From positions 124,894 through 188,893 of the forward strand of contig NZ_SJPF01000004.1 in assembly GCF_007859755.1 (NCBI RefSeq): a stretch of 64,000 nucleotides of DNA, read 5' to 3'. The notes beneath the pieces were generated by a model that saw only the letters and a program-made list of their open reading frames with translations, had not been told where the DNA came from and made no database searches. This DNA is from Blastopirellula retiformator. Its GTDB lineage: Bacteria; Planctomycetota; Planctomycetia; Pirellulales; Pirellulaceae. Each line of letters opens with the position of its first letter. The first letter of the stretch is position 1. Below, one piece after another: positions 1-64,000 of this stretch. The position numbers were made by a program, and so were the translations under genes.

Positions 1-621
1 AAAAGCGCCACCGGCGATCGAAAAACCACCGGCGATGCTGCTGGGGTTCTTCCAGAATCCGTCCGCGTCGTTCGAGGCGTCCGCGACGAAGATTGTGAAG
101 GCCCAATCGGTACCTTCGATCTCACGACGTGTGTTATTGAACAGGCGGATGTCTTTGACGATATCGCCGGTCCGCTGGGCCCCGACGTGGTTTAGAAATT
201 CGCCGGCCCAGGTGCTGAACTCGGCCGCTGAACGGCTGATCGGCTCGTAGCGCGTCTCAAACGGCGTATCGGCGTATTGGTAGTTGATGTGGAAGTTGAG
301 TTCGTGGACCGTGTTCTGCGTGGCGAGGGTATCGACCCACCACTGCATCGCTTCGTCGATCTTCGCTTTGGTCGCGTCGATTTCGGCCTGGGTCCAATCC
401 TCGGTACTGACGTCGATTCCGCCGGTCTGCTTCGACTCGAGAAACACGACGGTAACCGACACGTCGCCCAGCATATACTCGCCGGTATCGGTGGGAGCGG
501 CTCCCAGCGGAATGCCAGAGAAATTAAGCCGTGACTCGAGCGATTCGCAGCGGAGCGTCGCCGAGGCCGATTTCCGGCCGCGTAACGCGCGCTCCTTACG
601 AAATCGACGAGCGGAGGACAT
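1..621 (-). CDS. Partial secreted protein with planctomycete LExR motif, probable metalloprotease
   Basis: An open frame of 207 codons runs from an ATG at base 621 to the window edge without a stop, so the C-terminus lies outside. The N-terminus is basic (MSSARRFRKERALRGRKSA) and is followed by CESLESRLNFSG, a variant of the LExRxLLA-like motif found near the N-terminus of planctomycete exported proteins. The rest is acidic and hydrophilic, with a helix-like stretch (WTQAEIDATKAKIDEAMQWW) and then TDWAFTIFVADASNDADGFW near residue 180. The latter resembles the segment that precedes a zinc-binding helix in some planctomycete metalloproteases; this is recollection and the HExxH itself would lie outside the window. 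It points away from the next gene, which is on the same strand and upstream. The coding call is firm; the protease assignment is tentative. Confidence 0.75.
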   Translation of the reverse strand, partial: MSSARRFRKERALRGRKSASATLRCESLESRLNFSGIPLGAAPTDTGEYMLGDVSVTVVFLESKQTGGIDVSTEDWTQAEIDATKAKIDEAMQWWVDTLATQNTVHELNFHINYQYADTPFETRYEPISRSAAEFSTWAGEFLNHVGAQRTGDIVKDIRLFNNTRREIEGTDWAFTIFVADASNDADGFWKNPSSIAGGFSIAGGAF

Positions 622-678
622 AGATCAGAAACAACCGTCAATAGGGACGAGGCCAAACGAGACGCAGCGTTAATTCAA

Positions 679-2484
679 CTACATTGTCAAATGCGGATCA
701 TCGACCGAGAATTCTGCGAACGCTTCGTCAATCTTCTCCGAACTTTCCGGCGACTCCTCGCTGAGCGCCTCCTCGGCGGCGGCGACGATCAACATCGTTT
801 CCAGGTTCCCTTCGCTGACCGTCACGCTGCTCGCGATTTCGGAATCCGTCGTTGCCGATTCCTCTTCCGGAGTCGGTTGCGACGTCGTCGCGGTGCTGGC
901 GGTCGGGCCAGGCACAAACAAAGGCATGTAGGTCGGTGCAGGCGTCGAAATAGGCGAGTCGGCCAGCATCTCGTCTTCGACGTCGACCGATTCGCCCTCT
1001 AGGACAAAACCGCTAACGCCCACCGATTCACCTTCCATCAGGCTCGCCCCCGAGTCGAAATAGGGGAAGCCGTCGAAATAGCTGCGAGCCCGATCTCGAG
1101 CGTTGAAGACCGTCGTTCCGATGTTTCGCACCATCAACGCCAGGTCGACTAGATCAACGTAGCCGTCATGCGTGAAGTCCATGCGGTAGAGTTGATTGGC
1201 GGGCGTCGCCGCCTTGCCGATGTTACGAATGATGTAGGTCAGGTCAACGATCGAGATCGTCCGATCATCATCTAGGTCGTACGGAACAGCAAACAGTTCG
1301 GTCGATGGGACGTTGACGCCGCTGACGCCGGTCGTTTCGTAACCGCCGCCGTATTGGACCGTCGCTCCGCCGCCAACAAGCGTGAAGTCCGTAACGACCG
1401 GATCAGCGTAATCGCTTGCCGGCGTATTTGCGACGCCATTGCCGAGCGACTGATCGGGGCCAAACAGAATCCGCCCGACCAACACCGACTTGCCATCATT
1501 TCCCAAGCCTGAGAGAGGCGTCGAGAAGGTTGCGCTGACTCGATCGGCATAGGAAGCATAGACGGTGTTGGAAGGCGTAAATTTCAGGTCCGAGTTGCTC
1601 GTGAATGAAGAGGCGTTGTGATATTCATTGGTATAATCGATCACAACTGAGACCGACTTCACCGAACCGGTTTCCGGGGCCCGGGCGTAGATCTCTACGT
1701 AAAAGCTGTCCCACTCGTCGATCCACTCTGCATTGTCAGGCAGAGTCACGACTTCTCCATTCGAATCGACCGTCGTCGGCTGCTTGACGATGCGCATTTC
1801 GACATCGACCGGCAATCCCGCTTCAACCACCTCCAGCGTAATCGTCGCCTCGGTGTAGTCGATTTCGTCGGGATCTAAGAAGCCGCCCCCCTCGAGATTG
1901 GCGGTCGGGTTCAGGCTGTTAAATTTGTACTCATCGATCCCCCCTTGCTTTGTGTCGGGGAAAAACTCGTTGCTGAGCGGATGCATTGCCGAGATCGTGA
2001 ACTCACCCAGGGTGTTTTCCGCGACCATGGGAATCGTGAGCCACAGACGCGGCACGCCCGACCCATCGGCGGTTGAGATCTGGAAAGTTCCAATTTCTTC
2101 CAGGTAACCATCCACTGACTTCTGCGCGTTGTAGGTCGGCGTTTCTAGCGTGGGCGATCCTGGCCCCTGCAACAGACCGCTGGGCCCCGTGAAATCAAAC
2201 GCTTCCCCGTCATACTCGATGTCAAACACCGCGCTGGCCACCCCCAACGGGATCGACTTAAAGGGGGTTTCCTCTTCGTCAATATAGTTGGACGGCGGAT
2301 CGGCGATGTAGCGGAGGTCATCAACGTAGATCTGCAGATTGAACGCCTGGCCTTCGGTGATCGCAGTAATCTGATTTCCGGCCAAGTCGGTCGCACGTAA
2401 TTCGACGCCGACATAGTTGGTCAATACCTCGCGGGCTTCCAACGTCTCGAACGAGGGACGATATCGACGCAAGCAGTTTGACAT
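679..2484 (-). CDS. Dockerin-type secreted protein with cohesin-like domain
   Basis: The product is about 601 residues, taken from an ATG at 2484; a TTG 12 codons upstream is less likely because the ATG start gives the usual basic leader (MSNCLRRYRPSFETLEAREVLT) with the planctomycete LExRxLL-like motif. Two cohesin-like beta-rich regions follow, the second with DEWDSFYVEIYA, the signature shared with the proteins at 15904 and 22995. Near residues 400-455 are paired calcium-loop repeats (DLDDDRTISIVDL, then DFTHDGYVDLVDL, each followed by RNIG), which are dockerin type I-like. The tail is acidic and rich in Ser, Thr and Glu. Known role of such modules: non-covalent assembly of extracellular proteins. 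The partner is unknown. The gene is divergent from the protein at 2966 across a 481-base gap. Confidence 0.85.
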   Translation of the reverse strand: MSNCLRRYRPSFETLEAREVLTNYVGVELRATDLAGNQITAITEGQAFNLQIYVDDLRYIADPPSNYIDEEETPFKSIPLGVASAVFDIEYDGEAFDFTGPSGLLQGPGSPTLETPTYNAQKSVDGYLEEIGTFQISTADGSGVPRLWLTIPMVAENTLGEFTISAMHPLSNEFFPDTKQGGIDEYKFNSLNPTANLEGGGFLDPDEIDYTEATITLEVVEAGLPVDVEMRIVKQPTTVDSNGEVVTLPDNAEWIDEWDSFYVEIYARAPETGSVKSVSVVIDYTNEYHNASSFTSNSDLKFTPSNTVYASYADRVSATFSTPLSGLGNDGKSVLVGRILFGPDQSLGNGVANTPASDYADPVVTDFTLVGGGATVQYGGGYETTGVSGVNVPSTELFAVPYDLDDDRTISIVDLTYIIRNIGKAATPANQLYRMDFTHDGYVDLVDLALMVRNIGTTVFNARDRARSYFDGFPYFDSGASLMEGESVGVSGFVLEGESVDVEDEMLADSPISTPAPTYMPLFVPGPTASTATTSQPTPEEESATTDSEIASSVTVSEGNLETMLIVAAAEEALSEESPESSEKIDEAFAEFSVDDPHLTM

Positions 2485-2965
2485 GAATGAATCTCGCGAT
2501 GAGCGAAGATGGAGTGACAACTAAAAGCGGCCGGTTTGATGCGGAAATGCAACTTCCTCACGATAATTGCAACCCGCGCCCTCAACAACAACAATCCCCC
2601 CGCTAAACGCGACACAAGGCCGCCTGCAGCGACCATAGGGATTATTCCGGCCGATACCAGGATGGCTGGTCAGAATCTGATGCGCTTATATGGGGCAAAG
2701 TTCCCTTTTGGGCACATCACCGCGTCAAATTTCAACGATTTCACAAAAAAATCGTCCAGTTCGGGAACTTCGCATCCGAGGGTTGCGACAAAAAGCATCG
2801 AATTGCCGGATCGCCCAAGTAATACCGCCCAGACAAAACGTAGCGATTGGGGCGATTCGAGGAATTTGATTGCGAAGCCGAATTAGCACAACTATCCTGG
2901 GCCGCAAGGCTCCCCAGTCCTCCCTGCTTATCCCGTTTAAACACATCCAGAACCGTTGGCTGGCC
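2485..2965. other. Divergent intergenic region
   Basis: This gap separates two divergently transcribed surface-protein genes and must hold both promoters. I see no convincing gene, RNA or strong hairpin. The long leader on the plus side (bases 2890-2965) could also be part of a translated TTG-started extension of the next gene, but the ATG at 2966 fits the family better. Confidence 0.5.
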
Positions 2966-5497
2966 ATGAAAAAGCGAAATAAATCTGCCTCCAAACGCCG
3001 TCCGTCGAATCGCCGCTCCTCGCGAAAACCGGCCGTCAGTATGGAAGCCCTCGAACCCCGAGCAATGCTGGCGTCCGACCTCAACGCCTGGCATAACCCG
3101 ACTCTGGCGCATGACGTCAACGGCGACAATCTGGTCGACCACAACGATCTGGAAATCGTGGTTTCGCAGTTGCGACTCGGTTCCCGCAGTCTTTCCAGCT
3201 CTAGCCAGTCGGCAGGCGGGCTGGAAGGGGAACAGGTCGTTTACCTCGACATCAACAATGACGGCCTGTTCACTCCGATGGACCTGAACTCGCTGCTGGG
3301 CGAGCTGTTGGAAGCGGAAGACGCCGGCAAGGAATACTCCGCCGCGTTCACGTTCGAGATCATCCAAGAGGACGACATGAGCAACCCGGTCGTCATCGGT
3401 ACGGCCGTGACCGATTTCGATCCCAACAGCCAAGATCCGATCATCTTCCCAGAGGATATCGAGGTCGAACAAAAGCCATTCACGCTCAACATCTATATTC
3501 GCAACACTTCGGCGATTACCGGCGTCACCTTTGGGATGGACGAAAGTCCCGATATTGCGGCCGCGTTCCTCAACATCAATTTTGATTCAAGTATCGTAAC
3601 GCCCACCGATGCCGGAAGTTTCGCCGCCCCCTTTGACAACGATGGCGGAATCGTCCCCGCCATTGATGGCAACTCGATTGTCAATGCTGGCGGCGGCACC
3701 ACGTTCAGCGATTCGCAGGTAACCGGGGGCTGGGAAAGCAATCAGTTGCTTTACACCGTCGAATTTAACCCGACGCAGTCCGGCGCCTTCATGCTGCAAG
3801 GCGAGATGGCGAATCTTGAGGACGAAAACGACCCGGACCAAAACGCCGCCGCGGTCGTCTTCACCGATGCCCGGATCGAGCAAAACGGGATGGTTACCCA
3901 GCTCGACATCGTCAACTTGGCCTTCCCTAAATTTAACGTCACCGTCCTGCAGCGTCCTGGCGCCAACAACGACAGCGTCGACGTCTCGGCCGACCTGGTT
4001 AACGAGATCGAAGCGGGCGACACGCGAATCGTCGAAATCGATGGCGTGAATTACCTGGCGATCGACGTCAAGGCGAACGATCTCAACTTCAATGGCGATC
4101 CGCTCACCGACGGCTCGGAGGTCGATCTGGCCTTGGGCAATTCGATCGCCATCGACGAGCTTCCCGATGATCAGGCCCTGCAGCAACGGGTAATGATTTA
4201 CACCCAAACCGATTACGCGATCGCTGGCTTCAGCGACGAGTATCTGGTCTATCTGTTGCCGAGCGACCAATCGGGCGTTGAATCGTTTGAATACATGATC
4301 ACCGACCCGAATGCAGTCGAGGATCCGACGACGGCGACCGTCACCGTCAACATCGCCCAGGTGCTCGTCGCCGTTGATGACGGCGACGCGACCACGCCGT
4401 TCGCCGAAGTCGAGCCGAACCAAACCGTCACGCTGCTTGTTCTGGAAGAAGTTAACGCTCCCGACTTCACTGGCGAAAACCCAGACTTCATCGCTGGCGA
4501 CGGCATGGAAGACTCGCTTGGTAACATCGTCATTACGGATGTCGCCGGTCAGGCGTTTGACGATGGCCGCCTTGTAATCGCCGCCGACGGCAAATCGCTG
4601 GCGTACACGGGGGCAGCGCTTCCAGGCCTAGAAACCTTCACCTACACGATCACCTACGTCGATGACCTGGGCGATCCGATCCTGGACGACCTGAATCAGC
4701 CGATTACCGACATGGCGACCGTTACGGTTCGCATTCCGATCAACAGTCGGATCGGCGGAGGCCTCTATTTTGACGTCAACAACAACGGCGCCTGGGATGG
4801 CAACGGCTCGACCAGCGCTACGCCGGAACAGTTTATCGGCGGCATCCGGGTTGAGCTGTACGATGGCGGCACGCTGGTCGCCGAGACCTTCTCTTCGGAA
4901 GCGGATGGAACGTTCGAGTTCCTCCGCATCGAGGAAGGCACCTATTCGATCAAGATCAACCAGCCGAAGTTCGTCTACAAGTTCGGTACCGGCCTCTCTG
5001 GAGCGTTGCCGGCCAATTGGAGCGTGCAAAGCGACGGTTCGGTGGTCATCAGCAACATGACCATCAGCGCCACTGGCGTGCTGGAGTTCAACGGTTTGAA
5101 CCTCGGTTACCTGGGACGCACCGGCGCCTATCGTGGTTTGGCGGACCAACTTTCCGACGTTGGTGACGAATCGATCACCTTCGCGGTTTCCAAGCAGGCG
5201 GACGGTTCCGGCGTGCTAGAATGGTACTCGGTCGACGAAGGTTGGTCCGAACTGGTGAAGATCGACGGGTTCCTGTTCAACTCGACGACCAAGACCGGCC
5301 AGGCCGTTCTGCTCATCGATCAGGATGGGGATTCGGCGACCCCGGACGTCGTCGCTCCGATCACGTTCTCGCCGAACCATCCGAACTTCGTCTTGATCGC
5401 CGATACGGATGACGCCGTCATCTTTATGCTTAATGGCGATATCGAAACGATCGTCGATCACCTGTCGACCGTCGACGTCGCGTTCTCAGACTTCTAA
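2966..5497 (+). CDS. Surface protein with N-terminal dockerin pair, cohesin-like and SdrD-B-like domains
   Basis: The product is 843 residues from an ATG at 2966. The leader is strongly basic (MKKRNKSASKRRPSNRRSS) and is followed by MEALEPRAMLASDL, the clearest example in this window of the LEPRxxLAS motif. Dockerin-like calcium loops lie unusually close to the N-terminus (DVNGDNLVDHNDL near residue 49, DINNDGLFTPMDL near 95). Then comes a cohesin-like beta-sandwich (about 155-330), two cadherin/Ig-like repeats with DPNAVEDPTTATVTVNI (about 330-590), and an SdrD-B/carboxypeptidase-regulatory-like fold (GGGLYFDVNNNGAWDGNG near 597 to 680). It is predicted to be exported and displayed outside the cell. 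The gene is monocistronic and ends at a strong hairpin terminator. Exact function is unknown. Confidence 0.88.
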   Translation: MKKRNKSASKRRPSNRRSSRKPAVSMEALEPRAMLASDLNAWHNPTLAHDVNGDNLVDHNDLEIVVSQLRLGSRSLSSSSQSAGGLEGEQVVYLDINNDGLFTPMDLNSLLGELLEAEDAGKEYSAAFTFEIIQEDDMSNPVVIGTAVTDFDPNSQDPIIFPEDIEVEQKPFTLNIYIRNTSAITGVTFGMDESPDIAAAFLNINFDSSIVTPTDAGSFAAPFDNDGGIVPAIDGNSIVNAGGGTTFSDSQVTGGWESNQLLYTVEFNPTQSGAFMLQGEMANLEDENDPDQNAAAVVFTDARIEQNGMVTQLDIVNLAFPKFNVTVLQRPGANNDSVDVSADLVNEIEAGDTRIVEIDGVNYLAIDVKANDLNFNGDPLTDGSEVDLALGNSIAIDELPDDQALQQRVMIYTQTDYAIAGFSDEYLVYLLPSDQSGVESFEYMITDPNAVEDPTTATVTVNIAQVLVAVDDGDATTPFAEVEPNQTVTLLVLEEVNAPDFTGENPDFIAGDGMEDSLGNIVITDVAGQAFDDGRLVIAADGKSLAYTGAALPGLETFTYTITYVDDLGDPILDDLNQPITDMATVTVRIPINSRIGGGLYFDVNNNGAWDGNGSTSATPEQFIGGIRVELYDGGTLVAETFSSEADGTFEFLRIEEGTYSIKINQPKFVYKFGTGLSGALPANWSVQSDGSVVISNMTISATGVLEFNGLNLGYLGRTGAYRGLADQLSDVGDESITFAVSKQADGSGVLEWYSVDEGWSELVKIDGFLFNSTTKTGQAVLLIDQDGDSATPDVVAPITFSPNHPNFVLIADTDDAVIFMLNGDIETIVDHLSTVDVAFSDF

Positions 5498-5534
5498 ACG
5501 CAACTTCGCTGACGTTCGAGTTTCAAGAAACGAA

Positions 5535-5568
5535 CAGAGCCGGCCCTTTTGGGTCGGCTCTGTTTTTT
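5535..5568 (+). terminator. Rho-independent terminator of the 2966 gene
   Basis: An 11-base stem (CAGAGCCGGCC pairing with GGTCGGCTCTG, one G-T wobble) with a short T-rich loop is followed by a run of six T. It sits 38 bases after the stop codon and between convergent genes. Confidence 0.85.
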
Positions 5569-5587
5569 GTTGTGGATGCGACTTCGC

Positions 5588-6994
5588 TTAGTAGTGGAAG
5601 TCGACGCCAAAGGTCATACCCAAGGCCCAATAGTCGTCGTCGCCGAAGGCGAACACCGGGTCGCCGCCACTGGGATTGATCGTCCCGGGGATGGCGCTTT
5701 GAGCCAGTGCGACATCGCTGACATAGATGTAGGTGCAACCGACCTTCAGGTCGACGTTGCAGGTCAACGCGTAGATCAAGTCGAGCTGGCCTTCCGGGAT
5801 GAAGCAGAAGACGTCTCGCGAGTAGCTGCCGATATTCGAGTCTTGAGCGTAGACGCCGCCGCTGAAGATGTCGACCGTGCCGAAGACGTCTTCGGTTCGC
5901 GAACCGTTGATCGCCATCCGCTGATGCATACCGCCGATCGCAATCTTGCCCATCGCTCGCCAGGTAAACGGGCCATCCTGGAAGTCGAAGATCAAACCGA
6001 ATTGGGCGCCGTTGAACTCGTTCTTCGCTTGGAAGATGTCGTTGTAGCTAACGACCGTTCCGACTGGGAACGAACCGCCGCCGACAGACGTAAACTGGGC
6101 GTTGTTCGACAAGGCGTCGTCGATCCGGGCGAAGTAGTAACCGGTCACAAAGTCGACCCGATTCGCGTGGCTCGTGTAAAGGTGCTTGGTGATGAACGCG
6201 TCGCCGGTGTAGAAGTTGTTCGTCTTCCGAATGTCGACCGTCGTATTGTTGGCCGCGTTGGCGCCGACGGTTTCGGCGATCACGATCGACGAGTTGGCGC
6301 TGGTGTTCGTGTTAAAGAACGGGTAGGCCAGCACCGGGAACTGCGTCGAAGTGGTGCTGATGCCCAACACTTCTCGCTCCAAGGCGAGGAAGCTACCGCC
6401 GACCGACCAGTTTTGATAGTCGTCCAGCCATAGCCCCGTGGTGATCCGGGCGCCGGTCAAAGCATGACCTTGCTCGGAACCGCCAAACAAGATCTGCGTC
6501 GACGGATCGCCAATCACGCCCTGGGCGCCAGGATCGCTGGTCGTCAGCAGCGGCGGCAGGTTCGAGCTCTTCCGCCACATGACCAGCAAGTCGGCCGAGC
6601 CGTAAACTCGCGGCGGCAGATCACAGTTGTTGCATGAAGCGTCATGCATCGTTTCGTGGTAGGGCGAACCCTCCATAACGCTGTCGCCGTACTCTTGTCC
6701 GGGGACATATTGTTCGTATTCGATCGGGGCGCCGTGCATGGCGGGATCTTGATATCCGGCCGGGGCGACGCCTTGGTATCCCATTGGCGCCGCGGCATTG
6801 CCGGGCGCAGGTCCCATGGGACCATACGGCATCGCATAACCTCCACCCATCGCCGAGTAGCCGGCCGGCGCGCCGTACCCAGGCGCCGCTTGCGGCGGAT
6901 AGTCTGGGGCATTCGGCATTTGGGCGCCGACTTGCGTCGAGAAGAGTGCAACGGCGGATAAGGCCGTCGACAGAATCAACTTTTTGGGCTTCAT
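5588..6994 (-). CDS. BBP7 family outer-membrane beta-barrel protein
   Basis: The product is 468 residues from the ATG at 6994, which gives a clean signal peptide (MKPKKLILSTALSAVALFSTQVGA, cleavage before Q). A 30-codon upstream extension exists but would bury the signal peptide. Residues 25-130 are low-complexity Pro/Gly/Ala/Tyr/Met (PMGPAPGNAAAPMGYQG style). The segment VYGSADLLVMWRKSSNLPPL marks the start of the BBP7 domain, a family expanded in planctomycetes. Many alternating aromatic/hydrophobic strands follow, and the chain ends in WALGMTFGVDFHY, with a terminal aromatic residue as in barrel proteins. It probably sits in the outer membrane; transport or structural role is not known. 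It converges with the 2966 gene across a terminator. Confidence 0.85.
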   Translation of the reverse strand: MKPKKLILSTALSAVALFSTQVGAQMPNAPDYPPQAAPGYGAPAGYSAMGGGYAMPYGPMGPAPGNAAAPMGYQGVAPAGYQDPAMHGAPIEYEQYVPGQEYGDSVMEGSPYHETMHDASCNNCDLPPRVYGSADLLVMWRKSSNLPPLLTTSDPGAQGVIGDPSTQILFGGSEQGHALTGARITTGLWLDDYQNWSVGGSFLALEREVLGISTTSTQFPVLAYPFFNTNTSANSSIVIAETVGANAANNTTVDIRKTNNFYTGDAFITKHLYTSHANRVDFVTGYYFARIDDALSNNAQFTSVGGGSFPVGTVVSYNDIFQAKNEFNGAQFGLIFDFQDGPFTWRAMGKIAIGGMHQRMAINGSRTEDVFGTVDIFSGGVYAQDSNIGSYSRDVFCFIPEGQLDLIYALTCNVDLKVGCTYIYVSDVALAQSAIPGTINPSGGDPVFAFGDDDYWALGMTFGVDFHY

Positions 6995-7462
6995 GATCTT
7001 TGCTCGCACGCTACGACTACTAAACGTGTTCATGCCATGCGCCGGGGCGATGCGGATTGAGCCGCAAGCATGAGGCGAATTCAAGGTGGTTTCTGGCGAG
7101 ACGAAGACTCCGCTTCGTCATCGTTTAGTCACGTCCGTGGCTCTCGCGAACCGCCTCCGCTCACCGAGCGTAATGCGGTTGTCCTGGACGTATTAGTGAT
7201 GTCGGCGAAACCGCCTGTAGCGATTAAGCAAAAGCACGCTTCAGCCGTCATAAACCGAATTATCGATCGGTCGCAGGATGGCGATCGGCAGGCCAGGGGA
7301 GCTGCGCAGACTTTGCGGCGGGGCGAATGAAAAAGGCGCTCCGGGCAGATCTTACCTATTTTAACGGCAGCAATCCCATACTTTCCGATTTCTAGACGGT
7401 AGGAACCTTTGCGACAGGAAGTCATACTAAATAGCTGTCGCACATTCCTTCCAAGAGACCTC
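6995..7462. other. Divergent intergenic region
   Basis: This 468-base gap lies between the BBP7 gene (minus) and the SecA-like gene (plus), so it should carry both promoters. Short frames on either strand show no family resemblance and no good ribosome site. I see no strong hairpin or repeat. Confidence 0.45.
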
Positions 7463-9427
7463 ATGACGACGCAAATCGCCGAATCCCGTTCCTTTCGAGC
7501 CGATCCCTTCTCCCAGGCCTACAGCGTGGTGACGGGCCGCGGCTTGGGGCGTTTTGTCGCAGAACTCCCCAAGATCGAGCGTTTTGAAGAAGAGTTCAAA
7601 AACAAATCCGACCGGGAACTTCGGAAATATAGCCTGGGTCTCCGCCATCGCGCCAAAAGCGGCGAACCGCTAGCACGCTTGCTTCCCGAAGCGTTCGCTC
7701 TCGTCCGAGAGGCAGGGCGGCGAACCATTCGCATGCGGCATTACGACGTGCAGTTGATCGGCGGCATGATCATGTTCAACGGCGCCATCGCCGAGATGGA
7801 AACGGGCGAAGGCAAAACGCTGACCGCCACGCTCCCCATGTATCTCTACGCGCTGCCAGGCAATGGCGCCCACCTGGCGACGGTCAATGATTATCTGGCC
7901 CGCCGCGACGCCGAAATCATGCAGCCGCTGTACGAAATGCTGGGCATGTCGATCGGCGTGGTTGAGTCGCAAATGCAGTCCGACGCGCGTCGCAAAGCGT
8001 ACGCCTGTGATATCACCTACGGCACCTCGAAGGAGTTCGGGTTCGACTTTCTGCGCGATCGCCTGCTGATACGGCAGATTCGCGAACAAGGGCTTGGCGT
8101 GCTTGGCGCTTTAATGTCAAAAGACGAAGAAACGAACGAGCAACCGGTGCAGCGCAGCGCCTATTTCTGCTTGGTCGACGAGGCCGATAGCGTTTTGATC
8201 GACGATGCCCGGACGCCGCTGATTATTAGCTCGATCCCAGGCGAAGCGGAAGAACGGGCGGTCGCCTGTTTTCGTTGGGCGGCCGAGAAATGCAAGGAAT
8301 TTGACGAAGACGACCACTACGAATACGACCACGACCGCAAGTCGGTCGAACTGACGATCGAAGGCCGGTTGTTGGTACGCCGACTGCCGAAACCGCCCGA
8401 ACTCGATTCGGTCGGTCTGGTCGATCTGTATGACTATATCGAGCGAGCCATCAAGGTTGCCCGCGACTTCCACTTCAACCAGCATTACGTCATCAACGAA
8501 GGAGAGATCGTCATCGTTGACGAGTCGACCGGACGTTTGGCCGAAGGGCGAAAGTGGAGCGGCGGCATCCATCAGGCGATCGAAGCCAAAGAAGAAATCG
8601 AAGTGACCGTCGCCACCGGCCAAGCGGCGCGCATCACCGTGCAGGACATGTTCATTCGCTATCGCCACTTGGGCGGCATGACCGGCACCGCGTCAACCTC
8701 GACGGCCGAGTTCAAGAAGATCTACAAGCTCAACGTCATTCGCTGTCCCACCAACCGTAAGGTCCAGCGACAAATCTGGCCCGACCGCGTCTTTGGCACC
8801 GAAGACGCCAAGTGGGCGGCGATCATTGAAGAAATCCGCGAAATTCATGGCCAAGGTCGCCCGATTTTGATCGGTACCCGCACGATCGAGAAAAGCGAGC
8901 ACCTGGCGAAACTGCTGGAAGCGGAAGGGATCGAGCACGAAGTCCTCAACGCCCGGCATGTGGCGATCGAAGCCGAGATCGTCTCCCGCGCCGGCGCTCC
9001 CGGCAAGGTGACCGTCGCCACCAACATGGCGGGCCGCGGTACCGACATCAAGCTTTCCCAGGAGATTAAAGACCTGGGAGGTTTGCATGTGATCTGCACC
9101 GAACTTCACGACTCGGCCCGGATCGATCGTCAGCTGGTCGGACGTTGCGGCCGCCAGGGAGACCCCGGCAGCGTGCGTCAGTTCATGTCGCTCGACGACG
9201 ATTGTTTGCGCATCGGGTACGGCCCGATCCGCGCCGAAAAGCTGGCCGCCATTGGCGAAAAGGCGAGCGGTGAACTCAATCAGTACGCTTCGCTCTTCCG
9301 CAAAGCGCAGCGGAAAATCGAACGTAAGCACTTTGGCGACCGCAAAGTCCTGCTCTATCACGAAAAGATGCGGAAGAAAATGCACCGCGAAATGGGCCAA
9401 GACCCCTACCTAGACTCCCCAGATTAA
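7463..9427 (+). CDS. Shortened SecA-like preprotein translocase ATPase
   Basis: The product is 654 residues from the ATG at 7463 (AAGAGA lies six bases upstream). It shows the SecA DEAD-box motor: Walker A GEGKT (115-119), DEAD (239-242) within the LVDEADSVLIDDARTPLI motif, MTGTAST, TNMAGRGTDIKL and RQLVGRCGRQGDPGS. The pre-protein cross-linking region between the motor halves is present. After the long scaffold helix (AQRKIERKHFGDRKVLLYHE) the protein stops. It therefore lacks the wing domain, two-helix finger and zinc tail of full SecA (about 900 residues in E. coli). It is first in a same-strand set with HlyD-like and M50 genes, ending at the terminator at 15664. Likely an accessory SecA-type ATPase at the inner membrane; whether it moves protein is unproven. 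Confidence 0.9.
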   Translation: MTTQIAESRSFRADPFSQAYSVVTGRGLGRFVAELPKIERFEEEFKNKSDRELRKYSLGLRHRAKSGEPLARLLPEAFALVREAGRRTIRMRHYDVQLIGGMIMFNGAIAEMETGEGKTLTATLPMYLYALPGNGAHLATVNDYLARRDAEIMQPLYEMLGMSIGVVESQMQSDARRKAYACDITYGTSKEFGFDFLRDRLLIRQIREQGLGVLGALMSKDEETNEQPVQRSAYFCLVDEADSVLIDDARTPLIISSIPGEAEERAVACFRWAAEKCKEFDEDDHYEYDHDRKSVELTIEGRLLVRRLPKPPELDSVGLVDLYDYIERAIKVARDFHFNQHYVINEGEIVIVDESTGRLAEGRKWSGGIHQAIEAKEEIEVTVATGQAARITVQDMFIRYRHLGGMTGTASTSTAEFKKIYKLNVIRCPTNRKVQRQIWPDRVFGTEDAKWAAIIEEIREIHGQGRPILIGTRTIEKSEHLAKLLEAEGIEHEVLNARHVAIEAEIVSRAGAPGKVTVATNMAGRGTDIKLSQEIKDLGGLHVICTELHDSARIDRQLVGRCGRQGDPGSVRQFMSLDDDCLRIGYGPIRAEKLAAIGEKASGELNQYASLFRKAQRKIERKHFGDRKVLLYHEKMRKKMHREMGQDPYLDSPD

Positions 9428-9720
9428 CATCGCGACCCGCATTTTCGTCGCATCCGGAACGAAATCGCAATTCAGAACGTCTGAATTGTTTGGGCCAGTT
9501 CGCTTGCGCTTTCGTACTGAAGTTCAATCGCCATCGGTCGTTACGACCGTTGCAATCCTCATAGCCGGTTTGATGGGAGAGATCGCTGGACTTTCCCAAA
9601 GATCTGATCTGGTTTTGAAATACGTCAATTTCGGTTTTTGCTCGCCGTTGGTATGGTGGGACGTAAGATTCTGTTGTTGGAATCCCTCCCCAGGGTTCCC
9701 AATCCCCTCCGAAGCTCTTG

Positions 9721-11790
9721 ATGAATCAACAATCTGCTATGTCTTCCGAATCGTCCTCGGCCAATCCAGAGTCCCTCGAAAGCACAAAGCGACAGATTCG
9801 AAGTCTGATCCAAGAGATCGCTGCGCTTTCGAAACAAAACGTCGCTCCTGAAGACTACTTTCGCGAGATGTTGCCGAAAGTCGTCTCTGCGCTGGCCGCA
9901 ATCGGCGGCGCCGCGTGGATCTATGACGAAAAGCGCCGGCCGCGCCTGATTTATCAGGTCAATTTGACGCGCAGCCTTGTCGATCCCGAGGACAACGACG
10001 GCATCCGCCATCTCCGTCTGATCGAGGAGATGTTCAAGGGTTCGCCCGGGCAGTTGCTGCCGCCGCAATCTGGCTCGATTGACGAAGGCGCTTCGGGTAA
10101 CCCGACCAACTCGCTGCTGGTGATCGCTCCGATCAAGAACGAAGATCAGGAAGTGGAAGGGGTCATCGAGATCTTCCAGCGGCCTGACTCGCAACCGGCC
10201 AGCCAACGCGGATACCTCCGCTTCCTTGAACAAATGTGTGGGCTGACGACCGAATGGTTTAAGACCCGTCAGCTGAAGGACTTCTCAGACCGCCAATCGC
10301 TGTGGGCGAAGATCGAGCAGTTCTCTCGCGCGGTTCACGAAAACCTCGACCTGCGTCAGACCGCTTACACCATCGCCAACGAAGGCCGCCGCCTGATCGG
10401 TTGCGACCGGGTTAGCGTCGCCTTGCGACGAGGTCGTCGCTGGAAGGTAGAAGCGGTCAGCGGGCAAGACGTCTTCGACGCCCGATCGAATCAAATCACC
10501 TTGCTGGGCAAACTGACCAAAACGGTCATGGATACCGGCGAAGCCTTCTGGTTTAGTGGTCACACCGAAGATCTCTCGCCCCAGCTTGAGACGGCCGTCC
10601 ACGACTACGTCGATGAGTCGCACACCAAGACGATCGCGATTATTCCGCTTCGTCGGCCTGAACATGCGACCGACGCCAAAGAGAAGATTGAAGGGGAAGA
10701 AGAACGCGAATACCAGGGCGAAATCCTGGGGGCGCTGATCGTCGAGCAAATCGAAGACAGCTCGAACCAGGCCGAGTTCCGCAAAGGGGTCGAACTGATC
10801 TCCGAGCATAGCTGCCGCGCCCTGGCCAACGCGATCGACTACAACAACATCCCGCTGACGCCGCTGTGGCGATTGCTGGCCAAATCGCAGGTGCTGGTCG
10901 AGGCGCGGAACCTGCCGAAGACGGTCGGCGTTACCGTTGCGGTAATCGCGGCGACGATCGCTTTGTGCGTGATTCAGGTGCCGTTCCGTCTCTCCGGAAC
11001 AGCGACCCTCACGCCGGTCGAAAAGCGAGACATCTTCGTTCGCGAAGAGGGGGAAGTAATCGACGTTCCGGTCAAACATGGCCAGATCATCGAAGCGGGC
11101 CAACTGGTCGCCCAACTTCGCAACCGCGATCTTGACATGCAGTACGAACGTTTGCTCGGCGAACAATCGAAGGCGGAGCAGTCGCTGCGTGGTTTGATCC
11201 ATCGCCGCAACTTCGCCAAAGATGACGACGAAAAACGTCAACTGGCGGTCGATTTGGCGCTGGCCGACATGGAAGTCGACAAACTAAACGATCAAATGGC
11301 GCTGCTCGCTCAGAAGCAGCAGTTCCTGGAAGTACGCAGCCCGATCTCGGGCGAAGTGGTCAGCTGGGACGTGCGAGACTCGCTGATGCAACGTCCCGTT
11401 TCGCCGGGTCAGATCTTGATGACGGTCGTCGATCCGTCGCAAGACTGGGTGCTGGAAGTGAAGATGCCGGAGAAGCGTCTGCAGCACATCGTCATGGCGC
11501 AACAGGAGATCGGCCAAGACTTGGACGTCACCTACATCATGGCGAGCCAACCGGGCGTGCAACTGGAAGGCAAAGTGATCGAAATCCAGCGGCTCGCTCA
11601 ATCCGATCCGGACGAAGGACAGATCGTTCGGATCAAGGTGGCGATCGACAAACAAAAACTGATGGAAGCGATTCCCCAACTCCGTACCGGAGCGACCGCT
11701 ACCGCCAAGATCAATTGCGGAACCGCTCCGCTTGGTTACACCTGGCTGCACGAGGTCTGGGAGTTCATTCAATCGCGCGTGCTGTTCTAA
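9721..11790 (+). CDS. GAF-domain and HlyD-like membrane fusion protein
   Basis: The product is 689 residues from ATG 9721. The cytoplasmic half holds a GAF-like region (about 195-380, with ANEGRRLIGCDRVSVALRRG and the later TKTIAIIPL strand), preceded by a second, less clear GAF-like fold (about 40-165). One membrane span lies near 401-421 (VGVTVAVIAATIALCVIQVP). The outer half is a HlyD-type adaptor: beta-barrel, lipoyl halves (VREEGEVIDVPVKHGQIIEAG and VRSPISGEVVSWDV) and an intervening coiled coil. Known HlyD proteins link inner-membrane pumps to outer-membrane channels. Fusion to a GAF sensor suggests ligand-responsive gating, which is inference. It lies 293 bases after the SecA-like gene and 77 bases before the next HlyD gene. 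Confidence 0.85.
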   Translation: MNQQSAMSSESSSANPESLESTKRQIRSLIQEIAALSKQNVAPEDYFREMLPKVVSALAAIGGAAWIYDEKRRPRLIYQVNLTRSLVDPEDNDGIRHLRLIEEMFKGSPGQLLPPQSGSIDEGASGNPTNSLLVIAPIKNEDQEVEGVIEIFQRPDSQPASQRGYLRFLEQMCGLTTEWFKTRQLKDFSDRQSLWAKIEQFSRAVHENLDLRQTAYTIANEGRRLIGCDRVSVALRRGRRWKVEAVSGQDVFDARSNQITLLGKLTKTVMDTGEAFWFSGHTEDLSPQLETAVHDYVDESHTKTIAIIPLRRPEHATDAKEKIEGEEEREYQGEILGALIVEQIEDSSNQAEFRKGVELISEHSCRALANAIDYNNIPLTPLWRLLAKSQVLVEARNLPKTVGVTVAVIAATIALCVIQVPFRLSGTATLTPVEKRDIFVREEGEVIDVPVKHGQIIEAGQLVAQLRNRDLDMQYERLLGEQSKAEQSLRGLIHRRNFAKDDDEKRQLAVDLALADMEVDKLNDQMALLAQKQQFLEVRSPISGEVVSWDVRDSLMQRPVSPGQILMTVVDPSQDWVLEVKMPEKRLQHIVMAQQEIGQDLDVTYIMASQPGVQLEGKVIEIQRLAQSDPDEGQIVRIKVAIDKQKLMEAIPQLRTGATATAKINCGTAPLGYTWLHEVWEFIQSRVLF

Positions 11791-11867
11791 GCGACAGTCG
11801 CACGGCGGAATCGAACCGCCGGACGCTCGCCCACCTCCCCACAATCCGTCCTCAGGAATTAGATAGC

Positions 11868-12824
11868 ATGACCCTCGCCATCCTTTTACTCGCCGCCGCG
11901 GTTGGACAAGTTCCCGCTTCGTCAGCTCAGCCTGGCGACATCGTCGTCGAGCACTGCCTGGTTTCGTTGATCGACCAGGTGAACGTGCCGGCCCAGGAAA
12001 CCGGCATGCTCGTTTCGATTCCGGCCTATCGCGGTCGGATTGTCGCCGATGGCGATCTGCTAGCGCAAATTGACGACCGGACCGCGTCGAAGCAAGCCGA
12101 CATCGCCAAGTTTCGTCACGACAAGGCGAAGACCGAGGCCGCCAACGACATCGACGTCCGCTACGCCACCAAGGCGGCCGAAGTCGCGCTGAAAGAGCAC
12201 GAAGTCTTCGAGCAAAGTAACCGGGAAAGCCGCGGTACGATCAGCAAAATGCAGCTCGACAAAGCCTGGCTCGCTTACCAACGGGCGGTCTTGCAAATCG
12301 AACAAGCCGCCATGAATCAGAAGATCGCCGGTCTCGCCGCCGCCGAAAGCCGCGCCGAGATGGAAGGCGCCCAGATGGTCATGGACCGCTGCCGTACCGA
12401 ATCGCCGATCAACGGCGTCGTCGTGCAGGTTTATCGTCAAGAAGGCGAGTGGGTTCGTCCCGGCGATCCGCTGTTGCGACTGATTGGTCTGCAGTGGTTG
12501 AAAGTGGAAGGGACCCTCGACGCCGATCAGCACGATCCTTCGCAACTGATTCATCGCCCGGTCACCGTGACGGTTAACACGCCTTCGGGCCTGCAGCAGT
12601 TCTCAGGTTTCGTCAACTTCGTCAGCCCCGAGATCGACGCGACCGGCTCGTTCGACATCTCGGCCGTGGTTGAGAATCGTCAAACCGCCAAAGGTTACTG
12701 GGCGCTAAGCCCGGGCGACATCGCCGGCATCGACGTCCACACCAATCGTCAACCGGTTTCTGCTGCGGATCTGGAACGCTTCCGCACGCGAAACGAAAAG
12801 ACCGCCGCGCTGACCGAGAACTAA
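11868..12824 (+). CDS. Periplasmic HlyD/RND-type adaptor protein
   Basis: The product is 318 residues from ATG 11868, with AGGA 11 bases upstream. The signal peptide is MTLAILLLAAAVGQVPASSA. Next comes a lipoyl half (NVPAQETGMLVSIPAYRGRI), a coiled coil (KQADIAKFRHDKAKTEAAND to about 165), the second lipoyl half (TESPINGVVVQVYRQEGEWV) and a beta-barrel region. This is the periplasmic adaptor architecture without a membrane anchor. It is 13 bases upstream of the M50 fusion gene and so almost certainly co-transcribed and co-functional. Longer upstream reading of the same frame overlaps the preceding gene and is rejected because it would remove the signal peptide. Confidence 0.85.
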   Translation: MTLAILLLAAAVGQVPASSAQPGDIVVEHCLVSLIDQVNVPAQETGMLVSIPAYRGRIVADGDLLAQIDDRTASKQADIAKFRHDKAKTEAANDIDVRYATKAAEVALKEHEVFEQSNRESRGTISKMQLDKAWLAYQRAVLQIEQAAMNQKIAGLAAAESRAEMEGAQMVMDRCRTESPINGVVVQVYRQEGEWVRPGDPLLRLIGLQWLKVEGTLDADQHDPSQLIHRPVTVTVNTPSGLQQFSGFVNFVSPEIDATGSFDISAVVENRQTAKGYWALSPGDIAGIDVHTNRQPVSAADLERFRTRNEKTAALTEN

Positions 12825-12837
12825 ACGAGCAAATACG

Positions 12838-15090
12838 TTGGCTACGCTAACTGACAGTTTGATCGCCAGCAGTTCACGCCCCCTCGGCCTGCGCGTTCGC
12901 CCTGATCTGACCTCGCGTCGGCATTATTATCAGGGACGCGCGTACTGGGTGGTGAAGGAACCGCTTGGGCTGAACTACTTCCGCTTCCAGGAAGAAGAGT
13001 ACGCCATTCTGCAAATGCTGGATGGGTATACTTCGCTGGAAACGATCAAAGAGAAATTCGAAAAAGAGTTCGCGCCGCAGAAGATCGGCTTTCGCGAACT
13101 GCAGCAGTTTGTCGGCACGCTCCACCGCAGCGGTTTGATCATCGCCGAGTCGCGCGACCAAGGTCGCCAACTGCGGAAACGCCGCGACAATCGCAGGTGG
13201 CAAGAGCGCATGCAGACGGCCTCCAACATTCTATCGATCCGCTTCAAAGGGATCGATCCAGAATGGCTGCTAAACGCGCTGATGCCGTACACCCGGTGGC
13301 TGTTTACCAAGGCGGCGTTGATCTTCTTCTCGCTCTACGCCTTGTCGGCGCTGCTGCTGGTGCTGGTGCAATACGATACCTTCCGCAGTCGCCTGCCGGA
13401 GTTTCAAGAGTTCTTCGGCCCCGAATGGTCTAACTGGCTGTTGCTCGGCTGCGTGCTGGCCGCCACCAAGATCTGCCACGAGTTTGGCCACGGCCTGTCG
13501 TGCAAACGATTTGGGGGCGAGTGTCATGAGATGGGGGTCATGTTCCTGGTGCTGACCCCTTGCTTGTACTGCAATGTTTCCGACTCTTGGATGTTGCCGA
13601 ACAAGTGGCACCGCGCTGCGATTGGCGCTGCGGGGATGTATATCGAAATCATCCTGGCGTCGACCGCGACGTTCATCTGGTGGTTTAGCGAACCAGGCCT
13701 GTTGAATCACCTCTGCCTACAAGTGATGTTCGTCAGTTCGATTAGTACGATCGTCTTTAACGGCAACCCGTTGCTCCGTTACGACGGCTACTACATCCTG
13801 GCCGACATCATGGAAGTGCCGAACATGCGGCAGAAGGCGAGCACCATCCTGCAGCGCACGATGTCGAAGTGGTGCTTGGGCCTGGAACAGCCGGAAGACC
13901 CGTTCCTGCCGCAGCGAAATCAGTTAGCGTTCGGCCTGTATACGATTGCGTCCAACATCTACCGTTGGGTCGTGATGTTTTCGATTCTGTACTTTCTCAA
14001 TCAAGTCTTCGAGCCGATGGGCTTGAAGGTCATCGGTCAAACGATCGCCATCATGGGTTTGTGGGGGCTGGTCGTGATGCCCCTCTGGAAGTTCGGCAAG
14101 TTCATGTACGTGCCGGGGAGAATGTCGCAAGTGAAACGTAAAAACGTGCTCGCGACGGTCGCCGTGGCCGTCGGCGTGATCGCCGCTATCGCGTTGATTC
14201 CATTGCCGCAATGGGTCAACTGCCCGGTCGAAGTCCGACCGGAAAACGCGGAAGTCGCGTATGTCGTCGTCCCGGGCGTGCTCGAGGAAATGCTGGTCGA
14301 GCCCGGCCAGCAAGTGGAGAAGGGCGCCCAGTTGGCCCGCGTGGTCAACTACGACCTGCTGATCCAAATCGCCGAGTTCGAAGAAGAGGAAAAGCGGCTG
14401 ACCCGTCTGCGCGACAGCCTGCACCACCTGCGGCTGGGCGACAACGCCGGCTCCTCGTTCGAGCAGCGCTACATGGAAGTCCGCAAACAGTTGGAGTCGG
14501 CTTCGGAACAACTTCGCAAAAAGCGACTTGAGCAGCAGTTGATCAACGTGCCGGCGCCGATCAGCGGATACATTTTCCCTTCGGCCGACCGCCGCGATCC
14601 GCAAGCGGGTTCGGGGCAATTGCCGAGCTGGAGCGGCTCGCCATTTGAAGAGCAAAATCAAGGCGCCTACGTCACCACCAGCGACGCGCTTTGTCAGATT
14701 GGCCAATCGGATCAGATGGAAGCGGTCATTTACGTCGACCAGGACTTCGTCGAACTGGTCCGCCCTGACCAAGAGGTTTACATCAAGCTCGATGCGTTTC
14801 CAGGCAAGACCTTCGAAACCAAGCTGGCGGAGATTGGCGACAAGCAGGTCGAATACGTTCCGACCAGCCTGACGGTGCAGCAAGGCGGCGAACTCGCCGC
14901 GGAAACCGATCCCCTTTCTGGCCGAGCGAAACCGCAGAATGCGACGTTTCCGGCGCAAGCGCCGCTCACCGACGTCGAGGCGATGACGGCGGTCGGCTTG
15001 CGAGGTCGCGCCAAGATTTTCGTCGACTGGCAGCCGCTAGGCGTCCGAATGTGGCGCTACGTGAACCGCACCTTCCACTTCAAGCTGTAG
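12838..15090 (+). CDS. PqqD-like / M50 site-2-type protease / HlyD-like fusion
   Basis: The product is 750 residues and begins at a TTG; no in-frame ATG or GTG lies between the preceding stop and this codon. Residues 45-105 resemble the PqqD winged-helix fold (EEEYAILQMLDGYTSLETIK). A membrane region follows with the M50 zinc site HEFGH at 214-218 and the third-ligand motif RYDGYY (Asp316), within about six spans. After the last span the chain becomes a HlyD-like module with lipoyl halves (VPGVLEEMLVEPGQQVEKGA, VPAPISGYIF) and a coiled coil. M50 enzymes cleave substrates inside the membrane; PqqD domains bind ribosomally made peptides. Together these suggest processing and export of a peptide or protein substrate, which is inference. 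All expected M50 metal ligands are present. Confidence 0.87.
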   Translation: MATLTDSLIASSSRPLGLRVRPDLTSRRHYYQGRAYWVVKEPLGLNYFRFQEEEYAILQMLDGYTSLETIKEKFEKEFAPQKIGFRELQQFVGTLHRSGLIIAESRDQGRQLRKRRDNRRWQERMQTASNILSIRFKGIDPEWLLNALMPYTRWLFTKAALIFFSLYALSALLLVLVQYDTFRSRLPEFQEFFGPEWSNWLLLGCVLAATKICHEFGHGLSCKRFGGECHEMGVMFLVLTPCLYCNVSDSWMLPNKWHRAAIGAAGMYIEIILASTATFIWWFSEPGLLNHLCLQVMFVSSISTIVFNGNPLLRYDGYYILADIMEVPNMRQKASTILQRTMSKWCLGLEQPEDPFLPQRNQLAFGLYTIASNIYRWVVMFSILYFLNQVFEPMGLKVIGQTIAIMGLWGLVVMPLWKFGKFMYVPGRMSQVKRKNVLATVAVAVGVIAAIALIPLPQWVNCPVEVRPENAEVAYVVVPGVLEEMLVEPGQQVEKGAQLARVVNYDLLIQIAEFEEEEKRLTRLRDSLHHLRLGDNAGSSFEQRYMEVRKQLESASEQLRKKRLEQQLINVPAPISGYIFPSADRRDPQAGSGQLPSWSGSPFEEQNQGAYVTTSDALCQIGQSDQMEAVIYVDQDFVELVRPDQEVYIKLDAFPGKTFETKLAEIGDKQVEYVPTSLTVQQGGELAAETDPLSGRAKPQNATFPAQAPLTDVEAMTAVGLRGRAKIFVDWQPLGVRMWRYVNRTFHFKL

Positions 15091-15275
15091 CCGCCGCAAC
15101 GATCCCCGGGTATCGCTTGTAACGTTTCCAGCGATAATGTTGGATAAAGAATTCAATAGTCTGCGGAGTAGGGACTTTTCGCCGACCAGTTCCGGCGGCG
15201 CCGCAACTAAGCTAACCGTTATCGAAACTGTTACAACTCGCTCTGTTCGTTTTTCCCCTTAGGAGTCGAATTTCT

Positions 15276-15632
15276 ATGGCCGACGCCCCCGAAAAAGAAG
15301 AAGCCACCTCCCCCGAAGCCGGCAAGCCCGCCGCTCCCGTGCGTCAGCAGGTCGAGTTGGATGAAAGTACGCTAATCGCTTCCTACGCCAACTTCTGCCG
15401 CGTGACCGGTACGCCGGAAGAACTGATCATCGACTTCGCGCTCAACACGCAGCCGGTCGGTGTTCCGCAGGGATCGATCAAGGTCAACCAACGCATCATC
15501 CTGAACTACTTCACCGCCAAGCGAATGCTCGCCGCGCTGCAGGTTTCGGTTCAGCGCCATGAAGCGGCGTTCGGTAACCTGGAAATCGATTTCCAGAAGC
15601 GGATGTTGCCGTCGGTTCGCCCGCAAGGCTAG
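15276..15632 (+). CDS. DUF3467 domain protein
   Basis: The product is 118 residues, with a strong ribosome site (AGGAGT, 9 bases before the ATG). The first 30 residues are charged and Pro/Ala rich. The core ELDESTLIASYANFCRVTGTPEELIIDF, which continues to a VNQRIILNYFTAKRML helix, matches the DUF3467 family: small bacterial proteins of unknown function. It is the last gene before the terminator at 15664 and 185 bases after the M50 fusion, so it may belong to the same unit or have its own promoter. Confidence 0.85.
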   Translation: MADAPEKEEATSPEAGKPAAPVRQQVELDESTLIASYANFCRVTGTPEELIIDFALNTQPVGVPQGSIKVNQRIILNYFTAKRMLAALQVSVQRHEAAFGNLEIDFQKRMLPSVRPQG

Positions 15633-15663
15633 TCTGGCGCACCATGCCAACGTAATTCACCCG

Positions 15664-15698
15664 AAGCGGCAGCCTGATTCAGGCTGTCGCTTTTTTTT
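15664..15698 (+). terminator. Strong Rho-independent terminator
   Basis: A 13-base stem (AGCGGCAGCCTGA with TCAGGCTGTCGCT, one wobble) with no more than a tight loop is followed by eight T. It closes the SecA/HlyD/M50/DUF3467 unit. Confidence 0.9.
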
Positions 15699-15903
15699 GG
15701 GAAAAAACCGGGTTCCAAGGCGTTATCAGACCGCGGCTTACGCCAACGGAACTTCTTGCCGCGATCAATCGTCGAAATAGTTGGAGCAATCCGTCTGCGC
15801 GGCGACCTCAACCTTTTGACAGGTTGGCAAAACCAAGTATTCTGGAATCTAACTCACCTAGCCCCCCGGGGTCGGTCTCCCCAATACTCAAGAGCTACCT
15901 GCC

Positions 15904-18900
15904 GTGCTTCCCCTTGAAATCGCCATCTTCACTTTCGTTGGTTTCGTCCTCTGCTGTGGGGCAATTCTGATGGTAAGTCGCATTTCCCAAGCGAAGGCGC
16001 TGCCGGCCAAAATCGGCGGCAACCAACGTCGCAAGCCAGGCCCCCATCAGGTCGAGGCGCTCGAGGTACGCGAGGTTTTCGACGCTTCCGGCGTTGAGCT
16101 AGAAGGCGAAAACATCTTCATCGACGGGCAGTTCTACGCCAACGTCGACATGGTCGCCCTGGCCAAAGCGATCACCGCCACCGGCGCCAAGTTCTATGGC
16201 GCCGTCTGGTGCCCACACTGTACCGAACAAAAACAAATCTTCGGCGAAGGTGGCGAGTATCTGCCGTTCGTCGAAGTGACCAACCCCGATCGCACGCTCA
16301 ATGACCTTGGCTCGTCGTTGGGAATCACCAGTCTGCCAACCTGGATCTTTGCCGATGGACGCCGCGAAGAAGGAACTCTGACGCTGGCCGAGGTAGTCCA
16401 GTTCTCGGGCGTGACCGTGCCGACCTCCACCGATCCCTACATCGCCGAGATAGATCCAGTCACGCTCTACTCGGGCGAGCCGCTCTTCCTGACGCTGGAC
16501 GGCTATTCGCCCACCGGGCAACCGCTCACCTACACCGTCACCAGCGAAAGCGGCACGGTCCTTTCCGAGGTCCGGCAGCAAACGCGAAGCCTGCGACTGA
16601 CGATCAAGAACTTCGGCGTCATGGAGTTCCAACTGCTGGAAGACTACGCCAGTCTGGCGACCCAGCAGATTATCTCGCTGGTCGAATCGGGTTTCTACGA
16701 CGGCCTGGTCTTCCATCGGATCATCAACGACTTCATGATCCAGGGTGGCGATCCAACCGGAACCGGCATGGGCGATGGCCAAACGCCCGAGTTCAATGAT
16801 CAGTACGACTTCGACCTGCGTTACAACCGCGCCGGTACGCTTGGGATGGCCAAGTCGTACGATGACACGAACACGTCGCAGTTCTTTATTACCGAGAACG
16901 GCGACTATCGAAACTCGCTCGATTTTCGGTACACCATTTTTGGCTACATGACCGAAGGGGACGCGGTTCGAGAAGCGATCAGCAACATCCCCACCAACGC
17001 TAGCAACTATCCGAGCTACGCCGCCGTCATCGAGAAAGCGGAGATCTTTTACGACCGCGAGAACGCGTTGGTCAAGCTCGATACCTTCGTCAGCGGCATC
17101 GCCGGCTCCGACACGCTAACCGTTACCGCGACCGACGCCAGCGGAAATACGTTTACGCGTAACGTCTCGGTCAGCTACATCCCGTATTCGGCCAACAAGC
17201 CCGCGTACCTCGGCCCGGTTCCAAACATGGTCGTCAACCCGGGCAACGTTCGCACCTTTCAACTGGCAGGCTTCGATGCGAACGGCCACACGGTGCGTTT
17301 TCTGGACAAGGCCGGGCTTGACGCGCGAGGCTGGGCCTATGAACCGCATGCCAGCAACGGCCTGATTTATTCGGTGGATAACGTCTCCGGCACGTTGACG
17401 ATCCAGGCTCCCAGCAACTTCCGTGGCGAGGGGCAGATTATCGTCGCCGCCTATGACGGCTATGCGTCGGGCTCGGGGGACGTCGATTTTCAGCTTATCA
17501 CCATCTCGGCCTCCTCCGCTCCGGTCTTGGTGAGCGACACGTTCGACACGATCGCCGGCTCGGTCAATACGCTGACGCCATTGGCGAACGATACCGCTGC
17601 GGCGCCGGCGTTTGACTTGAGCACCTTTGAGCTCTTAGATGCGCCGGACGGGTTACAAATTTCGGTCGAAGGGGGCGTAATCACCTACGCGCCGCCGCTG
17701 GGTTTCACCGGCACCTTCACGCTGCGATACAACGTCGAGAACATCTACGGAGGCTTCGCCGCCGACAGCGCGGCGATTACCATCAATGTCGTCGCCAACA
17801 CCCAGACGGTCGCTGGCGCCGACGCGTTCCAGGTCGATGTCGCCAGCGTCGCCATTCTCGACGTTCTCGGCAACGACCGAGCCAACAAATACTGGTCGAC
17901 CAGCGCTGGACTGTCGATCGTTTCGATCGGCAACTCGGCCGCTGGCGCGACCATTTCGATCGAAAATGGCAAGCTCCGTTATATCCCGGCTTCCGGCTAC
18001 ACCGGCCTCGACACGTTCTCCTATAGCGTTACCAACGGCGATACGACCGCGATCGGCGAGGTGACCGTTTCGGTCCTCGAGATTGAGGACATCAGCGTTA
18101 CCGTCACGCGCGAGAAAACGACCGCAACATCCGTCGACGCGCTACCGCAGAACGAAGCCTATCTCAGCGAATGGGATGCGTTCTGGGTCGAAATCTGGGC
18201 CAATGGCGACCGCATTTCGACGCAAGGCGTCAGCGCCGCGGCGCTCGACCTGAAATTCATGCCGCAACTGTTCTCTGCGACGGCGGTCGAACCGGGCGCG
18301 GGATTTGAATTCAACGGCACGCCGGCGATCAATGGCGAAACGGGAGAGATCACCGGCCTGAGCGCCGTCGCAACTTCGTCGGGACTGGGCGCCGGCAACC
18401 GCGTCTTGTTGGCCCGCGTTCGCTTTCAGCCAGCCTCTGGCGACGGCCTGGCGGTCGACAGCGACGGTCTCGACTTCGGATCGGTCTTTTCCGTCAGCAA
18501 CGCCCAGATCCAGGCGCCAGATACGGACTTGGTCAACGCCCAGATCACCTCGCTTCCCGGCGTCAAGATTCTGCCGGTCGTTTATGACCTGAACGATGAC
18601 GGTCAAATCGACCTGGCCGACATTTTCACCTTCGCTAATCTGTACAACAACGGCGCACCGGCCCAATCGCCGCTGGGCGACTTTGACGCCAGCGGCGCCC
18701 TGACGCCGTACGACGTCACGCTTATGCTTCGCGAGCTAGGCGAGTCGTGGGTCACGGTCAGCAGCGGCAGCAAACTGATTTACGACTTCAGCTATCTGGA
18801 AGGAGCGATTGCCGAAGAGCCGCTGGTCGCCTCGGCGTTCGGCCTAACCAGCCAGCCGACCACGATCGAGACCGAGACCGTCCAGCCGGTCATGGACGCC

Positions 18901-19314
18901 GCGACGGCGATGATCGCAGACGCCTATAGCCAGCTCGATGTCTTCAATTTCACGGTTGCGACCAGCTTCCAGATTGTGGATCTGCCGGGCTCGCAGCTCA
19001 GCTATCGCCACAACGGCGTGATCTATCTGGACATTGACGCCGCTGGCTGGGGTTGGTTCATCGACTCAACTCCCACCGTCAACGAAGAATTCACCTCAAG
19101 CGGCGACGACGCCTGGGCGGCGATTGCGGCGGGCGACGCGGATGGCGGCATTGATCTGCTCAGCGTTATCCTGCATGAACTGATCGGCGAAGGAGATGAG
19201 GCCCAGAATCCGCTCTTCGCCGATACGCTGGCCCCGAGCACGCGTTACCTTTTCGCCCCTGAAGACCTGCCGGTCTATCAACTGCTGGTCGATCAGGCGA
19301 TGGCGCAGGCCTGA
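15904..19314 (+). CDS. Thioredoxin-cyclophilin fusion surface protein with cohesin/dockerin module
   Basis: The product is 1136 residues from GTG 15904. A membrane span (LEIAIFTFVGFVLCCGAIL) precedes the LExR-type motif VEALEVREVFDASG. Residues 90-175 form a thioredoxin-like domain with WCPHC (102-106), in the KFYGAVWCPHCTEQKQIFG context typical of the Trx domain fused to VKOR. Residues 230-385 are a cyclophilin-type prolyl isomerase (VFHRIINDFMIQGGDPTGTG, SQFFIT, FTIFGYM-like end). Ig/cadherin-like repeats fill 400-720. A cohesin-like domain with SEWDAFWVEIWA follows, then dockerin loops (DLNDDGQIDLADI near 896), then a metalloprotease-like tail whose zinc motif is decayed (HELIG at 1091-1095). 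Likely anchored outside the inner membrane, where the first two domains could help folding and disulphide chemistry. It has its own promoter region after the terminator. Confidence 0.88.
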   Translation: MLPLEIAIFTFVGFVLCCGAILMVSRISQAKALPAKIGGNQRRKPGPHQVEALEVREVFDASGVELEGENIFIDGQFYANVDMVALAKAITATGAKFYGAVWCPHCTEQKQIFGEGGEYLPFVEVTNPDRTLNDLGSSLGITSLPTWIFADGRREEGTLTLAEVVQFSGVTVPTSTDPYIAEIDPVTLYSGEPLFLTLDGYSPTGQPLTYTVTSESGTVLSEVRQQTRSLRLTIKNFGVMEFQLLEDYASLATQQIISLVESGFYDGLVFHRIINDFMIQGGDPTGTGMGDGQTPEFNDQYDFDLRYNRAGTLGMAKSYDDTNTSQFFITENGDYRNSLDFRYTIFGYMTEGDAVREAISNIPTNASNYPSYAAVIEKAEIFYDRENALVKLDTFVSGIAGSDTLTVTATDASGNTFTRNVSVSYIPYSANKPAYLGPVPNMVVNPGNVRTFQLAGFDANGHTVRFLDKAGLDARGWAYEPHASNGLIYSVDNVSGTLTIQAPSNFRGEGQIIVAAYDGYASGSGDVDFQLITISASSAPVLVSDTFDTIAGSVNTLTPLANDTAAAPAFDLSTFELLDAPDGLQISVEGGVITYAPPLGFTGTFTLRYNVENIYGGFAADSAAITINVVANTQTVAGADAFQVDVASVAILDVLGNDRANKYWSTSAGLSIVSIGNSAAGATISIENGKLRYIPASGYTGLDTFSYSVTNGDTTAIGEVTVSVLEIEDISVTVTREKTTATSVDALPQNEAYLSEWDAFWVEIWANGDRISTQGVSAAALDLKFMPQLFSATAVEPGAGFEFNGTPAINGETGEITGLSAVATSSGLGAGNRVLLARVRFQPASGDGLAVDSDGLDFGSVFSVSNAQIQAPDTDLVNAQITSLPGVKILPVVYDLNDDGQIDLADIFTFANLYNNGAPAQSPLGDFDASGALTPYDVTLMLRELGESWVTVSSGSKLIYDFSYLEGAIAEEPLVASAFGLTSQPTTIETETVQPVMDAATAMIADAYSQLDVFNFTVATSFQIVDLPGSQLSYRHNGVIYLDIDAAGWGWFIDSTPTVNEEFTSSGDDAWAAIAAGDADGGIDLLSVILHELIGEGDEAQNPLFADTLAPSTRYLFAPEDLPVYQLLVDQAMAQA

Positions 19315-19346
19315 TCAACATCGACAAGCGGTCGTAATCGCCCGCT

Positions 19347-19509
19347 TAGAGCGTTTTTCTGATAGCTGTAGCGTTTCTGGCGTTGGTGAGGCAGGCTGGT
19401 CAAGGCGACCGAAGCAGGCGAATCCTCAAAATTCGTCGATGCAGGTCAACGCCGACCAGCGCGGCCGCAACCAGCCAGAACGCTAAAGTATTGAAGAAAA
19501 CCCGCTCTA
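19347..19509 (+). repeat. Repeat family A, copy 1 (long form, MITE-like)
   Basis: This 163-base element begins TAGAGCGTTTTTCTGATAGC and ends GGGTTTTC-type TIR read in reverse (CGCTCTA). It shares near-identical ends with copies at 41783, 45376 and 54358. Its right terminal TA lies inside the TAG stop codon of the porin gene on the minus strand (bases 19507-19509). Compared with the copies at 45376 and 54358 it has about 50 extra internal bases. Confidence 0.88.
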
Positions 19510-20913
19510 GAAGACCATGATCACATCGAAACCGAGCGTGAATTGACTGTCCGAGTTCCCATCTTCAAAGGCTCCGTTGATCCCTGGCGCCGATAGGTCG
19601 GACCAGTCCCAACGGACTTCCGGTCGAACGACCAGCCAGTCGCTGGGATGATAATTGGCGCCCAGGGTCAGATCGTAGTACGAGCCGCCGCTGGTGATGT
19701 TATCGTTGGGCAGTGCGAAGACGCGGGCATTGTCGCGATCGTCAAACCACTCGAACCGCACGCCCAAGTCAACGCAGGGATTAACGGTGTAGTAGAGATA
19801 GTTGGCGATGCCGTACCACGACGCGTTGTCCAGGGTGCTCTGGGTCGTGACGCGAACGTTGTCTTCTGTGCCGTAGTTGAAGTTCAGGACGTAGGTCCAG
19901 CAGCAAGAGAGTCGCTGTTGCAGCACGACGTCGATGACCGTGCGATAGTTATCGCCTTCCGGATCTTCCGGCCCAGCGACGACCCCCATTCGCAATTTGG
20001 TCGCTTCGTCGGGCGACCGCCAGTCGAAACCGCCGATGAAACCGGTCGTGCCGTTGTCTTGTTCCCAGGTATTCCAGCCGCGGGTGACGCCGGCGTTCCA
20101 GGTCATGCAACACGAGCTGTCCCAACTGGCCAACACGCCGGTGTGGGTGAACGGCTCGCCATATTGCATGATGTAGGTGTGCGAGTAGAAGAAGTTCTCC
20201 GGCGCCTTGACCGCTTCGTATCCCAAGATGGTGTAGAAGTGCCCCATCTTCACTCGTACGCCGCCCAAGACCGGGGCAAGCACTTCGACATAGGCTTGCG
20301 GCATCGCCAAACCGTACAAACCGGCCGTGCCGGCGTTGCGCGGGCCATTGCCGCTGTTCCAGTGCTGGCTGCCGTCGGCGTGAGTCTCAAGCCCATTCGC
20401 TTGGATGAAGTAATAGTCGGTGCCGTACAGCAGGTCGACTTTGCCGCCGATGTCCCAGCAGCAGCCGTTCGGATCGATCGCTCGCCCCATCGAGAGATAG
20501 AGCTGATTCATCATGTATTCGTTGGCCTGATCATTAAAGATCAACGGCCCATTCTGACCGACCGGCCCATTCGAACTGCTGGCGTTCGGATTGCCGGTAA
20601 AGCCTTGATCAAGCCAACCATTGACGAAGAAGCGGTCGAATAGGCCCGGGTAGCACGTGTCGCAGCCGCCGCATTCGGGGCCGCAACCAGGCTGATAGCT
20701 GGCCGTATCGTAGACCTGGCCCATTTCCGTCGAGACCACGTCCGGCTCGGCATACGAAGTAGAGGCCGGAGAGACGACAACCAAGGCCGAACTCTCCGAC
20801 ATCTCGCGCGAAGGTCGATAAACTCGATCGGAGGAGAAGGGCGACTGCTGTCCGAAAGCGATGTGGGGAACACATGCAACCAGGAAAGCGGCGCAAAGCA
20901 GGTAACGCGACAT
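19507..20913 (-). CDS. BBP2-type outer-membrane porin
   Basis: The product is 468 residues with signal peptide MSRYLLCAAFLVACVPHIAFG. A Cys-rich linker (PGCGPECGGCDTCYPG) leads into a barrel domain whose best-conserved stretch is the MGHFYTILGYEAVKAPENFF region followed by YSHTYIMQYGEPFTHTG. This matches the planctomycete putative beta-barrel porin-2 (OmpL-like) family. It ends in FDVIMVF; a C-terminal Phe is the usual barrel-assembly signal. It is paralogous to the gene at 21095, same strand, 181 bases apart. The TAG stop codon falls within the end of a repeat A element, yet the chain length agrees with the paralogue, so the insertion did not truncate it. Confidence 0.88.
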   Translation of the reverse strand: MSRYLLCAAFLVACVPHIAFGQQSPFSSDRVYRPSREMSESSALVVVSPASTSYAEPDVVSTEMGQVYDTASYQPGCGPECGGCDTCYPGLFDRFFVNGWLDQGFTGNPNASSSNGPVGQNGPLIFNDQANEYMMNQLYLSMGRAIDPNGCCWDIGGKVDLLYGTDYYFIQANGLETHADGSQHWNSGNGPRNAGTAGLYGLAMPQAYVEVLAPVLGGVRVKMGHFYTILGYEAVKAPENFFYSHTYIMQYGEPFTHTGVLASWDSSCCMTWNAGVTRGWNTWEQDNGTTGFIGGFDWRSPDEATKLRMGVVAGPEDPEGDNYRTVIDVVLQQRLSCCWTYVLNFNYGTEDNVRVTTQSTLDNASWYGIANYLYYTVNPCVDLGVRFEWFDDRDNARVFALPNDNITSGGSYYDLTLGANYHPSDWLVVRPEVRWDWSDLSAPGINGAFEDGNSDSQFTLGFDVIMVF

Positions 20914-21094
20914 GTTGAATCGCCTGAAGTCCGGTGGGGGAGACTGACATCAAGGCGAGGCACTTTTCGCGCGGAAACCTCGCCCGCACAGTCAACCTAT
21001 CGACCCTTCGGCCGAAGTCGCTCCAGTCGATTCTAACGGTTGCGCCGATTTTTCGGGGGGCCGCCGCCAGCAGCGACAGCACCCCCGGCGTGCT

Positions 21095-22456
21095 TTAGAA
21101 CTTGAAAATCACATCGAACGACGCGGTCCACATCTGCTTATCCATGAAGTCGTTGTACGGCCCCTGGGCTCCGAGCAGGTCGACGTTCGACCAGTCGTAC
21201 CGCAGTTCCGGCCGGACATTGACGAAGTCGTACGGCTTCCAGTTGGCGCCGAGCGTCAACTCGTAGTAGTTTCCGCCTTGCGAGAACGCTTCGATCGGAA
21301 TCGCAATCACGCGAGCATTGTCCTCGTCGCGGAACCATTCCAACCGCACGCCCAGATCGATCGTCTCGGTGTACTTCATGAACAGGTACTGGTTGATGCC
21401 GTACCAGAACGCGGTATCCGGCTCGAACGCCGCATTCAGCTTGCCGTTTTCTTCCACGCCCAAGTCGCTTTGGAAGACATACGTCCAGCGATTGCCCAAC
21501 TTGCGGGTGTAGACCAGCGACTGCAGAAAGCGATTGTTCAGGCCGTCAGCGTCCTCTTTCCCGTTAATAAACGAGTAGGAGAGGGACGACACGTCGTTGG
21601 CGTACTGAAAGCCGAACAGTCCCGAGCACTGACCATTGATGTTGTCGAAGTTGTCCCAGCCGTTGGTGATACCAGCGTGCAGCGTCAGGTTATCGCCCGC
21701 GGTATAGCTGCCCAAAATACCGGTGTGGGTAAAGGGCTCGCCATACTGCATGGTATAGGCGTGCGAGTAGAAGAAGTTCTGCGGGGCCATCACCGACTCG
21801 TAGCCGATGATCGTGTAAAAGTGGCCGAACTTCACTCGCAACCCGTTACCGATCGGGGCGAAGATCTCGCCATAGAGCTGCGGCATCGCCAAGCCGTACA
21901 GGGCTGCATTGCCGCTATCGCGAGGACCGTCGCCGTTCCACTTTCGCGTACCGTCTTGGTGCAATTCCAGACCATTGGCCATCGTGAAGAAGTAGTCGGA
22001 GCCGTAAAGCAGGTCGACTCGTCCTCCTAACGACCAGCAGCAGCTCTGATCGTCTACCTCTTTACCCATCGCCAGGTAAAGCTGGTTCATCTGGTATTCG
22101 TCGGCGCGATCATTGAACGTCATCGGCGTATTGAAATTATCCGCCGGATGATCGAAGTTCGCGGTGTAGCCTTGCGAGATCCACGCATCGGTGAACCAGC
22201 CGCCCCCCTGCGAGCCGCAACCGTTATTGCAGCAGCCCACGTTGTAGTTGCAGCAAGGTTCTCCCCAGCTTACTGGCTCGATCTCGTCGGTAAGCGTGAT
22301 TGGCTGGACTTCTACATCCTCGTAAGACACCGGGGCAGCCTCTACAGAGGGGGGCAAAACGACCGGCTCAACACCGACGTCTTGCGCGAAACACGCACGT
22401 CCGATGGAAAAGGCGCCCGCTAGTAGAAAAAGTCGCCAGTTTGGGTAGTGCGGCAT
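21095..22456 (-). CDS. BBP2-type outer-membrane porin, paralogue
   Basis: The product is 453 residues from ATG 22456, chosen because GGAGTGCAGG lies directly upstream and the signal peptide is then complete (MPHYPNWRLFLLAGAFSIG, cleavage after FA). A Cys-rich linker (CCNYNVGCCNNGCGSQGGGW) precedes the barrel. The KFGHFYTIIGYESVMAPQNF region and the final FDVIFKF correspond to the neighbour at 19507. The two are tandem duplicates that have diverged. Likely general or solute-selective porins of the outer membrane; substrate unknown. Confidence 0.88.
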   Translation of the reverse strand: MPHYPNWRLFLLAGAFSIGRACFAQDVGVEPVVLPPSVEAAPVSYEDVEVQPITLTDEIEPVSWGEPCCNYNVGCCNNGCGSQGGGWFTDAWISQGYTANFDHPADNFNTPMTFNDRADEYQMNQLYLAMGKEVDDQSCCWSLGGRVDLLYGSDYFFTMANGLELHQDGTRKWNGDGPRDSGNAALYGLAMPQLYGEIFAPIGNGLRVKFGHFYTIIGYESVMAPQNFFYSHAYTMQYGEPFTHTGILGSYTAGDNLTLHAGITNGWDNFDNINGQCSGLFGFQYANDVSSLSYSFINGKEDADGLNNRFLQSLVYTRKLGNRWTYVFQSDLGVEENGKLNAAFEPDTAFWYGINQYLFMKYTETIDLGVRLEWFRDEDNARVIAIPIEAFSQGGNYYELTLGANWKPYDFVNVRPELRYDWSNVDLLGAQGPYNDFMDKQMWTASFDVIFKF

Positions 22457-22994
22457 CCTGCACTCCTTTGACCAAAAATCCCCCGCCCCCCGTGGGACTT
22501 CAGGGCGCCAAGCCATGGAACATACGTTCACGGCGAGACGGTACCGCGCAAATGGACACGGTAGGCAGTAGTTCATTCGGAACAATCGAATCCTAAAGTT
22601 TGATCGAAATGATTGGTACCAAAGGGATTATTGCGACAGAGGCCGCACAGAGTCGCTAATCGGAATATCTTCACACAGAATGCACAAACAAACGCTTATG
22701 CATGGCAAACGCTTAAAACGCACCACCCTGAAATCCCCTAAAGGCGGCATAACGATAAGGTGGCATGGGAAAACTAGGTGATTGAGATCAACATAGTGAC
22801 AGCATTCTCGTTGAAATCACGAAACCGCCTGATTTAAATGGAACTCCGTAGAACGCTACCCCCTCTCTAACCCAGGATTTTTTCCCGACGGTTAGAATCG
22901 CTCCAACGCTAACTACGGTCCTCGTTTCCCCTTTCTCTCCTTAACCCCCCAAACTATCAACATCTCCCCGGATCTTGGGTGGTCGGTGCATAGC
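22457..22994. other. Divergent intergenic region
   Basis: This 538-base gap separates the minus-strand porin from the giant plus-strand gene. It is richer in A+T than its surroundings (for example around 22640-22830) and must contain both promoters. I found no gene, repeat or strong hairpin here. Confidence 0.5.
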
Positions 22995-25900
22995 ATGAAA
23001 AACACAGATTGGACTCGTGAAAATAATCGCAAGCTTCGTAAGCATGGACGAAATCGTCGTCGTCAGGCACATCAGAAATTGGCAAGCGAACGCCTAGAGA
23101 TTCGCGACCTCCTCGCGTTGACCACCATCGACCTGGTGGAAGACCTTACCATCGCAGAGGGGACGACCCGTGACATCACGCTCGACCATATCAGTGGAGC
23201 CTCTTCGGTTCTGGTTGGCCTGAAGATCAAGGGAACCGGCGGCAACTTCGATCCCAACGTGCCGCTCATCCACCTGAAGGACAATCCTTCGCAGGTCATC
23301 ACGCCGGTCAGTGCGATGGCCAACGTCAACGGCACGACCGATAGCCTGGTCTTCTTCGAGATGGGCACCGCGACCCTGACGATCGAAGTCGGCGGCAACG
23401 GCGGCGGCGAATTCCAAGCCGAGATTTTCCTGTTCGGCGACTCGGACGGGAGCGGCATGACGAGCGAACAAGAATACATGAAGGCGAGCGCCGCCCAGAT
23501 GCAAGGCGCCGGCACGGGGAACCAGAATACCGCGCTTTATTACAAGTCGGTTTGGGGAATCGACTTCAACCAGTCGCAATACGATTACGAGTTCGACCTG
23601 AATCAAAACGGCAAGGTTGAATCGCACGAACTGAGTTGGGTCCAGCGGAACCAGAACGTCGTCATTCATCTCGACCTGATCGGCGACATTGATCCCCCGA
23701 CCATCGAGGTCGGCCTGGTCGACGATTCGGCCGCGGTGGATTTCCCAGGCGCCGATTCTGACGGCGTGACCAACGTTCTGCCCGCCACTTCGACCGAAGC
23801 GGTGATTCGCGGTTCGATCACCGACTTCAGCAACATCACCGGGGCGACGATCAGCGGCACCGACGCGACGTTTGATCTCTTCGCCGACACGATCGCGGAA
23901 AAAGACCTCTCCGACATCCGCAACATCACCTTCGGCCTGAGTGCGGACGACCTGGAAACGTTGTTTGGAACCGACGTCACCGCCGGCGGCGCCTTCACGC
24001 TGATGCTGAACGCGACCGACGACCTGGGCAACACCTACGCGACGCCGATCAACTTCACGTTCGAGTTCGACACGACGGCCCCGGCCGCTCCGTCGATCGA
24101 TCTGACGACCGATACCGGCGTCTCGACGACCGACGACCTGACCAATGCCAGCACCTTGCAGTTCGAGGTCACGACCGAAGCCGGTTCGATCGTCGAACTG
24201 TTCGTCGACGGCGTTTCGGCTGGCAAACTGATCGATGGCGCCGACGCCGGCGAAGTGCTGTTCAACCTGATGTCGCAATTCACCACGGATGACGACTACG
24301 ACATCACGGCGATGGCTTATGACGCCGCGGGTAACGCCAGCGCGCTCAGCACCGTCTTGACCGTCACCGTCGATCGCAACATCGACGCCCCGGTCTTGGA
24401 CCTGGCCAACAAGTCGGTCGAAGCGGGCGCCTCGGCCACGCGTACCGAAGAAGACAACGCCGACTTTGAAGTCACTGTCGAAGTGGGCGCCACCGTCACC
24501 ATCGGCGGCATCTCAGCCACCGATAGCGACGATGACGGCAAGGTTACGATCAGCGATGTGCCGCTGTCGGTCGGCGTCAACACGCTGCAAGTCACCTACA
24601 CGGACGAAGCGGGCAACAGCGGCTCGACGACCGTCGAAATCGTCAGCAACAACACCCCGGTCGTCGACAACACCAGCCTGGATGGCGCCAGCCTGGACGA
24701 AACGACTCCGGACAACTTGAACAATCCGGTTTCGCTGATCGGCTTCAACGTCGACCTGACCGCTGGCAGCAAGGACGTGGGCGAAACGCTCTCGTACGAA
24801 GTCTCCGGCATCGACGCCCTCGACGACAGCTTGAACTCGCTGGGCGCGGCTGGCGTGATCGTCTCGATCAACGCGGGCGGCGTGGTGACGATCTCGGATC
24901 CGACTGGCACGCTCAACTTTGAAAATGGCGTTCGCTACCTGACGTTCACCGTCAAAGCGACCGACGACAAGGGTGACGGTTTCGACAACAACCCGGGCGA
25001 AGGTCTGACCTCGGCCGGCGTCACCTTCACCATCGACGTCAACGACATCAACGAAACCCCGACGCTGACTCCCACCACGGTCACTGGTTCGATCGACGAG
25101 AATAGTGCGGCGATGGCCGCGGTAACGCTCGACCAGATGTTGACCGCCTTCGATCCAGACAATACCGACGGCGAAGGCCTGGAGCAAACGCTTACCTATC
25201 AGTTCGCCACCGGCGGCAACCCGGACGGCCTGTTCGATATCGACGGAACCACCGGCGCCATCACGCTGAAAGCGGGCGATACGCTCGACTATGAAGTCGC
25301 CAAGTCGTATCAGCTGACCATCGAAATCACCGACAGCGTGACGACCAGCGCTCCGGTCACCGTCGACATTACCGTCAACGACGTCAACGAAGCGCCCGAA
25401 ATTGACGAAGCGAGCTACTCGTTCACGATCGACGAAATCGCCGACAATAGCTCGACCGCCGAAGATTCGCAGGTCGGACTCGTTTCGGCGACCGATCCGG
25501 ACGCCGCCGACGATACTTCGACGGCGACCAACCCGACCTTCGCCGAGCTCACCTACACGCTGACCGGAACCGGCGCCGAGAACTTCAACGTCGACAGCGC
25601 CGGCAACATCAAGGTCGCCGCCAACGCGACCCTCGATTTCGAGACCCAAAGCGTCTTCAACCTGACCCTGACCGCGACCGACATCAACGGAGCCGGTTTG
25701 GACAGCGTCGGCGTGCCGGTCACGATCACGCTGAACGACGTGAATGAAACCCCGCGGATCGAAGATGCGATTTACATGGCGGGAGTTGCTGAAGATGCGG
25801 GCGCCGGCGCCCCTGTCTCGGTCACCCCGGCTCTGTCGGCGGTCGATCCGGATGACGCGGATTCGGTCAACCTCGAAACGCTGACCTACAGCTTCGAGGG

Positions 25901-28900
25901 AGGCGGCCTGACCAGCGGTCCGTTCACCATTAACCCAGCCGACGGCACGATCACCGTCACAGCTGAGGATTCGCTCGACTTTGAGACCCAGGACACCTAC
26001 GTCCTAAGCATCGTCGTCACCGATGGCGTCAACACCAGCGCACCGTTGGCATTGACCGTCAACATTTCGGACGTCAACGAAGCCCCGGTTCTGAACGCGA
26101 CCAACTACACCGTCTCGGAACTGATGCTGCAAAACGCCAGCGGCGACACCGGCCTGACGCTCGACTTCACCGATCCGGAAGGTGGCGTGGTGACCTTCAC
26201 CAACCTTACCGCGTCGGAATCGGGCGACAACTACTTCACCTTCGAGGTCGACGGCAACGGCAAGATCCATTACACCAACGGTCCGGTTCCGCCTGGCACG
26301 TATGAACTCAGCTTTGAGGGTACGGACGACGGCTCGCCGGCTCAGATGTTCAGCGGCACGATCACGATCAACGTCGTCGACAACCTGCCGCCGGTCGTTG
26401 ACGACGACGAATTCGACGTCGCCGAGAACCTGGCTGATGACACGACGGCCTTCACGCTCACCTTCTCCGAGCAGAATGGCGAAACGGACGGCATCGCTTC
26501 GGTCACGCTGCAAGACAGCGCCGGAGGGGCCTTCCGACTCGGCACGCTCTCGGGCAACAGCATCGACGTCATCATCGATGACACCACGCTGATCGACTTC
26601 GAGAGCGATCCGACGATGTCGATTACCGTACGCGTAACCGACGGCGTCGGCAGCTTCGCCGACTACGTCATCGACATCAACGTGCCGGATGCGAATGACG
26701 CTCCGACCTACGTCGGCGGCACGAACTTCTCGACGGATGAATTCGTCGCTGCGATTCCGCCGACCGACGGAACTCCGGCCGATGACTCGGATCTGTCGCC
26801 GGCGCTCGACTTGTCGACCGCCTTTACCGATCAAGACGCCTCGGACATGGGCAACCTGACCTTCTCGATCGATCCGGCCAGCAACCCCGATGGCATCTTC
26901 GCGGTCCAAGGTTCCAAGATCGTTGTCGCCAACCCGGGCCTCCTCGATTTCGACGACGGTCCGACCTCGTACGACATCACGGTTCAGGCATTCGACGGCG
27001 ACGCGACCACCTCGCAGGTGATCACGATCTCTCTGACCCCGCAAAACGAACTCCCCCTGCCGACCGACGGCAATGGCACGCCGCTGACGCACGACGCCGG
27101 GGTGGTCGACTTGGGCGTCTTGAACCTGATCTTCGACGACATTGTTCCGGCCGACAACAAGGCGGGCGAAACCTTGCCTGGCGGTTTGTCGATGAACGGC
27201 ATTCTCGATGTCCTCGACAAGCTGAACTTGGCCGCTGATCCGGAAGGGGACACGATCTTCTTCAGCCAGATTGGCGACGTGTCGCAGTTCCTGATCGACA
27301 GCGCGACTGGCGAAATCGAGCTGGCCGCGTCTCTGGCCGAGCCTGTCGGCAACTTCGACGATTACGAACTGTTCTTCAACTACGGTGACGGAGCCGACAC
27401 GTCTGACGTACTGCTCGGCGCCACCGGCGGCATGAAGTTGGCCATTCGCGTTCAACGCAACAACCCGCCGGTCATCACGCCCGACACGGCGTCCGCCACC
27501 ATCGCCGAAGGGACGGCGGTCGACACGCCGGTTGGCATCGAGCTGACGCTGACCGACGCCGACGTGGCCGATACGATCCTGACCCCAGCTCTGTCGGGCC
27601 AATTCTCCGGCGCCTTCAAGCTGGTTGAAACTAGCACCAACGTCTATTCGCTGCAGGTGGCCGATCCGGCCCTGCTCGACTACGAGGCGGTCCGTGCGGT
27701 CAACGCCGATGGCGAAATCACGCTGATGGTTGACGTCATGGACGATCGCGGCGGCGTCGCAGCCACCGTGGCCCTCACCGTGACGGTCACCGATGTCAAC
27801 GAAGCCCCATCGTTTGATAACGGCAGCTTCAGCTTCACGGTCGACGAAATCGCGCCGGGCAGTGCGACTGATACCGGCACGATGCTGACCGGTGGCCCGG
27901 TCGCCGTGACCGACCCGGATGCCGCCGACGATGGTGTTGTGCCGGCCAGCGACGCCAGCTTCTCGCAACTGGCGTTCGAGCTCAGCGGTACTGGTGCCGA
28001 GAACTTTGAAATCGACGCCAACGGCGTGATCACCGTCGCCGCGGGCGCCGATCTCGATTTCGAGACGACCTCGCAATATGTGCTGACCGTTTCGGTCACC
28101 GACCAAAACGGCGCCGGCCTGTCGGCTCCGACGACGGCGACCGTCACGATCGACATCAACGACGTCAACGAAGCTCCGGAAACGAGCGGCGAAGCGACCG
28201 CCGCGATCGTCATCGACGAGTCGCAGTTGTTCGCCGGCGGCAATCCGAACTTTGAAGCCAACGTGACGGTGCAGATTCCGGATCCGAATCAAGCCAATAG
28301 CACGATCGACCGCGACGGTTACGAGCTTCGGTTCGCGATCGAAGACATCGTCGACGAGATGGACAACCCGATCTTCAGCGATGTGGACGACGCGATTGCG
28401 AATCTGACCTTCGACGTCGTCTCCGGTTTCAGCTACGCCAATGGCGATTCGTTCGTCAGCGCCACCGTCGACGGCAACACCGGCGAACTGGTCCTCCACG
28501 TCCTCCACTACCTGCCGTCGCAGAACCGGGCTCCGCAGACGATCACGATTCGTGCGGAAGACCCTGATGGCCTGTTCTCGGCCGAAGCTGACCTGACGAT
28601 CAAGTTCGAGGTCGAGAATATCGTCGACGTCCAGATCCGTGCGGTCAAAGATATCTCGGCCAACGACGGCACCGGCGGCGGCGTCACCCAGGAATTACTG
28701 CCGGGTTCGGAAAGCCTGACGCTGGTTGCCGACGATTCGCTCGACAACACGTTCTACTACGAACTGTGGGTGTCGGTGAATTACGGAGCGGATCAAGCCG
28801 CGCCGGGCCGGGTTTACTTCGACGGCATGAGCTTGTTCAACTACAACCTCCAGTATGACAACCGCTATCTCAACCTGGTGACCAGCGGGTTCGATCAATT

Positions 28901-31814
28901 GGACAATACGCCGATCGCCGGACTTGCGCCAAGCTTCTTCGTAAATGGTGACGATGGTTACATTTTCAACATCGTCGGCTTGATGTCGACGGTCGCGACG
29001 ACGGGGAACAACAGTGGCGTTAACGGCAACGGCGCCTACATGTTCCCCGACATGAGCGCCGGCGACTATGCTCGCATCGCGACGATGGAGTTCACGCTCG
29101 ACACCAACCTGATGGAACCCGATACGTCCGATCAGCTGATTTCGCTCTTCTATGGCGATCCTGCTCCGTTCGTCACCCCGACTAGCGGTCCGATTTCGGT
29201 GTTGCTCGACCCGACTGGAGCAACCGGCGACGGAGGTCCGGTCCTCGAGGCGACGGCGGAAGCGCAAGTCACTGTCGTCTCTTTCGACCAGATTTCGGAA
29301 AACACTTCGATGACCGAAGTAGTCACCGACTTCCTGGTCTTTGACGTCAACGCCTCTCCATTCAGCCTCAATCTGACTGGAAATGATTCGTTCAACAGCA
29401 AGTTTATCAACAACGCATTTACCGCTCAAAATCCGAGCGGCTCCGTGTCCAATCTTACTGGCAAGCTGTACGTTCAGATCCTGGATGCGACGATGTCGGA
29501 TCCAGCCAAGCTGCGAATTGTCGCTGCTGACCTACAGTTCGATATGGACGAGAGCTATACGCCGGCCGATGGCGTTAACCCGAACAATGCGGACGACGCG
29601 GCTCCGGCCAACTTAGGCCTGGAATCGGGTTCGCGCGATTTCGCCTTCCGCAACATGGAATTGATGCTCTCTGAAGCGATTGAGCTCGAAATTACAGGCG
29701 ATTTCTTCGGCGGCAGCATGGGACTGTTCGACTCCCAGGAGATGGACCTATTCTTCTCGTCCGGAAGAATTGACCAAGCTGAGTTCAAAAGCGTCGAAGG
29801 CATTTACGAAACCACGGAAACCGATCTCACCGGTAGCGTCGTCGACAGCTACGCCTCGGAATCGGGGACGATTACCGCGACGGATGGCGGCAGTGCCGGC
29901 TTTGCGGATGATGACATCTCGCTAACGTTCAACCTGAAGCGTGCGTTGGTCAATCAACCGCTTTCCCCTGGAGCAGCAACTCTCGTAAGCCTATTCGGAC
30001 AGTCGACCATTACTGCCACGTATGATGGAAATGGTGGCGGCGTACCGCTGATGGGTACGGTATCGGCAGATGGCGGACAACCGCTGGAAGAGGGTAGTGG
30101 CGTCTTCATGTCGGTCGTCGATTCGCCAACCGCGATGGACGAGAATGGCGAAATCGCCGCGTTGCCGGTCAGCAATACCTGGCAGAGCGAATGGGACACC
30201 TTCTGGGTTGAAGTCTGGGGCAATACGGCGGATGCCGCCGGAATTCAGTCTGGCGTTGTCGACCTGAAGTACAACACCAACTTGTTCACCGCGACGAAGA
30301 TCGAGTACGCCTCGACGTTCGACCAAAACCGTGGCGGCCTGATCAACGACGTGTCTGGCGTCATTACCAACCTCGGCAGCGGCACGTCTGCCGAAGGTGT
30401 TGGAAAAGATGGGTTCGTCCTGCTGGGTCGCGTCCGCTTCCAATCGCTGGTCCAGGATGGGCTGTCGATCGAAGACGGCCTGCAATACGGCCCGGCGAGC
30501 CTGGATCTGGAAATTACCCGCGGCCAGTTGGAACTGACCGATCAAGGTCTGGTCCGCGCCTCGACCGGCGACGCGCCGAACCTCGACGTTTGGGCCGTTC
30601 CTTACGATCTGGACGACGATGGCAACGTTTCGCTGGTCGACCTGATGCAGATCGTCCGCAACATCGGCAACCAGTCGATCGCAGTCGATGACGCCATGAC
30701 GGCGGCCACCGACTTCAACAACGACGGTTACACGTCGCTGGAAGACCTGACCTTGTTGGTCCGCAATGTCGGCGTCTCGAAGGCGACCGCCGAGAACCTG
30801 TCTTACCCGACCACGTTCACCCAACTGTGGGTCGGCAGCGGTCTGGTTACCGATGGGCCTGACACGGTCGACGCGATCTTCACGGCGGCCAACGCCGCCT
30901 GGGCCGAAGCCCTTGGCCTGGACGAGCCGCTCGACGTTCGCCTGGAAGTCACCAACCTGAGCGGCGCTCAGTTGGGTGAAGCCAAGCTGGTTGGGCTGAA
31001 CGAAGAAGGCCTGCCGGTTCGCGGCGTGCTGACCATCGACAGTGACGGCGCCGGCTTCGGCTGGTCGACCGACCTGGAAGGGGGCCCCAGCAGCGATCAG
31101 TACGACCTGTACACCGTGATGATGCACGAGCTGGGGCACTTGTACGGCTTCATGCCGCAGTACTCGGCGTTTGGCGAACACATCGAGACGTTTGAGGATT
31201 CGGTCATCTTCGTCGGCGACATGTTCGCCGTCGAGATGGACGCTCGCGGCGAGCACGTGAATGCGGATCTCTACTCGTCGGATCTCATGAGCCCCTACTT
31301 GGCTCCGGGCATTCGCAAGGAGATCTCGTCGCTCAACGTCGAGATGATCCTGACCGCCTACGCCTCGGCCGACGAGAACACGACAGTCGATCCCCGTAGC
31401 GCCGCGTTAACCGAGCAATCGGCCGACGGTCAGAGTCCGGTCATCGTCAGCCCGGTCACCGAAACGACCACCGTCGAAATTGAATCGGTCCTGTCGACCA
31501 CCAGCTTCGTGCTGGGAGACGACGTCGCCGACCTGTCCGACGTCAGCGGTCGCACCGGGGTCGCGGTCGTCATGCCCGAAACGACCCGTCGCACGCTGGA
31601 GCAGAACGGCATCGCGTTCAAGACGCTGTCGAACTACTCGGCGGTCGAAGCGGAGTACGTCTCGGAAGCGATGACCGACGTCGACACCTACTTCGACGAC
31701 TCGTCGCTGATCGAATCGACGATCTCCGATATCGACGTCAGCGAATCGGGCGACGCCGAAGACGAATCGCTCGACGATCTGTTCGCCGAATGGGACGAAA
31801 TCGAAATGGCCTAA
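22995..31814 (+). CDS. Giant cadherin-repeat surface protein with cohesin-dockerin and metalloprotease-like tail
   Basis: The product is 2939 residues from ATG 22995 (a GTG three codons upstream is possible). The leader is basic (MKNTDWTRENNRKLRKHGRN) and carries ERLEIRDLLALT, the planctomycete motif. At least seven cadherin-type calcium linkers are visible between about 700 and 1760 (forms of DVNEAP, DINETP, DANDAP). Bacterial Ig-like repeats precede them. A cohesin-like domain with SEWDTFWVEVWG lies near 2400, dockerin loops (DLDDDGNVSLVDL near 2538, DFNNDGYTSLEDL) follow, then a metalloprotease-like tail with HELGHLYGF (2711-2719). The third zinc ligand expected of metzincins is replaced by Pro. 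The end is acidic. It is predicted to be exported, calcium-stiffened and extracellular, perhaps in adhesion. A terminator follows. Confidence 0.9.
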   Translation: MKNTDWTRENNRKLRKHGRNRRRQAHQKLASERLEIRDLLALTTIDLVEDLTIAEGTTRDITLDHISGASSVLVGLKIKGTGGNFDPNVPLIHLKDNPSQVITPVSAMANVNGTTDSLVFFEMGTATLTIEVGGNGGGEFQAEIFLFGDSDGSGMTSEQEYMKASAAQMQGAGTGNQNTALYYKSVWGIDFNQSQYDYEFDLNQNGKVESHELSWVQRNQNVVIHLDLIGDIDPPTIEVGLVDDSAAVDFPGADSDGVTNVLPATSTEAVIRGSITDFSNITGATISGTDATFDLFADTIAEKDLSDIRNITFGLSADDLETLFGTDVTAGGAFTLMLNATDDLGNTYATPINFTFEFDTTAPAAPSIDLTTDTGVSTTDDLTNASTLQFEVTTEAGSIVELFVDGVSAGKLIDGADAGEVLFNLMSQFTTDDDYDITAMAYDAAGNASALSTVLTVTVDRNIDAPVLDLANKSVEAGASATRTEEDNADFEVTVEVGATVTIGGISATDSDDDGKVTISDVPLSVGVNTLQVTYTDEAGNSGSTTVEIVSNNTPVVDNTSLDGASLDETTPDNLNNPVSLIGFNVDLTAGSKDVGETLSYEVSGIDALDDSLNSLGAAGVIVSINAGGVVTISDPTGTLNFENGVRYLTFTVKATDDKGDGFDNNPGEGLTSAGVTFTIDVNDINETPTLTPTTVTGSIDENSAAMAAVTLDQMLTAFDPDNTDGEGLEQTLTYQFATGGNPDGLFDIDGTTGAITLKAGDTLDYEVAKSYQLTIEITDSVTTSAPVTVDITVNDVNEAPEIDEASYSFTIDEIADNSSTAEDSQVGLVSATDPDAADDTSTATNPTFAELTYTLTGTGAENFNVDSAGNIKVAANATLDFETQSVFNLTLTATDINGAGLDSVGVPVTITLNDVNETPRIEDAIYMAGVAEDAGAGAPVSVTPALSAVDPDDADSVNLETLTYSFEGGGLTSGPFTINPADGTITVTAEDSLDFETQDTYVLSIVVTDGVNTSAPLALTVNISDVNEAPVLNATNYTVSELMLQNASGDTGLTLDFTDPEGGVVTFTNLTASESGDNYFTFEVDGNGKIHYTNGPVPPGTYELSFEGTDDGSPAQMFSGTITINVVDNLPPVVDDDEFDVAENLADDTTAFTLTFSEQNGETDGIASVTLQDSAGGAFRLGTLSGNSIDVIIDDTTLIDFESDPTMSITVRVTDGVGSFADYVIDINVPDANDAPTYVGGTNFSTDEFVAAIPPTDGTPADDSDLSPALDLSTAFTDQDASDMGNLTFSIDPASNPDGIFAVQGSKIVVANPGLLDFDDGPTSYDITVQAFDGDATTSQVITISLTPQNELPLPTDGNGTPLTHDAGVVDLGVLNLIFDDIVPADNKAGETLPGGLSMNGILDVLDKLNLAADPEGDTIFFSQIGDVSQFLIDSATGEIELAASLAEPVGNFDDYELFFNYGDGADTSDVLLGATGGMKLAIRVQRNNPPVITPDTASATIAEGTAVDTPVGIELTLTDADVADTILTPALSGQFSGAFKLVETSTNVYSLQVADPALLDYEAVRAVNADGEITLMVDVMDDRGGVAATVALTVTVTDVNEAPSFDNGSFSFTVDEIAPGSATDTGTMLTGGPVAVTDPDAADDGVVPASDASFSQLAFELSGTGAENFEIDANGVITVAAGADLDFETTSQYVLTVSVTDQNGAGLSAPTTATVTIDINDVNEAPETSGEATAAIVIDESQLFAGGNPNFEANVTVQIPDPNQANSTIDRDGYELRFAIEDIVDEMDNPIFSDVDDAIANLTFDVVSGFSYANGDSFVSATVDGNTGELVLHVLHYLPSQNRAPQTITIRAEDPDGLFSAEADLTIKFEVENIVDVQIRAVKDISANDGTGGGVTQELLPGSESLTLVADDSLDNTFYYELWVSVNYGADQAAPGRVYFDGMSLFNYNLQYDNRYLNLVTSGFDQLDNTPIAGLAPSFFVNGDDGYIFNIVGLMSTVATTGNNSGVNGNGAYMFPDMSAGDYARIATMEFTLDTNLMEPDTSDQLISLFYGDPAPFVTPTSGPISVLLDPTGATGDGGPVLEATAEAQVTVVSFDQISENTSMTEVVTDFLVFDVNASPFSLNLTGNDSFNSKFINNAFTAQNPSGSVSNLTGKLYVQILDATMSDPAKLRIVAADLQFDMDESYTPADGVNPNNADDAAPANLGLESGSRDFAFRNMELMLSEAIELEITGDFFGGSMGLFDSQEMDLFFSSGRIDQAEFKSVEGIYETTETDLTGSVVDSYASESGTITATDGGSAGFADDDISLTFNLKRALVNQPLSPGAATLVSLFGQSTITATYDGNGGGVPLMGTVSADGGQPLEEGSGVFMSVVDSPTAMDENGEIAALPVSNTWQSEWDTFWVEVWGNTADAAGIQSGVVDLKYNTNLFTATKIEYASTFDQNRGGLINDVSGVITNLGSGTSAEGVGKDGFVLLGRVRFQSLVQDGLSIEDGLQYGPASLDLEITRGQLELTDQGLVRASTGDAPNLDVWAVPYDLDDDGNVSLVDLMQIVRNIGNQSIAVDDAMTAATDFNNDGYTSLEDLTLLVRNVGVSKATAENLSYPTTFTQLWVGSGLVTDGPDTVDAIFTAANAAWAEALGLDEPLDVRLEVTNLSGAQLGEAKLVGLNEEGLPVRGVLTIDSDGAGFGWSTDLEGGPSSDQYDLYTVMMHELGHLYGFMPQYSAFGEHIETFEDSVIFVGDMFAVEMDARGEHVNADLYSSDLMSPYLAPGIRKEISSLNVEMILTAYASADENTTVDPRSAALTEQSADGQSPVIVSPVTETTTVEIESVLSTTSFVLGDDVADLSDVSGRTGVAVVMPETTRRTLEQNGIAFKTLSNYSAVEAEYVSEAMTDVDTYFDDSSLIESTISDIDVSESGDAEDESLDDLFAEWDEIEMA

Positions 31815-31844
31815 TCGCCAATCGAAACCATCACCCACGAAAAA

Positions 31845-31873
31845 GGGTCGCCTGCGAAGGCGACCTTTTTTTT
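31845..31873 (+). terminator. Rho-independent terminator of the giant gene
   Basis: The stem GGTCGCCT/AGGCGACC with a GCGA loop is followed by eight T, about 30 bases after the stop codon and between convergent genes. Confidence 0.9.
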
Positions 31874-31893
31874 GTAGTGGTTTGCGGCGACTC

Positions 31894-32568
31894 TTATCGC
31901 AGCCAGAAGTTCGACGGCTCGGTACCATCGCGATCGACCTGGAAGCACTCCAGCAGATTACACTCGACGGCGGTCAACTTGCCGCCGCCGACGCAAAACG
32001 TGTCGGCGGCAATCAAATGGCCGAAGTCGCCTGGCAGCCCATCCTTCTGCGGCGTGTGGCCAACAAACGCCTGCTTCCCGTTTTCGTGCTGCGGTGGCGG
32101 CGCGGGTCGCAGATGCTCCCAATAAAGAAACAGGGGAGGCTGATCTTTGAGCGGCAAATCGTATTGATAGTTCGCGTGGACGAAGAAGAATTTGTCGGTC
32201 TCGAAATAGGGCGCCGTCGCCAGCAGAAAATCCCAATGGCTTTGGGGGACGTTATTCAGACTGCCGCCGTAGCTCTCCATCGTTTCGGCGCCGCCGCATT
32301 CGCGCCAAAAATGACGCTGCTCACTGCTAGTGCGCGAGTTCAACATCATCACTTCATGATTCCCTCGCAGAAAAATCATCTGCGTCCGCCCGCTCCACTC
32401 GATTAACAGGTCGATCACGCCGGCCGAATCGGGTCCACGATCGACGTAGTCGCCGAGCATCACGACCATATCTTCCGCTCGCGGGGCAATCTGCGCCAGC
32501 AGTGCCGCTAAAGCGTCACAACATCCATGTACGTCGCCAATGGCGAAAATTCGAGATCCAGCAGTCAT
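31894..32568 (-). CDS. PPP-family metallophosphatase
   Basis: The product is 224 residues from ATG 32568; a GTG three codons upstream is a weaker alternative. It contains the three metal-binding signatures of the phosphoprotein phosphatase superfamily in order: GDVHG near the start, GDYVDRG, and GNHE, with later histidines in FVHANY and VGHTPQ. Length and motifs match bacterial PrpA-like or symmetric diadenosine-tetraphosphate hydrolase-like enzymes, which are cytoplasmic and use two metal ions. The substrate, phosphoprotein or Ap4A, cannot be told from the sequence. It faces the giant surface gene across a terminator. Confidence 0.88.
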   Translation of the reverse strand: MTAGSRIFAIGDVHGCCDALAALLAQIAPRAEDMVVMLGDYVDRGPDSAGVIDLLIEWSGRTQMIFLRGNHEVMMLNSRTSSEQRHFWRECGGAETMESYGGSLNNVPQSHWDFLLATAPYFETDKFFFVHANYQYDLPLKDQPPLFLYWEHLRPAPPPQHENGKQAFVGHTPQKDGLPGDFGHLIAADTFCVGGGKLTAVECNLLECFQVDRDGTEPSNFWLR

Positions 32569-32731
32569 CGTCCGCACTATCGAAGGTGAATTCCAAGGCG
32601 CCAGTATTCTACGTCATGATGGTGAAAAGTGGACGAGCGATTTCCCGAGAGATCGTTTGGAAGCAAGTCAATAAAAAACGGCGCGGTCTCCCCACTTTTC
32701 GTCGAAGCGGGTTTCCATTAGTTTGGCCTAA

Positions 32732-32880
32732 CAGTCCGTTGATTTTCTCAACGGGCTGCTGGATCGCAGGGATGCGATCCCAAAATCGCGACGTAAGTCG
32801 TTATTTTGCGAGCCGCGAAGAGCTACGCTCTGAGCCTGGCGAGGTTGGAAGATGCCACGAGGGCATTTTTCAACAGGCAG
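32732..32880 (-). repeat. Repeat family B, copy 1
   Basis: This is a 149-base element bounded by CAGTCCGTTGATTTTCTCAA and TTTTTCAACAGGCAG. It is about 90 percent identical by eye to the copies at 41945 and 53830, which lie in the opposite orientation. It contains two internal palindromes (ATCGCAGGGATGCGAT and a TTTTGCGAGCCGCGAA region). It sits 67 bases before the M24 peptidase gene and could influence its leader. Confidence 0.85.
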
Positions 32881-32947
32881 CTAAGGGTGGAGCGCCGGAC
32901 CGACGTCGCCAACCTACAACGACGTTTTACAACGAGAGGGAGACGCG

Positions 32948-34057
32948 ATGAGCGAACTAGACCTGAACATCGATGCAAGCCGAGCACGCCAGCAACGACT
33001 TTGGAACGCACTCGCCTCGGTCGAACTCGACGCGATTATCGTCACGCAAATCGAACATATTCAATATCTGGTCGGTCCCCGTTTCGCGTGGACGCATTCG
33101 CCGGCCGCGATTCTGTTCGCCGACGGCACGACGACGTTGATCGCCCCGAACGAGCCCCCGGCAACCGCCGCGGCCGATGAGATTTTGACTTACGAAGCGC
33201 AGTGGCTTTGCACGCTGCGAAACGACCAGCGTCACGCCTGCAGCGAAGTCTTGTTGACCTACCTGAAGTCGCGCGACAAGCTCGGCAAGATCGGCGTCGA
33301 ATATTCGACCTTCTCGCTGCACATGTCGCAGCAGCTCGACGCGACGCTGGTCGACGTCGAACCGACCCTCTATCAACTGCGTCGCAAGAAGGATCCGGAC
33401 GAGCTGGCCCGCCTAAAGAAGGCGATCACCGGCACCGCGCGGATGTACGAGGTGGCCCGCGACATGATCCGCCCCGGCGTCAGCGAACTGAACGTCTTCA
33501 ACGCGCTGCAAGCGGCGGCGGTAAAAGAATATGGCGAGATGCTGACCGGCGCCGGCAACGACTACGCCAGTGGAGAGAAGGGGGGACCGCCGCGGGATCG
33601 CCTGACCGAAGATGGCGAGTTGTACATTCTTGACCTGGGGCCCGCCTATCGGGGCTACTTTGCCGACAACTGCCGCACGATCGCCGTCAACGGCAAGCCG
33701 ACCGACGAGCAACAACAAACGTGGGAGATCGTCATGCAGACGTTTGACCACGTCCAAAAGACCGTGCGTCCCGGTAAAAGCTGCAAAGAGTTGTTCAACG
33801 AAGTCGTGGGGATCCTTAGCGCCGCTCCGATTGGCGTTTTCGACCATCACTTGGGGCACGGCATTGGCCTCTTCCCGCATGAAGGCCCGCACCTGAACTC
33901 CTGCTGGGACGACGTCTTCGCCGAAGGGGACGTCTTCACCGTCGAGCCAGGCCTGTATGACGAGAAGCTTCGTTACGGCATGCGGCTAGAGAACGACTAC
34001 CTGGTGACCGCCGACGGCGTCGAGCTGCTCTCCGATTTCCCGATTGGGCTGACCTAA
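32948..34057 (+). CDS. M24 family aminopeptidase (Xaa-Pro peptidase type)
   Basis: The product is 369 residues, with AGAGGGAG about 7 bases before the ATG. An N-terminal creatinase-like domain (about 1-130) precedes the pita-bread catalytic domain. The five M24 metal ligands appear in order: Asp in LYILDLGPAY, Asp in FADNCRT, His in HHLGHGIGL, Glu in FTVEPGLY and Glu in MRLENDY. It is a cytoplasmic di-metal peptidase expected to remove residues before proline or act on dipeptides. Enzyme class is firm; the exact substrate (prolidase versus aminopeptidase P) is not. Confidence 0.9.
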   Translation: MSELDLNIDASRARQQRLWNALASVELDAIIVTQIEHIQYLVGPRFAWTHSPAAILFADGTTTLIAPNEPPATAAADEILTYEAQWLCTLRNDQRHACSEVLLTYLKSRDKLGKIGVEYSTFSLHMSQQLDATLVDVEPTLYQLRRKKDPDELARLKKAITGTARMYEVARDMIRPGVSELNVFNALQAAAVKEYGEMLTGAGNDYASGEKGGPPRDRLTEDGELYILDLGPAYRGYFADNCRTIAVNGKPTDEQQQTWEIVMQTFDHVQKTVRPGKSCKELFNEVVGILSAAPIGVFDHHLGHGIGLFPHEGPHLNSCWDDVFAEGDVFTVEPGLYDEKLRYGMRLENDYLVTADGVELLSDFPIGLT

Positions 34058-34080
34058 ACGGGTTCAGCTCTCCGCCAAGA

Positions 34081-34635
34081 TCAGTTCAAATTCGGGTCGG
34101 TCGGCATGCCCTTTAAATGGAGCGTTGACCGCATGATGTCGGAACCGATCTTGCTGGTCACGTCCTTCCAGAGCCGATCGACGTCGGTCGTAAAAACCAG
34201 CTCGGCGTCGGCCGGCAACAACAGCCAGCCGCCGGCGTCCATCTCAGCCTCCAGCTGATGCTGGCCCCAGCCCGAGTAGCCGATGAACAGCCGCTTCGGT
34301 TCAATCGATTGGCGGACCAACGTTTCGAGATGGTCCTTGTCGCTCGAGAAATAGACGCCCGGCAGAACCTCGATTTCGCCTGCCGCCTTGTAGGCGTGCA
34401 GCGCCATTAGCGGACCTTGTACCGGGCCGCCCAAAAAAACCGGGCTCTCGTCCTCGATTTCCTCTTCCGCGACCTCTTGCCACATCGCCGCCATCGTCAG
34501 TTCGGTCGGGCGAGTCAAAACCAAGCCAAGCGCCCCTTCGTCGTCATGCTGCACCATCAAGACGACCGTCCGCAAGAAGTTGGGATCCGGCAAATGAGGG
34601 GACGCAATCAGCAATTGACCTTGAAGCGACTGCAT
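34081..34635 (-). CDS. YqgE/AlgH family protein
   Basis: The product is 184 residues from ATG 34635; the frame is open further upstream but the family begins at MQSLQGQLLIASPHLPDPNF, as here. Other family marks are VVLMVQHDDEGALGLVLTRP, VFLGGPVQGPLMALH, FIGYSGWGQHQLEAEM and GGWLLLPAD. YqgE/AlgH proteins are conserved bacterial cytoplasmic proteins with a flavin-reductase-like fold and no settled biochemical role; AlgH was linked to alginate regulation in Pseudomonas. It converges with the M24 gene and precedes no clear operon partner. Confidence 0.9.
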   Translation of the reverse strand: MQSLQGQLLIASPHLPDPNFLRTVVLMVQHDDEGALGLVLTRPTELTMAAMWQEVAEEEIEDESPVFLGGPVQGPLMALHAYKAAGEIEVLPGVYFSSDKDHLETLVRQSIEPKRLFIGYSGWGQHQLEAEMDAGGWLLLPADAELVFTTDVDRLWKDVTSKIGSDIMRSTLHLKGMPTDPNLN

Positions 34636-34742
34636 GTTGCGAAACCTCGTGCGGCAAGTGAACGAAAGCCTGACGCTTTCTATTTTTGATCGAAACGGCG
34701 CAAAAAACCAGGGTGCGCACTTTTTGATCAGCGAGCAGACAG

Positions 34743-35768
34743 TTAGTCCGCAGAGACGTACGATTTCGAGCCGTGCGGATCGCGCCAGATGCAGCCGCCC
34801 CACGACCAACCGACGCCAAAGCCGACCATCACATGCTTGCGATGCGCTTCCAGACGTCCCCGTTTTCGCAGGTCATGAATCAAGATCGGAATGGTCGCCG
34901 AGACCGTATTGCCATACTGGCTAAGTTCGATCGGCATCCGCGCTTCGTCCAGCTCCAACCGCTCCTGCAGTTGCTCTAGCATTTTTCGCGTCGCCTGATG
35001 GAACAGATAGAGATCCAACTGCTGGCGATCCATCGCAGCGGCGGCCAAGATGTTTTCGATCAGTTGCGGAATCGCGCCGACGGTAAAGCTGATCAGGCTC
35101 GGACCATCCATATACAAGCGGCTGCTCCACCGCTTGCGATGACGCGGCTGAATCGCATCCTCGGCCGGTCGAGCGCCTCCCTCGGTCGCTAGCAACGTAT
35201 TGGCGCCAGAACCGTCCGTTCCAAACTGAAAGCCGTACAGCTCTTGCTTGTCGCTCGCCTCGACCAAGGTCGCCGCAGCGCCATCGCCAAATATCGTGCG
35301 AATACTCCGATCATCGGCGGCAATGTACTTCGAGTACGTTTCGGCCGTAATGAACAAAACGCGGCGAGCGACGCCCGAGCGAATCAAACCGTCCGCCATC
35401 GCCAGGCCGTAAATATACCCAGAGCAGCCCAGATTGAAATCGAGCGCGCCGCAACTGGTCGGCAAGCCAAGACGTTCTTGGATCAAACAAGCGGTCGTCG
35501 GCAGCGGATAGTCCGGCGTCTGCGTGCAGAACAGCAAGAAGTCGATCGACTTCGGATCGACGCCATGTTCCTCGAACAAGCGCAGCGCCGCTTTGACGCC
35601 CAGATCCGAGGCGCACTCTCCTTCGGCGGCGACATGGCGTTGCTCGATCCCCGTCTTGGCGGCGATCAAGTTCATGTCCCACTGGGGGAACTCGGCCTGC
35701 AGCTGTTCGTTCGTTTCGACCCGCTCCGGCAAATGGATAGCGATCGGTCCGATCGACGCGTACTTCAC
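34743..35768 (-). CDS. Beta-ketoacyl-ACP synthase III family enzyme
   Basis: The product is 341 residues from a GTG at 35768, chosen because AAAGGA lies six bases upstream and KYASIGPIAIHLPERVETN is the normal FabH-like beginning; an upstream GTG at 35828 would add 20 residues. The catalytic triad is visible: Cys115 in NLGCSGYIYGL, His in LYLFHQATRKML and Asn in YGNTVSATIPI, as is GDGAAATLVE. KAS III enzymes condense an acyl-CoA with malonyl-ACP to start fatty acid or related acyl chains. No other fatty-acid genes adjoin it, so it may be a paralogue for a specialised product. Confidence 0.9.
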   Translation of the reverse strand: MKYASIGPIAIHLPERVETNEQLQAEFPQWDMNLIAAKTGIEQRHVAAEGECASDLGVKAALRLFEEHGVDPKSIDFLLFCTQTPDYPLPTTACLIQERLGLPTSCGALDFNLGCSGYIYGLAMADGLIRSGVARRVLFITAETYSKYIAADDRSIRTIFGDGAAATLVEASDKQELYGFQFGTDGSGANTLLATEGGARPAEDAIQPRHRKRWSSRLYMDGPSLISFTVGAIPQLIENILAAAAMDRQQLDLYLFHQATRKMLEQLQERLELDEARMPIELSQYGNTVSATIPILIHDLRKRGRLEAHRKHVMVGFGVGWSWGGCIWRDPHGSKSYVSAD

Positions 35769-35988
35769 AAAGCGTCCTTTGCTTTTCAAATCAGCGGAAG
35801 ATGTCGCCGCAAATTGGACATCGTTCACCGTTACTTGTTTGCCTAACAGAGCTTAACGAATCTGGGGAAGGAGGGAAGACCGGATTGGCCCAGTCGTCGT
35901 TCGACCTTGACGTGCCAGCGTCGTTTTTTCTACGCTTCGCTCGCTTCATGAACACTTCATCGCCGATCAGTTACTGGACAGCCGGGTC

Positions 35989-36783
35989 ATGACTTCTCAC
36001 CGCATCGCCCGGCGACTTTTCCTTTCGGCCGCATTGGCGGTCGGAAGCGCTCCGGCAATGGCTTGGGCAGATACCCCAGAATGGCCAGACGAACAGCAGA
36101 TCGAGCCGTTTGTCATCCACGCCGACTTTGCCATCCAATCGGTTCCCCAGTTCGACGGGGAGCTGGCCGGACTCCGCCGCGACCTCGCCAGCTTTCTTAC
36201 TTTGCCCAAGCAGCTGACTGAGATCCACGTCTACCTGTTCGGATCAGCATCCACTTATCGAGAGTACGTCACCCGATACTTCCCCGGCGTCCCACAACGG
36301 CGGGCCTTGTTTATCCAGGCCAACGATGTGCCAATGGTCTTCGCCCATCGCTCGCCCCATTTGCTGACCGATTTGCGCCACGAGTGCTGTCACTCTCTGG
36401 CCCATCAGGCCCACAAGGACTTACCGCTGTGGCTCGATGAAGGAATCGCCGAGTACTTTGAGCCGCCGCAACAGAACCGCCGCAGCCGCAGCGACTATTT
36501 GCCGCAAGTCGCCCAGGAAGCCGAACTGGGCCAGCTAACCCCACTGACGACGCTCGAAAGACTACGCAGCGTCAACGCGATGGGAGACCGCCAGTATCGC
36601 CATTGTTGGGCCTGGGTCCATTTTCTCCGCCATGGTCCCGAAGAGGCACAGCAGGCGCTTCGCCAATACTTTGCCGCCCAACCGCAGCAACCGAAAACGC
36701 CGGCCTCTTACTATCTGCGGCGGCAACTCACCGATCCAGACGCCGATTGCCGCCAATATCTAAGGACGCTCGACCCGTCCTAA
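35989..36783 (+). CDS. Exported gluzincin-like protease (HECCH)
   Basis: The product is 264 residues. The N-terminus HRIARRLFLSAALAVGSAP has a twin arginine followed by a hydrophobic stretch, suggesting Tat or Sec export with cleavage near AWA. The zinc motif HECCH sits near residue 138, and LWLDEGIAEYFE about 20 residues later supplies the glutamate ligand of the gluzincin (MA) clan. Similar domains in planctomycetes are annotated DUF1570-like. It is probably a periplasmic or surface metallopeptidase; substrate unknown. It is divergent from the KAS III gene. Confidence 0.78.
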   Translation: MTSHRIARRLFLSAALAVGSAPAMAWADTPEWPDEQQIEPFVIHADFAIQSVPQFDGELAGLRRDLASFLTLPKQLTEIHVYLFGSASTYREYVTRYFPGVPQRRALFIQANDVPMVFAHRSPHLLTDLRHECCHSLAHQAHKDLPLWLDEGIAEYFEPPQQNRRSRSDYLPQVAQEAELGQLTPLTTLERLRSVNAMGDRQYRHCWAWVHFLRHGPEEAQQALRQYFAAQPQQPKTPASYYLRRQLTDPDADCRQYLRTLDPS

Positions 36784-36988
36784 TCGCTTGGCCGCTTCTC
36801 TACGCCACGAACTCAACGCACTCACCTCATTCTGCGCAGACATCCAAAGCGGCGATAAACCGAACCGATTAGATTTCCTCATTTTCCGCTTCGTGGTCGG
36901 TCGAACATTATCTGCACGCGGCGGTGATGATCACCCTAAGCCGCGGTATCGACCAATTTCATGTGGCGTCGTTTTGAAGGGACTCAAA

Positions 36989-37525
36989 TTGACCGCCGTT
37001 CGCTTCCTGCGTTATCTATACCAGGCTCACCTTTCGTCACCGGCTCACCAGCGTGAGATCTACCGGGAAATTCGCCAACATGCGCCCACGCGGATCGTCC
37101 AGATCGGTGTTGGAGACGGCGTTCTCGCCCAGCAAGTGATCGATTTCTCCCAGCAATATGCGGGCGAAACGCAGATCGAGTACACCGGCATCGACATGTT
37201 CGAGGCCCGCGAGAACAAAGATGGTTTGCCGCTGAAACAAGCGCACAAATGTCTCGTCGCGACTGGCGCCAAAGTGAAGCTGACCCCCGGTACGGCGTCG
37301 ATGGCGCTACCCCGATTGGCCAACAGCTTGCCCAATACGCAACTGCTGCTGATTGCCGCAGACCAAGAGACCAGTAACGTCAACGCTGCGATTAGCTGGC
37401 TACCAAGAATGCTAACGGAAAACAGCGTCATCTTCTGGGAGCGTTTAGGGGACGATGGTCTCCATATGGAAAAGCTGTCGCTCTCTCATTTCGCGGCCGA
37501 GACTCAGGCGCGCCGCGCCGCTTAA
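36989..37525 (+). CDS. SAM-dependent methyltransferase-like protein
   Basis: The product is 178 residues from a TTG at 36989, chosen because AAGGGA lies six bases upstream. The frame stays open upstream to 36788, but that extension looks non-coding. The motif RIVQIGVGDGVLAQQVIDF followed by IEYTGIDMFEARE resembles motifs I and II of the Rossmann-type methyltransferases; the later LLLIAADQE and SVIFWER strands fit the same fold. The lack of a clear catalytic motif leaves the reaction open. The start is uncertain. Confidence 0.65.
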   Translation: MTAVRFLRYLYQAHLSSPAHQREIYREIRQHAPTRIVQIGVGDGVLAQQVIDFSQQYAGETQIEYTGIDMFEARENKDGLPLKQAHKCLVATGAKVKLTPGTASMALPRLANSLPNTQLLLIAADQETSNVNAAISWLPRMLTENSVIFWERLGDDGLHMEKLSLSHFAAETQARRAA

Positions 37526-37593
37526 TCTCCAAGAAATTCGCGCTCCAAGAAATTCGCGAACGAATCCTTTTGCTCGGTCGTCGAGTATAAGAA

Positions 37594-37633
37594 GGGAAAA
37601 CGCCAGTTCTCACCCGCGAATTGGCGTTTTTCC
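37594..37633. terminator. Hairpin with T-rich arm, possible terminator
   Basis: A 12-base stem (GGGAAAACGCCA with TGGCGTTTTTCC, one wobble) encloses a 16-base loop, 68 bases after the methyltransferase-like gene. The T run lies within the stem arm on both strands, so it may act in either direction. Confidence 0.5.
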
Positions 37634-37753
37634 GAGAACCGCGGATATTGGACCAATCGCCCTTGGTTGTGATTCGCCTTTCCTCCCCGCAATGGCTACG
37701 ATGGAGGTAAGGAAGAAACGACTTTGGATCGATGATTAGAAGCGACGCCGAGT

Positions 37754-39406
37754 ATGCGCAGCGAATCTGACGCAGTCCCCCCTAACCCCGAAATCGACGA
37801 AACGGTCGTAGCTCCATCGGAGTCGACCGATGCGTCCCGCTCGCTTGCGCCCGATGTCGCTCTCGTCGAGGGAACCAGCCCCCACTTTTCGGCGATCACC
37901 CAGTCGCTGTTTCGCCTCCGCTTGCGGATGACGGCGTTCGCGCTAGGGGCATCCTATGGGGTCTTCCTACTATTTCACTTCTGGATCTTCTCTCGGTCTA
38001 GTGCTGGAGACAGCATCGAGCTGCTCCTTTTCCATGGCGTGCTGGTGGTGATGCTGCTGACGATGGGGTTTTATCTCTGCCCCAAATGCGATCGCCGTAC
38101 ACCGCTGCTCTACATGCAAGAGGCGCTCATCTTTGGCGCCTCGGCCGCATTTACATTTTGGGTGCAGCTCGAAGCGCTAGGGCAATGCACCGCGACCAAT
38201 CAAATGATTCACAGCCCAGCTCCGATGTGGCTACTGTTAATCTTCACGTACGCGCTGTTTATCCCCAACAAGTGGCCCCGCGCCGCTGTGGTCATCAGCG
38301 TCATGGCGATGGCGCCGGTGATGCTGATGTTGATCGGCTGGTTCGTCATACCCGATGCGCAGTGGGCGATCAGCAGCAACTGGGACATGGTCGGCAAGAC
38401 GGTTCTGGCGATGCTCGTCTGCAGCAGCGTCGCCGTGTTCGGCGTCTATACGATCAACCGGCTGCGGTCCGAAGCGTTCCGCGCTAAACAGCTGGGTCAG
38501 TATCACCTGCGAAAGATGATCGGCTCTGGCGGCATGGGCGAGGTCTATCTGGCCGAGCACACCCTGATGAAGCGTCCCTGCGCCATCAAGCTGATCCGTC
38601 CCGAGAAAGGCGCCGATGGACGCGTCTTGGCTCGCTTCGAGCGCGAAGTCCGACTCTCGTCGAAGCTGTCGCACTGGAACAACATCTACATCTACGACTA
38701 CGGTCGCACCGCTGACGGCACCTTCTACTACGTCATGGAGTTCCTGCCGGGCCTGTCAGTATCCGACCTAGTCAAGCAGTACGGCCCCATATCGCCCCAG
38801 CGAGCGATCTACCTGATGTCGCAAACGTGCGAAGCCCTTTCCGAAGCGCACACCAAAGGTCTGGTCCACCGCGACATCAAGCCGGCCAACGTCTTCGCCG
38901 CCCAGCGTGGCGGTCATTATGACGTGGCGAAGCTGCTCGACTTTGGGCTCGCCAAGCCGATCCAGGCCGAAGAGGAAGACGCCCAGCTGACGCAGGAAGG
39001 GTCGATCACCGGGTCGCCGCTATTCATGTCCCCCGAGCAAGCCTCAGGCGAGCGTGAGCCAGACGCCCGCGGCGACATTTATTCGCTTGGGGCGCTAATG
39101 TACTTCATGCTAACCGGTCAGGCGCCGTTCAACTACGATCGCCCGATCAAGGTGATCATCGCCCACGCCCACGAAACGCCGGTGCGACCGTCGGAGATTA
39201 ACCCCGACATCCCTGCCGATCTCGAGGCGATCGTCCTCCGCTGCCTCGAGAAACAGCCGGAAGACCGCTACCAGTCGGTGATCGAACTGGGCGACGCCCT
39301 CGATCGCTGCGATGCGTCGGGCCAGTGGAACCGCCGTTTGGCCGAGCAGTGGTGGAGCGCCGAGGAACGCCGGATTCCGGTCGACGAAGAGGAAGCCTTC
39401 GCCTAA
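37754..39406 (+). CDS. Membrane-anchored Ser/Thr protein kinase with six N-terminal spans
   Basis: The product is 550 residues. About 50 polar residues are followed by six predicted membrane spans (roughly 57-240), then a Hanks-type kinase domain (about 252-520). It shows the Gly loop GSGGMGEVYLAEH, the lysine in CAIKLIRPE, HRDIKPAN (His372, Asp374), DFGLAKP and the SPLFMSPEQASG activation segment. The unusual order, membrane sensor first and kinase last, differs from the common PknB layout of kinase then span then PASTA. It probably phosphorylates cytoplasmic targets in response to a membrane or envelope cue; neither cue nor target is known. Confidence 0.9.
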   Translation: MRSESDAVPPNPEIDETVVAPSESTDASRSLAPDVALVEGTSPHFSAITQSLFRLRLRMTAFALGASYGVFLLFHFWIFSRSSAGDSIELLLFHGVLVVMLLTMGFYLCPKCDRRTPLLYMQEALIFGASAAFTFWVQLEALGQCTATNQMIHSPAPMWLLLIFTYALFIPNKWPRAAVVISVMAMAPVMLMLIGWFVIPDAQWAISSNWDMVGKTVLAMLVCSSVAVFGVYTINRLRSEAFRAKQLGQYHLRKMIGSGGMGEVYLAEHTLMKRPCAIKLIRPEKGADGRVLARFEREVRLSSKLSHWNNIYIYDYGRTADGTFYYVMEFLPGLSVSDLVKQYGPISPQRAIYLMSQTCEALSEAHTKGLVHRDIKPANVFAAQRGGHYDVAKLLDFGLAKPIQAEEEDAQLTQEGSITGSPLFMSPEQASGEREPDARGDIYSLGALMYFMLTGQAPFNYDRPIKVIIAHAHETPVRPSEINPDIPADLEAIVLRCLEKQPEDRYQSVIELGDALDRCDASGQWNRRLAEQWWSAEERRIPVDEEEAFA

Positions 39407-39645
39407 CCACCCCCCACACGACGGATACGGATATCCGCGAGCAGCGAACCTTTCCGCGCCCAGCCCACTCTCACTCGAAAGCCGGGCGGCGACTCGCCAA
39501 TCGGCGAAATCTCGGCTATCTTAAATAGTTTGCTGACAGGCCTTTTCCCGTCCTGGGAAGGGCTGTCCCTGGCAACCCCATCCTTCCTTCCATCTGCGGC
39601 CCCTGGCGACATCGGCGCCAGCGGCGAGACTTTCGGAGTAACTGT

Positions 39646-41058
<1,413 letters not shown>

Positions 41059-41114
41059 TCGCCCCTTTTCCCAATTCCAGCCATCACCGCGCATTTGCGA
41101 GTTACTTCAAAGTC

Positions 41115-41708
41115 ATGAAAGAATTCACCTCCCACACCGGCGTCGTCGCTACGATGGACCGCGCCAACGTCGACACCGACCAGATCATTCCCAAACAGTT
41201 TCTGAAACGGATCGAGCGGACCGGTTTCGGTCAGTTCCTCTTCTTCGACTGGCGGTTTGAAGACGACGGTTCGCCGAATCGCGATTTCGAGCTGAACCAG
41301 CCCGGCCTGGCGTCGGCCTCAATCTTGGTCGCCCGCCGCAACTTCGGCAGCGGCTCAAGCCGCGAACATGCCGTTTGGGCGCTGGACGACTACGGTTTTC
41401 GGGCCGTCATCGCTCCCAGCTTCGCCGACATCTTCTACGGCAACAGCTTCAAGAATGGCCTGCTGCCGGTTCGCCTGACCGAAGATCAGGTCGAAGAGAT
41501 CTTCCAGAAGGCGAAGACCGCCGGACCCGGCTACGAGTTGACGATCAACCTGGACGCCCAGACCGTCACCGACAACGACGGCATCCTGTTCAACTTCGAG
41601 ATCGACGAAGCCCGCAAGCAGAAGATGCTCAATGGTCTGGACGACATCGCGCTCACCTTGCAGCACGAAGACAAAATCTCCGAATTCGAAGCGGCGAACG
41701 GCCTGTAA
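41115..41708 (+). CDS. leuD: 3-isopropylmalate dehydratase small subunit
   Basis: The product is 197 residues with the LeuD pattern: [20 protein letters not shown] near the start, [16 protein letters not shown], and [20 protein letters not shown]. It forms the swivel domain of the heterodimer with LeuC. It lies 56 bases after leuC on the same strand, and a strong terminator follows 30 bases downstream, so leuCD is a two-gene operon. Confidence 0.96.
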
Positions 41709-41738
41709 GTGGCGCCGCTAGCGGCAACCGACTTCACC

Positions 41739-41765
41739 AGGGACGCATCAAGCGTCCCTTTTTTG
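41739..41765 (+). terminator. Terminator of leuCD
   Basis: The stem AGGGACGC/GCGTCCCT encloses a five-base loop and is followed by six T. Confidence 0.88.
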
Positions 41766-41782
41766 TGCGCCAAGCTGAATTC

Positions 41783-41943
41783 TAGAGCGTTTTTCTGATA
41801 GCTGTAGCGTTTCTGGCGCCGGTGAGGCAAGCTGGTCAAGGTGACCGAAGCAGGCGAATCCTCAAGCTTAGTCGATGCAGGTCAACGCCGACCAGCGCGG
41901 CCGCAACCAGCCAGAACGATACAGATGGAGGAAAACCGCTCTA
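41783..41943 (+). repeat. Repeat family A, copy 2 (long form)
   Basis: This 161-base element has ends TAGAGCGTTTTTCTGATAGC and AAAACCGCTCTA. It is in the same orientation as copy 1 and includes the same internal segment missing from copies 3 and 4. It is preceded by C (CTAG context) and abuts a repeat B copy one base later. Confidence 0.88.
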
Positions 41944-41944
41944 A

Positions 41945-42093
41945 CTGCCTGTTGAAAAATGCCCTCGTGGCATTTTCCAACCTCGCCAGGCTCAGAGCGT
42001 AGCTCTTCGCGGCTCGCAAAATAACGACTTACGTCGCTATTTTGGGATCGCATCCGTGCGATCACGCAGTCCGTCGAGAAAATCAACGGACTG
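41945..42093 (+). repeat. Repeat family B, copy 2
   Basis: This copy starts CTGCCTGTTGAAAAATGCCC and ends AAATCAACGGACTG, inverted relative to copy 1 and parallel to copy 3. It is directly adjacent to repeat A copy 2, which suggests one element landed beside or in the other. It ends 109 bases before the beta-propeller gene. Confidence 0.85.
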
Positions 42094-42202
42094 CTAAGGT
42101 TCATTCCGGTTCGCGCTGCTGTTGCGGCGGATCGCGCCTGCGGAACATAATTGAAAGAATCAGAATCCGACTCTACCCAAAATCTTCGCGAGACCCATCT
42201 TG

Positions 42203-43198
42203 ATGCGCAACTATCTCCTGCCGCTCGCCTGTCTCCTGTCCGCCGCCGCGCTGCTGAAGGCGGAAGTCGAAACCGAAGTGGTGATCGAAGGCCTGGCCAA
42301 TCCGACGGCGGTCGCCGTCGAACCCGAGTCGGGCGACGTCTACATCGCCGAAAGCGCCGCCGGCCGCGTCGCCCGGATCGAAGAAGGGAAAGCGGTCGAC
42401 GTGGTGACCGGCTTCTCGCTCGACGAGTATGGCAAAGATCCAACCTACAAGATTGGCCCGCTCGGCTTGGCGTTTCTCGATCAAAATCACATTGTCGTCA
42501 GCGGCGGCGGTGATCCGGATGGAGAAGACTTCGTCGCGATCTATGAGTTCGGTCAGAAGTCGACCGCCGACAAGCCGGTCCAAAAACTAGGGCCGCTGCC
42601 GGCCGAAGGCGAAGTGAAGCCGGAAGGCAACTTCTACGGCGTCGCTGTCGTCAAGCTAAACAACGTCGACTGGATCGTCACCACGGCGAACGGCGACGAC
42701 GAAAAAGGTTGGCTGGCCGCGGCCAAGAAAGACAAGTCGAACTTCAAGCCGCTGACGCGCTACATCGCCACCAAAGAGCTGACCAAAGTCGACGCTCCCG
42801 CCGCGATCACCGTCAGCCCCCGCCAAGAAGCGGTCGTCGGCCAGATGGGCGAGATCGCCACGCCTGGCGATAGCCTGCTGACGTTTTACGACGTGCAAGA
42901 AAAAGGAATGCTGATGTCGCTGCCGACCGGGCTGAGCGACATCGTCGGTTTGGCCTACAGCCCGAAGACCGGGCGTTTGTACGCGGTCGACTTCAGCTGG
43001 CACGATCCGTCGCAAGGCGGACTGTTCCGCATTGACGCTGTCCGCGTCGATGGCAAGCAAGCGGCCAAAGCGACCAAGATCATCGACCTGATGAAACCAA
43101 CCTCTCTCGACTTCGCCAAAGATGGAACGCTCTACATTGCGGAGTTCGGCGAAGGCGAAAACGGGGGACGCGTGCTGAAGATTGCTCCGGGCCTATAG
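42203..43198 (+). CDS. Secreted NHL/SMP-30-like beta-propeller protein
   Basis: The product is 331 residues from ATG 42203 with signal peptide MRNYLLPLACLLSAAALLKA. Repeated blade-like segments are visible (LANPTAVAVEPESGDVYIAE, IVGLAYSPKTGRLYAVDF, PTSLDFAKDGTLYIAEFG), fitting a six-bladed propeller of the NHL/gluconolaconase type. It is expected in the periplasm or outside the cell. Whether it is an enzyme or binds partners is not clear, and no catalytic residues could be assigned. It is 39 bases upstream of the DAC-domain gene, which could be co-transcribed. Confidence 0.75.
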   Translation: MRNYLLPLACLLSAAALLKAEVETEVVIEGLANPTAVAVEPESGDVYIAESAAGRVARIEEGKAVDVVTGFSLDEYGKDPTYKIGPLGLAFLDQNHIVVSGGGDPDGEDFVAIYEFGQKSTADKPVQKLGPLPAEGEVKPEGNFYGVAVVKLNNVDWIVTTANGDDEKGWLAAAKKDKSNFKPLTRYIATKELTKVDAPAAITVSPRQEAVVGQMGEIATPGDSLLTFYDVQEKGMLMSLPTGLSDIVGLAYSPKTGRLYAVDFSWHDPSQGGLFRIDAVRVDGKQAAKATKIIDLMKPTSLDFAKDGTLYIAEFGEGENGGRVLKIAPGL

Positions 43199-43237
43199 CG
43201 AGCATTCCACGCGAAAGGGAAGGAACAGAGGAGGTTC

Positions 43238-44935
43238 ATGTTCGCCGGACTAACCAAAGAGGGTCGGGTCGTGATGTTTTCGCACGATCAGGCCGATATT
43301 CGCGAGCACCTGGAATGCTTTCAGGTGCAATTGGGGTTCGAGCCGCTGGCCGGTATCGATTACATTCGCACCGACGGCAAAATTGTTCCCGATATGGATC
43401 GGATGAAGCGGCACGACATGGAAGAACACCGCAAATACGCCATCGAAACGAACACCGCCTGGGTCTCGGGCGTCGACCTGCCGGAACCGAAAATGGCGGA
43501 GGACTCGGTCGGTTCGCCGCTGGTCTATCCCGACGCGTTCGCCCAACTGGTCTACGAACAGTCGCGGCGACTGCCGACAGCGCCATCGTGTGAACTAGTC
43601 CGCCATTCGGTCAGCGCGCTCTACTTCGCCAGCCTCGAAAAAGAAGAGCAGATCTCTTACGCGCTGCGGATCGAGTTGATCCCCCGCACCGTTTTCGAGG
43701 CGTCCGACATGGAGCGGAACGTCAGCCTCTTTCGGCTCAAACGCCCCTTGCCGCTGACGCCGGCCAATCTGATCAAGCTTGGCCCGGCGATCGATCCCGG
43801 CCAAACGTCGATTCTGGCTCAAGAGAACGACGGGCAGTTCGAGATCTGGGGCATGGTCGCTCGCGGGCGGTCGCTGCATAACTCGATGATGGGCGAGTCG
43901 TCGCAGTGGTCGGCGGTTGGTCCGCATCCGGTGCTGCTTCGCTCGCGTGCGCCAGGTCACCTGGTGGCGGAAGTGCTCGACTATCGAGTCGGCGAATACA
44001 AGTCCGGCGCCGTCGTCACCGACTACTTGCCGATTTTTCGCGATGACGGCCCGATTCGCCGCTTCCTCGACAGCAAGAAGCTTGGCGTCGCCCCGTGCCG
44101 ATTGTCGATCTTGCCGATCATCCAGCGTTTGGTTCGCCGCGCGGTCGACTTCGGGCATGGCGGCATCGTGGTCGTCGCCGACATCGCCGAATACGCCCGG
44201 CTGAGCGAAAGCGACGCCGACGTTTTCGAGTCGAAGTACGACATCGCCCTGAGCGACTCGATCGCCATCTATCGCAATAGCGAACAGAAAAGCCGCCGCT
44301 GGGCTCGTGCTAAAGCGGCCGATCGCCAAGCGCCGCCGCCCCCGTCGCACGAATCGACGCATGATCTGAAAGGTCCGCACATCGGACCCCGCACGTTTTC
44401 GACCGACGAGGTCTTCAAAGGCAAGATCCAGAAACTTTCCAACGGGCGTTTCCTGTCGCGGCTCGCGTCGCATTGGGCGGCCGCTGACGAGATGGCGGCC
44501 CGCGATCGCCGCAACGGCAACATGCAAGGCTTCAACGTCTGGAAAGACATGCTGCAGTCGTCCGAGCGCGCCGTCCGCGACGCCGAATATGCGATCGGCA
44601 GTCTCGCCAGCCCCGACGGCGCCTTGCTGCTGGGAACCGATCTGAGCGTGCTTGGCTTTGGCGTGATGATTCGCAACGTCGGTAAAGTGGCCGATATCTA
44701 CAAGGCCCGCGACGTCGCCGCCAGCCGGGTAGAACGCTTCGACCTGTCAAGCTTCGGCACCCGGCACCAATCGGCGGCTTGGCTCGCCAGTCGTCTGCAA
44801 AGCGGTTTGATCTTTGTGATGTCGGAAGACGAAACGATCACCGTCTTCATGCGGTGGCGCGGCAAAACAATCGCCTGGCGCCCGGTGACGATTGATAACA
44901 TTAGTGATGGGAAATGGCTGGAAGAAGCGGGATAA
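43238..44935 (+). CDS. Putative DACNV sensor plus DisA_N-like nucleotidyl cyclase domain
   Basis: The product is 565 residues, with a strong GGAGG six bases before the ATG. The N-terminal 400 residues look like a large sensor region (WGMVARGRS and LLRSRAPGHLVAEVLDYRVG are typical strands). The last 120 residues carry the two diadenylate-cyclase hallmarks: DGA (Asp460) in SPDGALLLGTDLSVLGFG, and GTRH (Arg509, His510) in FGTRHQSAAWLASRLQSGLI, followed by VMSEDETITVFMRWRG. In DisA/CdaA the second motif is RHR; here it reads RHQ, so catalysis or its product may differ. I recall this layout as the DACNV sensor family. It overlaps no gene; the deaminase begins 5 bases later. Confidence 0.75.
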   Translation: MFAGLTKEGRVVMFSHDQADIREHLECFQVQLGFEPLAGIDYIRTDGKIVPDMDRMKRHDMEEHRKYAIETNTAWVSGVDLPEPKMAEDSVGSPLVYPDAFAQLVYEQSRRLPTAPSCELVRHSVSALYFASLEKEEQISYALRIELIPRTVFEASDMERNVSLFRLKRPLPLTPANLIKLGPAIDPGQTSILAQENDGQFEIWGMVARGRSLHNSMMGESSQWSAVGPHPVLLRSRAPGHLVAEVLDYRVGEYKSGAVVTDYLPIFRDDGPIRRFLDSKKLGVAPCRLSILPIIQRLVRRAVDFGHGGIVVVADIAEYARLSESDADVFESKYDIALSDSIAIYRNSEQKSRRWARAKAADRQAPPPPSHESTHDLKGPHIGPRTFSTDEVFKGKIQKLSNGRFLSRLASHWAAADEMAARDRRNGNMQGFNVWKDMLQSSERAVRDAEYAIGSLASPDGALLLGTDLSVLGFGVMIRNVGKVADIYKARDVAASRVERFDLSSFGTRHQSAAWLASRLQSGLIFVMSEDETITVFMRWRGKTIAWRPVTIDNISDGKWLEEAG

Positions 44936-44940
44936 ACTCC

Positions 44941-45378
44941 ATGGATCCGTTCCTCAAGCTCGCAATCGAAGAAGCTCGCCAAGGCCTTGCCGAAGGGGGC
45001 ATCCCGATCGGTTCGGTCCTGGTGGTCGACGGCCAAGTCCGCGGGCAAGGGCATAACCGCCGCGTGCAAAAGGGGAGCGCCATCCTGCATGCCGAGATGG
45101 ACTGTCTCGAGAACGCCGGCCGGCTGACCGCCAAGGATTATCAACAGGCGGTCCTCTATTCGACTCTCTCGCCCTGCGACATGTGCAGCGGCACAGCGCT
45201 GCTCTACAAGATTCCGAAGATCGTGATCGGCGAAAACCGAACCTTCCAAGGCCCCGAAGACTACGTCCGCAGCCGCGGCGTGCAGTTGGAAATCGTCGAT
45301 AGCGCCGAGTGCATCGAGCTGATGCGCGAGTTCATCGCGGCTCGGCCGGAGTTATGGAACGAAGATATCGGCGTCTAG
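44941..45378 (+). CDS. Yeast-type cytosine/nucleoside deaminase
   Basis: The product is 145 residues from ATG 44941. The zinc site is clear: HAE (in GSAILHAEMDCLENAGRL) and PCDMC (in LYSTLSPCDMCSGTALLY). The sequence GGIPIGSVLVVDG, the GENRTFQGPEDY segment and the ending RPELWNEDIG closely parallel yeast cytosine deaminase FCY1 (158 residues) as I recall it, rather than the CodA amidohydrolase. The expected reaction is cytosine to uracil plus ammonia. It starts 5 bases after the DAC-domain gene and is probably translationally coupled. The TAG stop is shared with the first bases of repeat A copy 3. Confidence 0.88.
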   Translation: MDPFLKLAIEEARQGLAEGGIPIGSVLVVDGQVRGQGHNRRVQKGSAILHAEMDCLENAGRLTAKDYQQAVLYSTLSPCDMCSGTALLYKIPKIVIGENRTFQGPEDYVRSRGVQLEIVDSAECIELMREFIAARPELWNEDIGV

Positions 45379-45480
45379 AGCGGTTTTCCTCCATCTGTAT
45401 CGTTCTGGCTGGTTGCGGCCGCCTTGACCAGCTTGCCTCACTAACGCCAGAAACGCTACAGCTATCAGAAAAACGCTCTA
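45376..45480 (-). repeat. Repeat family A, copy 3 (short form)
   Basis: This 105-base element begins TAGAGCGGTTTTCCTCC and ends GAAAAACGCTCTA, inverted relative to copies 1 and 2 and lacking about 50 internal bases. Its first three bases are the TAG stop codon of the deaminase gene (GTC TAG AGC), so the element sits exactly at the stop. Confidence 0.9.
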
Positions 45481-45618
45481 ACCGCACGACTCTCGCGGTG
45501 GCGAAAATTTGACAGCGGCCCAGCGGTGGGATAATCTGACGCCAATGATTGCACGAGGCATCATTCCCCTCCGCAATTCGCCCCGCCTGACTTCCTTCCT
45601 TCTTCGGAGACTGTCGCT

Positions 45619-47136
45619 ATGCCATCGAATCTGCTGCGCTGTACGCTGGGCCTGATGTTGCTTTGCTGCGGGCTGGCCTCAGGCCTGCAAGGGGCCGAGC
45701 CGGGCAAGTTGCTGGCCGGGACCGGCAAGGTCGACATCACCGACTACAGCGCCGGCCCGGTCGCCGATCCGATGTACGTCAAAGCGATTGTGATCAAGGA
45801 CGACTCGCAAACGGCGGTGCTGATTTCGGTCGACGCCGTCGCGATTGGCGAGATCGGGCGAATCAACGGCGACTATCTGCCGACCACTCGCAAGCGGCTA
45901 GAAGCGGAACTCAATATCCCTCCGACCAGCGTGCTAGTGAATGCGAGTCACTGCCATGGCGTGATCCTGCCCGACATCACTGATCACACGGTTCAAGCGG
46001 CAAAGCAGGCGGTCGACCAATTGACGCCGGTCACGATCGGCGCCGGCCGCGGCAGCGAAGACCGGATCATGGAAAACCGCCGCTTGAAACTGAAGAGCGG
46101 CAAAGAGGTCGACGTGCGGCACGCTTACTCACTGCCGCCAGACGAGGAGATCGCCGGCGTCGCGGAGACCGATCCCGAGATCGGCGTCGTTCGGCTGAAT
46201 CGAGAAAACGGCGAGACGCTGGCGGTGATCTATAACTTTGCCTGTCATCCGATTCAGGGCGTTCCCAGCGGCGCCAACACGGCCGACATCATCGGCTACT
46301 CGTCCAAAGTGATCGAAGACAACTTAAGCGACGGGACGCTGGCGATGTTCCTGCAAGGCTGCGCCGGCGACATTAATCCCGCCTACTATAAAGATGTCGA
46401 TCATCCTCGCAGCGCCGAGCCGCTCGGCAACTTGCTGGGTCTAAGCACGCTGAAGGCGGTTCGCCAGATCGAGTGCAAGGCGGACGATCGCCTCGAAATC
46501 ATGAACGAGTCGCTCACGCTGCCGCGCAGCGATCTGGCTGATCGGATCGCCGAACTCGACGCCGAAGAGAAGCTGCTGCTCAGCAAGCTGCGCGGCACGA
46601 CGCTCAACTTCAAGACGTTCATGGCGCTCACCGTGAAGTACAAACTGTCGCCCGAGTTTCCTTCGCACTATTCGCATCGCTATTTCTATGACGAAGCGCA
46701 AGACCGGGCGGACTTGAAAACGCTCGACGCCCAAAACAAACGGGCGATGCAGGCCTATCTGCAGAACATCTTTATCATGGAACAGCTGACGCGACTGCAA
46801 ACCAACCGGGCCTTGCTGAAAAAGCACCAGCAGCAGATGGTTGACTCGGGCAAACGCACGATCGACGTCGAGTTGGTCGGCCTGCGGATCGGCGACTTTG
46901 TGCTGGTCACCTTCCCTGGCGAACTGACGAGCCCGATCGGGATGAACATCAAGAAGAAATCGCCGCACGACCTGACCTTCGTCGCCGGCTACACCAACGG
47001 CTACATCTATTACTGCCCGACGGTCGAGCAAATGCAAAACCGGGGCGGCGCCCAAGAGGACAGCGACTGTCTATTGGCGCCGCAGTGGCAAGCGATGTTT
47101 GAAACGAAAGCGGCGGAGATGTTGGGACGGTTGTAA
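45619..47136 (+). CDS. Secreted neutral/alkaline ceramidase-like protein
   Basis: The product is 505 residues with signal peptide MPSNLLRCTLGLMLLCCGL (cleavage after LQG-A) and GGAG upstream. The order of motifs is that of the neutral ceramidase N-terminal domain: GTGKVDITDYSAGPVADPMY, VNASHCHGVILPDI, IYNFACHPIQGVPSG and LQGCAGDINPAYY. These contain the histidines that bind zinc in the known enzymes. The C-terminal Ig-like domain of full ceramidases (about 650-700 residues) is missing, as in many planctomycete members whose substrate is not known. Location is periplasmic or extracellular. Confidence 0.82.
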   Translation: MPSNLLRCTLGLMLLCCGLASGLQGAEPGKLLAGTGKVDITDYSAGPVADPMYVKAIVIKDDSQTAVLISVDAVAIGEIGRINGDYLPTTRKRLEAELNIPPTSVLVNASHCHGVILPDITDHTVQAAKQAVDQLTPVTIGAGRGSEDRIMENRRLKLKSGKEVDVRHAYSLPPDEEIAGVAETDPEIGVVRLNRENGETLAVIYNFACHPIQGVPSGANTADIIGYSSKVIEDNLSDGTLAMFLQGCAGDINPAYYKDVDHPRSAEPLGNLLGLSTLKAVRQIECKADDRLEIMNESLTLPRSDLADRIAELDAEEKLLLSKLRGTTLNFKTFMALTVKYKLSPEFPSHYSHRYFYDEAQDRADLKTLDAQNKRAMQAYLQNIFIMEQLTRLQTNRALLKKHQQQMVDSGKRTIDVELVGLRIGDFVLVTFPGELTSPIGMNIKKKSPHDLTFVAGYTNGYIYYCPTVEQMQNRGGAQEDSDCLLAPQWQAMFETKAAEMLGRL

Positions 47137-47160
47137 GACGCGACGCTGCACGCCCCAAGG

Positions 47161-47310
47161 TTAGCCGCAGGAGGCATCAACTTGCGGCGAGAAGAAACCA
47201 GAGTTGGGCAACGCTAATCGGGATCGAAGCAACCGACGCAGGACATCACGCGGAGTGATGCCTCTTGCCAACTTCGTCGGCCCGATAGCGAGAGCAATCG
47301 GGGCTAGCCG
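47161..47310 (+). repeat. Repeat family C, copy 1
   Basis: About 150 bases from TTAGCCGCAGGAGGCATCAA to CGATAGCGAGAGCAATCGGG plus GCTAGCCG match the copy at 50216 in the same orientation. The left terminal palindrome present in copy 2 has been lost here. It occupies the gap between convergent ceramidase-like and bioB genes. Confidence 0.8.
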
Positions 47311-47403
47311 ATTGTCGTGCGTCTTGGCTGCATCGAAGACATGCTTCAAGCCGGCGAAGACGCCGCAAGAACATGGCGCCAAGTACCAAGAGTTCCAAGA
47401 ACC

Positions 47404-48450
47404 TCAGTTCTCCAGACGCCCCTGGCCGACGATCGCTTCGTCGCACTTGGTGACCTGAAAGCCGAGGTCTTCCAGCATGCGGTAGTCGTCTTCGGCTTGC
47501 TGACCTTCGGTGGTCAGGTAATCGCCCAGGAAGATCGAGTTGGCGGCGTACAGGCCCAGCGGCTGCAGGCTGCGGAGATGGATCTCGCGACCGCCGGCGA
47601 TCCGCAGTTCGCTTTCCGGATTGGCGAAGCGGTACATCGCCAAGATTCGCAAGCAGCGGCGCGGGGTCAGGTCGCGGCCTTGCTCGTGCAGCGGCGTCCC
47701 TTCGATCGGGTTCAGGAAATTGACCGGAATCGATTCGACGTTCAGGTCGCGCAGTTCGTTCGCCATCCGGACGATATCCAGATCGGTCTCCCCCATGCCG
47801 ACGATGCCGCCGCTGCAAAGTTCGATGCCGGCGTTACGGACCGCGGCGAGCGTTTCCAGTCGATCGTCATATGTGTGGGTCGAGCAGATCTTCTCGTAGT
47901 AGTCCTTACTGGTGTTGACGTTGTGGTTGACCCGGTCAACGCCGCACGCCTTCAGACGATCGGCCTGTTCGTTTGACAGCAGTCCCAAACAGGCGCAGAT
48001 CTTCAGATCGTACTTTTCTTTGATCTCGGGGACGATCGTTTCGACCGCTTTCATTTCGCGTTCGTTCGGACCGCGGGCCGAAATCACAATGCAATAGGTC
48101 TTCACACCGCGCTCGGCGGCGATCTCGGCGCCTTGCATCAGCTTGTCACGACTCAGGAAGTTGTACTTGGGGATCTCGGCGTCGGAGACCTTCGACTGCG
48201 AGCAGTAACCGCAATCCTCGGGGCAGAGACCGCTCTTGGCGTTCATCAGCTGATACAGCTGCACCGTCTTGCCAAAGTGACGCTTGCGGATTGCGAACGC
48301 CGCCGACATCAGGTCGAGCAGTTCGTCGTCGCTGCTGTGCAAGATCGCCAAACCATCTTCTTCACTCAGCCGGGCGCCAGCCAAAATCTCTTGAGCCAGC
48401 TTCATCCAGCGGTTTTCAACGGTCAGAGTCGCGTCTTCAACAATCGCCAT
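47404..48450 (-). CDS. bioB: Biotin synthase
   Basis: The product is 348 residues from ATG 48450. The radical-SAM cluster motif CxxxCxxC is at Cys76, Cys80 and Cys83 (GLCPEDCGYCSQS). Further BioB marks are KYNFLSRDKLMQGAEIAAER, HNVNTSKDYYEKICSTHTYD, CSGGIVGMGET and IPVNFLNPIEGTPL. It inserts sulphur into dethiobiotin as the last step of biotin synthesis, using a second iron-sulphur cluster. No other bio genes lie nearby. Confidence 0.96.
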   Translation of the reverse strand: MAIVEDATLTVENRWMKLAQEILAGARLSEEDGLAILHSSDDELLDLMSAAFAIRKRHFGKTVQLYQLMNAKSGLCPEDCGYCSQSKVSDAEIPKYNFLSRDKLMQGAEIAAERGVKTYCIVISARGPNEREMKAVETIVPEIKEKYDLKICACLGLLSNEQADRLKACGVDRVNHNVNTSKDYYEKICSTHTYDDRLETLAAVRNAGIELCSGGIVGMGETDLDIVRMANELRDLNVESIPVNFLNPIEGTPLHEQGRDLTPRRCLRILAMYRFANPESELRIAGGREIHLRSLQPLGLYAANSIFLGDYLTTEGQQAEDDYRMLEDLGFQVTKCDEAIVGQGRLEN

Positions 48451-48587
48451 CAATCAGTCTCTTCGCCCAAAGTAGGTGTTTTAATCGCCCCGTATTGTAA
48501 AACGAAGCGGCAGACGAGGGTAGGTCGGCCAAGGCGGCTCTCGCCATTTCTCCTGGTCTTCCCAAACTGGCGCACAGCGACACCAAA

Positions 48588-48622
48588 TCGCTCGATTTCA
48601 GCAAGATGCTGAAGTCGAGCGA
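48588..48622. promoter_or_regulatory. Long perfect-stem hairpin upstream of the 48701 gene
   Basis: A 16-base stem (TCGCTCGATTTCAGCA with TGCTGAAGTCGAGCGA, one wobble) has a three-base AGA loop. No T run follows on either strand, so it is not a standard terminator. It lies in the divergent region between bioB and the 48701 gene, 79 bases before the latter's start, and could act as an mRNA-stabilising or attenuating structure or a protein-binding palindrome. Confidence 0.6.
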
Positions 48623-48700
48623 CTTTCGCAGCCGAAATACCCATCAAACCCCAACTTGGGGGCCAGTTCGCCGCAAAGTTCCGTGGAGGGGGAAGCCACG

Positions 48701-49540
48701 ATGCAAATTGACGCCACAACGGCTGCCGCAGCGCCAACCGCCGCCAAGCCCGCCTCTGCCAACGAGCAGTTACAGAGCCTGTTCAGCGAGATCCTGGAGC
48801 AAACTGGGCGATCAGGCTACGCATCGGCCGACGAATATGTCTCGGAAGAAACGCTGCAAGACGATGTCCGCAGCAGCTGGGATAACTGGTTCAGCGGCGG
48901 CAAAGCGGCCAGCTACGCCGCCGACTACAATCCGGCCGAATTGCGGCAGGACTACGGCGATCTGCTGGTCCGGGCAATCGACGAAGGGGGCTACGAAGAT
49001 CCCAAGGCGTTTCTGAAGAGCCTGACCCAAAGCGAACTGCAGACCGTTCAGCATGTGCAGCGTCTGGCCCGACCGATCCGCGTCGACAGCCTGAACGAAG
49101 AGGGCGCTCTTAATCTGCTGATTCCGCCGCCGGCTCAGGTCGATCTCAATTTCGACGGGCTCACCCAGACCGGCAAGGCGCTCGGCATCCGCTTTCCCGA
49201 CAGTCGCACGCCGCAGGAAGTTGCCGACGCGTGGGAGGAAGCGACCGCCGATCTGTCTCCGCAAGAGAAGATACACTACGAGCTGCAGATGAAGCTGCCG
49301 GTGCTGTTCGCCAATATCGTGATCGACGAGAACGGCCAGTTCGTCCGTCAGCGCGAGCCGGGCGACGTCGACTGGGTCAATCCGCTCGCTAGCGGCGATT
49401 ATTACTATGTCGACGCCACACAGCAGCAACTCGACTATCTCGAAGCGTATCAGCACGAAATGTCGCAGCAGCAGTACGAGCAAGGAACGCAATTCTGGTC
49501 GACGTTCCAGCAACTGCTCGAGCTGCACGGGGCGCGGTAG
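48701..49540 (+). CDS. Conserved-looking protein of unknown function
   Basis: The product is 279 residues from ATG 48701, chosen because GGAGGGGGAAG precedes it. The first 30 residues are Ala/Thr/Pro-rich (TTAAAAPTAAKPASANE). The rest is acidic and mainly helical with a possible EF-like or ligand fold; no signal peptide or membrane span is seen. Recognisable blocks are SGYASADEYVSEETLQDDV, LTQSELQTVQHVQRLARPI and the Gln/Tyr-rich C-terminus (HEMSQQQYEQGTQFWSTFQQ). I do not recognise a family. The codon use matches that of its neighbours, so it is a real gene. Confidence 0.75.
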   Translation: MQIDATTAAAAPTAAKPASANEQLQSLFSEILEQTGRSGYASADEYVSEETLQDDVRSSWDNWFSGGKAASYAADYNPAELRQDYGDLLVRAIDEGGYEDPKAFLKSLTQSELQTVQHVQRLARPIRVDSLNEEGALNLLIPPPAQVDLNFDGLTQTGKALGIRFPDSRTPQEVADAWEEATADLSPQEKIHYELQMKLPVLFANIVIDENGQFVRQREPGDVDWVNPLASGDYYYVDATQQQLDYLEAYQHEMSQQQYEQGTQFWSTFQQLLELHGAR

Positions 49541-49627
49541 CGATCCTAGCAGCCCCGCCTCTCCGCTTGGCGAATCGGCTTTCGCAGGTCAAAATTGGGG
49601 AGTGTCTCTCCAACTGCAAGGCTTCGC

Positions 49628-50191
49628 ATGATTTCGACGATTCACCGCACCCATCTTGTCCGCGTCGGCGCCGTCGGCCAGATCGGCCGCTTCGTTTCGG
49701 TCGACGCGGTCGCCTACCAGCGCGGCATGCGCGTGGTCTGTCGCACCTCGCGCGGCTTGGAAGTGGGAGAAATTCTCAGCCCGGCGACCGATGTCGGCCA
49801 AGACACCGACGGCTCGATCTTGCGCGGCATGACTCCGCAAGACGAAATGCTGCTAGAGCGGCTGGAGAAAAACAAGCAGGAAGCGATGACGGCCTGCGTT
49901 TCGCAACTGTCGGATCGCCAGCTCGACGCGGTCTTGATCGATGTCGAGCAACTCTTCGACGGGCAATCGCTCTTCTTTTACTTCCTGGGAGACGTCTCGC
50001 CGGAAGTGGAACAGCTGACCGAGCGTCTGGCCGAAACGTATGACGCCAAGGTCCGCATCCGCGAGTTCGCCAAATTGCTCGACGAAGGCTGCGGCCCCGG
50101 TTGCGGCGCCGAAGATGGACCGGGGTGCGGCAGCAGTTGCTCCAGCTGCTCACTAGTTGGCGCCTGTGCGCCGAAGAAGACGAAAGGGTAG
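49628..50191 (+). CDS. PSP1 domain (RicT/YaaT-like) protein with Cys-rich tail
   Basis: The product is 187 residues from ATG 49628, the start that gives MISTIHRTHLVRVGAVGQIG. The PSP1 C-terminal domain is recognisable from GMRVVCRTSRGLEVGEIL and LEKNKQEAMTACVSQL. After it comes a cysteine-dense tail, CGPGCGAEDGPGCGSSCSSC followed by SLVGAC. RicT of Bacillus acts with RicA and RicF in RNA maturation and biofilm/sporulation control and its complex binds iron-sulphur clusters; by analogy the tail may bind a cluster or metal. It follows the 48701 gene at 87 bases on the same strand. Confidence 0.8.
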   Translation: MISTIHRTHLVRVGAVGQIGRFVSVDAVAYQRGMRVVCRTSRGLEVGEILSPATDVGQDTDGSILRGMTPQDEMLLERLEKNKQEAMTACVSQLSDRQLDAVLIDVEQLFDGQSLFFYFLGDVSPEVEQLTERLAETYDAKVRIREFAKLLDEGCGPGCGAEDGPGCGSSCSSCSLVGACAPKKTKG

Positions 50192-50215
50192 GGGACGGCG
50201 GCGTCTCTTTTCCTT

Positions 50216-50399
50216 GGTTAGCCGCGATAGCTCAGCTATCGGGGCGGCGCAGCCGCAGGAGGCGTCAATTAGCGGTCAGAAGAAGCAATCGCTGAACAAC
50301 GCCAACTAGGATCGAAGCAGCCGACGAGAGACTCCGCAGCGGCTTGATGCCTCTTGCCGACTTCGTCGGCCCCGATAGCGGAGCTATCGCGGCTAACCC
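50216..50399 (+). repeat. Repeat family C, copy 2 (with terminal inverted repeats)
   Basis: This 184-base element has inverted ends of about 29 bases: GGTTAGCCGCGATAGCTCAG at the left and CGGAGCTATCGCGGCTAACC at the right. Each end is itself partly palindromic (GATAGCTCAGCTATC). The body matches 47161-47310. It lies between convergent genes. Confidence 0.85.
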
Positions 50400-50410
50400 G
50401 GTGATTGATC

Positions 50411-50932
50411 TCACCCTTCGTACGCTTCCAAATACTGCGCAACCGCCAGACGATAGTGCTCCGCCGCATGCCGGATTCGGGCGAGATCCTCCTCAGTCGT
50501 TTGCCGCACCACCTTGCCTGGCACGCCCATCACCACGCTGCGTGGCGGGATGACCGTATTCTCCGTCACCAACGCCCCGGCGGCGATCAGCGATGCAGCG
50601 CCGATCTTGGCGCCGTTCAGCAGGATGGCGCCCATGCCGATCAACACGTCTTCTTCCACCATGGCGCCATGCACAATCGCCCGGTGTCCTACCGACACGC
50701 GATCGGCGAGCACGCAAGGAAAACCAGGATCCGCATGCAGCACCGCGCCGTCCTGCACATTGCAAGAGGCGCCGATCTCGATCCGCTCGTTATCGCCGCG
50801 CACCACCGCCGAGTAGAGAACGATCGACTCTTCCCCCAGCGTGACGTTGCCGATCACCGTCGCCGTTGGTGCGATCCAAGATGTCGCCGCCACCAGGTGG
50901 TCATGAAACGCAAGATCGAGCCGCCGCGTCAT
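50411..50932 (-). CDS. Gamma-carbonic-anhydrase/YrdA-like hexapeptide-repeat protein
   Basis: The product is 173 residues built of left-handed beta-helix hexapeptide repeats (IAPTATVIGNVTLGEESIVL and onward), with VLYSAVVRGDNERIEIG, SVGHRAIVHGAMVEEDVLIG and GVPGKVVRQ typical of the YrdA/PaaY/CaiE group. The histidines expected for trimeric zinc binding (H67-like in VLHADPG region, VGHRA, VHGA) are present. Some members are carbonic anhydrases, but for most activity is unproven. It starts 4 bases after the TPR gene ends, so the two are one operon. Confidence 0.88.
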   Translation of the reverse strand: MTRRLDLAFHDHLVAATSWIAPTATVIGNVTLGEESIVLYSAVVRGDNERIEIGASCNVQDGAVLHADPGFPCVLADRVSVGHRAIVHGAMVEEDVLIGMGAILLNGAKIGAASLIAAGALVTENTVIPPRSVVMGVPGKVVRQTTEEDLARIRHAAEHYRLAVAQYLEAYEG

Positions 50933-50936
50933 CGCT

Positions 50937-51257
50937 CTATTCTCCCAACTGCCCCAGCGTCATCAGCAGCTCTGACATTTCGCTAGCAGCGTGGGCGTCG
51001 CCTTGGCGGTTCGCTTCTTCAATCCCTTCCCGCAGCCAAGTCCGGGCTTCGTTTGCACGATCCGCTTCGGCCAGCATCTGCCCCGCCATAAAGAAGGCCG
51101 GCACATAGGGGGGCGTTTGCTTGACCAGCAGCTTGAAGCGATCGAGCGCCTCTTCGTAGGCGCCTTCCTTGCGATACTCCATCGCCAGCCCGTACAGCAG
51201 AAAGGCGTCGTTGGGGTCATCCGCTAGCAACGCTTCGATTTGTTCTCGTCTCGACAT
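50937..51257 (-). CDS. Small TPR-repeat protein
   Basis: The product is 106 residues made of about two and a half tetratricopeptide repeats (DAFLLYGLAMEYRKEGAYEE, YVPAFFMAGQMLAEADRANE and the following RTWLREGIEEANRQGD). There is no signal peptide or membrane span, so it is probably a cytoplasmic scaffold. It is upstream of the hexapeptide protein in a tight two-gene operon. Confidence 0.83.
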   Translation of the reverse strand: MSRREQIEALLADDPNDAFLLYGLAMEYRKEGAYEEALDRFKLLVKQTPPYVPAFFMAGQMLAEADRANEARTWLREGIEEANRQGDAHAASEMSELLMTLGQLGE

Positions 51258-51403
51258 CCTGCGATTCTCTCCCTAATGGCGTTACAGCCGTCAAAGTTTT
51301 TCTATTTTCCGCTACCGGCAAATTGCATTAAACCGTCGGCATCGGCATGACCGATACGACACTCTGAGACCACCAAATTTCGTCCCCCAGTTGGGTTTCA
51401 GCA

Positions 51404-53704
51404 ATGCTCCGAAAAGCCATTCTTCTCTCGGTCACCGCCAGCGTCCTCGTGGCCGGCAGCATTTACTATCTTACCAGCGATCAAGCCGCTGCGAACGATA
51501 GCACCGCCGCAGAGCCCGGCCGAATTGCGAATCACTTGCCGACCGCCGTCCACGCGATCGCGCTGGACGACGGTCATTCCCACGGCGAAATTCGCCTGAC
51601 CGGGGCGGAAGAAGAGATTCCGCTGAAGAAGTTTGAGCCGGGTCGCGCTTTGCCGATTCGTCGGCCGATTGATTATGCGGTCACCGACCAGCCCGCTCCG
51701 ACCACGCAGCTAACCGCCGCCGAAGAGGCCGAAAAGCCATCGAGACGCCGCCGTGATCTGGCCGCTCCGGGTGGGGCCTCCAGCGCCGCGGGTCTGCCGC
51801 CGGCCCTGCGAGCCGCGTTGTCGGCGATGGAAAATGGCGATACCCCGGGCGCGGCTGCTCCCCAACAACTTGACCAGCCGGCCGAACCGGCCACGCCGCA
51901 ACCGTCGTCGCGCCGCTTCAATCCGGCCGCCTCGCAAGAGACCGCTCCGGCGGCGACTCCGCCTGCCGCGACCATGCCGCCAGCAAGCGGCGGCAGCCGT
52001 TTTTCGCCTGCCGCTCCGGCCCCGATCTCGCGTTGGAATGGCGGCGATGAACCAGGCCATCCGGCTCCCATGCAAGAGGCTCCGGCTCAGCCGGCCCCCA
52101 CTGAACAAGATCCCGCTCCGATGCGGTTTAACAGCGGCAGCGATCAGTCGGCTGCCGCTCGGCCTAATCCGACCGATGGTTCGCTGCTGACAGTCGCGTC
52201 GCCGACAGTCGCCGTTCAGACGATTGGCCCCAAGGCGATGGTCGTTGGCAAGCCGGCGGTCTTCCAGGTCGTCGCCAAGAACCTGGGCAAGGTCGACGCT
52301 CGCGAACTGGCGATCAAGATCCAAACCCCGCATGGCGTCGAACTGGTCAACCAACGAGCCGCCATGGGTACCGCCCAAGCCAACACGATGGGCGGCGCCG
52401 CCAATTTCATCATCTGGCAAATTCCGGTACTGCCCGCCGGCGGCGAAGGAACCTTGAACCTAGAGCTGGCGACTCGCAACAACCGCGGGTTTGACCTGGG
52501 AGTCGACGTCGCCTTCTCGGCGGCCAGCGCCGCCACCACGGTCAACGTGCTCGAACCGAAACTGAACATGGCGATTCAAGGCCCCAGCGAAGTGCTGTAC
52601 GGCGAAACGCAAATCTATAGCATCGTGATCACCAACCCCGGCAGCGGCACCGCCGAAAACGTTGGCATCACCTTGATGCCGCTGAAAGCCGGCCAAGCCC
52701 CGACCACCTTTAACCAGATCGGCAGCATTCAGCCGGGCGGCAAGAAGGTGATCGAAGTCGAATTCGCCGCTCGCCAAGCGGGCCAATTGAAGATCTCGGC
52801 CGAAGCGTTCGCCGAGGGGGGCCTGCGGGCTCAAGCGTCGGAAGGAGTCACCGTCCGTCGCGCCAATCTGCAGTTGGTCGCCCACGGCCCTCCGGTCAAA
52901 TACGCGGCGACGTCCGCTTCGTACCTGTTTAACCTGACCAACAACGGCAACGCCCAAGCGGCCGGCGTCGTCGCCGAAGCGACCTTGCCGACCGGCGCCA
53001 AGTTTGAATCGTGCTCCGATGGCGGCAAGTACGATCCGGTTGGCAACAAGGTGGTCTGGAACATCGGCGCCCTCGAAGCCCAAGCGGTTCGCCCCCTGAA
53101 GCTCGACTGCACGCTAATGGTTGGCGGCAACAACACGATCCTGGCCAGCTGCAAGTCGACCGACGGCCTGCTCGCTTCGCAAAACGTGACCACGATGGTC
53201 GAATCGGTCGCTGACCTGAAACTGTATGTGAATGATCCGAAGGGTCCGGCCCCGGTCGGCGAAGAGGTGACCTACGAGTTCCGTCTCGACAACCGCGGCA
53301 CCAAGGAGGCCGAAGGAATCGAGGTCACCGTTCAGTTCTCGCAAGGAATCGAACCGACCCAGGTCTCCGGCGGCCAGGCGACCATCGACGCCGGGCAGGT
53401 CATCTTCAGCCCGATTCAGTCGCTCGGTCCTGACAAGAACCTGATCCTGAAGGTTTCGGCCAAGGCCCTGACGGCCGGCAGCCACAGCTTCCGGGCCGAA
53501 GTTCGCTGCCGCGAACCGGTCACCAAGCTGGCCAGTGAAGAAACGACCCGCTTCTATGGCGAAGGGGTCCTGTCGCGCTCGACGCCGCAGATGCAACCGT
53601 CGACTCCGCTGAACAGCGGCAAGACGCCGCTCCGCGAAGCCCAACGTCCGGCCCCGGCCGAAGGAACGCCGCTGTCGCCGACGCCGTACAGCCGCTTCCG
53701 CTAA
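51404..53704 (+). CDS. Exported protein with four DUF11/CARDB-like repeats
   Basis: The product is 766 residues. The signal sequence is MLRKAILLSVTASVLVAGSI. Residues 60-260 are low-complexity Pro/Ala/Gln/Ser and likely unstructured. Four related beta-sandwich repeats follow at about 265, 385, 485 and 600, each opening like PKLNMAIQGPSEVLYGETQI or ADLKLYVNDPKGPAPVGEEV with a later NPGSGTAEN or NRGTKEAEG turn. This is the DUF11/CARDB pattern of cell-surface proteins. The C-terminus is again Pro-rich. Probably a periplasmic or surface structural protein. A terminator follows the stop. Confidence 0.82.
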   Translation: MLRKAILLSVTASVLVAGSIYYLTSDQAAANDSTAAEPGRIANHLPTAVHAIALDDGHSHGEIRLTGAEEEIPLKKFEPGRALPIRRPIDYAVTDQPAPTTQLTAAEEAEKPSRRRRDLAAPGGASSAAGLPPALRAALSAMENGDTPGAAAPQQLDQPAEPATPQPSSRRFNPAASQETAPAATPPAATMPPASGGSRFSPAAPAPISRWNGGDEPGHPAPMQEAPAQPAPTEQDPAPMRFNSGSDQSAAARPNPTDGSLLTVASPTVAVQTIGPKAMVVGKPAVFQVVAKNLGKVDARELAIKIQTPHGVELVNQRAAMGTAQANTMGGAANFIIWQIPVLPAGGEGTLNLELATRNNRGFDLGVDVAFSAASAATTVNVLEPKLNMAIQGPSEVLYGETQIYSIVITNPGSGTAENVGITLMPLKAGQAPTTFNQIGSIQPGGKKVIEVEFAARQAGQLKISAEAFAEGGLRAQASEGVTVRRANLQLVAHGPPVKYAATSASYLFNLTNNGNAQAAGVVAEATLPTGAKFESCSDGGKYDPVGNKVVWNIGALEAQAVRPLKLDCTLMVGGNNTILASCKSTDGLLASQNVTTMVESVADLKLYVNDPKGPAPVGEEVTYEFRLDNRGTKEAEGIEVTVQFSQGIEPTQVSGGQATIDAGQVIFSPIQSLGPDKNLILKVSAKALTAGSHSFRAEVRCREPVTKLASEETTRFYGEGVLSRSTPQMQPSTPLNSGKTPLREAQRPAPAEGTPLSPTPYSRFR

Positions 53705-53731
53705 GCCAAGCGGAGAGGTTTGGATTCACGA

Positions 53732-53762
53732 AAGCCTGTCGCCCAGCGACAGGCTTTTTTTG
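53732..53762 (+). terminator. Rho-independent terminator
   Basis: The stem AAGCCTGTCGC/GCGACAGGCTT with a three-base loop is followed by a T run, 28 bases after the DUF11 gene. Confidence 0.9.
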
Positions 53763-53829
53763 TGCGCAACCTACGGCCCCATCGTAGCCCGCGTGCGCAA
53801 GCCGAGGGAATGCGGCCGGCGATCTCTAT

Positions 53830-53978
53830 CTGCCTGTTGAAAAATGCCCTCGTGGCATTTTCCAACCTCGCCAAGCTCAGAGCATCGCTCTTCGCGGCTC
53901 GCAAAATAATGACTTCCGTCACTATTTTGGGATCGCATCCCTGCGATCCAGTAGTCCGTTGAGAAAATCAACGGACTG
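53830..53978 (+). repeat. Repeat family B, copy 3
   Basis: This copy runs from CTGCCTGTTGAAAAATGCCC to AATCAACGGACTG, 149 bases, in the same orientation as copy 2. It is the left-most element of the repeat pile-up. Confidence 0.85.
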
Positions 53979-54064
53979 CTATCGGGCCGATCCGCCCAGC
54001 GAAAACTTGCTTGACAAAGCGCACGGAATTTTGGTCGATTGCGGTCGCCGAAAAAACTCTCCGC

Positions 54065-54208
54065 GGTAGGGTGCGTCGAGACGCACCGAGACCCTGCCGT
54101 TGCGGCCGACGCGACGATCGCGTGGCAACGGTGCAAGAGATTGCGTTCCCACGCGAGACAAGAACCGCCGCCGTGGCAGGTTCGCGGTGCGTCCCGACGC
54201 ACCCTACG
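54065..54208. repeat. Repeat family D, full copy
   Basis: About 144 bases with inverted ends of roughly 33 bases: GGTAGGGTGCGTCGAGACGC on the left and GTCCCGACGCACCCTAC on the right. Each end also folds on itself (GTGCGTC...GACGCAC). The right half recurs at 54545-54616. Confidence 0.8.
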
Positions 54209-54357
54209 AAAGAAAAAACGTCGCGATCCAGTCCAGTACGGTTCAAAAAATTGAAACGGTCCGGTCCAGTTAATCGCACTCGCCAAACGGCATGAGCCAG
54301 ATTGGTTGTAAATCGCCCCTGTGGGGCTGAAGAAAAAAACGTCGCCGTCCAGTCCAC

Positions 54358-54472
54358 TAGAGCGGTTTTCTTCAATCTTTAACGTTCTGGCTGGTTGCGG
54401 CCGCGCTGGTCGGCGTTGACCAGCTTGCCTCACCAACGCCAGAAACGCTACAGCTATCAGAAAAACGCTCTA
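54358..54472 (-). repeat. Repeat family A, copy 4 (short form)
   Basis: This 115-base element has ends TAGAGCGGTTTTCTTCAATC and AGAAAAACGCTCTA, parallel to copy 3 and close to it in structure, with the central GACCGAAGCAGG segment missing. The flanks are C on the left and G on the right, giving CTA...TAG. Confidence 0.88.
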
Positions 54473-54544
54473 GTTCGACCGGCGCGAAAAAAGTGAAACA
54501 GTCCAGTCCGGTTCCATCATCGCGCGGAATCGCTTCGGCGCTAA

Positions 54545-54616
54545 GAGTTTGCGTTGCCACCCCAGCCCCAAACCGCCGCTGTGGCAGGTTCGTGGTGCGT
54601 CCAGACGCACCCTACG
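54545..54616. repeat. Repeat family D, truncated copy
   Basis: The right half of family D (AGAGTTTGCGTTGCCACC to ACGCACCCTAC) is present without its left inverted end. About 80 percent of bases match the full copy by eye. Confidence 0.7.
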
Positions 54617-54653
54617 GAAGAAAAAAGTGAAACAGTCCGGTCCAGTCACCCAA

Positions 54654-55826
54654 CTACGGGCGATCGAACGACAACGGCTCAACCGCGCGGGGGTCGCCGA
54701 CACGGACGACCAGCGAGCCGTCGAGCAGCTCTTCGATCGTTTTGCCGATCACTTCGGCTCGCCAACCTTGGGCGAGCGACGGGTTTTCGGGAGCGCCGTC
54801 CAGGTGGTAGGCGACCAGGTCGCGAACGTCCTGGACCGTGCAGGCCAGGCTGGGGGCGACTTTCGCTTCGCGGCAGATGCTGCCCAAGGCAGCTGAGAGG
54901 AACTGCCCGAGGACGACGTACTGTTTCCCCTGATTCCAGTTGGGACGGGACGAGGGGCAATCGGCTTCGTCCAGATCGAGCGCGATCTGGATCGCGGCGG
55001 CGATTTCGTCGAAGTGGCGGTTCAGGTCGCTCCGCTGCATCCCGCGGATTGCCCGGATTTGTTTGACGTTGGCCGACTTCCGTTTTGACAGTTCGGCGAT
55101 CAAGTCGTCGCGTAAGATCCGCCGAGCCGGGATGTTGGCGACCGACGCCTTTTTATCGCGCCATTTCCACAATTCACGCACCACGGCCAGAGACCGGCGG
55201 TTGAGACTGCCGGTTCCCGAGACATTTCGCCAGCGGGAACGCTGGGTCGATTCAACCAGCGCATCTTGCCATGATTGCATCTCCTCCTTCATCCAGTCGA
55301 CCCGATCGAGCCGCCCCAGCTCTTTCTCAAGCTCCTTGGCAGCCGGGCCGAGGTAGGCGACGTCGTTCAGCGCGTATTCGATCTGGCGGGAACTTAGCGG
55401 GCGGATGCGCCAATCGGTGCGGGTTTCTCCCTTGGGAAGCTTTTCGTCGAGCAGCCGCAGGATCAAATTACCGAACGAGGCGGGATATTCCATCCCGATC
55501 AGGCCGCCGGCGATCTGCGTGTCGAACAGATTGGCAGGGGGTTTACCCGTAGCGCGATAGCAAAAGAGGAACTCTTCGCGGCCCGAATGGACGACCGAAA
55601 CTTGGTCTCCATCGGCGATCAGGTTCCAAAAGACGTTCATGTCGTCGACCCGCTTCGGATCAACGATCGCCAATATGTCGCCGGCCGCGATCTGAACCAG
55701 GCACAAATCGGGCAGATAGACGTCTTCCGAAACGAATTCGGTATCCCAGAAGATGTGCGACTCGGAGCGGAGACGGTCGCACAAAGCGACGAGCTGAGAT
55801 TGCGTTTCGACGTATTCGTAGTTCAC
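54654..55826 (-). CDS. rnd: Ribonuclease D
   Basis: The product is 390 residues, close to the usual RNase D length. The DEDD exonuclease motifs are visible: WDTEF (Asp28, Glu30), VVHSGREEFLF with LFDTQIAGGL, and YALNDVAYL. Helical HRDC-like domains follow (about 205-290 and 300-375), one with a WRDKKASVANIPARRIL stretch typical of the family. The enzyme trims tRNA and other small RNA 3' ends in the cytoplasm. Its 3' end lies one base after a repeat-rich region. Confidence 0.93.
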   Translation of the reverse strand: MNYEYVETQSQLVALCDRLRSESHIFWDTEFVSEDVYLPDLCLVQIAAGDILAIVDPKRVDDMNVFWNLIADGDQVSVVHSGREEFLFCYRATGKPPANLFDTQIAGGLIGMEYPASFGNLILRLLDEKLPKGETRTDWRIRPLSSRQIEYALNDVAYLGPAAKELEKELGRLDRVDWMKEEMQSWQDALVESTQRSRWRNVSGTGSLNRRSLAVVRELWKWRDKKASVANIPARRILRDDLIAELSKRKSANVKQIRAIRGMQRSDLNRHFDEIAAAIQIALDLDEADCPSSRPNWNQGKQYVVLGQFLSAALGSICREAKVAPSLACTVQDVRDLVAYHLDGAPENPSLAQGWRAEVIGKTIEELLDGSLVVRVGDPRAVEPLSFDRP

Positions 55827-55889
55827 GGTTGCATCAGTACGCTAGAGCGAAAGTTAAGGCTTTGCTCGATCGTACTAAGTCGTAGGCCG

Positions 55890-55921
55890 CACGCCTAGCG
55901 GCGATTGGGCGGCTAGGCGTG
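55890..55921. terminator. Perfect 10-base hairpin between antiporter and RNase D genes
   Basis: CACGCCTAGC pairs with GCTAGGCGTG around a 12-base loop. It follows the antiporter gene on the minus strand, but no T run is adjacent, so terminator function is only possible. Confidence 0.4.
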
Positions 55922-55943
55922 ATCGCCGCGAAAGGAATTGGAT

Positions 55944-57563
55944 TTACCAGAGGAAGACGAGCGACATCACGATCATGACCGGCAGCAAGATCGGCAAGCT
56001 GTAAAAGAGAACGTAACCGAAAAAGCTGGGCATGCGGACGCCGGACTCTTCGGCGATGGCTCGGACCATAAAGTTCGGCCCGTTGCCGATGTAGGTCATG
56101 GCCCCCATGAACACGGCGCCCAAGCTGATCGCCATCAATTTCATGGTGGCGCCAACGTGCTCGGGATCGTGCAGCATTTGAGCGAGACTTTGGCCCGCAT
56201 ATTGGGCGTCGGCCGTCTTGTAGAAGACGAGGTAAGTCGGGGCGTTATCGAGCACCGCCGACAAACCGCCGGTAATCCAGAAGAACTTGGTCGGCGTGTC
56301 GATGCCGAGATTCGGACCATGCAGGTTAAGCAGTTCCAGAGCCGGCTGCATGCAGATGAAGATGCCGACGAACAGCGCCGCGACTTCGACGATCGCATGG
56401 TAATTGAACTTGTTCTCGGTACGAACCGCCTTCGAGCCGAGCCACAGACTCATGCCGACCAGGGCCAACTGGACCACCTCACGTAGGTAGACGTAAGGAT
56501 GCCAACTGGTTCCCGGCAGCGGCTTTTGCGGATCGAGCAGGGCGACCGACAGGATCACGCCGACCAGCAGCAGGGCGTTCGGCATCAGGCCGCGGATTCG
56601 CAGCGGAGTCGTCTCGGTTTCGTCCCGGGCGATGTCGGTCTTCGTTTCCTTTGGATAGTAGTAGAGCTTGTCGACCAGGAAGTACATGGCGATCAAGATC
56701 CCGTTGACCATCAGCCAAGGCATCCACAGCGTCCACATCGTCCACAGGAAGTCAACCCCTTGCAGGTAGCCCAGGAACAGCGGCGGATCGCCAATCGGCA
56801 ACAACAGGCCGCCGCAATTGCAGACGACGAAGATAAAGAAGACGACCGTGTGTTGAACGTACTTTCGCTCTTTATTGGTTTCGATCAGCGGGCGAACCAA
56901 CAACATCGCGGCGCCGGTGGTGCCGATAAAGCTGGCCAGCAAACCGCCCACCAGCAAGAAGATGGCGTTGGTCGAGGGATGGGCCGCCATATCGCCTTCG
57001 ATTCGAATCCCGCCCGAGATGACGTAGAGCGAAAAGAGGAGGACGATAAACGGAATGTATTCTTTGAGAATCGCGTGATCGACGCGGGTCAAGGCGGCGC
57101 CAAATCCCGCTTCGACATAGAGGATCATGTAATACAGCAACGTCACCGCGGCCAGAACGACGGCGACCAGGAAGCGATTCGAGTTGCTTTCCCACCAGTG
57201 AGCCGTAAAGCCGAGCAGCGGGAAGACGGCGATCGCCCCCAACAGAGCGACGAACGGAATCACCGCGTACATGTGAGGGGCGGGATGATCATGCCCATGA
57301 CCTTCGGCGACATGTCCATCGCCGTGCGCCGCTTCATGTCCCGCTTCGGCATGGACCGCCTCGGCGTGCGCTTCGGCGGCGACATGGGTGACGACCGGTT
57401 GCGTCCACCCAGCCAAAGTAGCCGCAACAAAGGCGACCAAAATTGCGCCGATAGCAAGGAGTACGGGTCGATCGGAACCGCCCTCATGGTGGTGATCGTG
57501 CGACATGGACGTTCCAGAGATAGCTGCTTCGCTGTGGTCGGAATTGATGATCGCGTCTGGCAT
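55944..57563 (-). CDS. NhaD-like sodium:proton antiporter (citrate-transporter superfamily)
   Basis: The product is 539 residues with about 12-13 membrane spans. Conserved features include EYIPFIVLLFSLYVISGGIR, GTTGAAMLLVRPLI and CNCGGLLLPIGDPPLFLG, matching the ion-transporter (ArsB/NhaD) superfamily seen in planctomycetes. A His/Glu/Ala-rich stretch (AEAHAEAVHAEAGHEAAHGD, and further DHPAPH) lies between the first span and the rest and may face the periplasm. Likely function is Na+/H+ exchange at the inner membrane. A Met 20 residues in is another possible start. Confidence 0.85.
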   Translation of the reverse strand: MPDAIINSDHSEAAISGTSMSHDHHHEGGSDRPVLLAIGAILVAFVAATLAGWTQPVVTHVAAEAHAEAVHAEAGHEAAHGDGHVAEGHGHDHPAPHMYAVIPFVALLGAIAVFPLLGFTAHWWESNSNRFLVAVVLAAVTLLYYMILYVEAGFGAALTRVDHAILKEYIPFIVLLFSLYVISGGIRIEGDMAAHPSTNAIFLLVGGLLASFIGTTGAAMLLVRPLIETNKERKYVQHTVVFFIFVVCNCGGLLLPIGDPPLFLGYLQGVDFLWTMWTLWMPWLMVNGILIAMYFLVDKLYYYPKETKTDIARDETETTPLRIRGLMPNALLLVGVILSVALLDPQKPLPGTSWHPYVYLREVVQLALVGMSLWLGSKAVRTENKFNYHAIVEVAALFVGIFICMQPALELLNLHGPNLGIDTPTKFFWITGGLSAVLDNAPTYLVFYKTADAQYAGQSLAQMLHDPEHVGATMKLMAISLGAVFMGAMTYIGNGPNFMVRAIAEESGVRMPSFFGYVLFYSLPILLPVMIVMSLVFLW

Positions 57564-58277
57564 GACTCTACTTCCGAGGTTTCGGACATGCGCGCCAAAG
57601 CGTTTGGCTCACATGTTCTGCGGGTGGGATGCGTCAAAAGATTTTGTCGAAATCTACAAAACCGACTTGACGCCTGTTCCGGCAAACGTAGGTCACGTGC
57701 GATGACAGACAAGCTACCACGAGGCCAATTTGCCGCCAAGGCGGCATTAAGAAGGTCTAATGTTGTTGGCGTTGGGCCGCATCTCTTCTATCATCGAACG
57801 CTCGCGCCCGATTACAGCTGCGATAATCGTGCGCACCCCCACTTTTCGGCCAGAATGAACAGCCCAACTCTTCCGACAACCTGGCGTGCGGCAAAATGCC
57901 GCTTTGACGAAGCCGCCCCCTCGTTTTCCGCGGTTTTCGCCACTGGCCTTGGATTGACCGCGCCGCCGCGCGACCCGATTGCGACGGGCATAGCGATCGA
58001 ATCAGCCGCCGCGCTAATCGTTGCAACTGTCGCCGCGTTTCGCGTCTGGCAAGCGCCGCGGATCTGCTACGACCCTATCCATCTTCTGGTGCGGTTTCCC
58101 GACACATCGCTAGAGTGCGCACTTCTGCCGGCAGTGAAGCGCCGGTTTATTGGCGTCGCAAAATCAGCGAGGTGCGCCCGCTGCGCAACGCTTGCTGGAT
58201 CGTCGCGACGATCGCATGTCGCCGGAAGCGTGACGCAGATTGATTAACGCGAAGCGGACACAACAAGGAACGCATTG
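57564..58277. other. Divergent intergenic region without a convincing gene
   Basis: The 714-base gap separates the antiporter (minus) and MfnB (plus). One plus-strand frame (57855-58247, 130 codons) is open, but it has no ribosome site, no recognisable motif and odd composition, so I do not call it. No repeat of families A to D is present. Confidence 0.45.
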
Positions 58278-59018
58278 ATGACGCAACTTCTCGTCTCCGT
58301 ACGATCGGCCGCCGAGGCACGCGCAGCGCTCGCCGGCGGCGCCGACTTGATCGATGTGAAGGAGCCGACGCTCGGCTCACTGGGCGCGGCCAAGCCGCAA
58401 GTGTGGCGGGAAGTGATCGACCAGATTGACGGGCAGCTTTCGGTCAGCGTCGCGCTTGGCGAGATCAGCGACCGGGGATCTCGTTTTGACGCCGATTCCT
58501 TTCGGGGGGCGAGCATGGTGAAGTTCGGCCTCGCGAACATGGCCGATGTGGCGAACTGGCGAACGATCGCTACCGCCCGGTACCAGCAGGTCCCACCGGA
58601 GTGCGTGCGCGTCGCCGTCTACTATGTCGATCAATCGCGGGCCAATTGTCCCCCGCTAAACGAAGTATTGCGTTGGAGCCGCGAAATCTCGGCGACAGCC
58701 GTTTTGCTAGACACTTACGTCAAAGATGGCCAATCGTTATTTGACTTTGTATCGGCCCGCGAATTGGCGCAGACGATTGCGGCGATTCATGCCGGCGATC
58801 AACTTGCCGCCTGCGGCGGCTCGCTGGCCGAGGCGCACTTCTCGGCGGCAATCGAAGCGGGCGCCGATGTGTTGGCGGTGCGCGGCGCAGCGTGTGCAGG
58901 ATCACGCACCGGCGAGGTTCGAGAGGAGCGCGTCGCCGCGCTAAGGCGCAGCTTGAATTCATTCGAGAGCGAAGCAACAACGCGGTTCACAAGTGGGAAT
59001 GCGTCACGTTTTGCTTGA
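58278..59018 (+). CDS. mfnB: (5-formylfuran-3-yl)methyl phosphate synthase (MfnB, DUF556)
   Basis: The product is 246 residues from ATG 58278. LLVSVRSAAEARAALAGGAD then LIDVKEPTLGSLGAA is the signature of this family; the Lys in DVKEP is the Schiff-base residue of the known enzyme. VSVALGEISDRG, VKFGLANM and DTYVKDGQSLFDFV follow in order. The enzyme makes the furan precursor of methanofuran from two glyceraldehyde-3-phosphates. Planctomycetes carry a methanofuran/tetrahydromethanopterin C1 pathway, but no other pathway gene is in this window. Confidence 0.88.
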   Translation: MTQLLVSVRSAAEARAALAGGADLIDVKEPTLGSLGAAKPQVWREVIDQIDGQLSVSVALGEISDRGSRFDADSFRGASMVKFGLANMADVANWRTIATARYQQVPPECVRVAVYYVDQSRANCPPLNEVLRWSREISATAVLLDTYVKDGQSLFDFVSARELAQTIAAIHAGDQLAACGGSLAEAHFSAAIEAGADVLAVRGAACAGSRTGEVREERVAALRRSLNSFESEATTRFTSGNASRFA

Positions 59019-59182
59019 CTTTTACGAGTCGCGGCTTGATACTGTCCGTTCCGATTTGGCGGCTAGGGCGGAGCACGTCGAATGGGATTCGCCCCAAGCG
59101 AACTTGCGATTCGATTTTGTCGACGCACGATGGCTGCAGGCCACCCCACTCCAGTTCCATAGATACCGTAGGAGACTCTATC

Positions 59183-59401
59183 GTGCCAAGCTCCGTACTT
59201 GAAGCGATCAAGATGGGCATCTGGGATTACGAACCGACCGATAAGACCTCGGGCGACTTCGAATCAACCAACGCGTTGCCTGGCACTTCGGAGAAACTCA
59301 ACATTCTGGCCGCACGCTTAGAAAAAGGGCTTCCCCTCTGGCACCCTAGCGATCGGCGAACTTTCGATGATAATGAAGCGGCCCGCTCTTTTTTGGTTTA
59401 G
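59183..59401 (+). CDS. Small conserved planctomycete-type protein
   Basis: The product is 72 residues from GTG 59183, picked because a strong ribosome site (AGGAGA) lies 8 bases upstream. Blocks SSVLEAIKMGIWDYEPTD and ALPGTSEKLNILAARLEKGL, then PLWHPSDRR, resemble short planctomycete hypothetical proteins I recall; the WD(Y/F)EP and GLPLWHPxDRR parts are the core. No function is known. A longer upstream reading of the frame is non-coding. It precedes the PHA-system gene by 77 bases on the same strand. Confidence 0.78.
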   Translation: MPSSVLEAIKMGIWDYEPTDKTSGDFESTNALPGTSEKLNILAARLEKGLPLWHPSDRRTFDDNEAARSFLV

Positions 59402-59478
59402 CGCTGTGGATTGGCGTTAAAATAGCTCGGGCTCCGGAAACCATTCTTAGCGTCGTCTGATCGGCGCGGAGTCATCGA

Positions 59479-59784
59479 ATGCCAGGATTTCACGTCGAAA
59501 AGCCCCACTCGCTTGGTCAAGACGCCGCCATCGAGCGCGTGCAGATGGTGCTTGAAAAGATGAGAGGCCGGTTTGAAGGCCAGGTCAAAGACATGCAGCA
59601 GACGTGGGACGAGCACGTCATGAGCTTCTCCTTCCGCACGATGGGCGTCGACATCGCCGGAACGATGGAAGTGCTGGAAGAGCTGGTCGTCGTCAAGGGA
59701 AGCCTTCCCTTCGCCGCGATGCTGTTCAAAGGTCGGATCGAGAAATCGATCGGCGAAGAGCTCGAGAAGATCGTCCGCAGCTAG
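59479..59784 (+). CDS. Polyhydroxyalkanoic acid system family protein
   Basis: The product is 101 residues. It fits the small PHA_gran_rgn family: MPGFHVEKPHSLGQDAAIERVQMVL at the start, WDEHVMSFSFRTMGVDIAGTM in the middle and a final helix with FKGRIEKSIGEELEKIV. Such proteins were named for association with polyhydroxyalkanoate loci, but in many bacteria they occur without PHA genes, and none are seen here. Probably cytoplasmic. Confidence 0.85.
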   Translation: MPGFHVEKPHSLGQDAAIERVQMVLEKMRGRFEGQVKDMQQTWDEHVMSFSFRTMGVDIAGTMEVLEELVVVKGSLPFAAMLFKGRIEKSIGEELEKIVRS

Positions 59785-59797
59785 AAACCGCTAGCGC

Positions 59798-59830
59798 AAA
59801 AACGCACCGCCATAATTCATGACGGTGCGT
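59798..59830 (-). terminator. Terminator of the chemotaxis operon
   Basis: On the minus strand the stem ACGCACCGTCAT/ATGGCGGTGCGT with loop GAATT is followed by a run of T, 24 bases after cheY stops. Confidence 0.82.
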
Positions 59831-59853
59831 CGATTACGTTTTCGTCGCAGGCA

Positions 59854-60366
59854 TTACGTGCCGGCCAGTGATCCGTTCGGCTTCGATCCGCGAACGTCGT
59901 TCCATTGCTCGACAACGCGAAGCACGTCGCGACATTCGACGCAGCTGCACGGTTGATCGATCGGGCAGGGGAGCCCCTGGTCTTTCTCACAACGAAGCAG
60001 GAACGCCTGCAGAGCCGGCATGACGGCGCTGTCTTCAGCGCAACGGCTCGACGGCTTGATGATGAAGTCGGTGGCGCCTTTTCGCAGCGCGTCCTTCAGC
60101 ACCGAGGTCTGATCGATGGCGCTGACCATCAAGATCCGGGCGTCGGGGAACTCGGCACGAATGTTTTCTAGCGCGTAGATGCCGTCATACTCGGGCATGA
60201 CGATATCGAGCGTCATCGCATCGGGACGCAACTCGCGGTACGCTTCGACGGCGGCGCGGCCATTGTCCGCTTCGCCGACTACTTCCCAGCCAGTTGCGGA
60301 TGCCGTTTCTTTAATCATTTCTCGGATGATCATGGCGTCGTCAGTAACAAGTAGTCGCTTCGACAT
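59854..60366 (-). CDS. cheY: CheY-like response regulator with Cys-rich tail
   Basis: The product is 170 residues. The receiver domain (1-122) shows the acid pocket (VTDDAMI), the phosphorylated Asp in MTLDIVMPEYDG, Ser in MVSAIDQ and Lys in FIIKPSS. About 45 extra residues follow, with CEKDQGLPCPIDQPCSCVEC; five cysteines here are unlike standalone CheY (about 125 residues). In chemotaxis CheY-P reaches the flagellar switch; the tail may bind a metal or mediate docking. It is the last gene of the cheA-cheC-cheD-cheY operon, 32 bases after cheD. Confidence 0.9.
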   Translation of the reverse strand: MSKRLLVTDDAMIIREMIKETASATGWEVVGEADNGRAAVEAYRELRPDAMTLDIVMPEYDGIYALENIRAEFPDARILMVSAIDQTSVLKDALRKGATDFIIKPSSRCAEDSAVMPALQAFLLRCEKDQGLPCPIDQPCSCVECRDVLRVVEQWNDVRGSKPNGSLAGT

Positions 60367-60398
60367 AATATTCGGTCCTACGCTCGGAAATCGGCTGC

Positions 60399-60869
60399 TT
60401 AGATGATCGTGGAGTTCACGCCGTTGATGACGATTTCCATCTGCGACGTGTAAGGGGAGAAAAAAACTTTACGTCCTTTGGTTCCGCCAACATCCTCAGA
60501 GATCAGAGGAACCTTCTTTTCTTTCAGCTGGCGACGAACCTCTTCTGCGTTTCGATCGCCGATGTTCATTTGGTTGTTGCCAAACATACAGGCGCCTCCG
60601 GTAATTTTAGCTCGCAATTGTTGCGGGTTCGCGCCTTGATTGCGAAGTTCCTGCAGCATTGCCGGAATTGCCGTGTCGGCAAATCGCCCAGGCGACCCGG
60701 GACGTCCGCCCGAGAGCGGCAAAACGACGTGCGCGAAAGCTGCGATCTTTCGCTGTGGATCGTAGATCACTACGCCAATGCAGGATCCCAAGATCGAGGC
60801 GAGTATCTCGTCGTTACGTGCGAGCTGAATCTGCCCAAGCCCGACGTTTAGTTGTTCTGCTGTAGTCAT
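60399..60869 (-). CDS. cheD: Chemoreceptor glutamine deamidase / CheC partner CheD
   Basis: The product is 156 residues. The catalytic signature LGSCIGVVIYD carries the Cys, FAHVVLP the His, and ITGGACMF the conserved GGA loop. CheD deamidates receptor glutamines and binds CheC to raise its phosphatase activity. It lies 48 bases after cheC, which agrees with a CheC-CheD pair. Confidence 0.93.
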   Translation of the reverse strand: MTTAEQLNVGLGQIQLARNDEILASILGSCIGVVIYDPQRKIAAFAHVVLPLSGGRPGSPGRFADTAIPAMLQELRNQGANPQQLRAKITGGACMFGNNQMNIGDRNAEEVRRQLKEKKVPLISEDVGGTKGRKVFFSPYTSQMEIVINGVNSTII

Positions 60870-60917
60870 GCGATTCGCCGATTCCTGCCAAGTCCGCTTC
60901 CGCTGGATGAGTTACGT

Positions 60918-61535
60918 TTAAGCGTCGATATGCAACGCGTCTTCCATCATTTGCCGCATCTGACTGTTCGGAACGAAAAACACATTCCAGTTCAATTCTT
61001 GGTCGCCGCGGGTAAACCGCGTGCGACAGATCATGACCTTGTCCTCCAGCGCCGCTTGCTCCATCAGCGCCTGTTCGAGAACGCTGGCTCCGTAATCTTG
61101 AAGGAAGTAGGGAGGCGACGGCACCAGGTCGACCGACATCAGGCGGGTCAGGGCGTTCAAGTACGCGCAACCCAGGATGTTGCCGGTCTCGCACAACGCC
61201 GACCGCTCTAGCGGCGTCCAATCGCCCGTTTGTCGCTGCTTCGAGCAAAGCAACGAGGCGGCCAGATCGCGGCCGTTCTCTTCGTCGAAACAGAGGATCA
61301 TCGATCCGCCGATTTCGCCATTGAGCGTCAGCACGACCATCGTCAACATGTCGAGGCCGAAGTCGTACTCGGTCGACACCGCTTCGAGCGGAATCTCGCG
61401 CACTTCGTCCAGCGACATCGTGATCAGGCCGTTGGTCCATCGGCACATCGCGGCCGAGGCTTCATGCGTCGCAGCGCTGAGAATCTGATGCAAGATCTCC
61501 AGGTGCACGCCGTGTTCGTGTGTATTGTCCGACAT
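60918..61535 (-). CDS. cheC: CheC-type CheY-P phosphatase
   Basis: The product is 205 residues, matching CheC length. The conserved ExxN motif is present (ALCETGNILGCAYLNALTRL), with the typical PSPPYF after it; a first, weaker ExxN-like segment lies near the N-terminus. CheC removes phosphate from CheY and acts with CheD. It starts 15 bases downstream of cheA, so translation is probably coupled. Confidence 0.88.
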   Translation of the reverse strand: MSDNTHEHGVHLEILHQILSAATHEASAAMCRWTNGLITMSLDEVREIPLEAVSTEYDFGLDMLTMVVLTLNGEIGGSMILCFDEENGRDLAASLLCSKQRQTGDWTPLERSALCETGNILGCAYLNALTRLMSVDLVPSPPYFLQDYGASVLEQALMEQAALEDKVMICRTRFTRGDQELNWNVFFVPNSQMRQMMEDALHIDA

Positions 61536-61550
61536 CTGCTTCTGCTTCCC

Positions 61551-64000
61551 CTATTTCGCGCCAACTGGCGAGTTGCGACGGTGCGAGGCCGCCTCGATCA
61601 TGGCCGAAGGATCCAAAATCAATGCCACGCGTCCATCGCCTCGAATACAGGCTCCAGACAGGCCTACGACGTTTTCGTAGTTCTCCGCCATTGACTTCAC
61701 AACGATATCTTCTTCTCCAAGCAAGACGTCGACCGCCAACCCCAATTCGCGGCCTTCCTGCCCGACAACGACGATGGTTGCATCGGCTGTGCCGATCATA
61801 CCGGCTTCCGGCTCTGGTTCGCCTGTAAACAGTTCGTGCAGTCGAACCACCGAGATGACCCGGCCTCGAATCGAAGCCGTTTGCACCCCTTGAACCGTCC
61901 GGAAGTCGTCCCGGGGGACGCGGACGATTTCGCTGATCGCTTCGATCGGCAGAGCGAACGTTTCGCCGTTGATGCGGGTCATCAAGCTGGGCAAAATCGC
62001 CATCGTCAGCGGCAGCTTGATGGTGAAGGTCGCTCCATGGCCAGGCGTACTCTCGACTTCGACGACGCCGTTGACGTTCTCGATCTTCGAGCGGACGATA
62101 TCCATCCCCATCCCGCGACCCGAGATTTCAGTCACTTTCTCGGCAGTGCTGAAGCCCGGCTCCCAGATCAACTGCAGGATCTGCTGGTTGGTCAGCTTTT
62201 CGGCCTCGGCCAGGTCGACGATTCCCTTGTCGATCGCTTTCCGCAAGATCAACTCGGGGTCGAGTCCCTTACCGTCGTCGGTCACTTGAATGATGATGCT
62301 GTTGCCGCGATGGAACGCGTCGAGGCGAACCAGTCCTTGCGGCGACTTGCCGGCCGCTTTGCGCACCTCGGGCGATTCGATGCCATGATCGGCCGAGTTG
62401 CGAACCATGTGGATCAATGGATCTCCCAACTCGTCGATCATTCGCTTGTCCAGTTCCGTCTTTTCGCCGGAAATGTCGAGCCGAATGTCTTTGCCGTTGC
62501 TGCGAGAGACGTCGCGAACAACCCGCTTGAAACGACCGAACAGCGGCCCGATCGGGACCATCCTGGTATCCATCACGCATTTTTGAATGCCGTCAGAGAC
62601 CCGCTCCAACTGATGAACCGCTTCGTGAAGTTCATTCGAGCGACTCCGCACCGTCTGGAATCGTGAGGTCTCACGCGCGATCGAGTCGAGATCGGCATGC
62701 AACATCCGAATATGCGATTTGATCGCGTTCCATTCGCTTTGCCCTTTGCCGGAGGTCGGGTCGAGGCTGTCGATCATCTGCACCAACTTACCGCTCAGCC
62801 CGCAGGCGTTCGACATCTTGTGCTGCGACGACTTGTGGGGAAGCGATTCTCGCAACCCATCGGTCAACTGCGAAAACCGAGCACGATTGATCACCAACTG
62901 CCCGGCAAGATTCATTAGTTGATCAAGCCGTTCGATATCAACGCGGAGCGTCTCGGCCGGTTTGGCCATCGGCTCGTTCGATTTCGATCGTGACGACGAT
63001 TCGGCCGACGTCTTGCTCGACGCCGGTCGTGGAGTGGAAACCGGCGGTTTGGCAGGCGCCGCGGCGGGCGTCGGCTTTTCCGGCGTTACTGTCGCCGTCG
63101 GAGTAGGCGCTGGTTGTTCGATCTTCGTTTCGACCGGAGCCGCAGGCGGCGGCACATCGCTCGGCAACGCAGGTTCCGCGGCCCCATTGCGTTCGAGGAT
63201 ATTCGCCGAGACGACGCCCGAGACGTCAACCAAGGAATAGAGCGACTCCGACGATTCGCTGGTCGTCAATTCGATCGCCAGCTTGTCGAGCCGATCTAGG
63301 CTATCCAATTCTTCGTAGGCAGGTTCGCTACGATGGATCTGACCAACGCGTCCAACCTTCTCTAGCAGCAGCTGCGCTTTGAGGGTCGAGAGGGGCAAAT
63401 TTTGGTCAAAGACCAGTTCGATGCGGACTCCGCCTTCAACGTCACTGCCGGCATCGGCCTGCGCGACGGCGTCCGACGGGGAAACTTCGACCGCCTCGGC
63501 GGCTGGTTCCGCGGGCGAAGCGGCCGGTTGAATACCACGCCAGGCCATCAACAGCTCGACCGTGCGGTCTTCGAAGCTGTCGGTCTTGTCGGCGCCTTCT
63601 TTGAGTTGTTGCACGTAAACGCGCAGACCGTCGACGCAAGGCAGGAACGCATCGGCCAGGTCGGCGCTGACGACGCCGCCGGTATCCCGCAGTTCCTGCA
63701 AGATGTCTTCCATCACATGCGCCAGTCGCGCGGGACGATTCAGGCCGATCGACGCCGCCGAACCCTTGATGCGATGCGAGGTGACCAGCAACGTCTTGGT
63801 CGCTTCCTCCTCAAGATCGCTGTCCGACTCCACCAGGATGTCGCTCAATTCGTCAAGGGCCATTTCGGTTTCGTCAATAAAGATCGAAACGTACTTGGCC
63901 GGCACTTCGCCTTCGTCGGTAGCGCCAGAGAACAATGCGGCGACTTCCGCCTGGATCTGGGCCACTTGTGCGGCTGTGTCGACGACCGGTTCCGCTTCTA
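61551..64000 (-). CDS. cheA: Chemotaxis histidine kinase CheA (5' end outside the window)
   Basis: The frame remains open through base 64000, so the true start lies outside; an apparent GTG start at 63965 is internal. Hpt domain: HRIKGSAASIGL holds the phosphorylated His (near base 63775). Then comes a P2-like linker with a Pro/Ala-rich stretch, and the dimer/kinase region with LDQLMNLAGQLVINRARF. H-ATPase motifs follow: HMVRNSADHGIE, GKGLD, GFSTAEKVTEISGRGMGMDI and GHGATFTIKLPL. It ends in a CheW domain (FALPIEAISEIVRVPRDDF). Over 800 residues are visible. CheA phosphorylates CheY in response to receptors. First gene of the operon. Confidence 0.95.
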   Translation of the reverse strand, partial: EAEPVVDTAAQVAQIQAEVAALFSGATDEGEVPAKYVSIFIDETEMALDELSDILVESDSDLEEEATKTLLVTSHRIKGSAASIGLNRPARLAHVMEDILQELRDTGGVVSADLADAFLPCVDGLRVYVQQLKEGADKTDSFEDRTVELLMAWRGIQPAASPAEPAAEAVEVSPSDAVAQADAGSDVEGGVRIELVFDQNLPLSTLKAQLLLEKVGRVGQIHRSEPAYEELDSLDRLDKLAIELTTSESSESLYSLVDVSGVVSANILERNGAAEPALPSDVPPPAAPVETKIEQPAPTPTATVTPEKPTPAAAPAKPPVSTPRPASSKTSAESSSRSKSNEPMAKPAETLRVDIERLDQLMNLAGQLVINRARFSQLTDGLRESLPHKSSQHKMSNACGLSGKLVQMIDSLDPTSGKGQSEWNAIKSHIRMLHADLDSIARETSRFQTVRSRSNELHEAVHQLERVSDGIQKCVMDTRMVPIGPLFGRFKRVVRDVSRSNGKDIRLDISGEKTELDKRMIDELGDPLIHMVRNSADHGIESPEVRKAAGKSPQGLVRLDAFHRGNSIIIQVTDDGKGLDPELILRKAIDKGIVDLAEAEKLTNQQILQLIWEPGFSTAEKVTEISGRGMGMDIVRSKIENVNGVVEVESTPGHGATFTIKLPLTMAILPSLMTRINGETFALPIEAISEIVRVPRDDFRTVQGVQTASIRGRVISVVRLHELFTGEPEPEAGMIGTADATIVVVGQEGRELGLAVDVLLGEEDIVVKSMAENYENVVGLSGACIRGDGRVALILDPSAMIEAASHRRNSPVGAK

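Follow-up and report, generated by a model that had tools for sequence, protein, structure and literature searches.

Five genes on one strand lie at 7463-15632 of the DNA analysed here, a stretch of 64,000 nt from Blastopirellula retiformator (contig NZ_SJPF01000004.1; hereafter the window). They encode a short SecA-like ATPase (SecAL), a GAF protein with a membrane-fusion (HlyD) part, a HlyD-type periplasmic adaptor, an M50 site-2-protease-like protein fused to a HlyD adaptor, and a DUF3467 protein. All five reading frames were found at the positions given in the original prediction, which had been made from the letters of the sequence. The genes are separated by 290, 77, 13 and 185 bases. 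An ATG start (11868) was picked for the HlyD adaptor gene; its frame as listed opens at a TTG, 11715. As predicted, the unit ends at one strong terminator-like hairpin. The stem of this hairpin is the longest among 13 terminator-like sites in the region, the runner-up having 9 pairs; the number of such sites is itself not above chance (shuffle mean 11.3).

Pfam detected neither an ABC-transporter domain nor a TolC domain in the five operon proteins, in agreement with the prediction, and pump domains of the RND, MFS and ABC types are likewise absent. None of the five is an evident inner-membrane pore. The HlyD adaptor scored 87.5 bits against the NCBIfam model RND_mfp, below its cut-off of 94.9 bits. 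The features of the operon and of its surroundings are collected in Table 1.

Table 1. Positions of the operon, its terminator and neighbouring features in the window
Feature	Position	Strand	Size	Domains and remarks
LEPR-type protein (FETLEAREVL)	679..2520	-	613 aa	Candidate substrate
LEPR-leader protein (MEALEPRAMLA)	2870..5497	+	875 aa (frame)	Dockerin and weak SdrD_B-like matches; candidate substrate
BBP7 predicted outer-membrane beta-barrel	5588..7084	-		Pfam BBP7 3.2e-73; divergent from SecAL
Short SecA-like ATPase (SecAL)	7463..9427	+	654 aa	Pfam SecA_DEAD, SecA_PP_bind, P-loop_SecA
GAF + membrane-fusion (HlyD) protein	9718..11790	+	690 aa	Pfam GAF, HlyD_3
HlyD-type periplasmic adaptor	11868..12824	+	318 aa	Pfam HlyD_3, HlyD_D23
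PqqD-like + M50 site-2-protease-like + HlyD adaptor fusion	12838..15090	+	750 aa	Pfam M50, HlyD
DUF3467 protein	15276..15632	+	118 aa	Pfam DUF3467 2.8e-21; candidate small cytosolic partner
Intrinsic terminator-like hairpin closing the unit	15663..15693	+		14 pairs, then a T run
LEPR-type protein (VEALEVREVFDA)	15904..19314	+	1136 aa	Cyclophilin and Ig-like domains; candidate substrate
LEPR-type protein (SERLEIRDLLA)	22986..31814	+	2942 aa	Cadherin-like repeats (by eye); candidate substrate

The SecA-like ATPase

SecAL has no Pfam SecA_SW domain. Its best matches in the PDB are SecA2 chains, with residues 35-636 of SecAL aligned to residues 23-609 of the 781 residues of SecA2 6t4h. SecAL retains NBD1, PPXD and NBD2. 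Since this alignment ends at residue 609, we take the protein to stop before the helical wing and the two-helix finger. Against the four NCBIfam SecA2 models SecAL scored 623, 550, 457 and 439 bits, below the respective cut-offs of 1085, 930, 725 and 1100 bits, and was therefore not assigned to SecA2. An alphaproteobacterial relative has a SecAL with which it shares 41% identity.

The same genome encodes another protein with a SecA_DEAD match, its frame being 1,240 aa long (G000:C1:1118866). The 654-aa protein is therefore an extra SecA beside a separate canonical one, which rules out the possibility, raised together with the original prediction, that SecAL is the sole SecA of the cell. SecA_DEAD was also searched for in 18 of the 20 planctomycete genomes whose regions are compared below. 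A short SecA-like protein was found in 17 of the 18, and a frame of at least 1,136 aa likewise in 17 of the 18. Among the 10 genomes in which SecAL is not beside the M50 gene, nine encode a short SecA-like protein elsewhere (the exception is G034). Paralogous export sets are suggested by one planctomycete genome (G009), in which five short SecA-like frames occur together with numerous M50 matches.

The M50 fusion and the DUF3467 protein

The M50 fusion scored 26.3 bits against Pfam M50, just below the cut-off of 27.2 bits. An intramembrane-protease motif with Asp316 had been predicted, and the HExxH motif and the third-ligand Asp (H214, E215, H218 and D316) are identical in all 40 M50 fusions that were aligned. 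For the predicted PqqD-like fold, Pfam PqqD (PF05402) did not match the window protein, but it did match 11 of the 40 aligned fusions. In a structure model of the fusion (pLDDT 82.3, pTM 0.59), the N-terminus consists of strands followed by three helices, an order compatible with PqqD. The C-terminal half has an adaptor-type fold that resembles MexA and MacA, MexA being the best match (Foldseek E 4e-12). All 50 matches shown by Foldseek for the whole model were of the adaptor type; this comparison is therefore silent on the PqqD and M50 parts. Residues 31-414 can be aligned to the daptide protease model NF041824, and the score of 188 bits against a cut-off of 300 bits led us to reject membership of that family.

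The model of the DUF3467 protein (pLDDT 77.7, pTM 0.56) had no PDB match at E<=0.001. A SecB-like fold, which we considered for this protein, is thus unsupported. Its gene lies downstream of the M50 gene in the window, unlike the upstream position that it has in part of the genome loci compared below.

LEPR-leader proteins in the window and its genome

The LEPR export-signal motif goes back to Studholme et al. 2004, as cited in PMC8567305. Four frames of the window bear an N-terminal LExRx motif with two following hydrophobic residues after a basic stretch. The window N-termini fall below the cut-offs of both published models, PF07595 (planctomycete N-terminal surface motif) and NF012209 (LEPR-XLL). 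PF07595 matched none of the N-termini scanned; NF012209 gave one of them 12.1 of the 17 bits needed and left the others scanned unmatched. Because these short models were too weak for the window N-termini, we built motif profiles, of which A6 and A7 were used in the searches. The four window sequences were used in building A7, so that its match to them is not independent.

In the genome of the window A7 found 18 motif matches at E<=0.5. PF07595 matched 22 places at E<=10, of which at least nine coincide with A7 matches and none is one of the window's four; sub-cut-off matches at this threshold were also present in 8 of 14 control genomes. One PF07595 match in this genome, outside the window, exceeded the cut-off. 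The top 12-residue hydropathy of 32 leaders, read from the first Met where present, was 1.44, compared with 2.25 for the single control, BBP7. On this measure the leaders have no Sec-type hydrophobic core. The protein at 15904 may be an exception: if the first codon is its start, a hydrophobic stretch precedes its motif, and this stretch lay outside the part tested. Two of the four proteins recur in related regions: all three regions from the same genus have a homologue of the one at 2870..5497 in the corresponding place, and a homologue of the one at 15904..19314 adjoins the operon in L034-L037.

The same genome contains a second set of GAF-HlyD, HlyD and M50 genes at about C1:1268-1273 kb (L151 6250-11338, onward into L152). 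No SecA-like gene is beside this set, and it is followed by a LEPR frame of 4,471 aa with RELEPRMVLSATA. A further LEPR match, at G000:C2:899833-899907, lies in an open frame of 8,191 aa on a contig that differs from those of both M50 sets.

Conservation of the locus

The M50 fusion matched in all 40 planctomycete genomes searched, including that of the window; in one of them (G024) the match is a fragment at a contig end. One region each from 20 of the 39 other planctomycete genomes was compared. The GAF-HlyD, HlyD and M50-HlyD genes occur together in 20 of the 20 regions, SecAL in 10 and DUF3467 in 12. The full five-gene set is therefore not fixed. Scattering of the five genes in related genomes had been named as a refutation of the original prediction, and this comparison does not refute it. 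A BBP7 homologue is present in 9 of the 10 regions with SecAL and in none of the 10 without it. It is possible that this barrel forms the outer-membrane part, or channel, in place of TolC.

More widely, we compared contigs from the best 80 of at least 585 relatives, with one genome per species. These best 80 of at least 585 loci are mostly from Pseudomonadota, and some are Desulfo-type, Nitrospira, Rokubacteria or myxococcal. Within this best-80 set, GAF/HlyD was found upstream of M50 in 70 of 70 loci with room for it, and a SecA-like protein was matched in 62 of the 67 loci with room downstream of M50 and was missing from the other five. Of 70 loci with room, 31 encode DUF3467 on the same strand at most 3.5 kb upstream of M50, and TolC was matched in 5 of the 80. 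In 36 of 61 loci of the set, a same-strand frame of at least 900 aa has its end 1-3.5 kb upstream of M50. Ten large frames with a readable start in these best 80 of at least 585 loci bear the LEPR motif, a count to which no denominator can be attached because many of the long frames there are spurious opposite-strand ones. As a control, the motif pattern was sought in the first 170 residues of frames of 300-900 aa from the same loci. It was present in 6 of 932 such frames (3 after shuffling), and one of the six (L125) is among our seed sequences.

A tblastn search of plasmids yielded 80 records, of which 12 were opened among the matches listed. Nine of these 12 plasmid relatives have a large neighbour with a readable 5' end, and this neighbour bears the LEPR motif in eight: Thalassospira, two Azospirillum, Burkholderia anthina, Methylosinus, Pseudosulfitobacter, Variovorax and an E. 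coli plasmid. The Phyllobacterium plasmid locus has a large neighbour without the motif. In Thalassospira a single run comprises a LEPR-XLL protein, DUF3467, HlyD, the M50 fusion, a second HlyD and TolC; an OEP protein is present in this relative. TolC is annotated in 7 of the 12 opened plasmid relatives, two of the 12 records having no gene annotation. The annotation of the plasmid loci from Thalassospira, Azospirillum, Burkholderia, Variovorax and E. coli lists no SecA-like protein.

Several loci (L056, L061, L062, L063, L065, L160 and L161) form a second class with HlyD, HlyD and M50-HlyD, to which TolC is added in most of them. No SecA-like gene was seen near the loci of this class, and their motif variant ends in two hydrophobic residues followed by DA or DG, not in LLSAD. 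One of them is the Variovorax plasmid locus (L062 13673-28846), in which the TolC/HlyD/M50 set is followed directly by type II secretion genes.

Association of the motif with the M50 fusion

Because most of the large frames run off the locus, whole genomes were searched with A6, a 36-position motif profile. A6 gave 40 matches at E<=0.01 in 30 genomes that have the system, and for 35 of them the distance to an M50 fusion is 10 kb or less. Counted from the other side, 25 of the 30 genomes and 34 of the 43 M50 copies have such a close match. With frame lengths counted from the motif onward, 37 of the 40 matches at E<=0.01 are in frames of at least 1,000 aa (median 8,652 aa). Only 2 of 40 weaker matches are in frames of this size, and both of these adjoin M50. 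The LEPR-motif neighbours are mostly longer than 1,000 aa and reach 17,824 aa.

We also compared genomes with and without the M50 fusion in three samples. Some profile seeds were drawn from the same groups as the samples. Sample 1 consisted of 149 genomes from the family of Pseudooceanicola (G050), presumably Rhodobacteraceae, and the motif was scored at E<0.005. The M50 fusion was matched in 27 of the 149, and five of these (G071, G094, G115, G117 and G141) were dropped as partial matches of 75-103 bits. The motif was present in 17 of 22 genomes with the M50 fusion and in 2 of 127 without it (Fisher 4e-16, a p-value that, like those of the other two samples, is too small because the sampled genomes are related). 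Fifteen of 22 motif matches are within 4 kb of M50. Five of the 22 M50-positive genomes have no motif at the threshold. Three of them were opened; a sub-threshold motif is present in the large neighbour in two (G120 and G131), and the stretch examined in the third (G166) has no motif.

The other two samples gave similar associations. In sample 2, which comprised 194 genomes from the order of Seongchinamella (G043), the motif at E<=0.005 was found in 26 of 48 genomes with the fusion and in 2 of 146 without it (p=6e-17), and 27 of the 40 listed motif matches at E<=0.02 are within 20 kb of M50. In sample 3, 196 genomes of Planctomycetota scored at E<=0.001, the counts were 19 of 46 and 1 of 150 (p=6e-13). 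Five or more motif matches were found in 16 of the 46 M50-positive genomes and in none of the 150 others. When the class of the window was removed, the association persisted (11 of 31 versus 1 of 150, p=7e-9). A looser threshold weakens the link, the counts at E<=0.05 being 28 of 46 and 21 of 150. At the thresholds used, 22 of the 48 M50-positive genomes of sample 2 and 27 of the 46 of sample 3 have no motif. Conversely, G196 (E 1.4e-7), G099, G571, G578 and G355 have motif matches and no M50 fusion.

A candidate exporter of LEPR-leader proteins

The same locus was reported by Kamneva, Poudel and Ward in 2015 from several phyla, including Planctomycetes and Proteobacteria (PMC4452313). The authors proposed a secretion-related function and called its broader role completely unknown. 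As in the present genome, the locus described there includes a SecA_DEAD protein without SecA_SW, M50-HlyD, HlyD and GAF-HlyD proteins and a separate canonical SecA; OEP proteins occur in some loci. The predicted unit is therefore a known locus, and its reading as an export system is supported, but the combination of parts had already been published. The available part of the 2015 text names no substrate and does not mention LEPR, DUF3467 or PqqD. In the literature that we found, no transport machine is tied to the PF07595 or LEPR-XLL motif. Among the papers seen in a search of open-licence literature, none joins the LEPR motif to the locus. The candidate LEPR-leader substrate is thus the new part of this study, the locus itself being already described. 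Each of two orphans may be the explanation of the other, the machine described in 2015 lacking a known cargo and the export signal a known machine. If so, this would account for the surface placement of very large adhesin-like proteins in planctomycetes and many proteobacteria.

We think it likely that the cluster is a tripartite exporter, with a SecA-type ATPase where others have an ABC one, and that it is dedicated to proteins whose leader is mostly basic, non-hydrophobic and ends in a motif of the LExRx(L/M/V)(L/F/Y) type. The genomic comparisons support the view that, in Planctomycetota and Pseudomonadota, LEPR-leader proteins and the system travel together; these proteins are often very large. 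A small substrate gene had been expected nearby; the evidence points instead to large LEPR-leader proteins as the recurrent neighbours. That LEPR-leader proteins are the substrates is well supported, and the mechanistic steps are what we infer. The PqqD-like domain of the M50 fusion, of the RiPP recognition element (RRE) type, would bind the leader, and the M50 site would cut it at or in the membrane. SecAL, with both nucleotide-binding domains and the preprotein-binding domain, would feed the unfolded chain. The HlyD modules would form a periplasmic tunnel that ends in TolC where TolC is linked; in planctomycetes it would end in an unlinked channel or in the neighbouring BBP7 barrel. A role as cytosolic adaptor or chaperone is possible for DUF3467, as is a regulatory one for the GAF domain. 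In many proteobacteria the machine sits beside one giant protein. Since the LEPR matches are scattered over the genome of the window, one planctomycete machine would serve many substrates. The weak points of this proposal are that SecAL is often unlinked, that TolC is linked in some cases, that the five proteins offer no evident route through the inner membrane, that Pfam detects PqqD in 11 of 40 fusions and not in that of the window, and that the DUF3467 model lacks a confident structural match.

Among known systems, type I secretion shares with the locus the HlyD adaptors, TolC in some relatives and very large surface-type proteins. However, the locus has a SecA-type ATPase and no ABC transporter, the shared mark of the proteins is N-terminal, and the protease is fused to an adaptor. 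Canonical type I secretion was rejected, as Pfam finds no ABC transporter among the five proteins. The accessory SecA2 systems of Gram-positive bacteria likewise have a second SecA beside the canonical one, but SecAL is shorter, ends before the wing and finger and is linked to HlyD adaptors. The M50 part can be aligned to the daptide protease MpaP (NF041824) and other RiPP M50 proteases; here, in contrast, it is fused to an adaptor, scores below the cut-off and has large proteins as recurrent neighbours.

The likeness to SecA2 leads to a different account, in which SecAL and ordinary SecYEG move the LEPR proteins and the M50 and HlyD proteins act later, in trimming, release or outer-membrane anchoring. 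SecAL does keep PPXD and both NBDs, its closest PDB structures are SecA2 chains, and the five proteins include no other evident inner-membrane pore. Loci without a linked SecAL could use the housekeeping SecA. We nevertheless consider this account unlikely, since SecAL ends before the wing and finger, falls below all four SecA2 cut-offs, and the tested leaders have no hydrophobic core. Maturation and export of a small RiPP-type peptide, as in daptide clusters, would make the large neighbours incidental. The presence of the LEPR link in all three genome samples and the failure of the fusion to reach the 300-bit cut-off of the daptide model make this very improbable, even though it scores 188 bits there and 11 of 40 fusions have a PqqD-type domain.

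We give almost no credence to two further explanations. A small-molecule or metal efflux system with an accessory protease would fit adaptor domains like those of the MexA, MacA and CusB families, but it accords with neither the lack of an RND, MFS or ABC pump domain in the five proteins nor the association with LEPR proteins. Shared mobility, by which the LEPR giants and the locus travel together without working together, has in its favour that both are patchy, that several relatives are on plasmids, and that horizontal transfer of the locus was proposed in PMC4452313. Yet several proteobacterial groups show the same gene neighbourhood, and the association persists in planctomycetes though the LEPR matches are scattered over the genome.

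To return to the proposed exporter of LEPR-leader proteins, we see the case for a distinct, unnumbered secretion system as evenly balanced. Such a system would combine a SecA-type motor with an RRE-protease-adaptor fusion and tripartite adaptors, and proteins with a leader tag, as long as ~18,000 residues, would pass through it directly to the surface. Its form with many substrates would be the 'LEPR' surface proteome of planctomycetes, where BBP7 is a possible outer-membrane channel. One of the candidate substrates, the protein at 15904-19314, has a CxxC thioredoxin-like stretch (seen by eye) and the cyclophilin domain (Pfam) ahead of its Ig-like domains, and may act at the surface as a foldase on other proteins that are exported.
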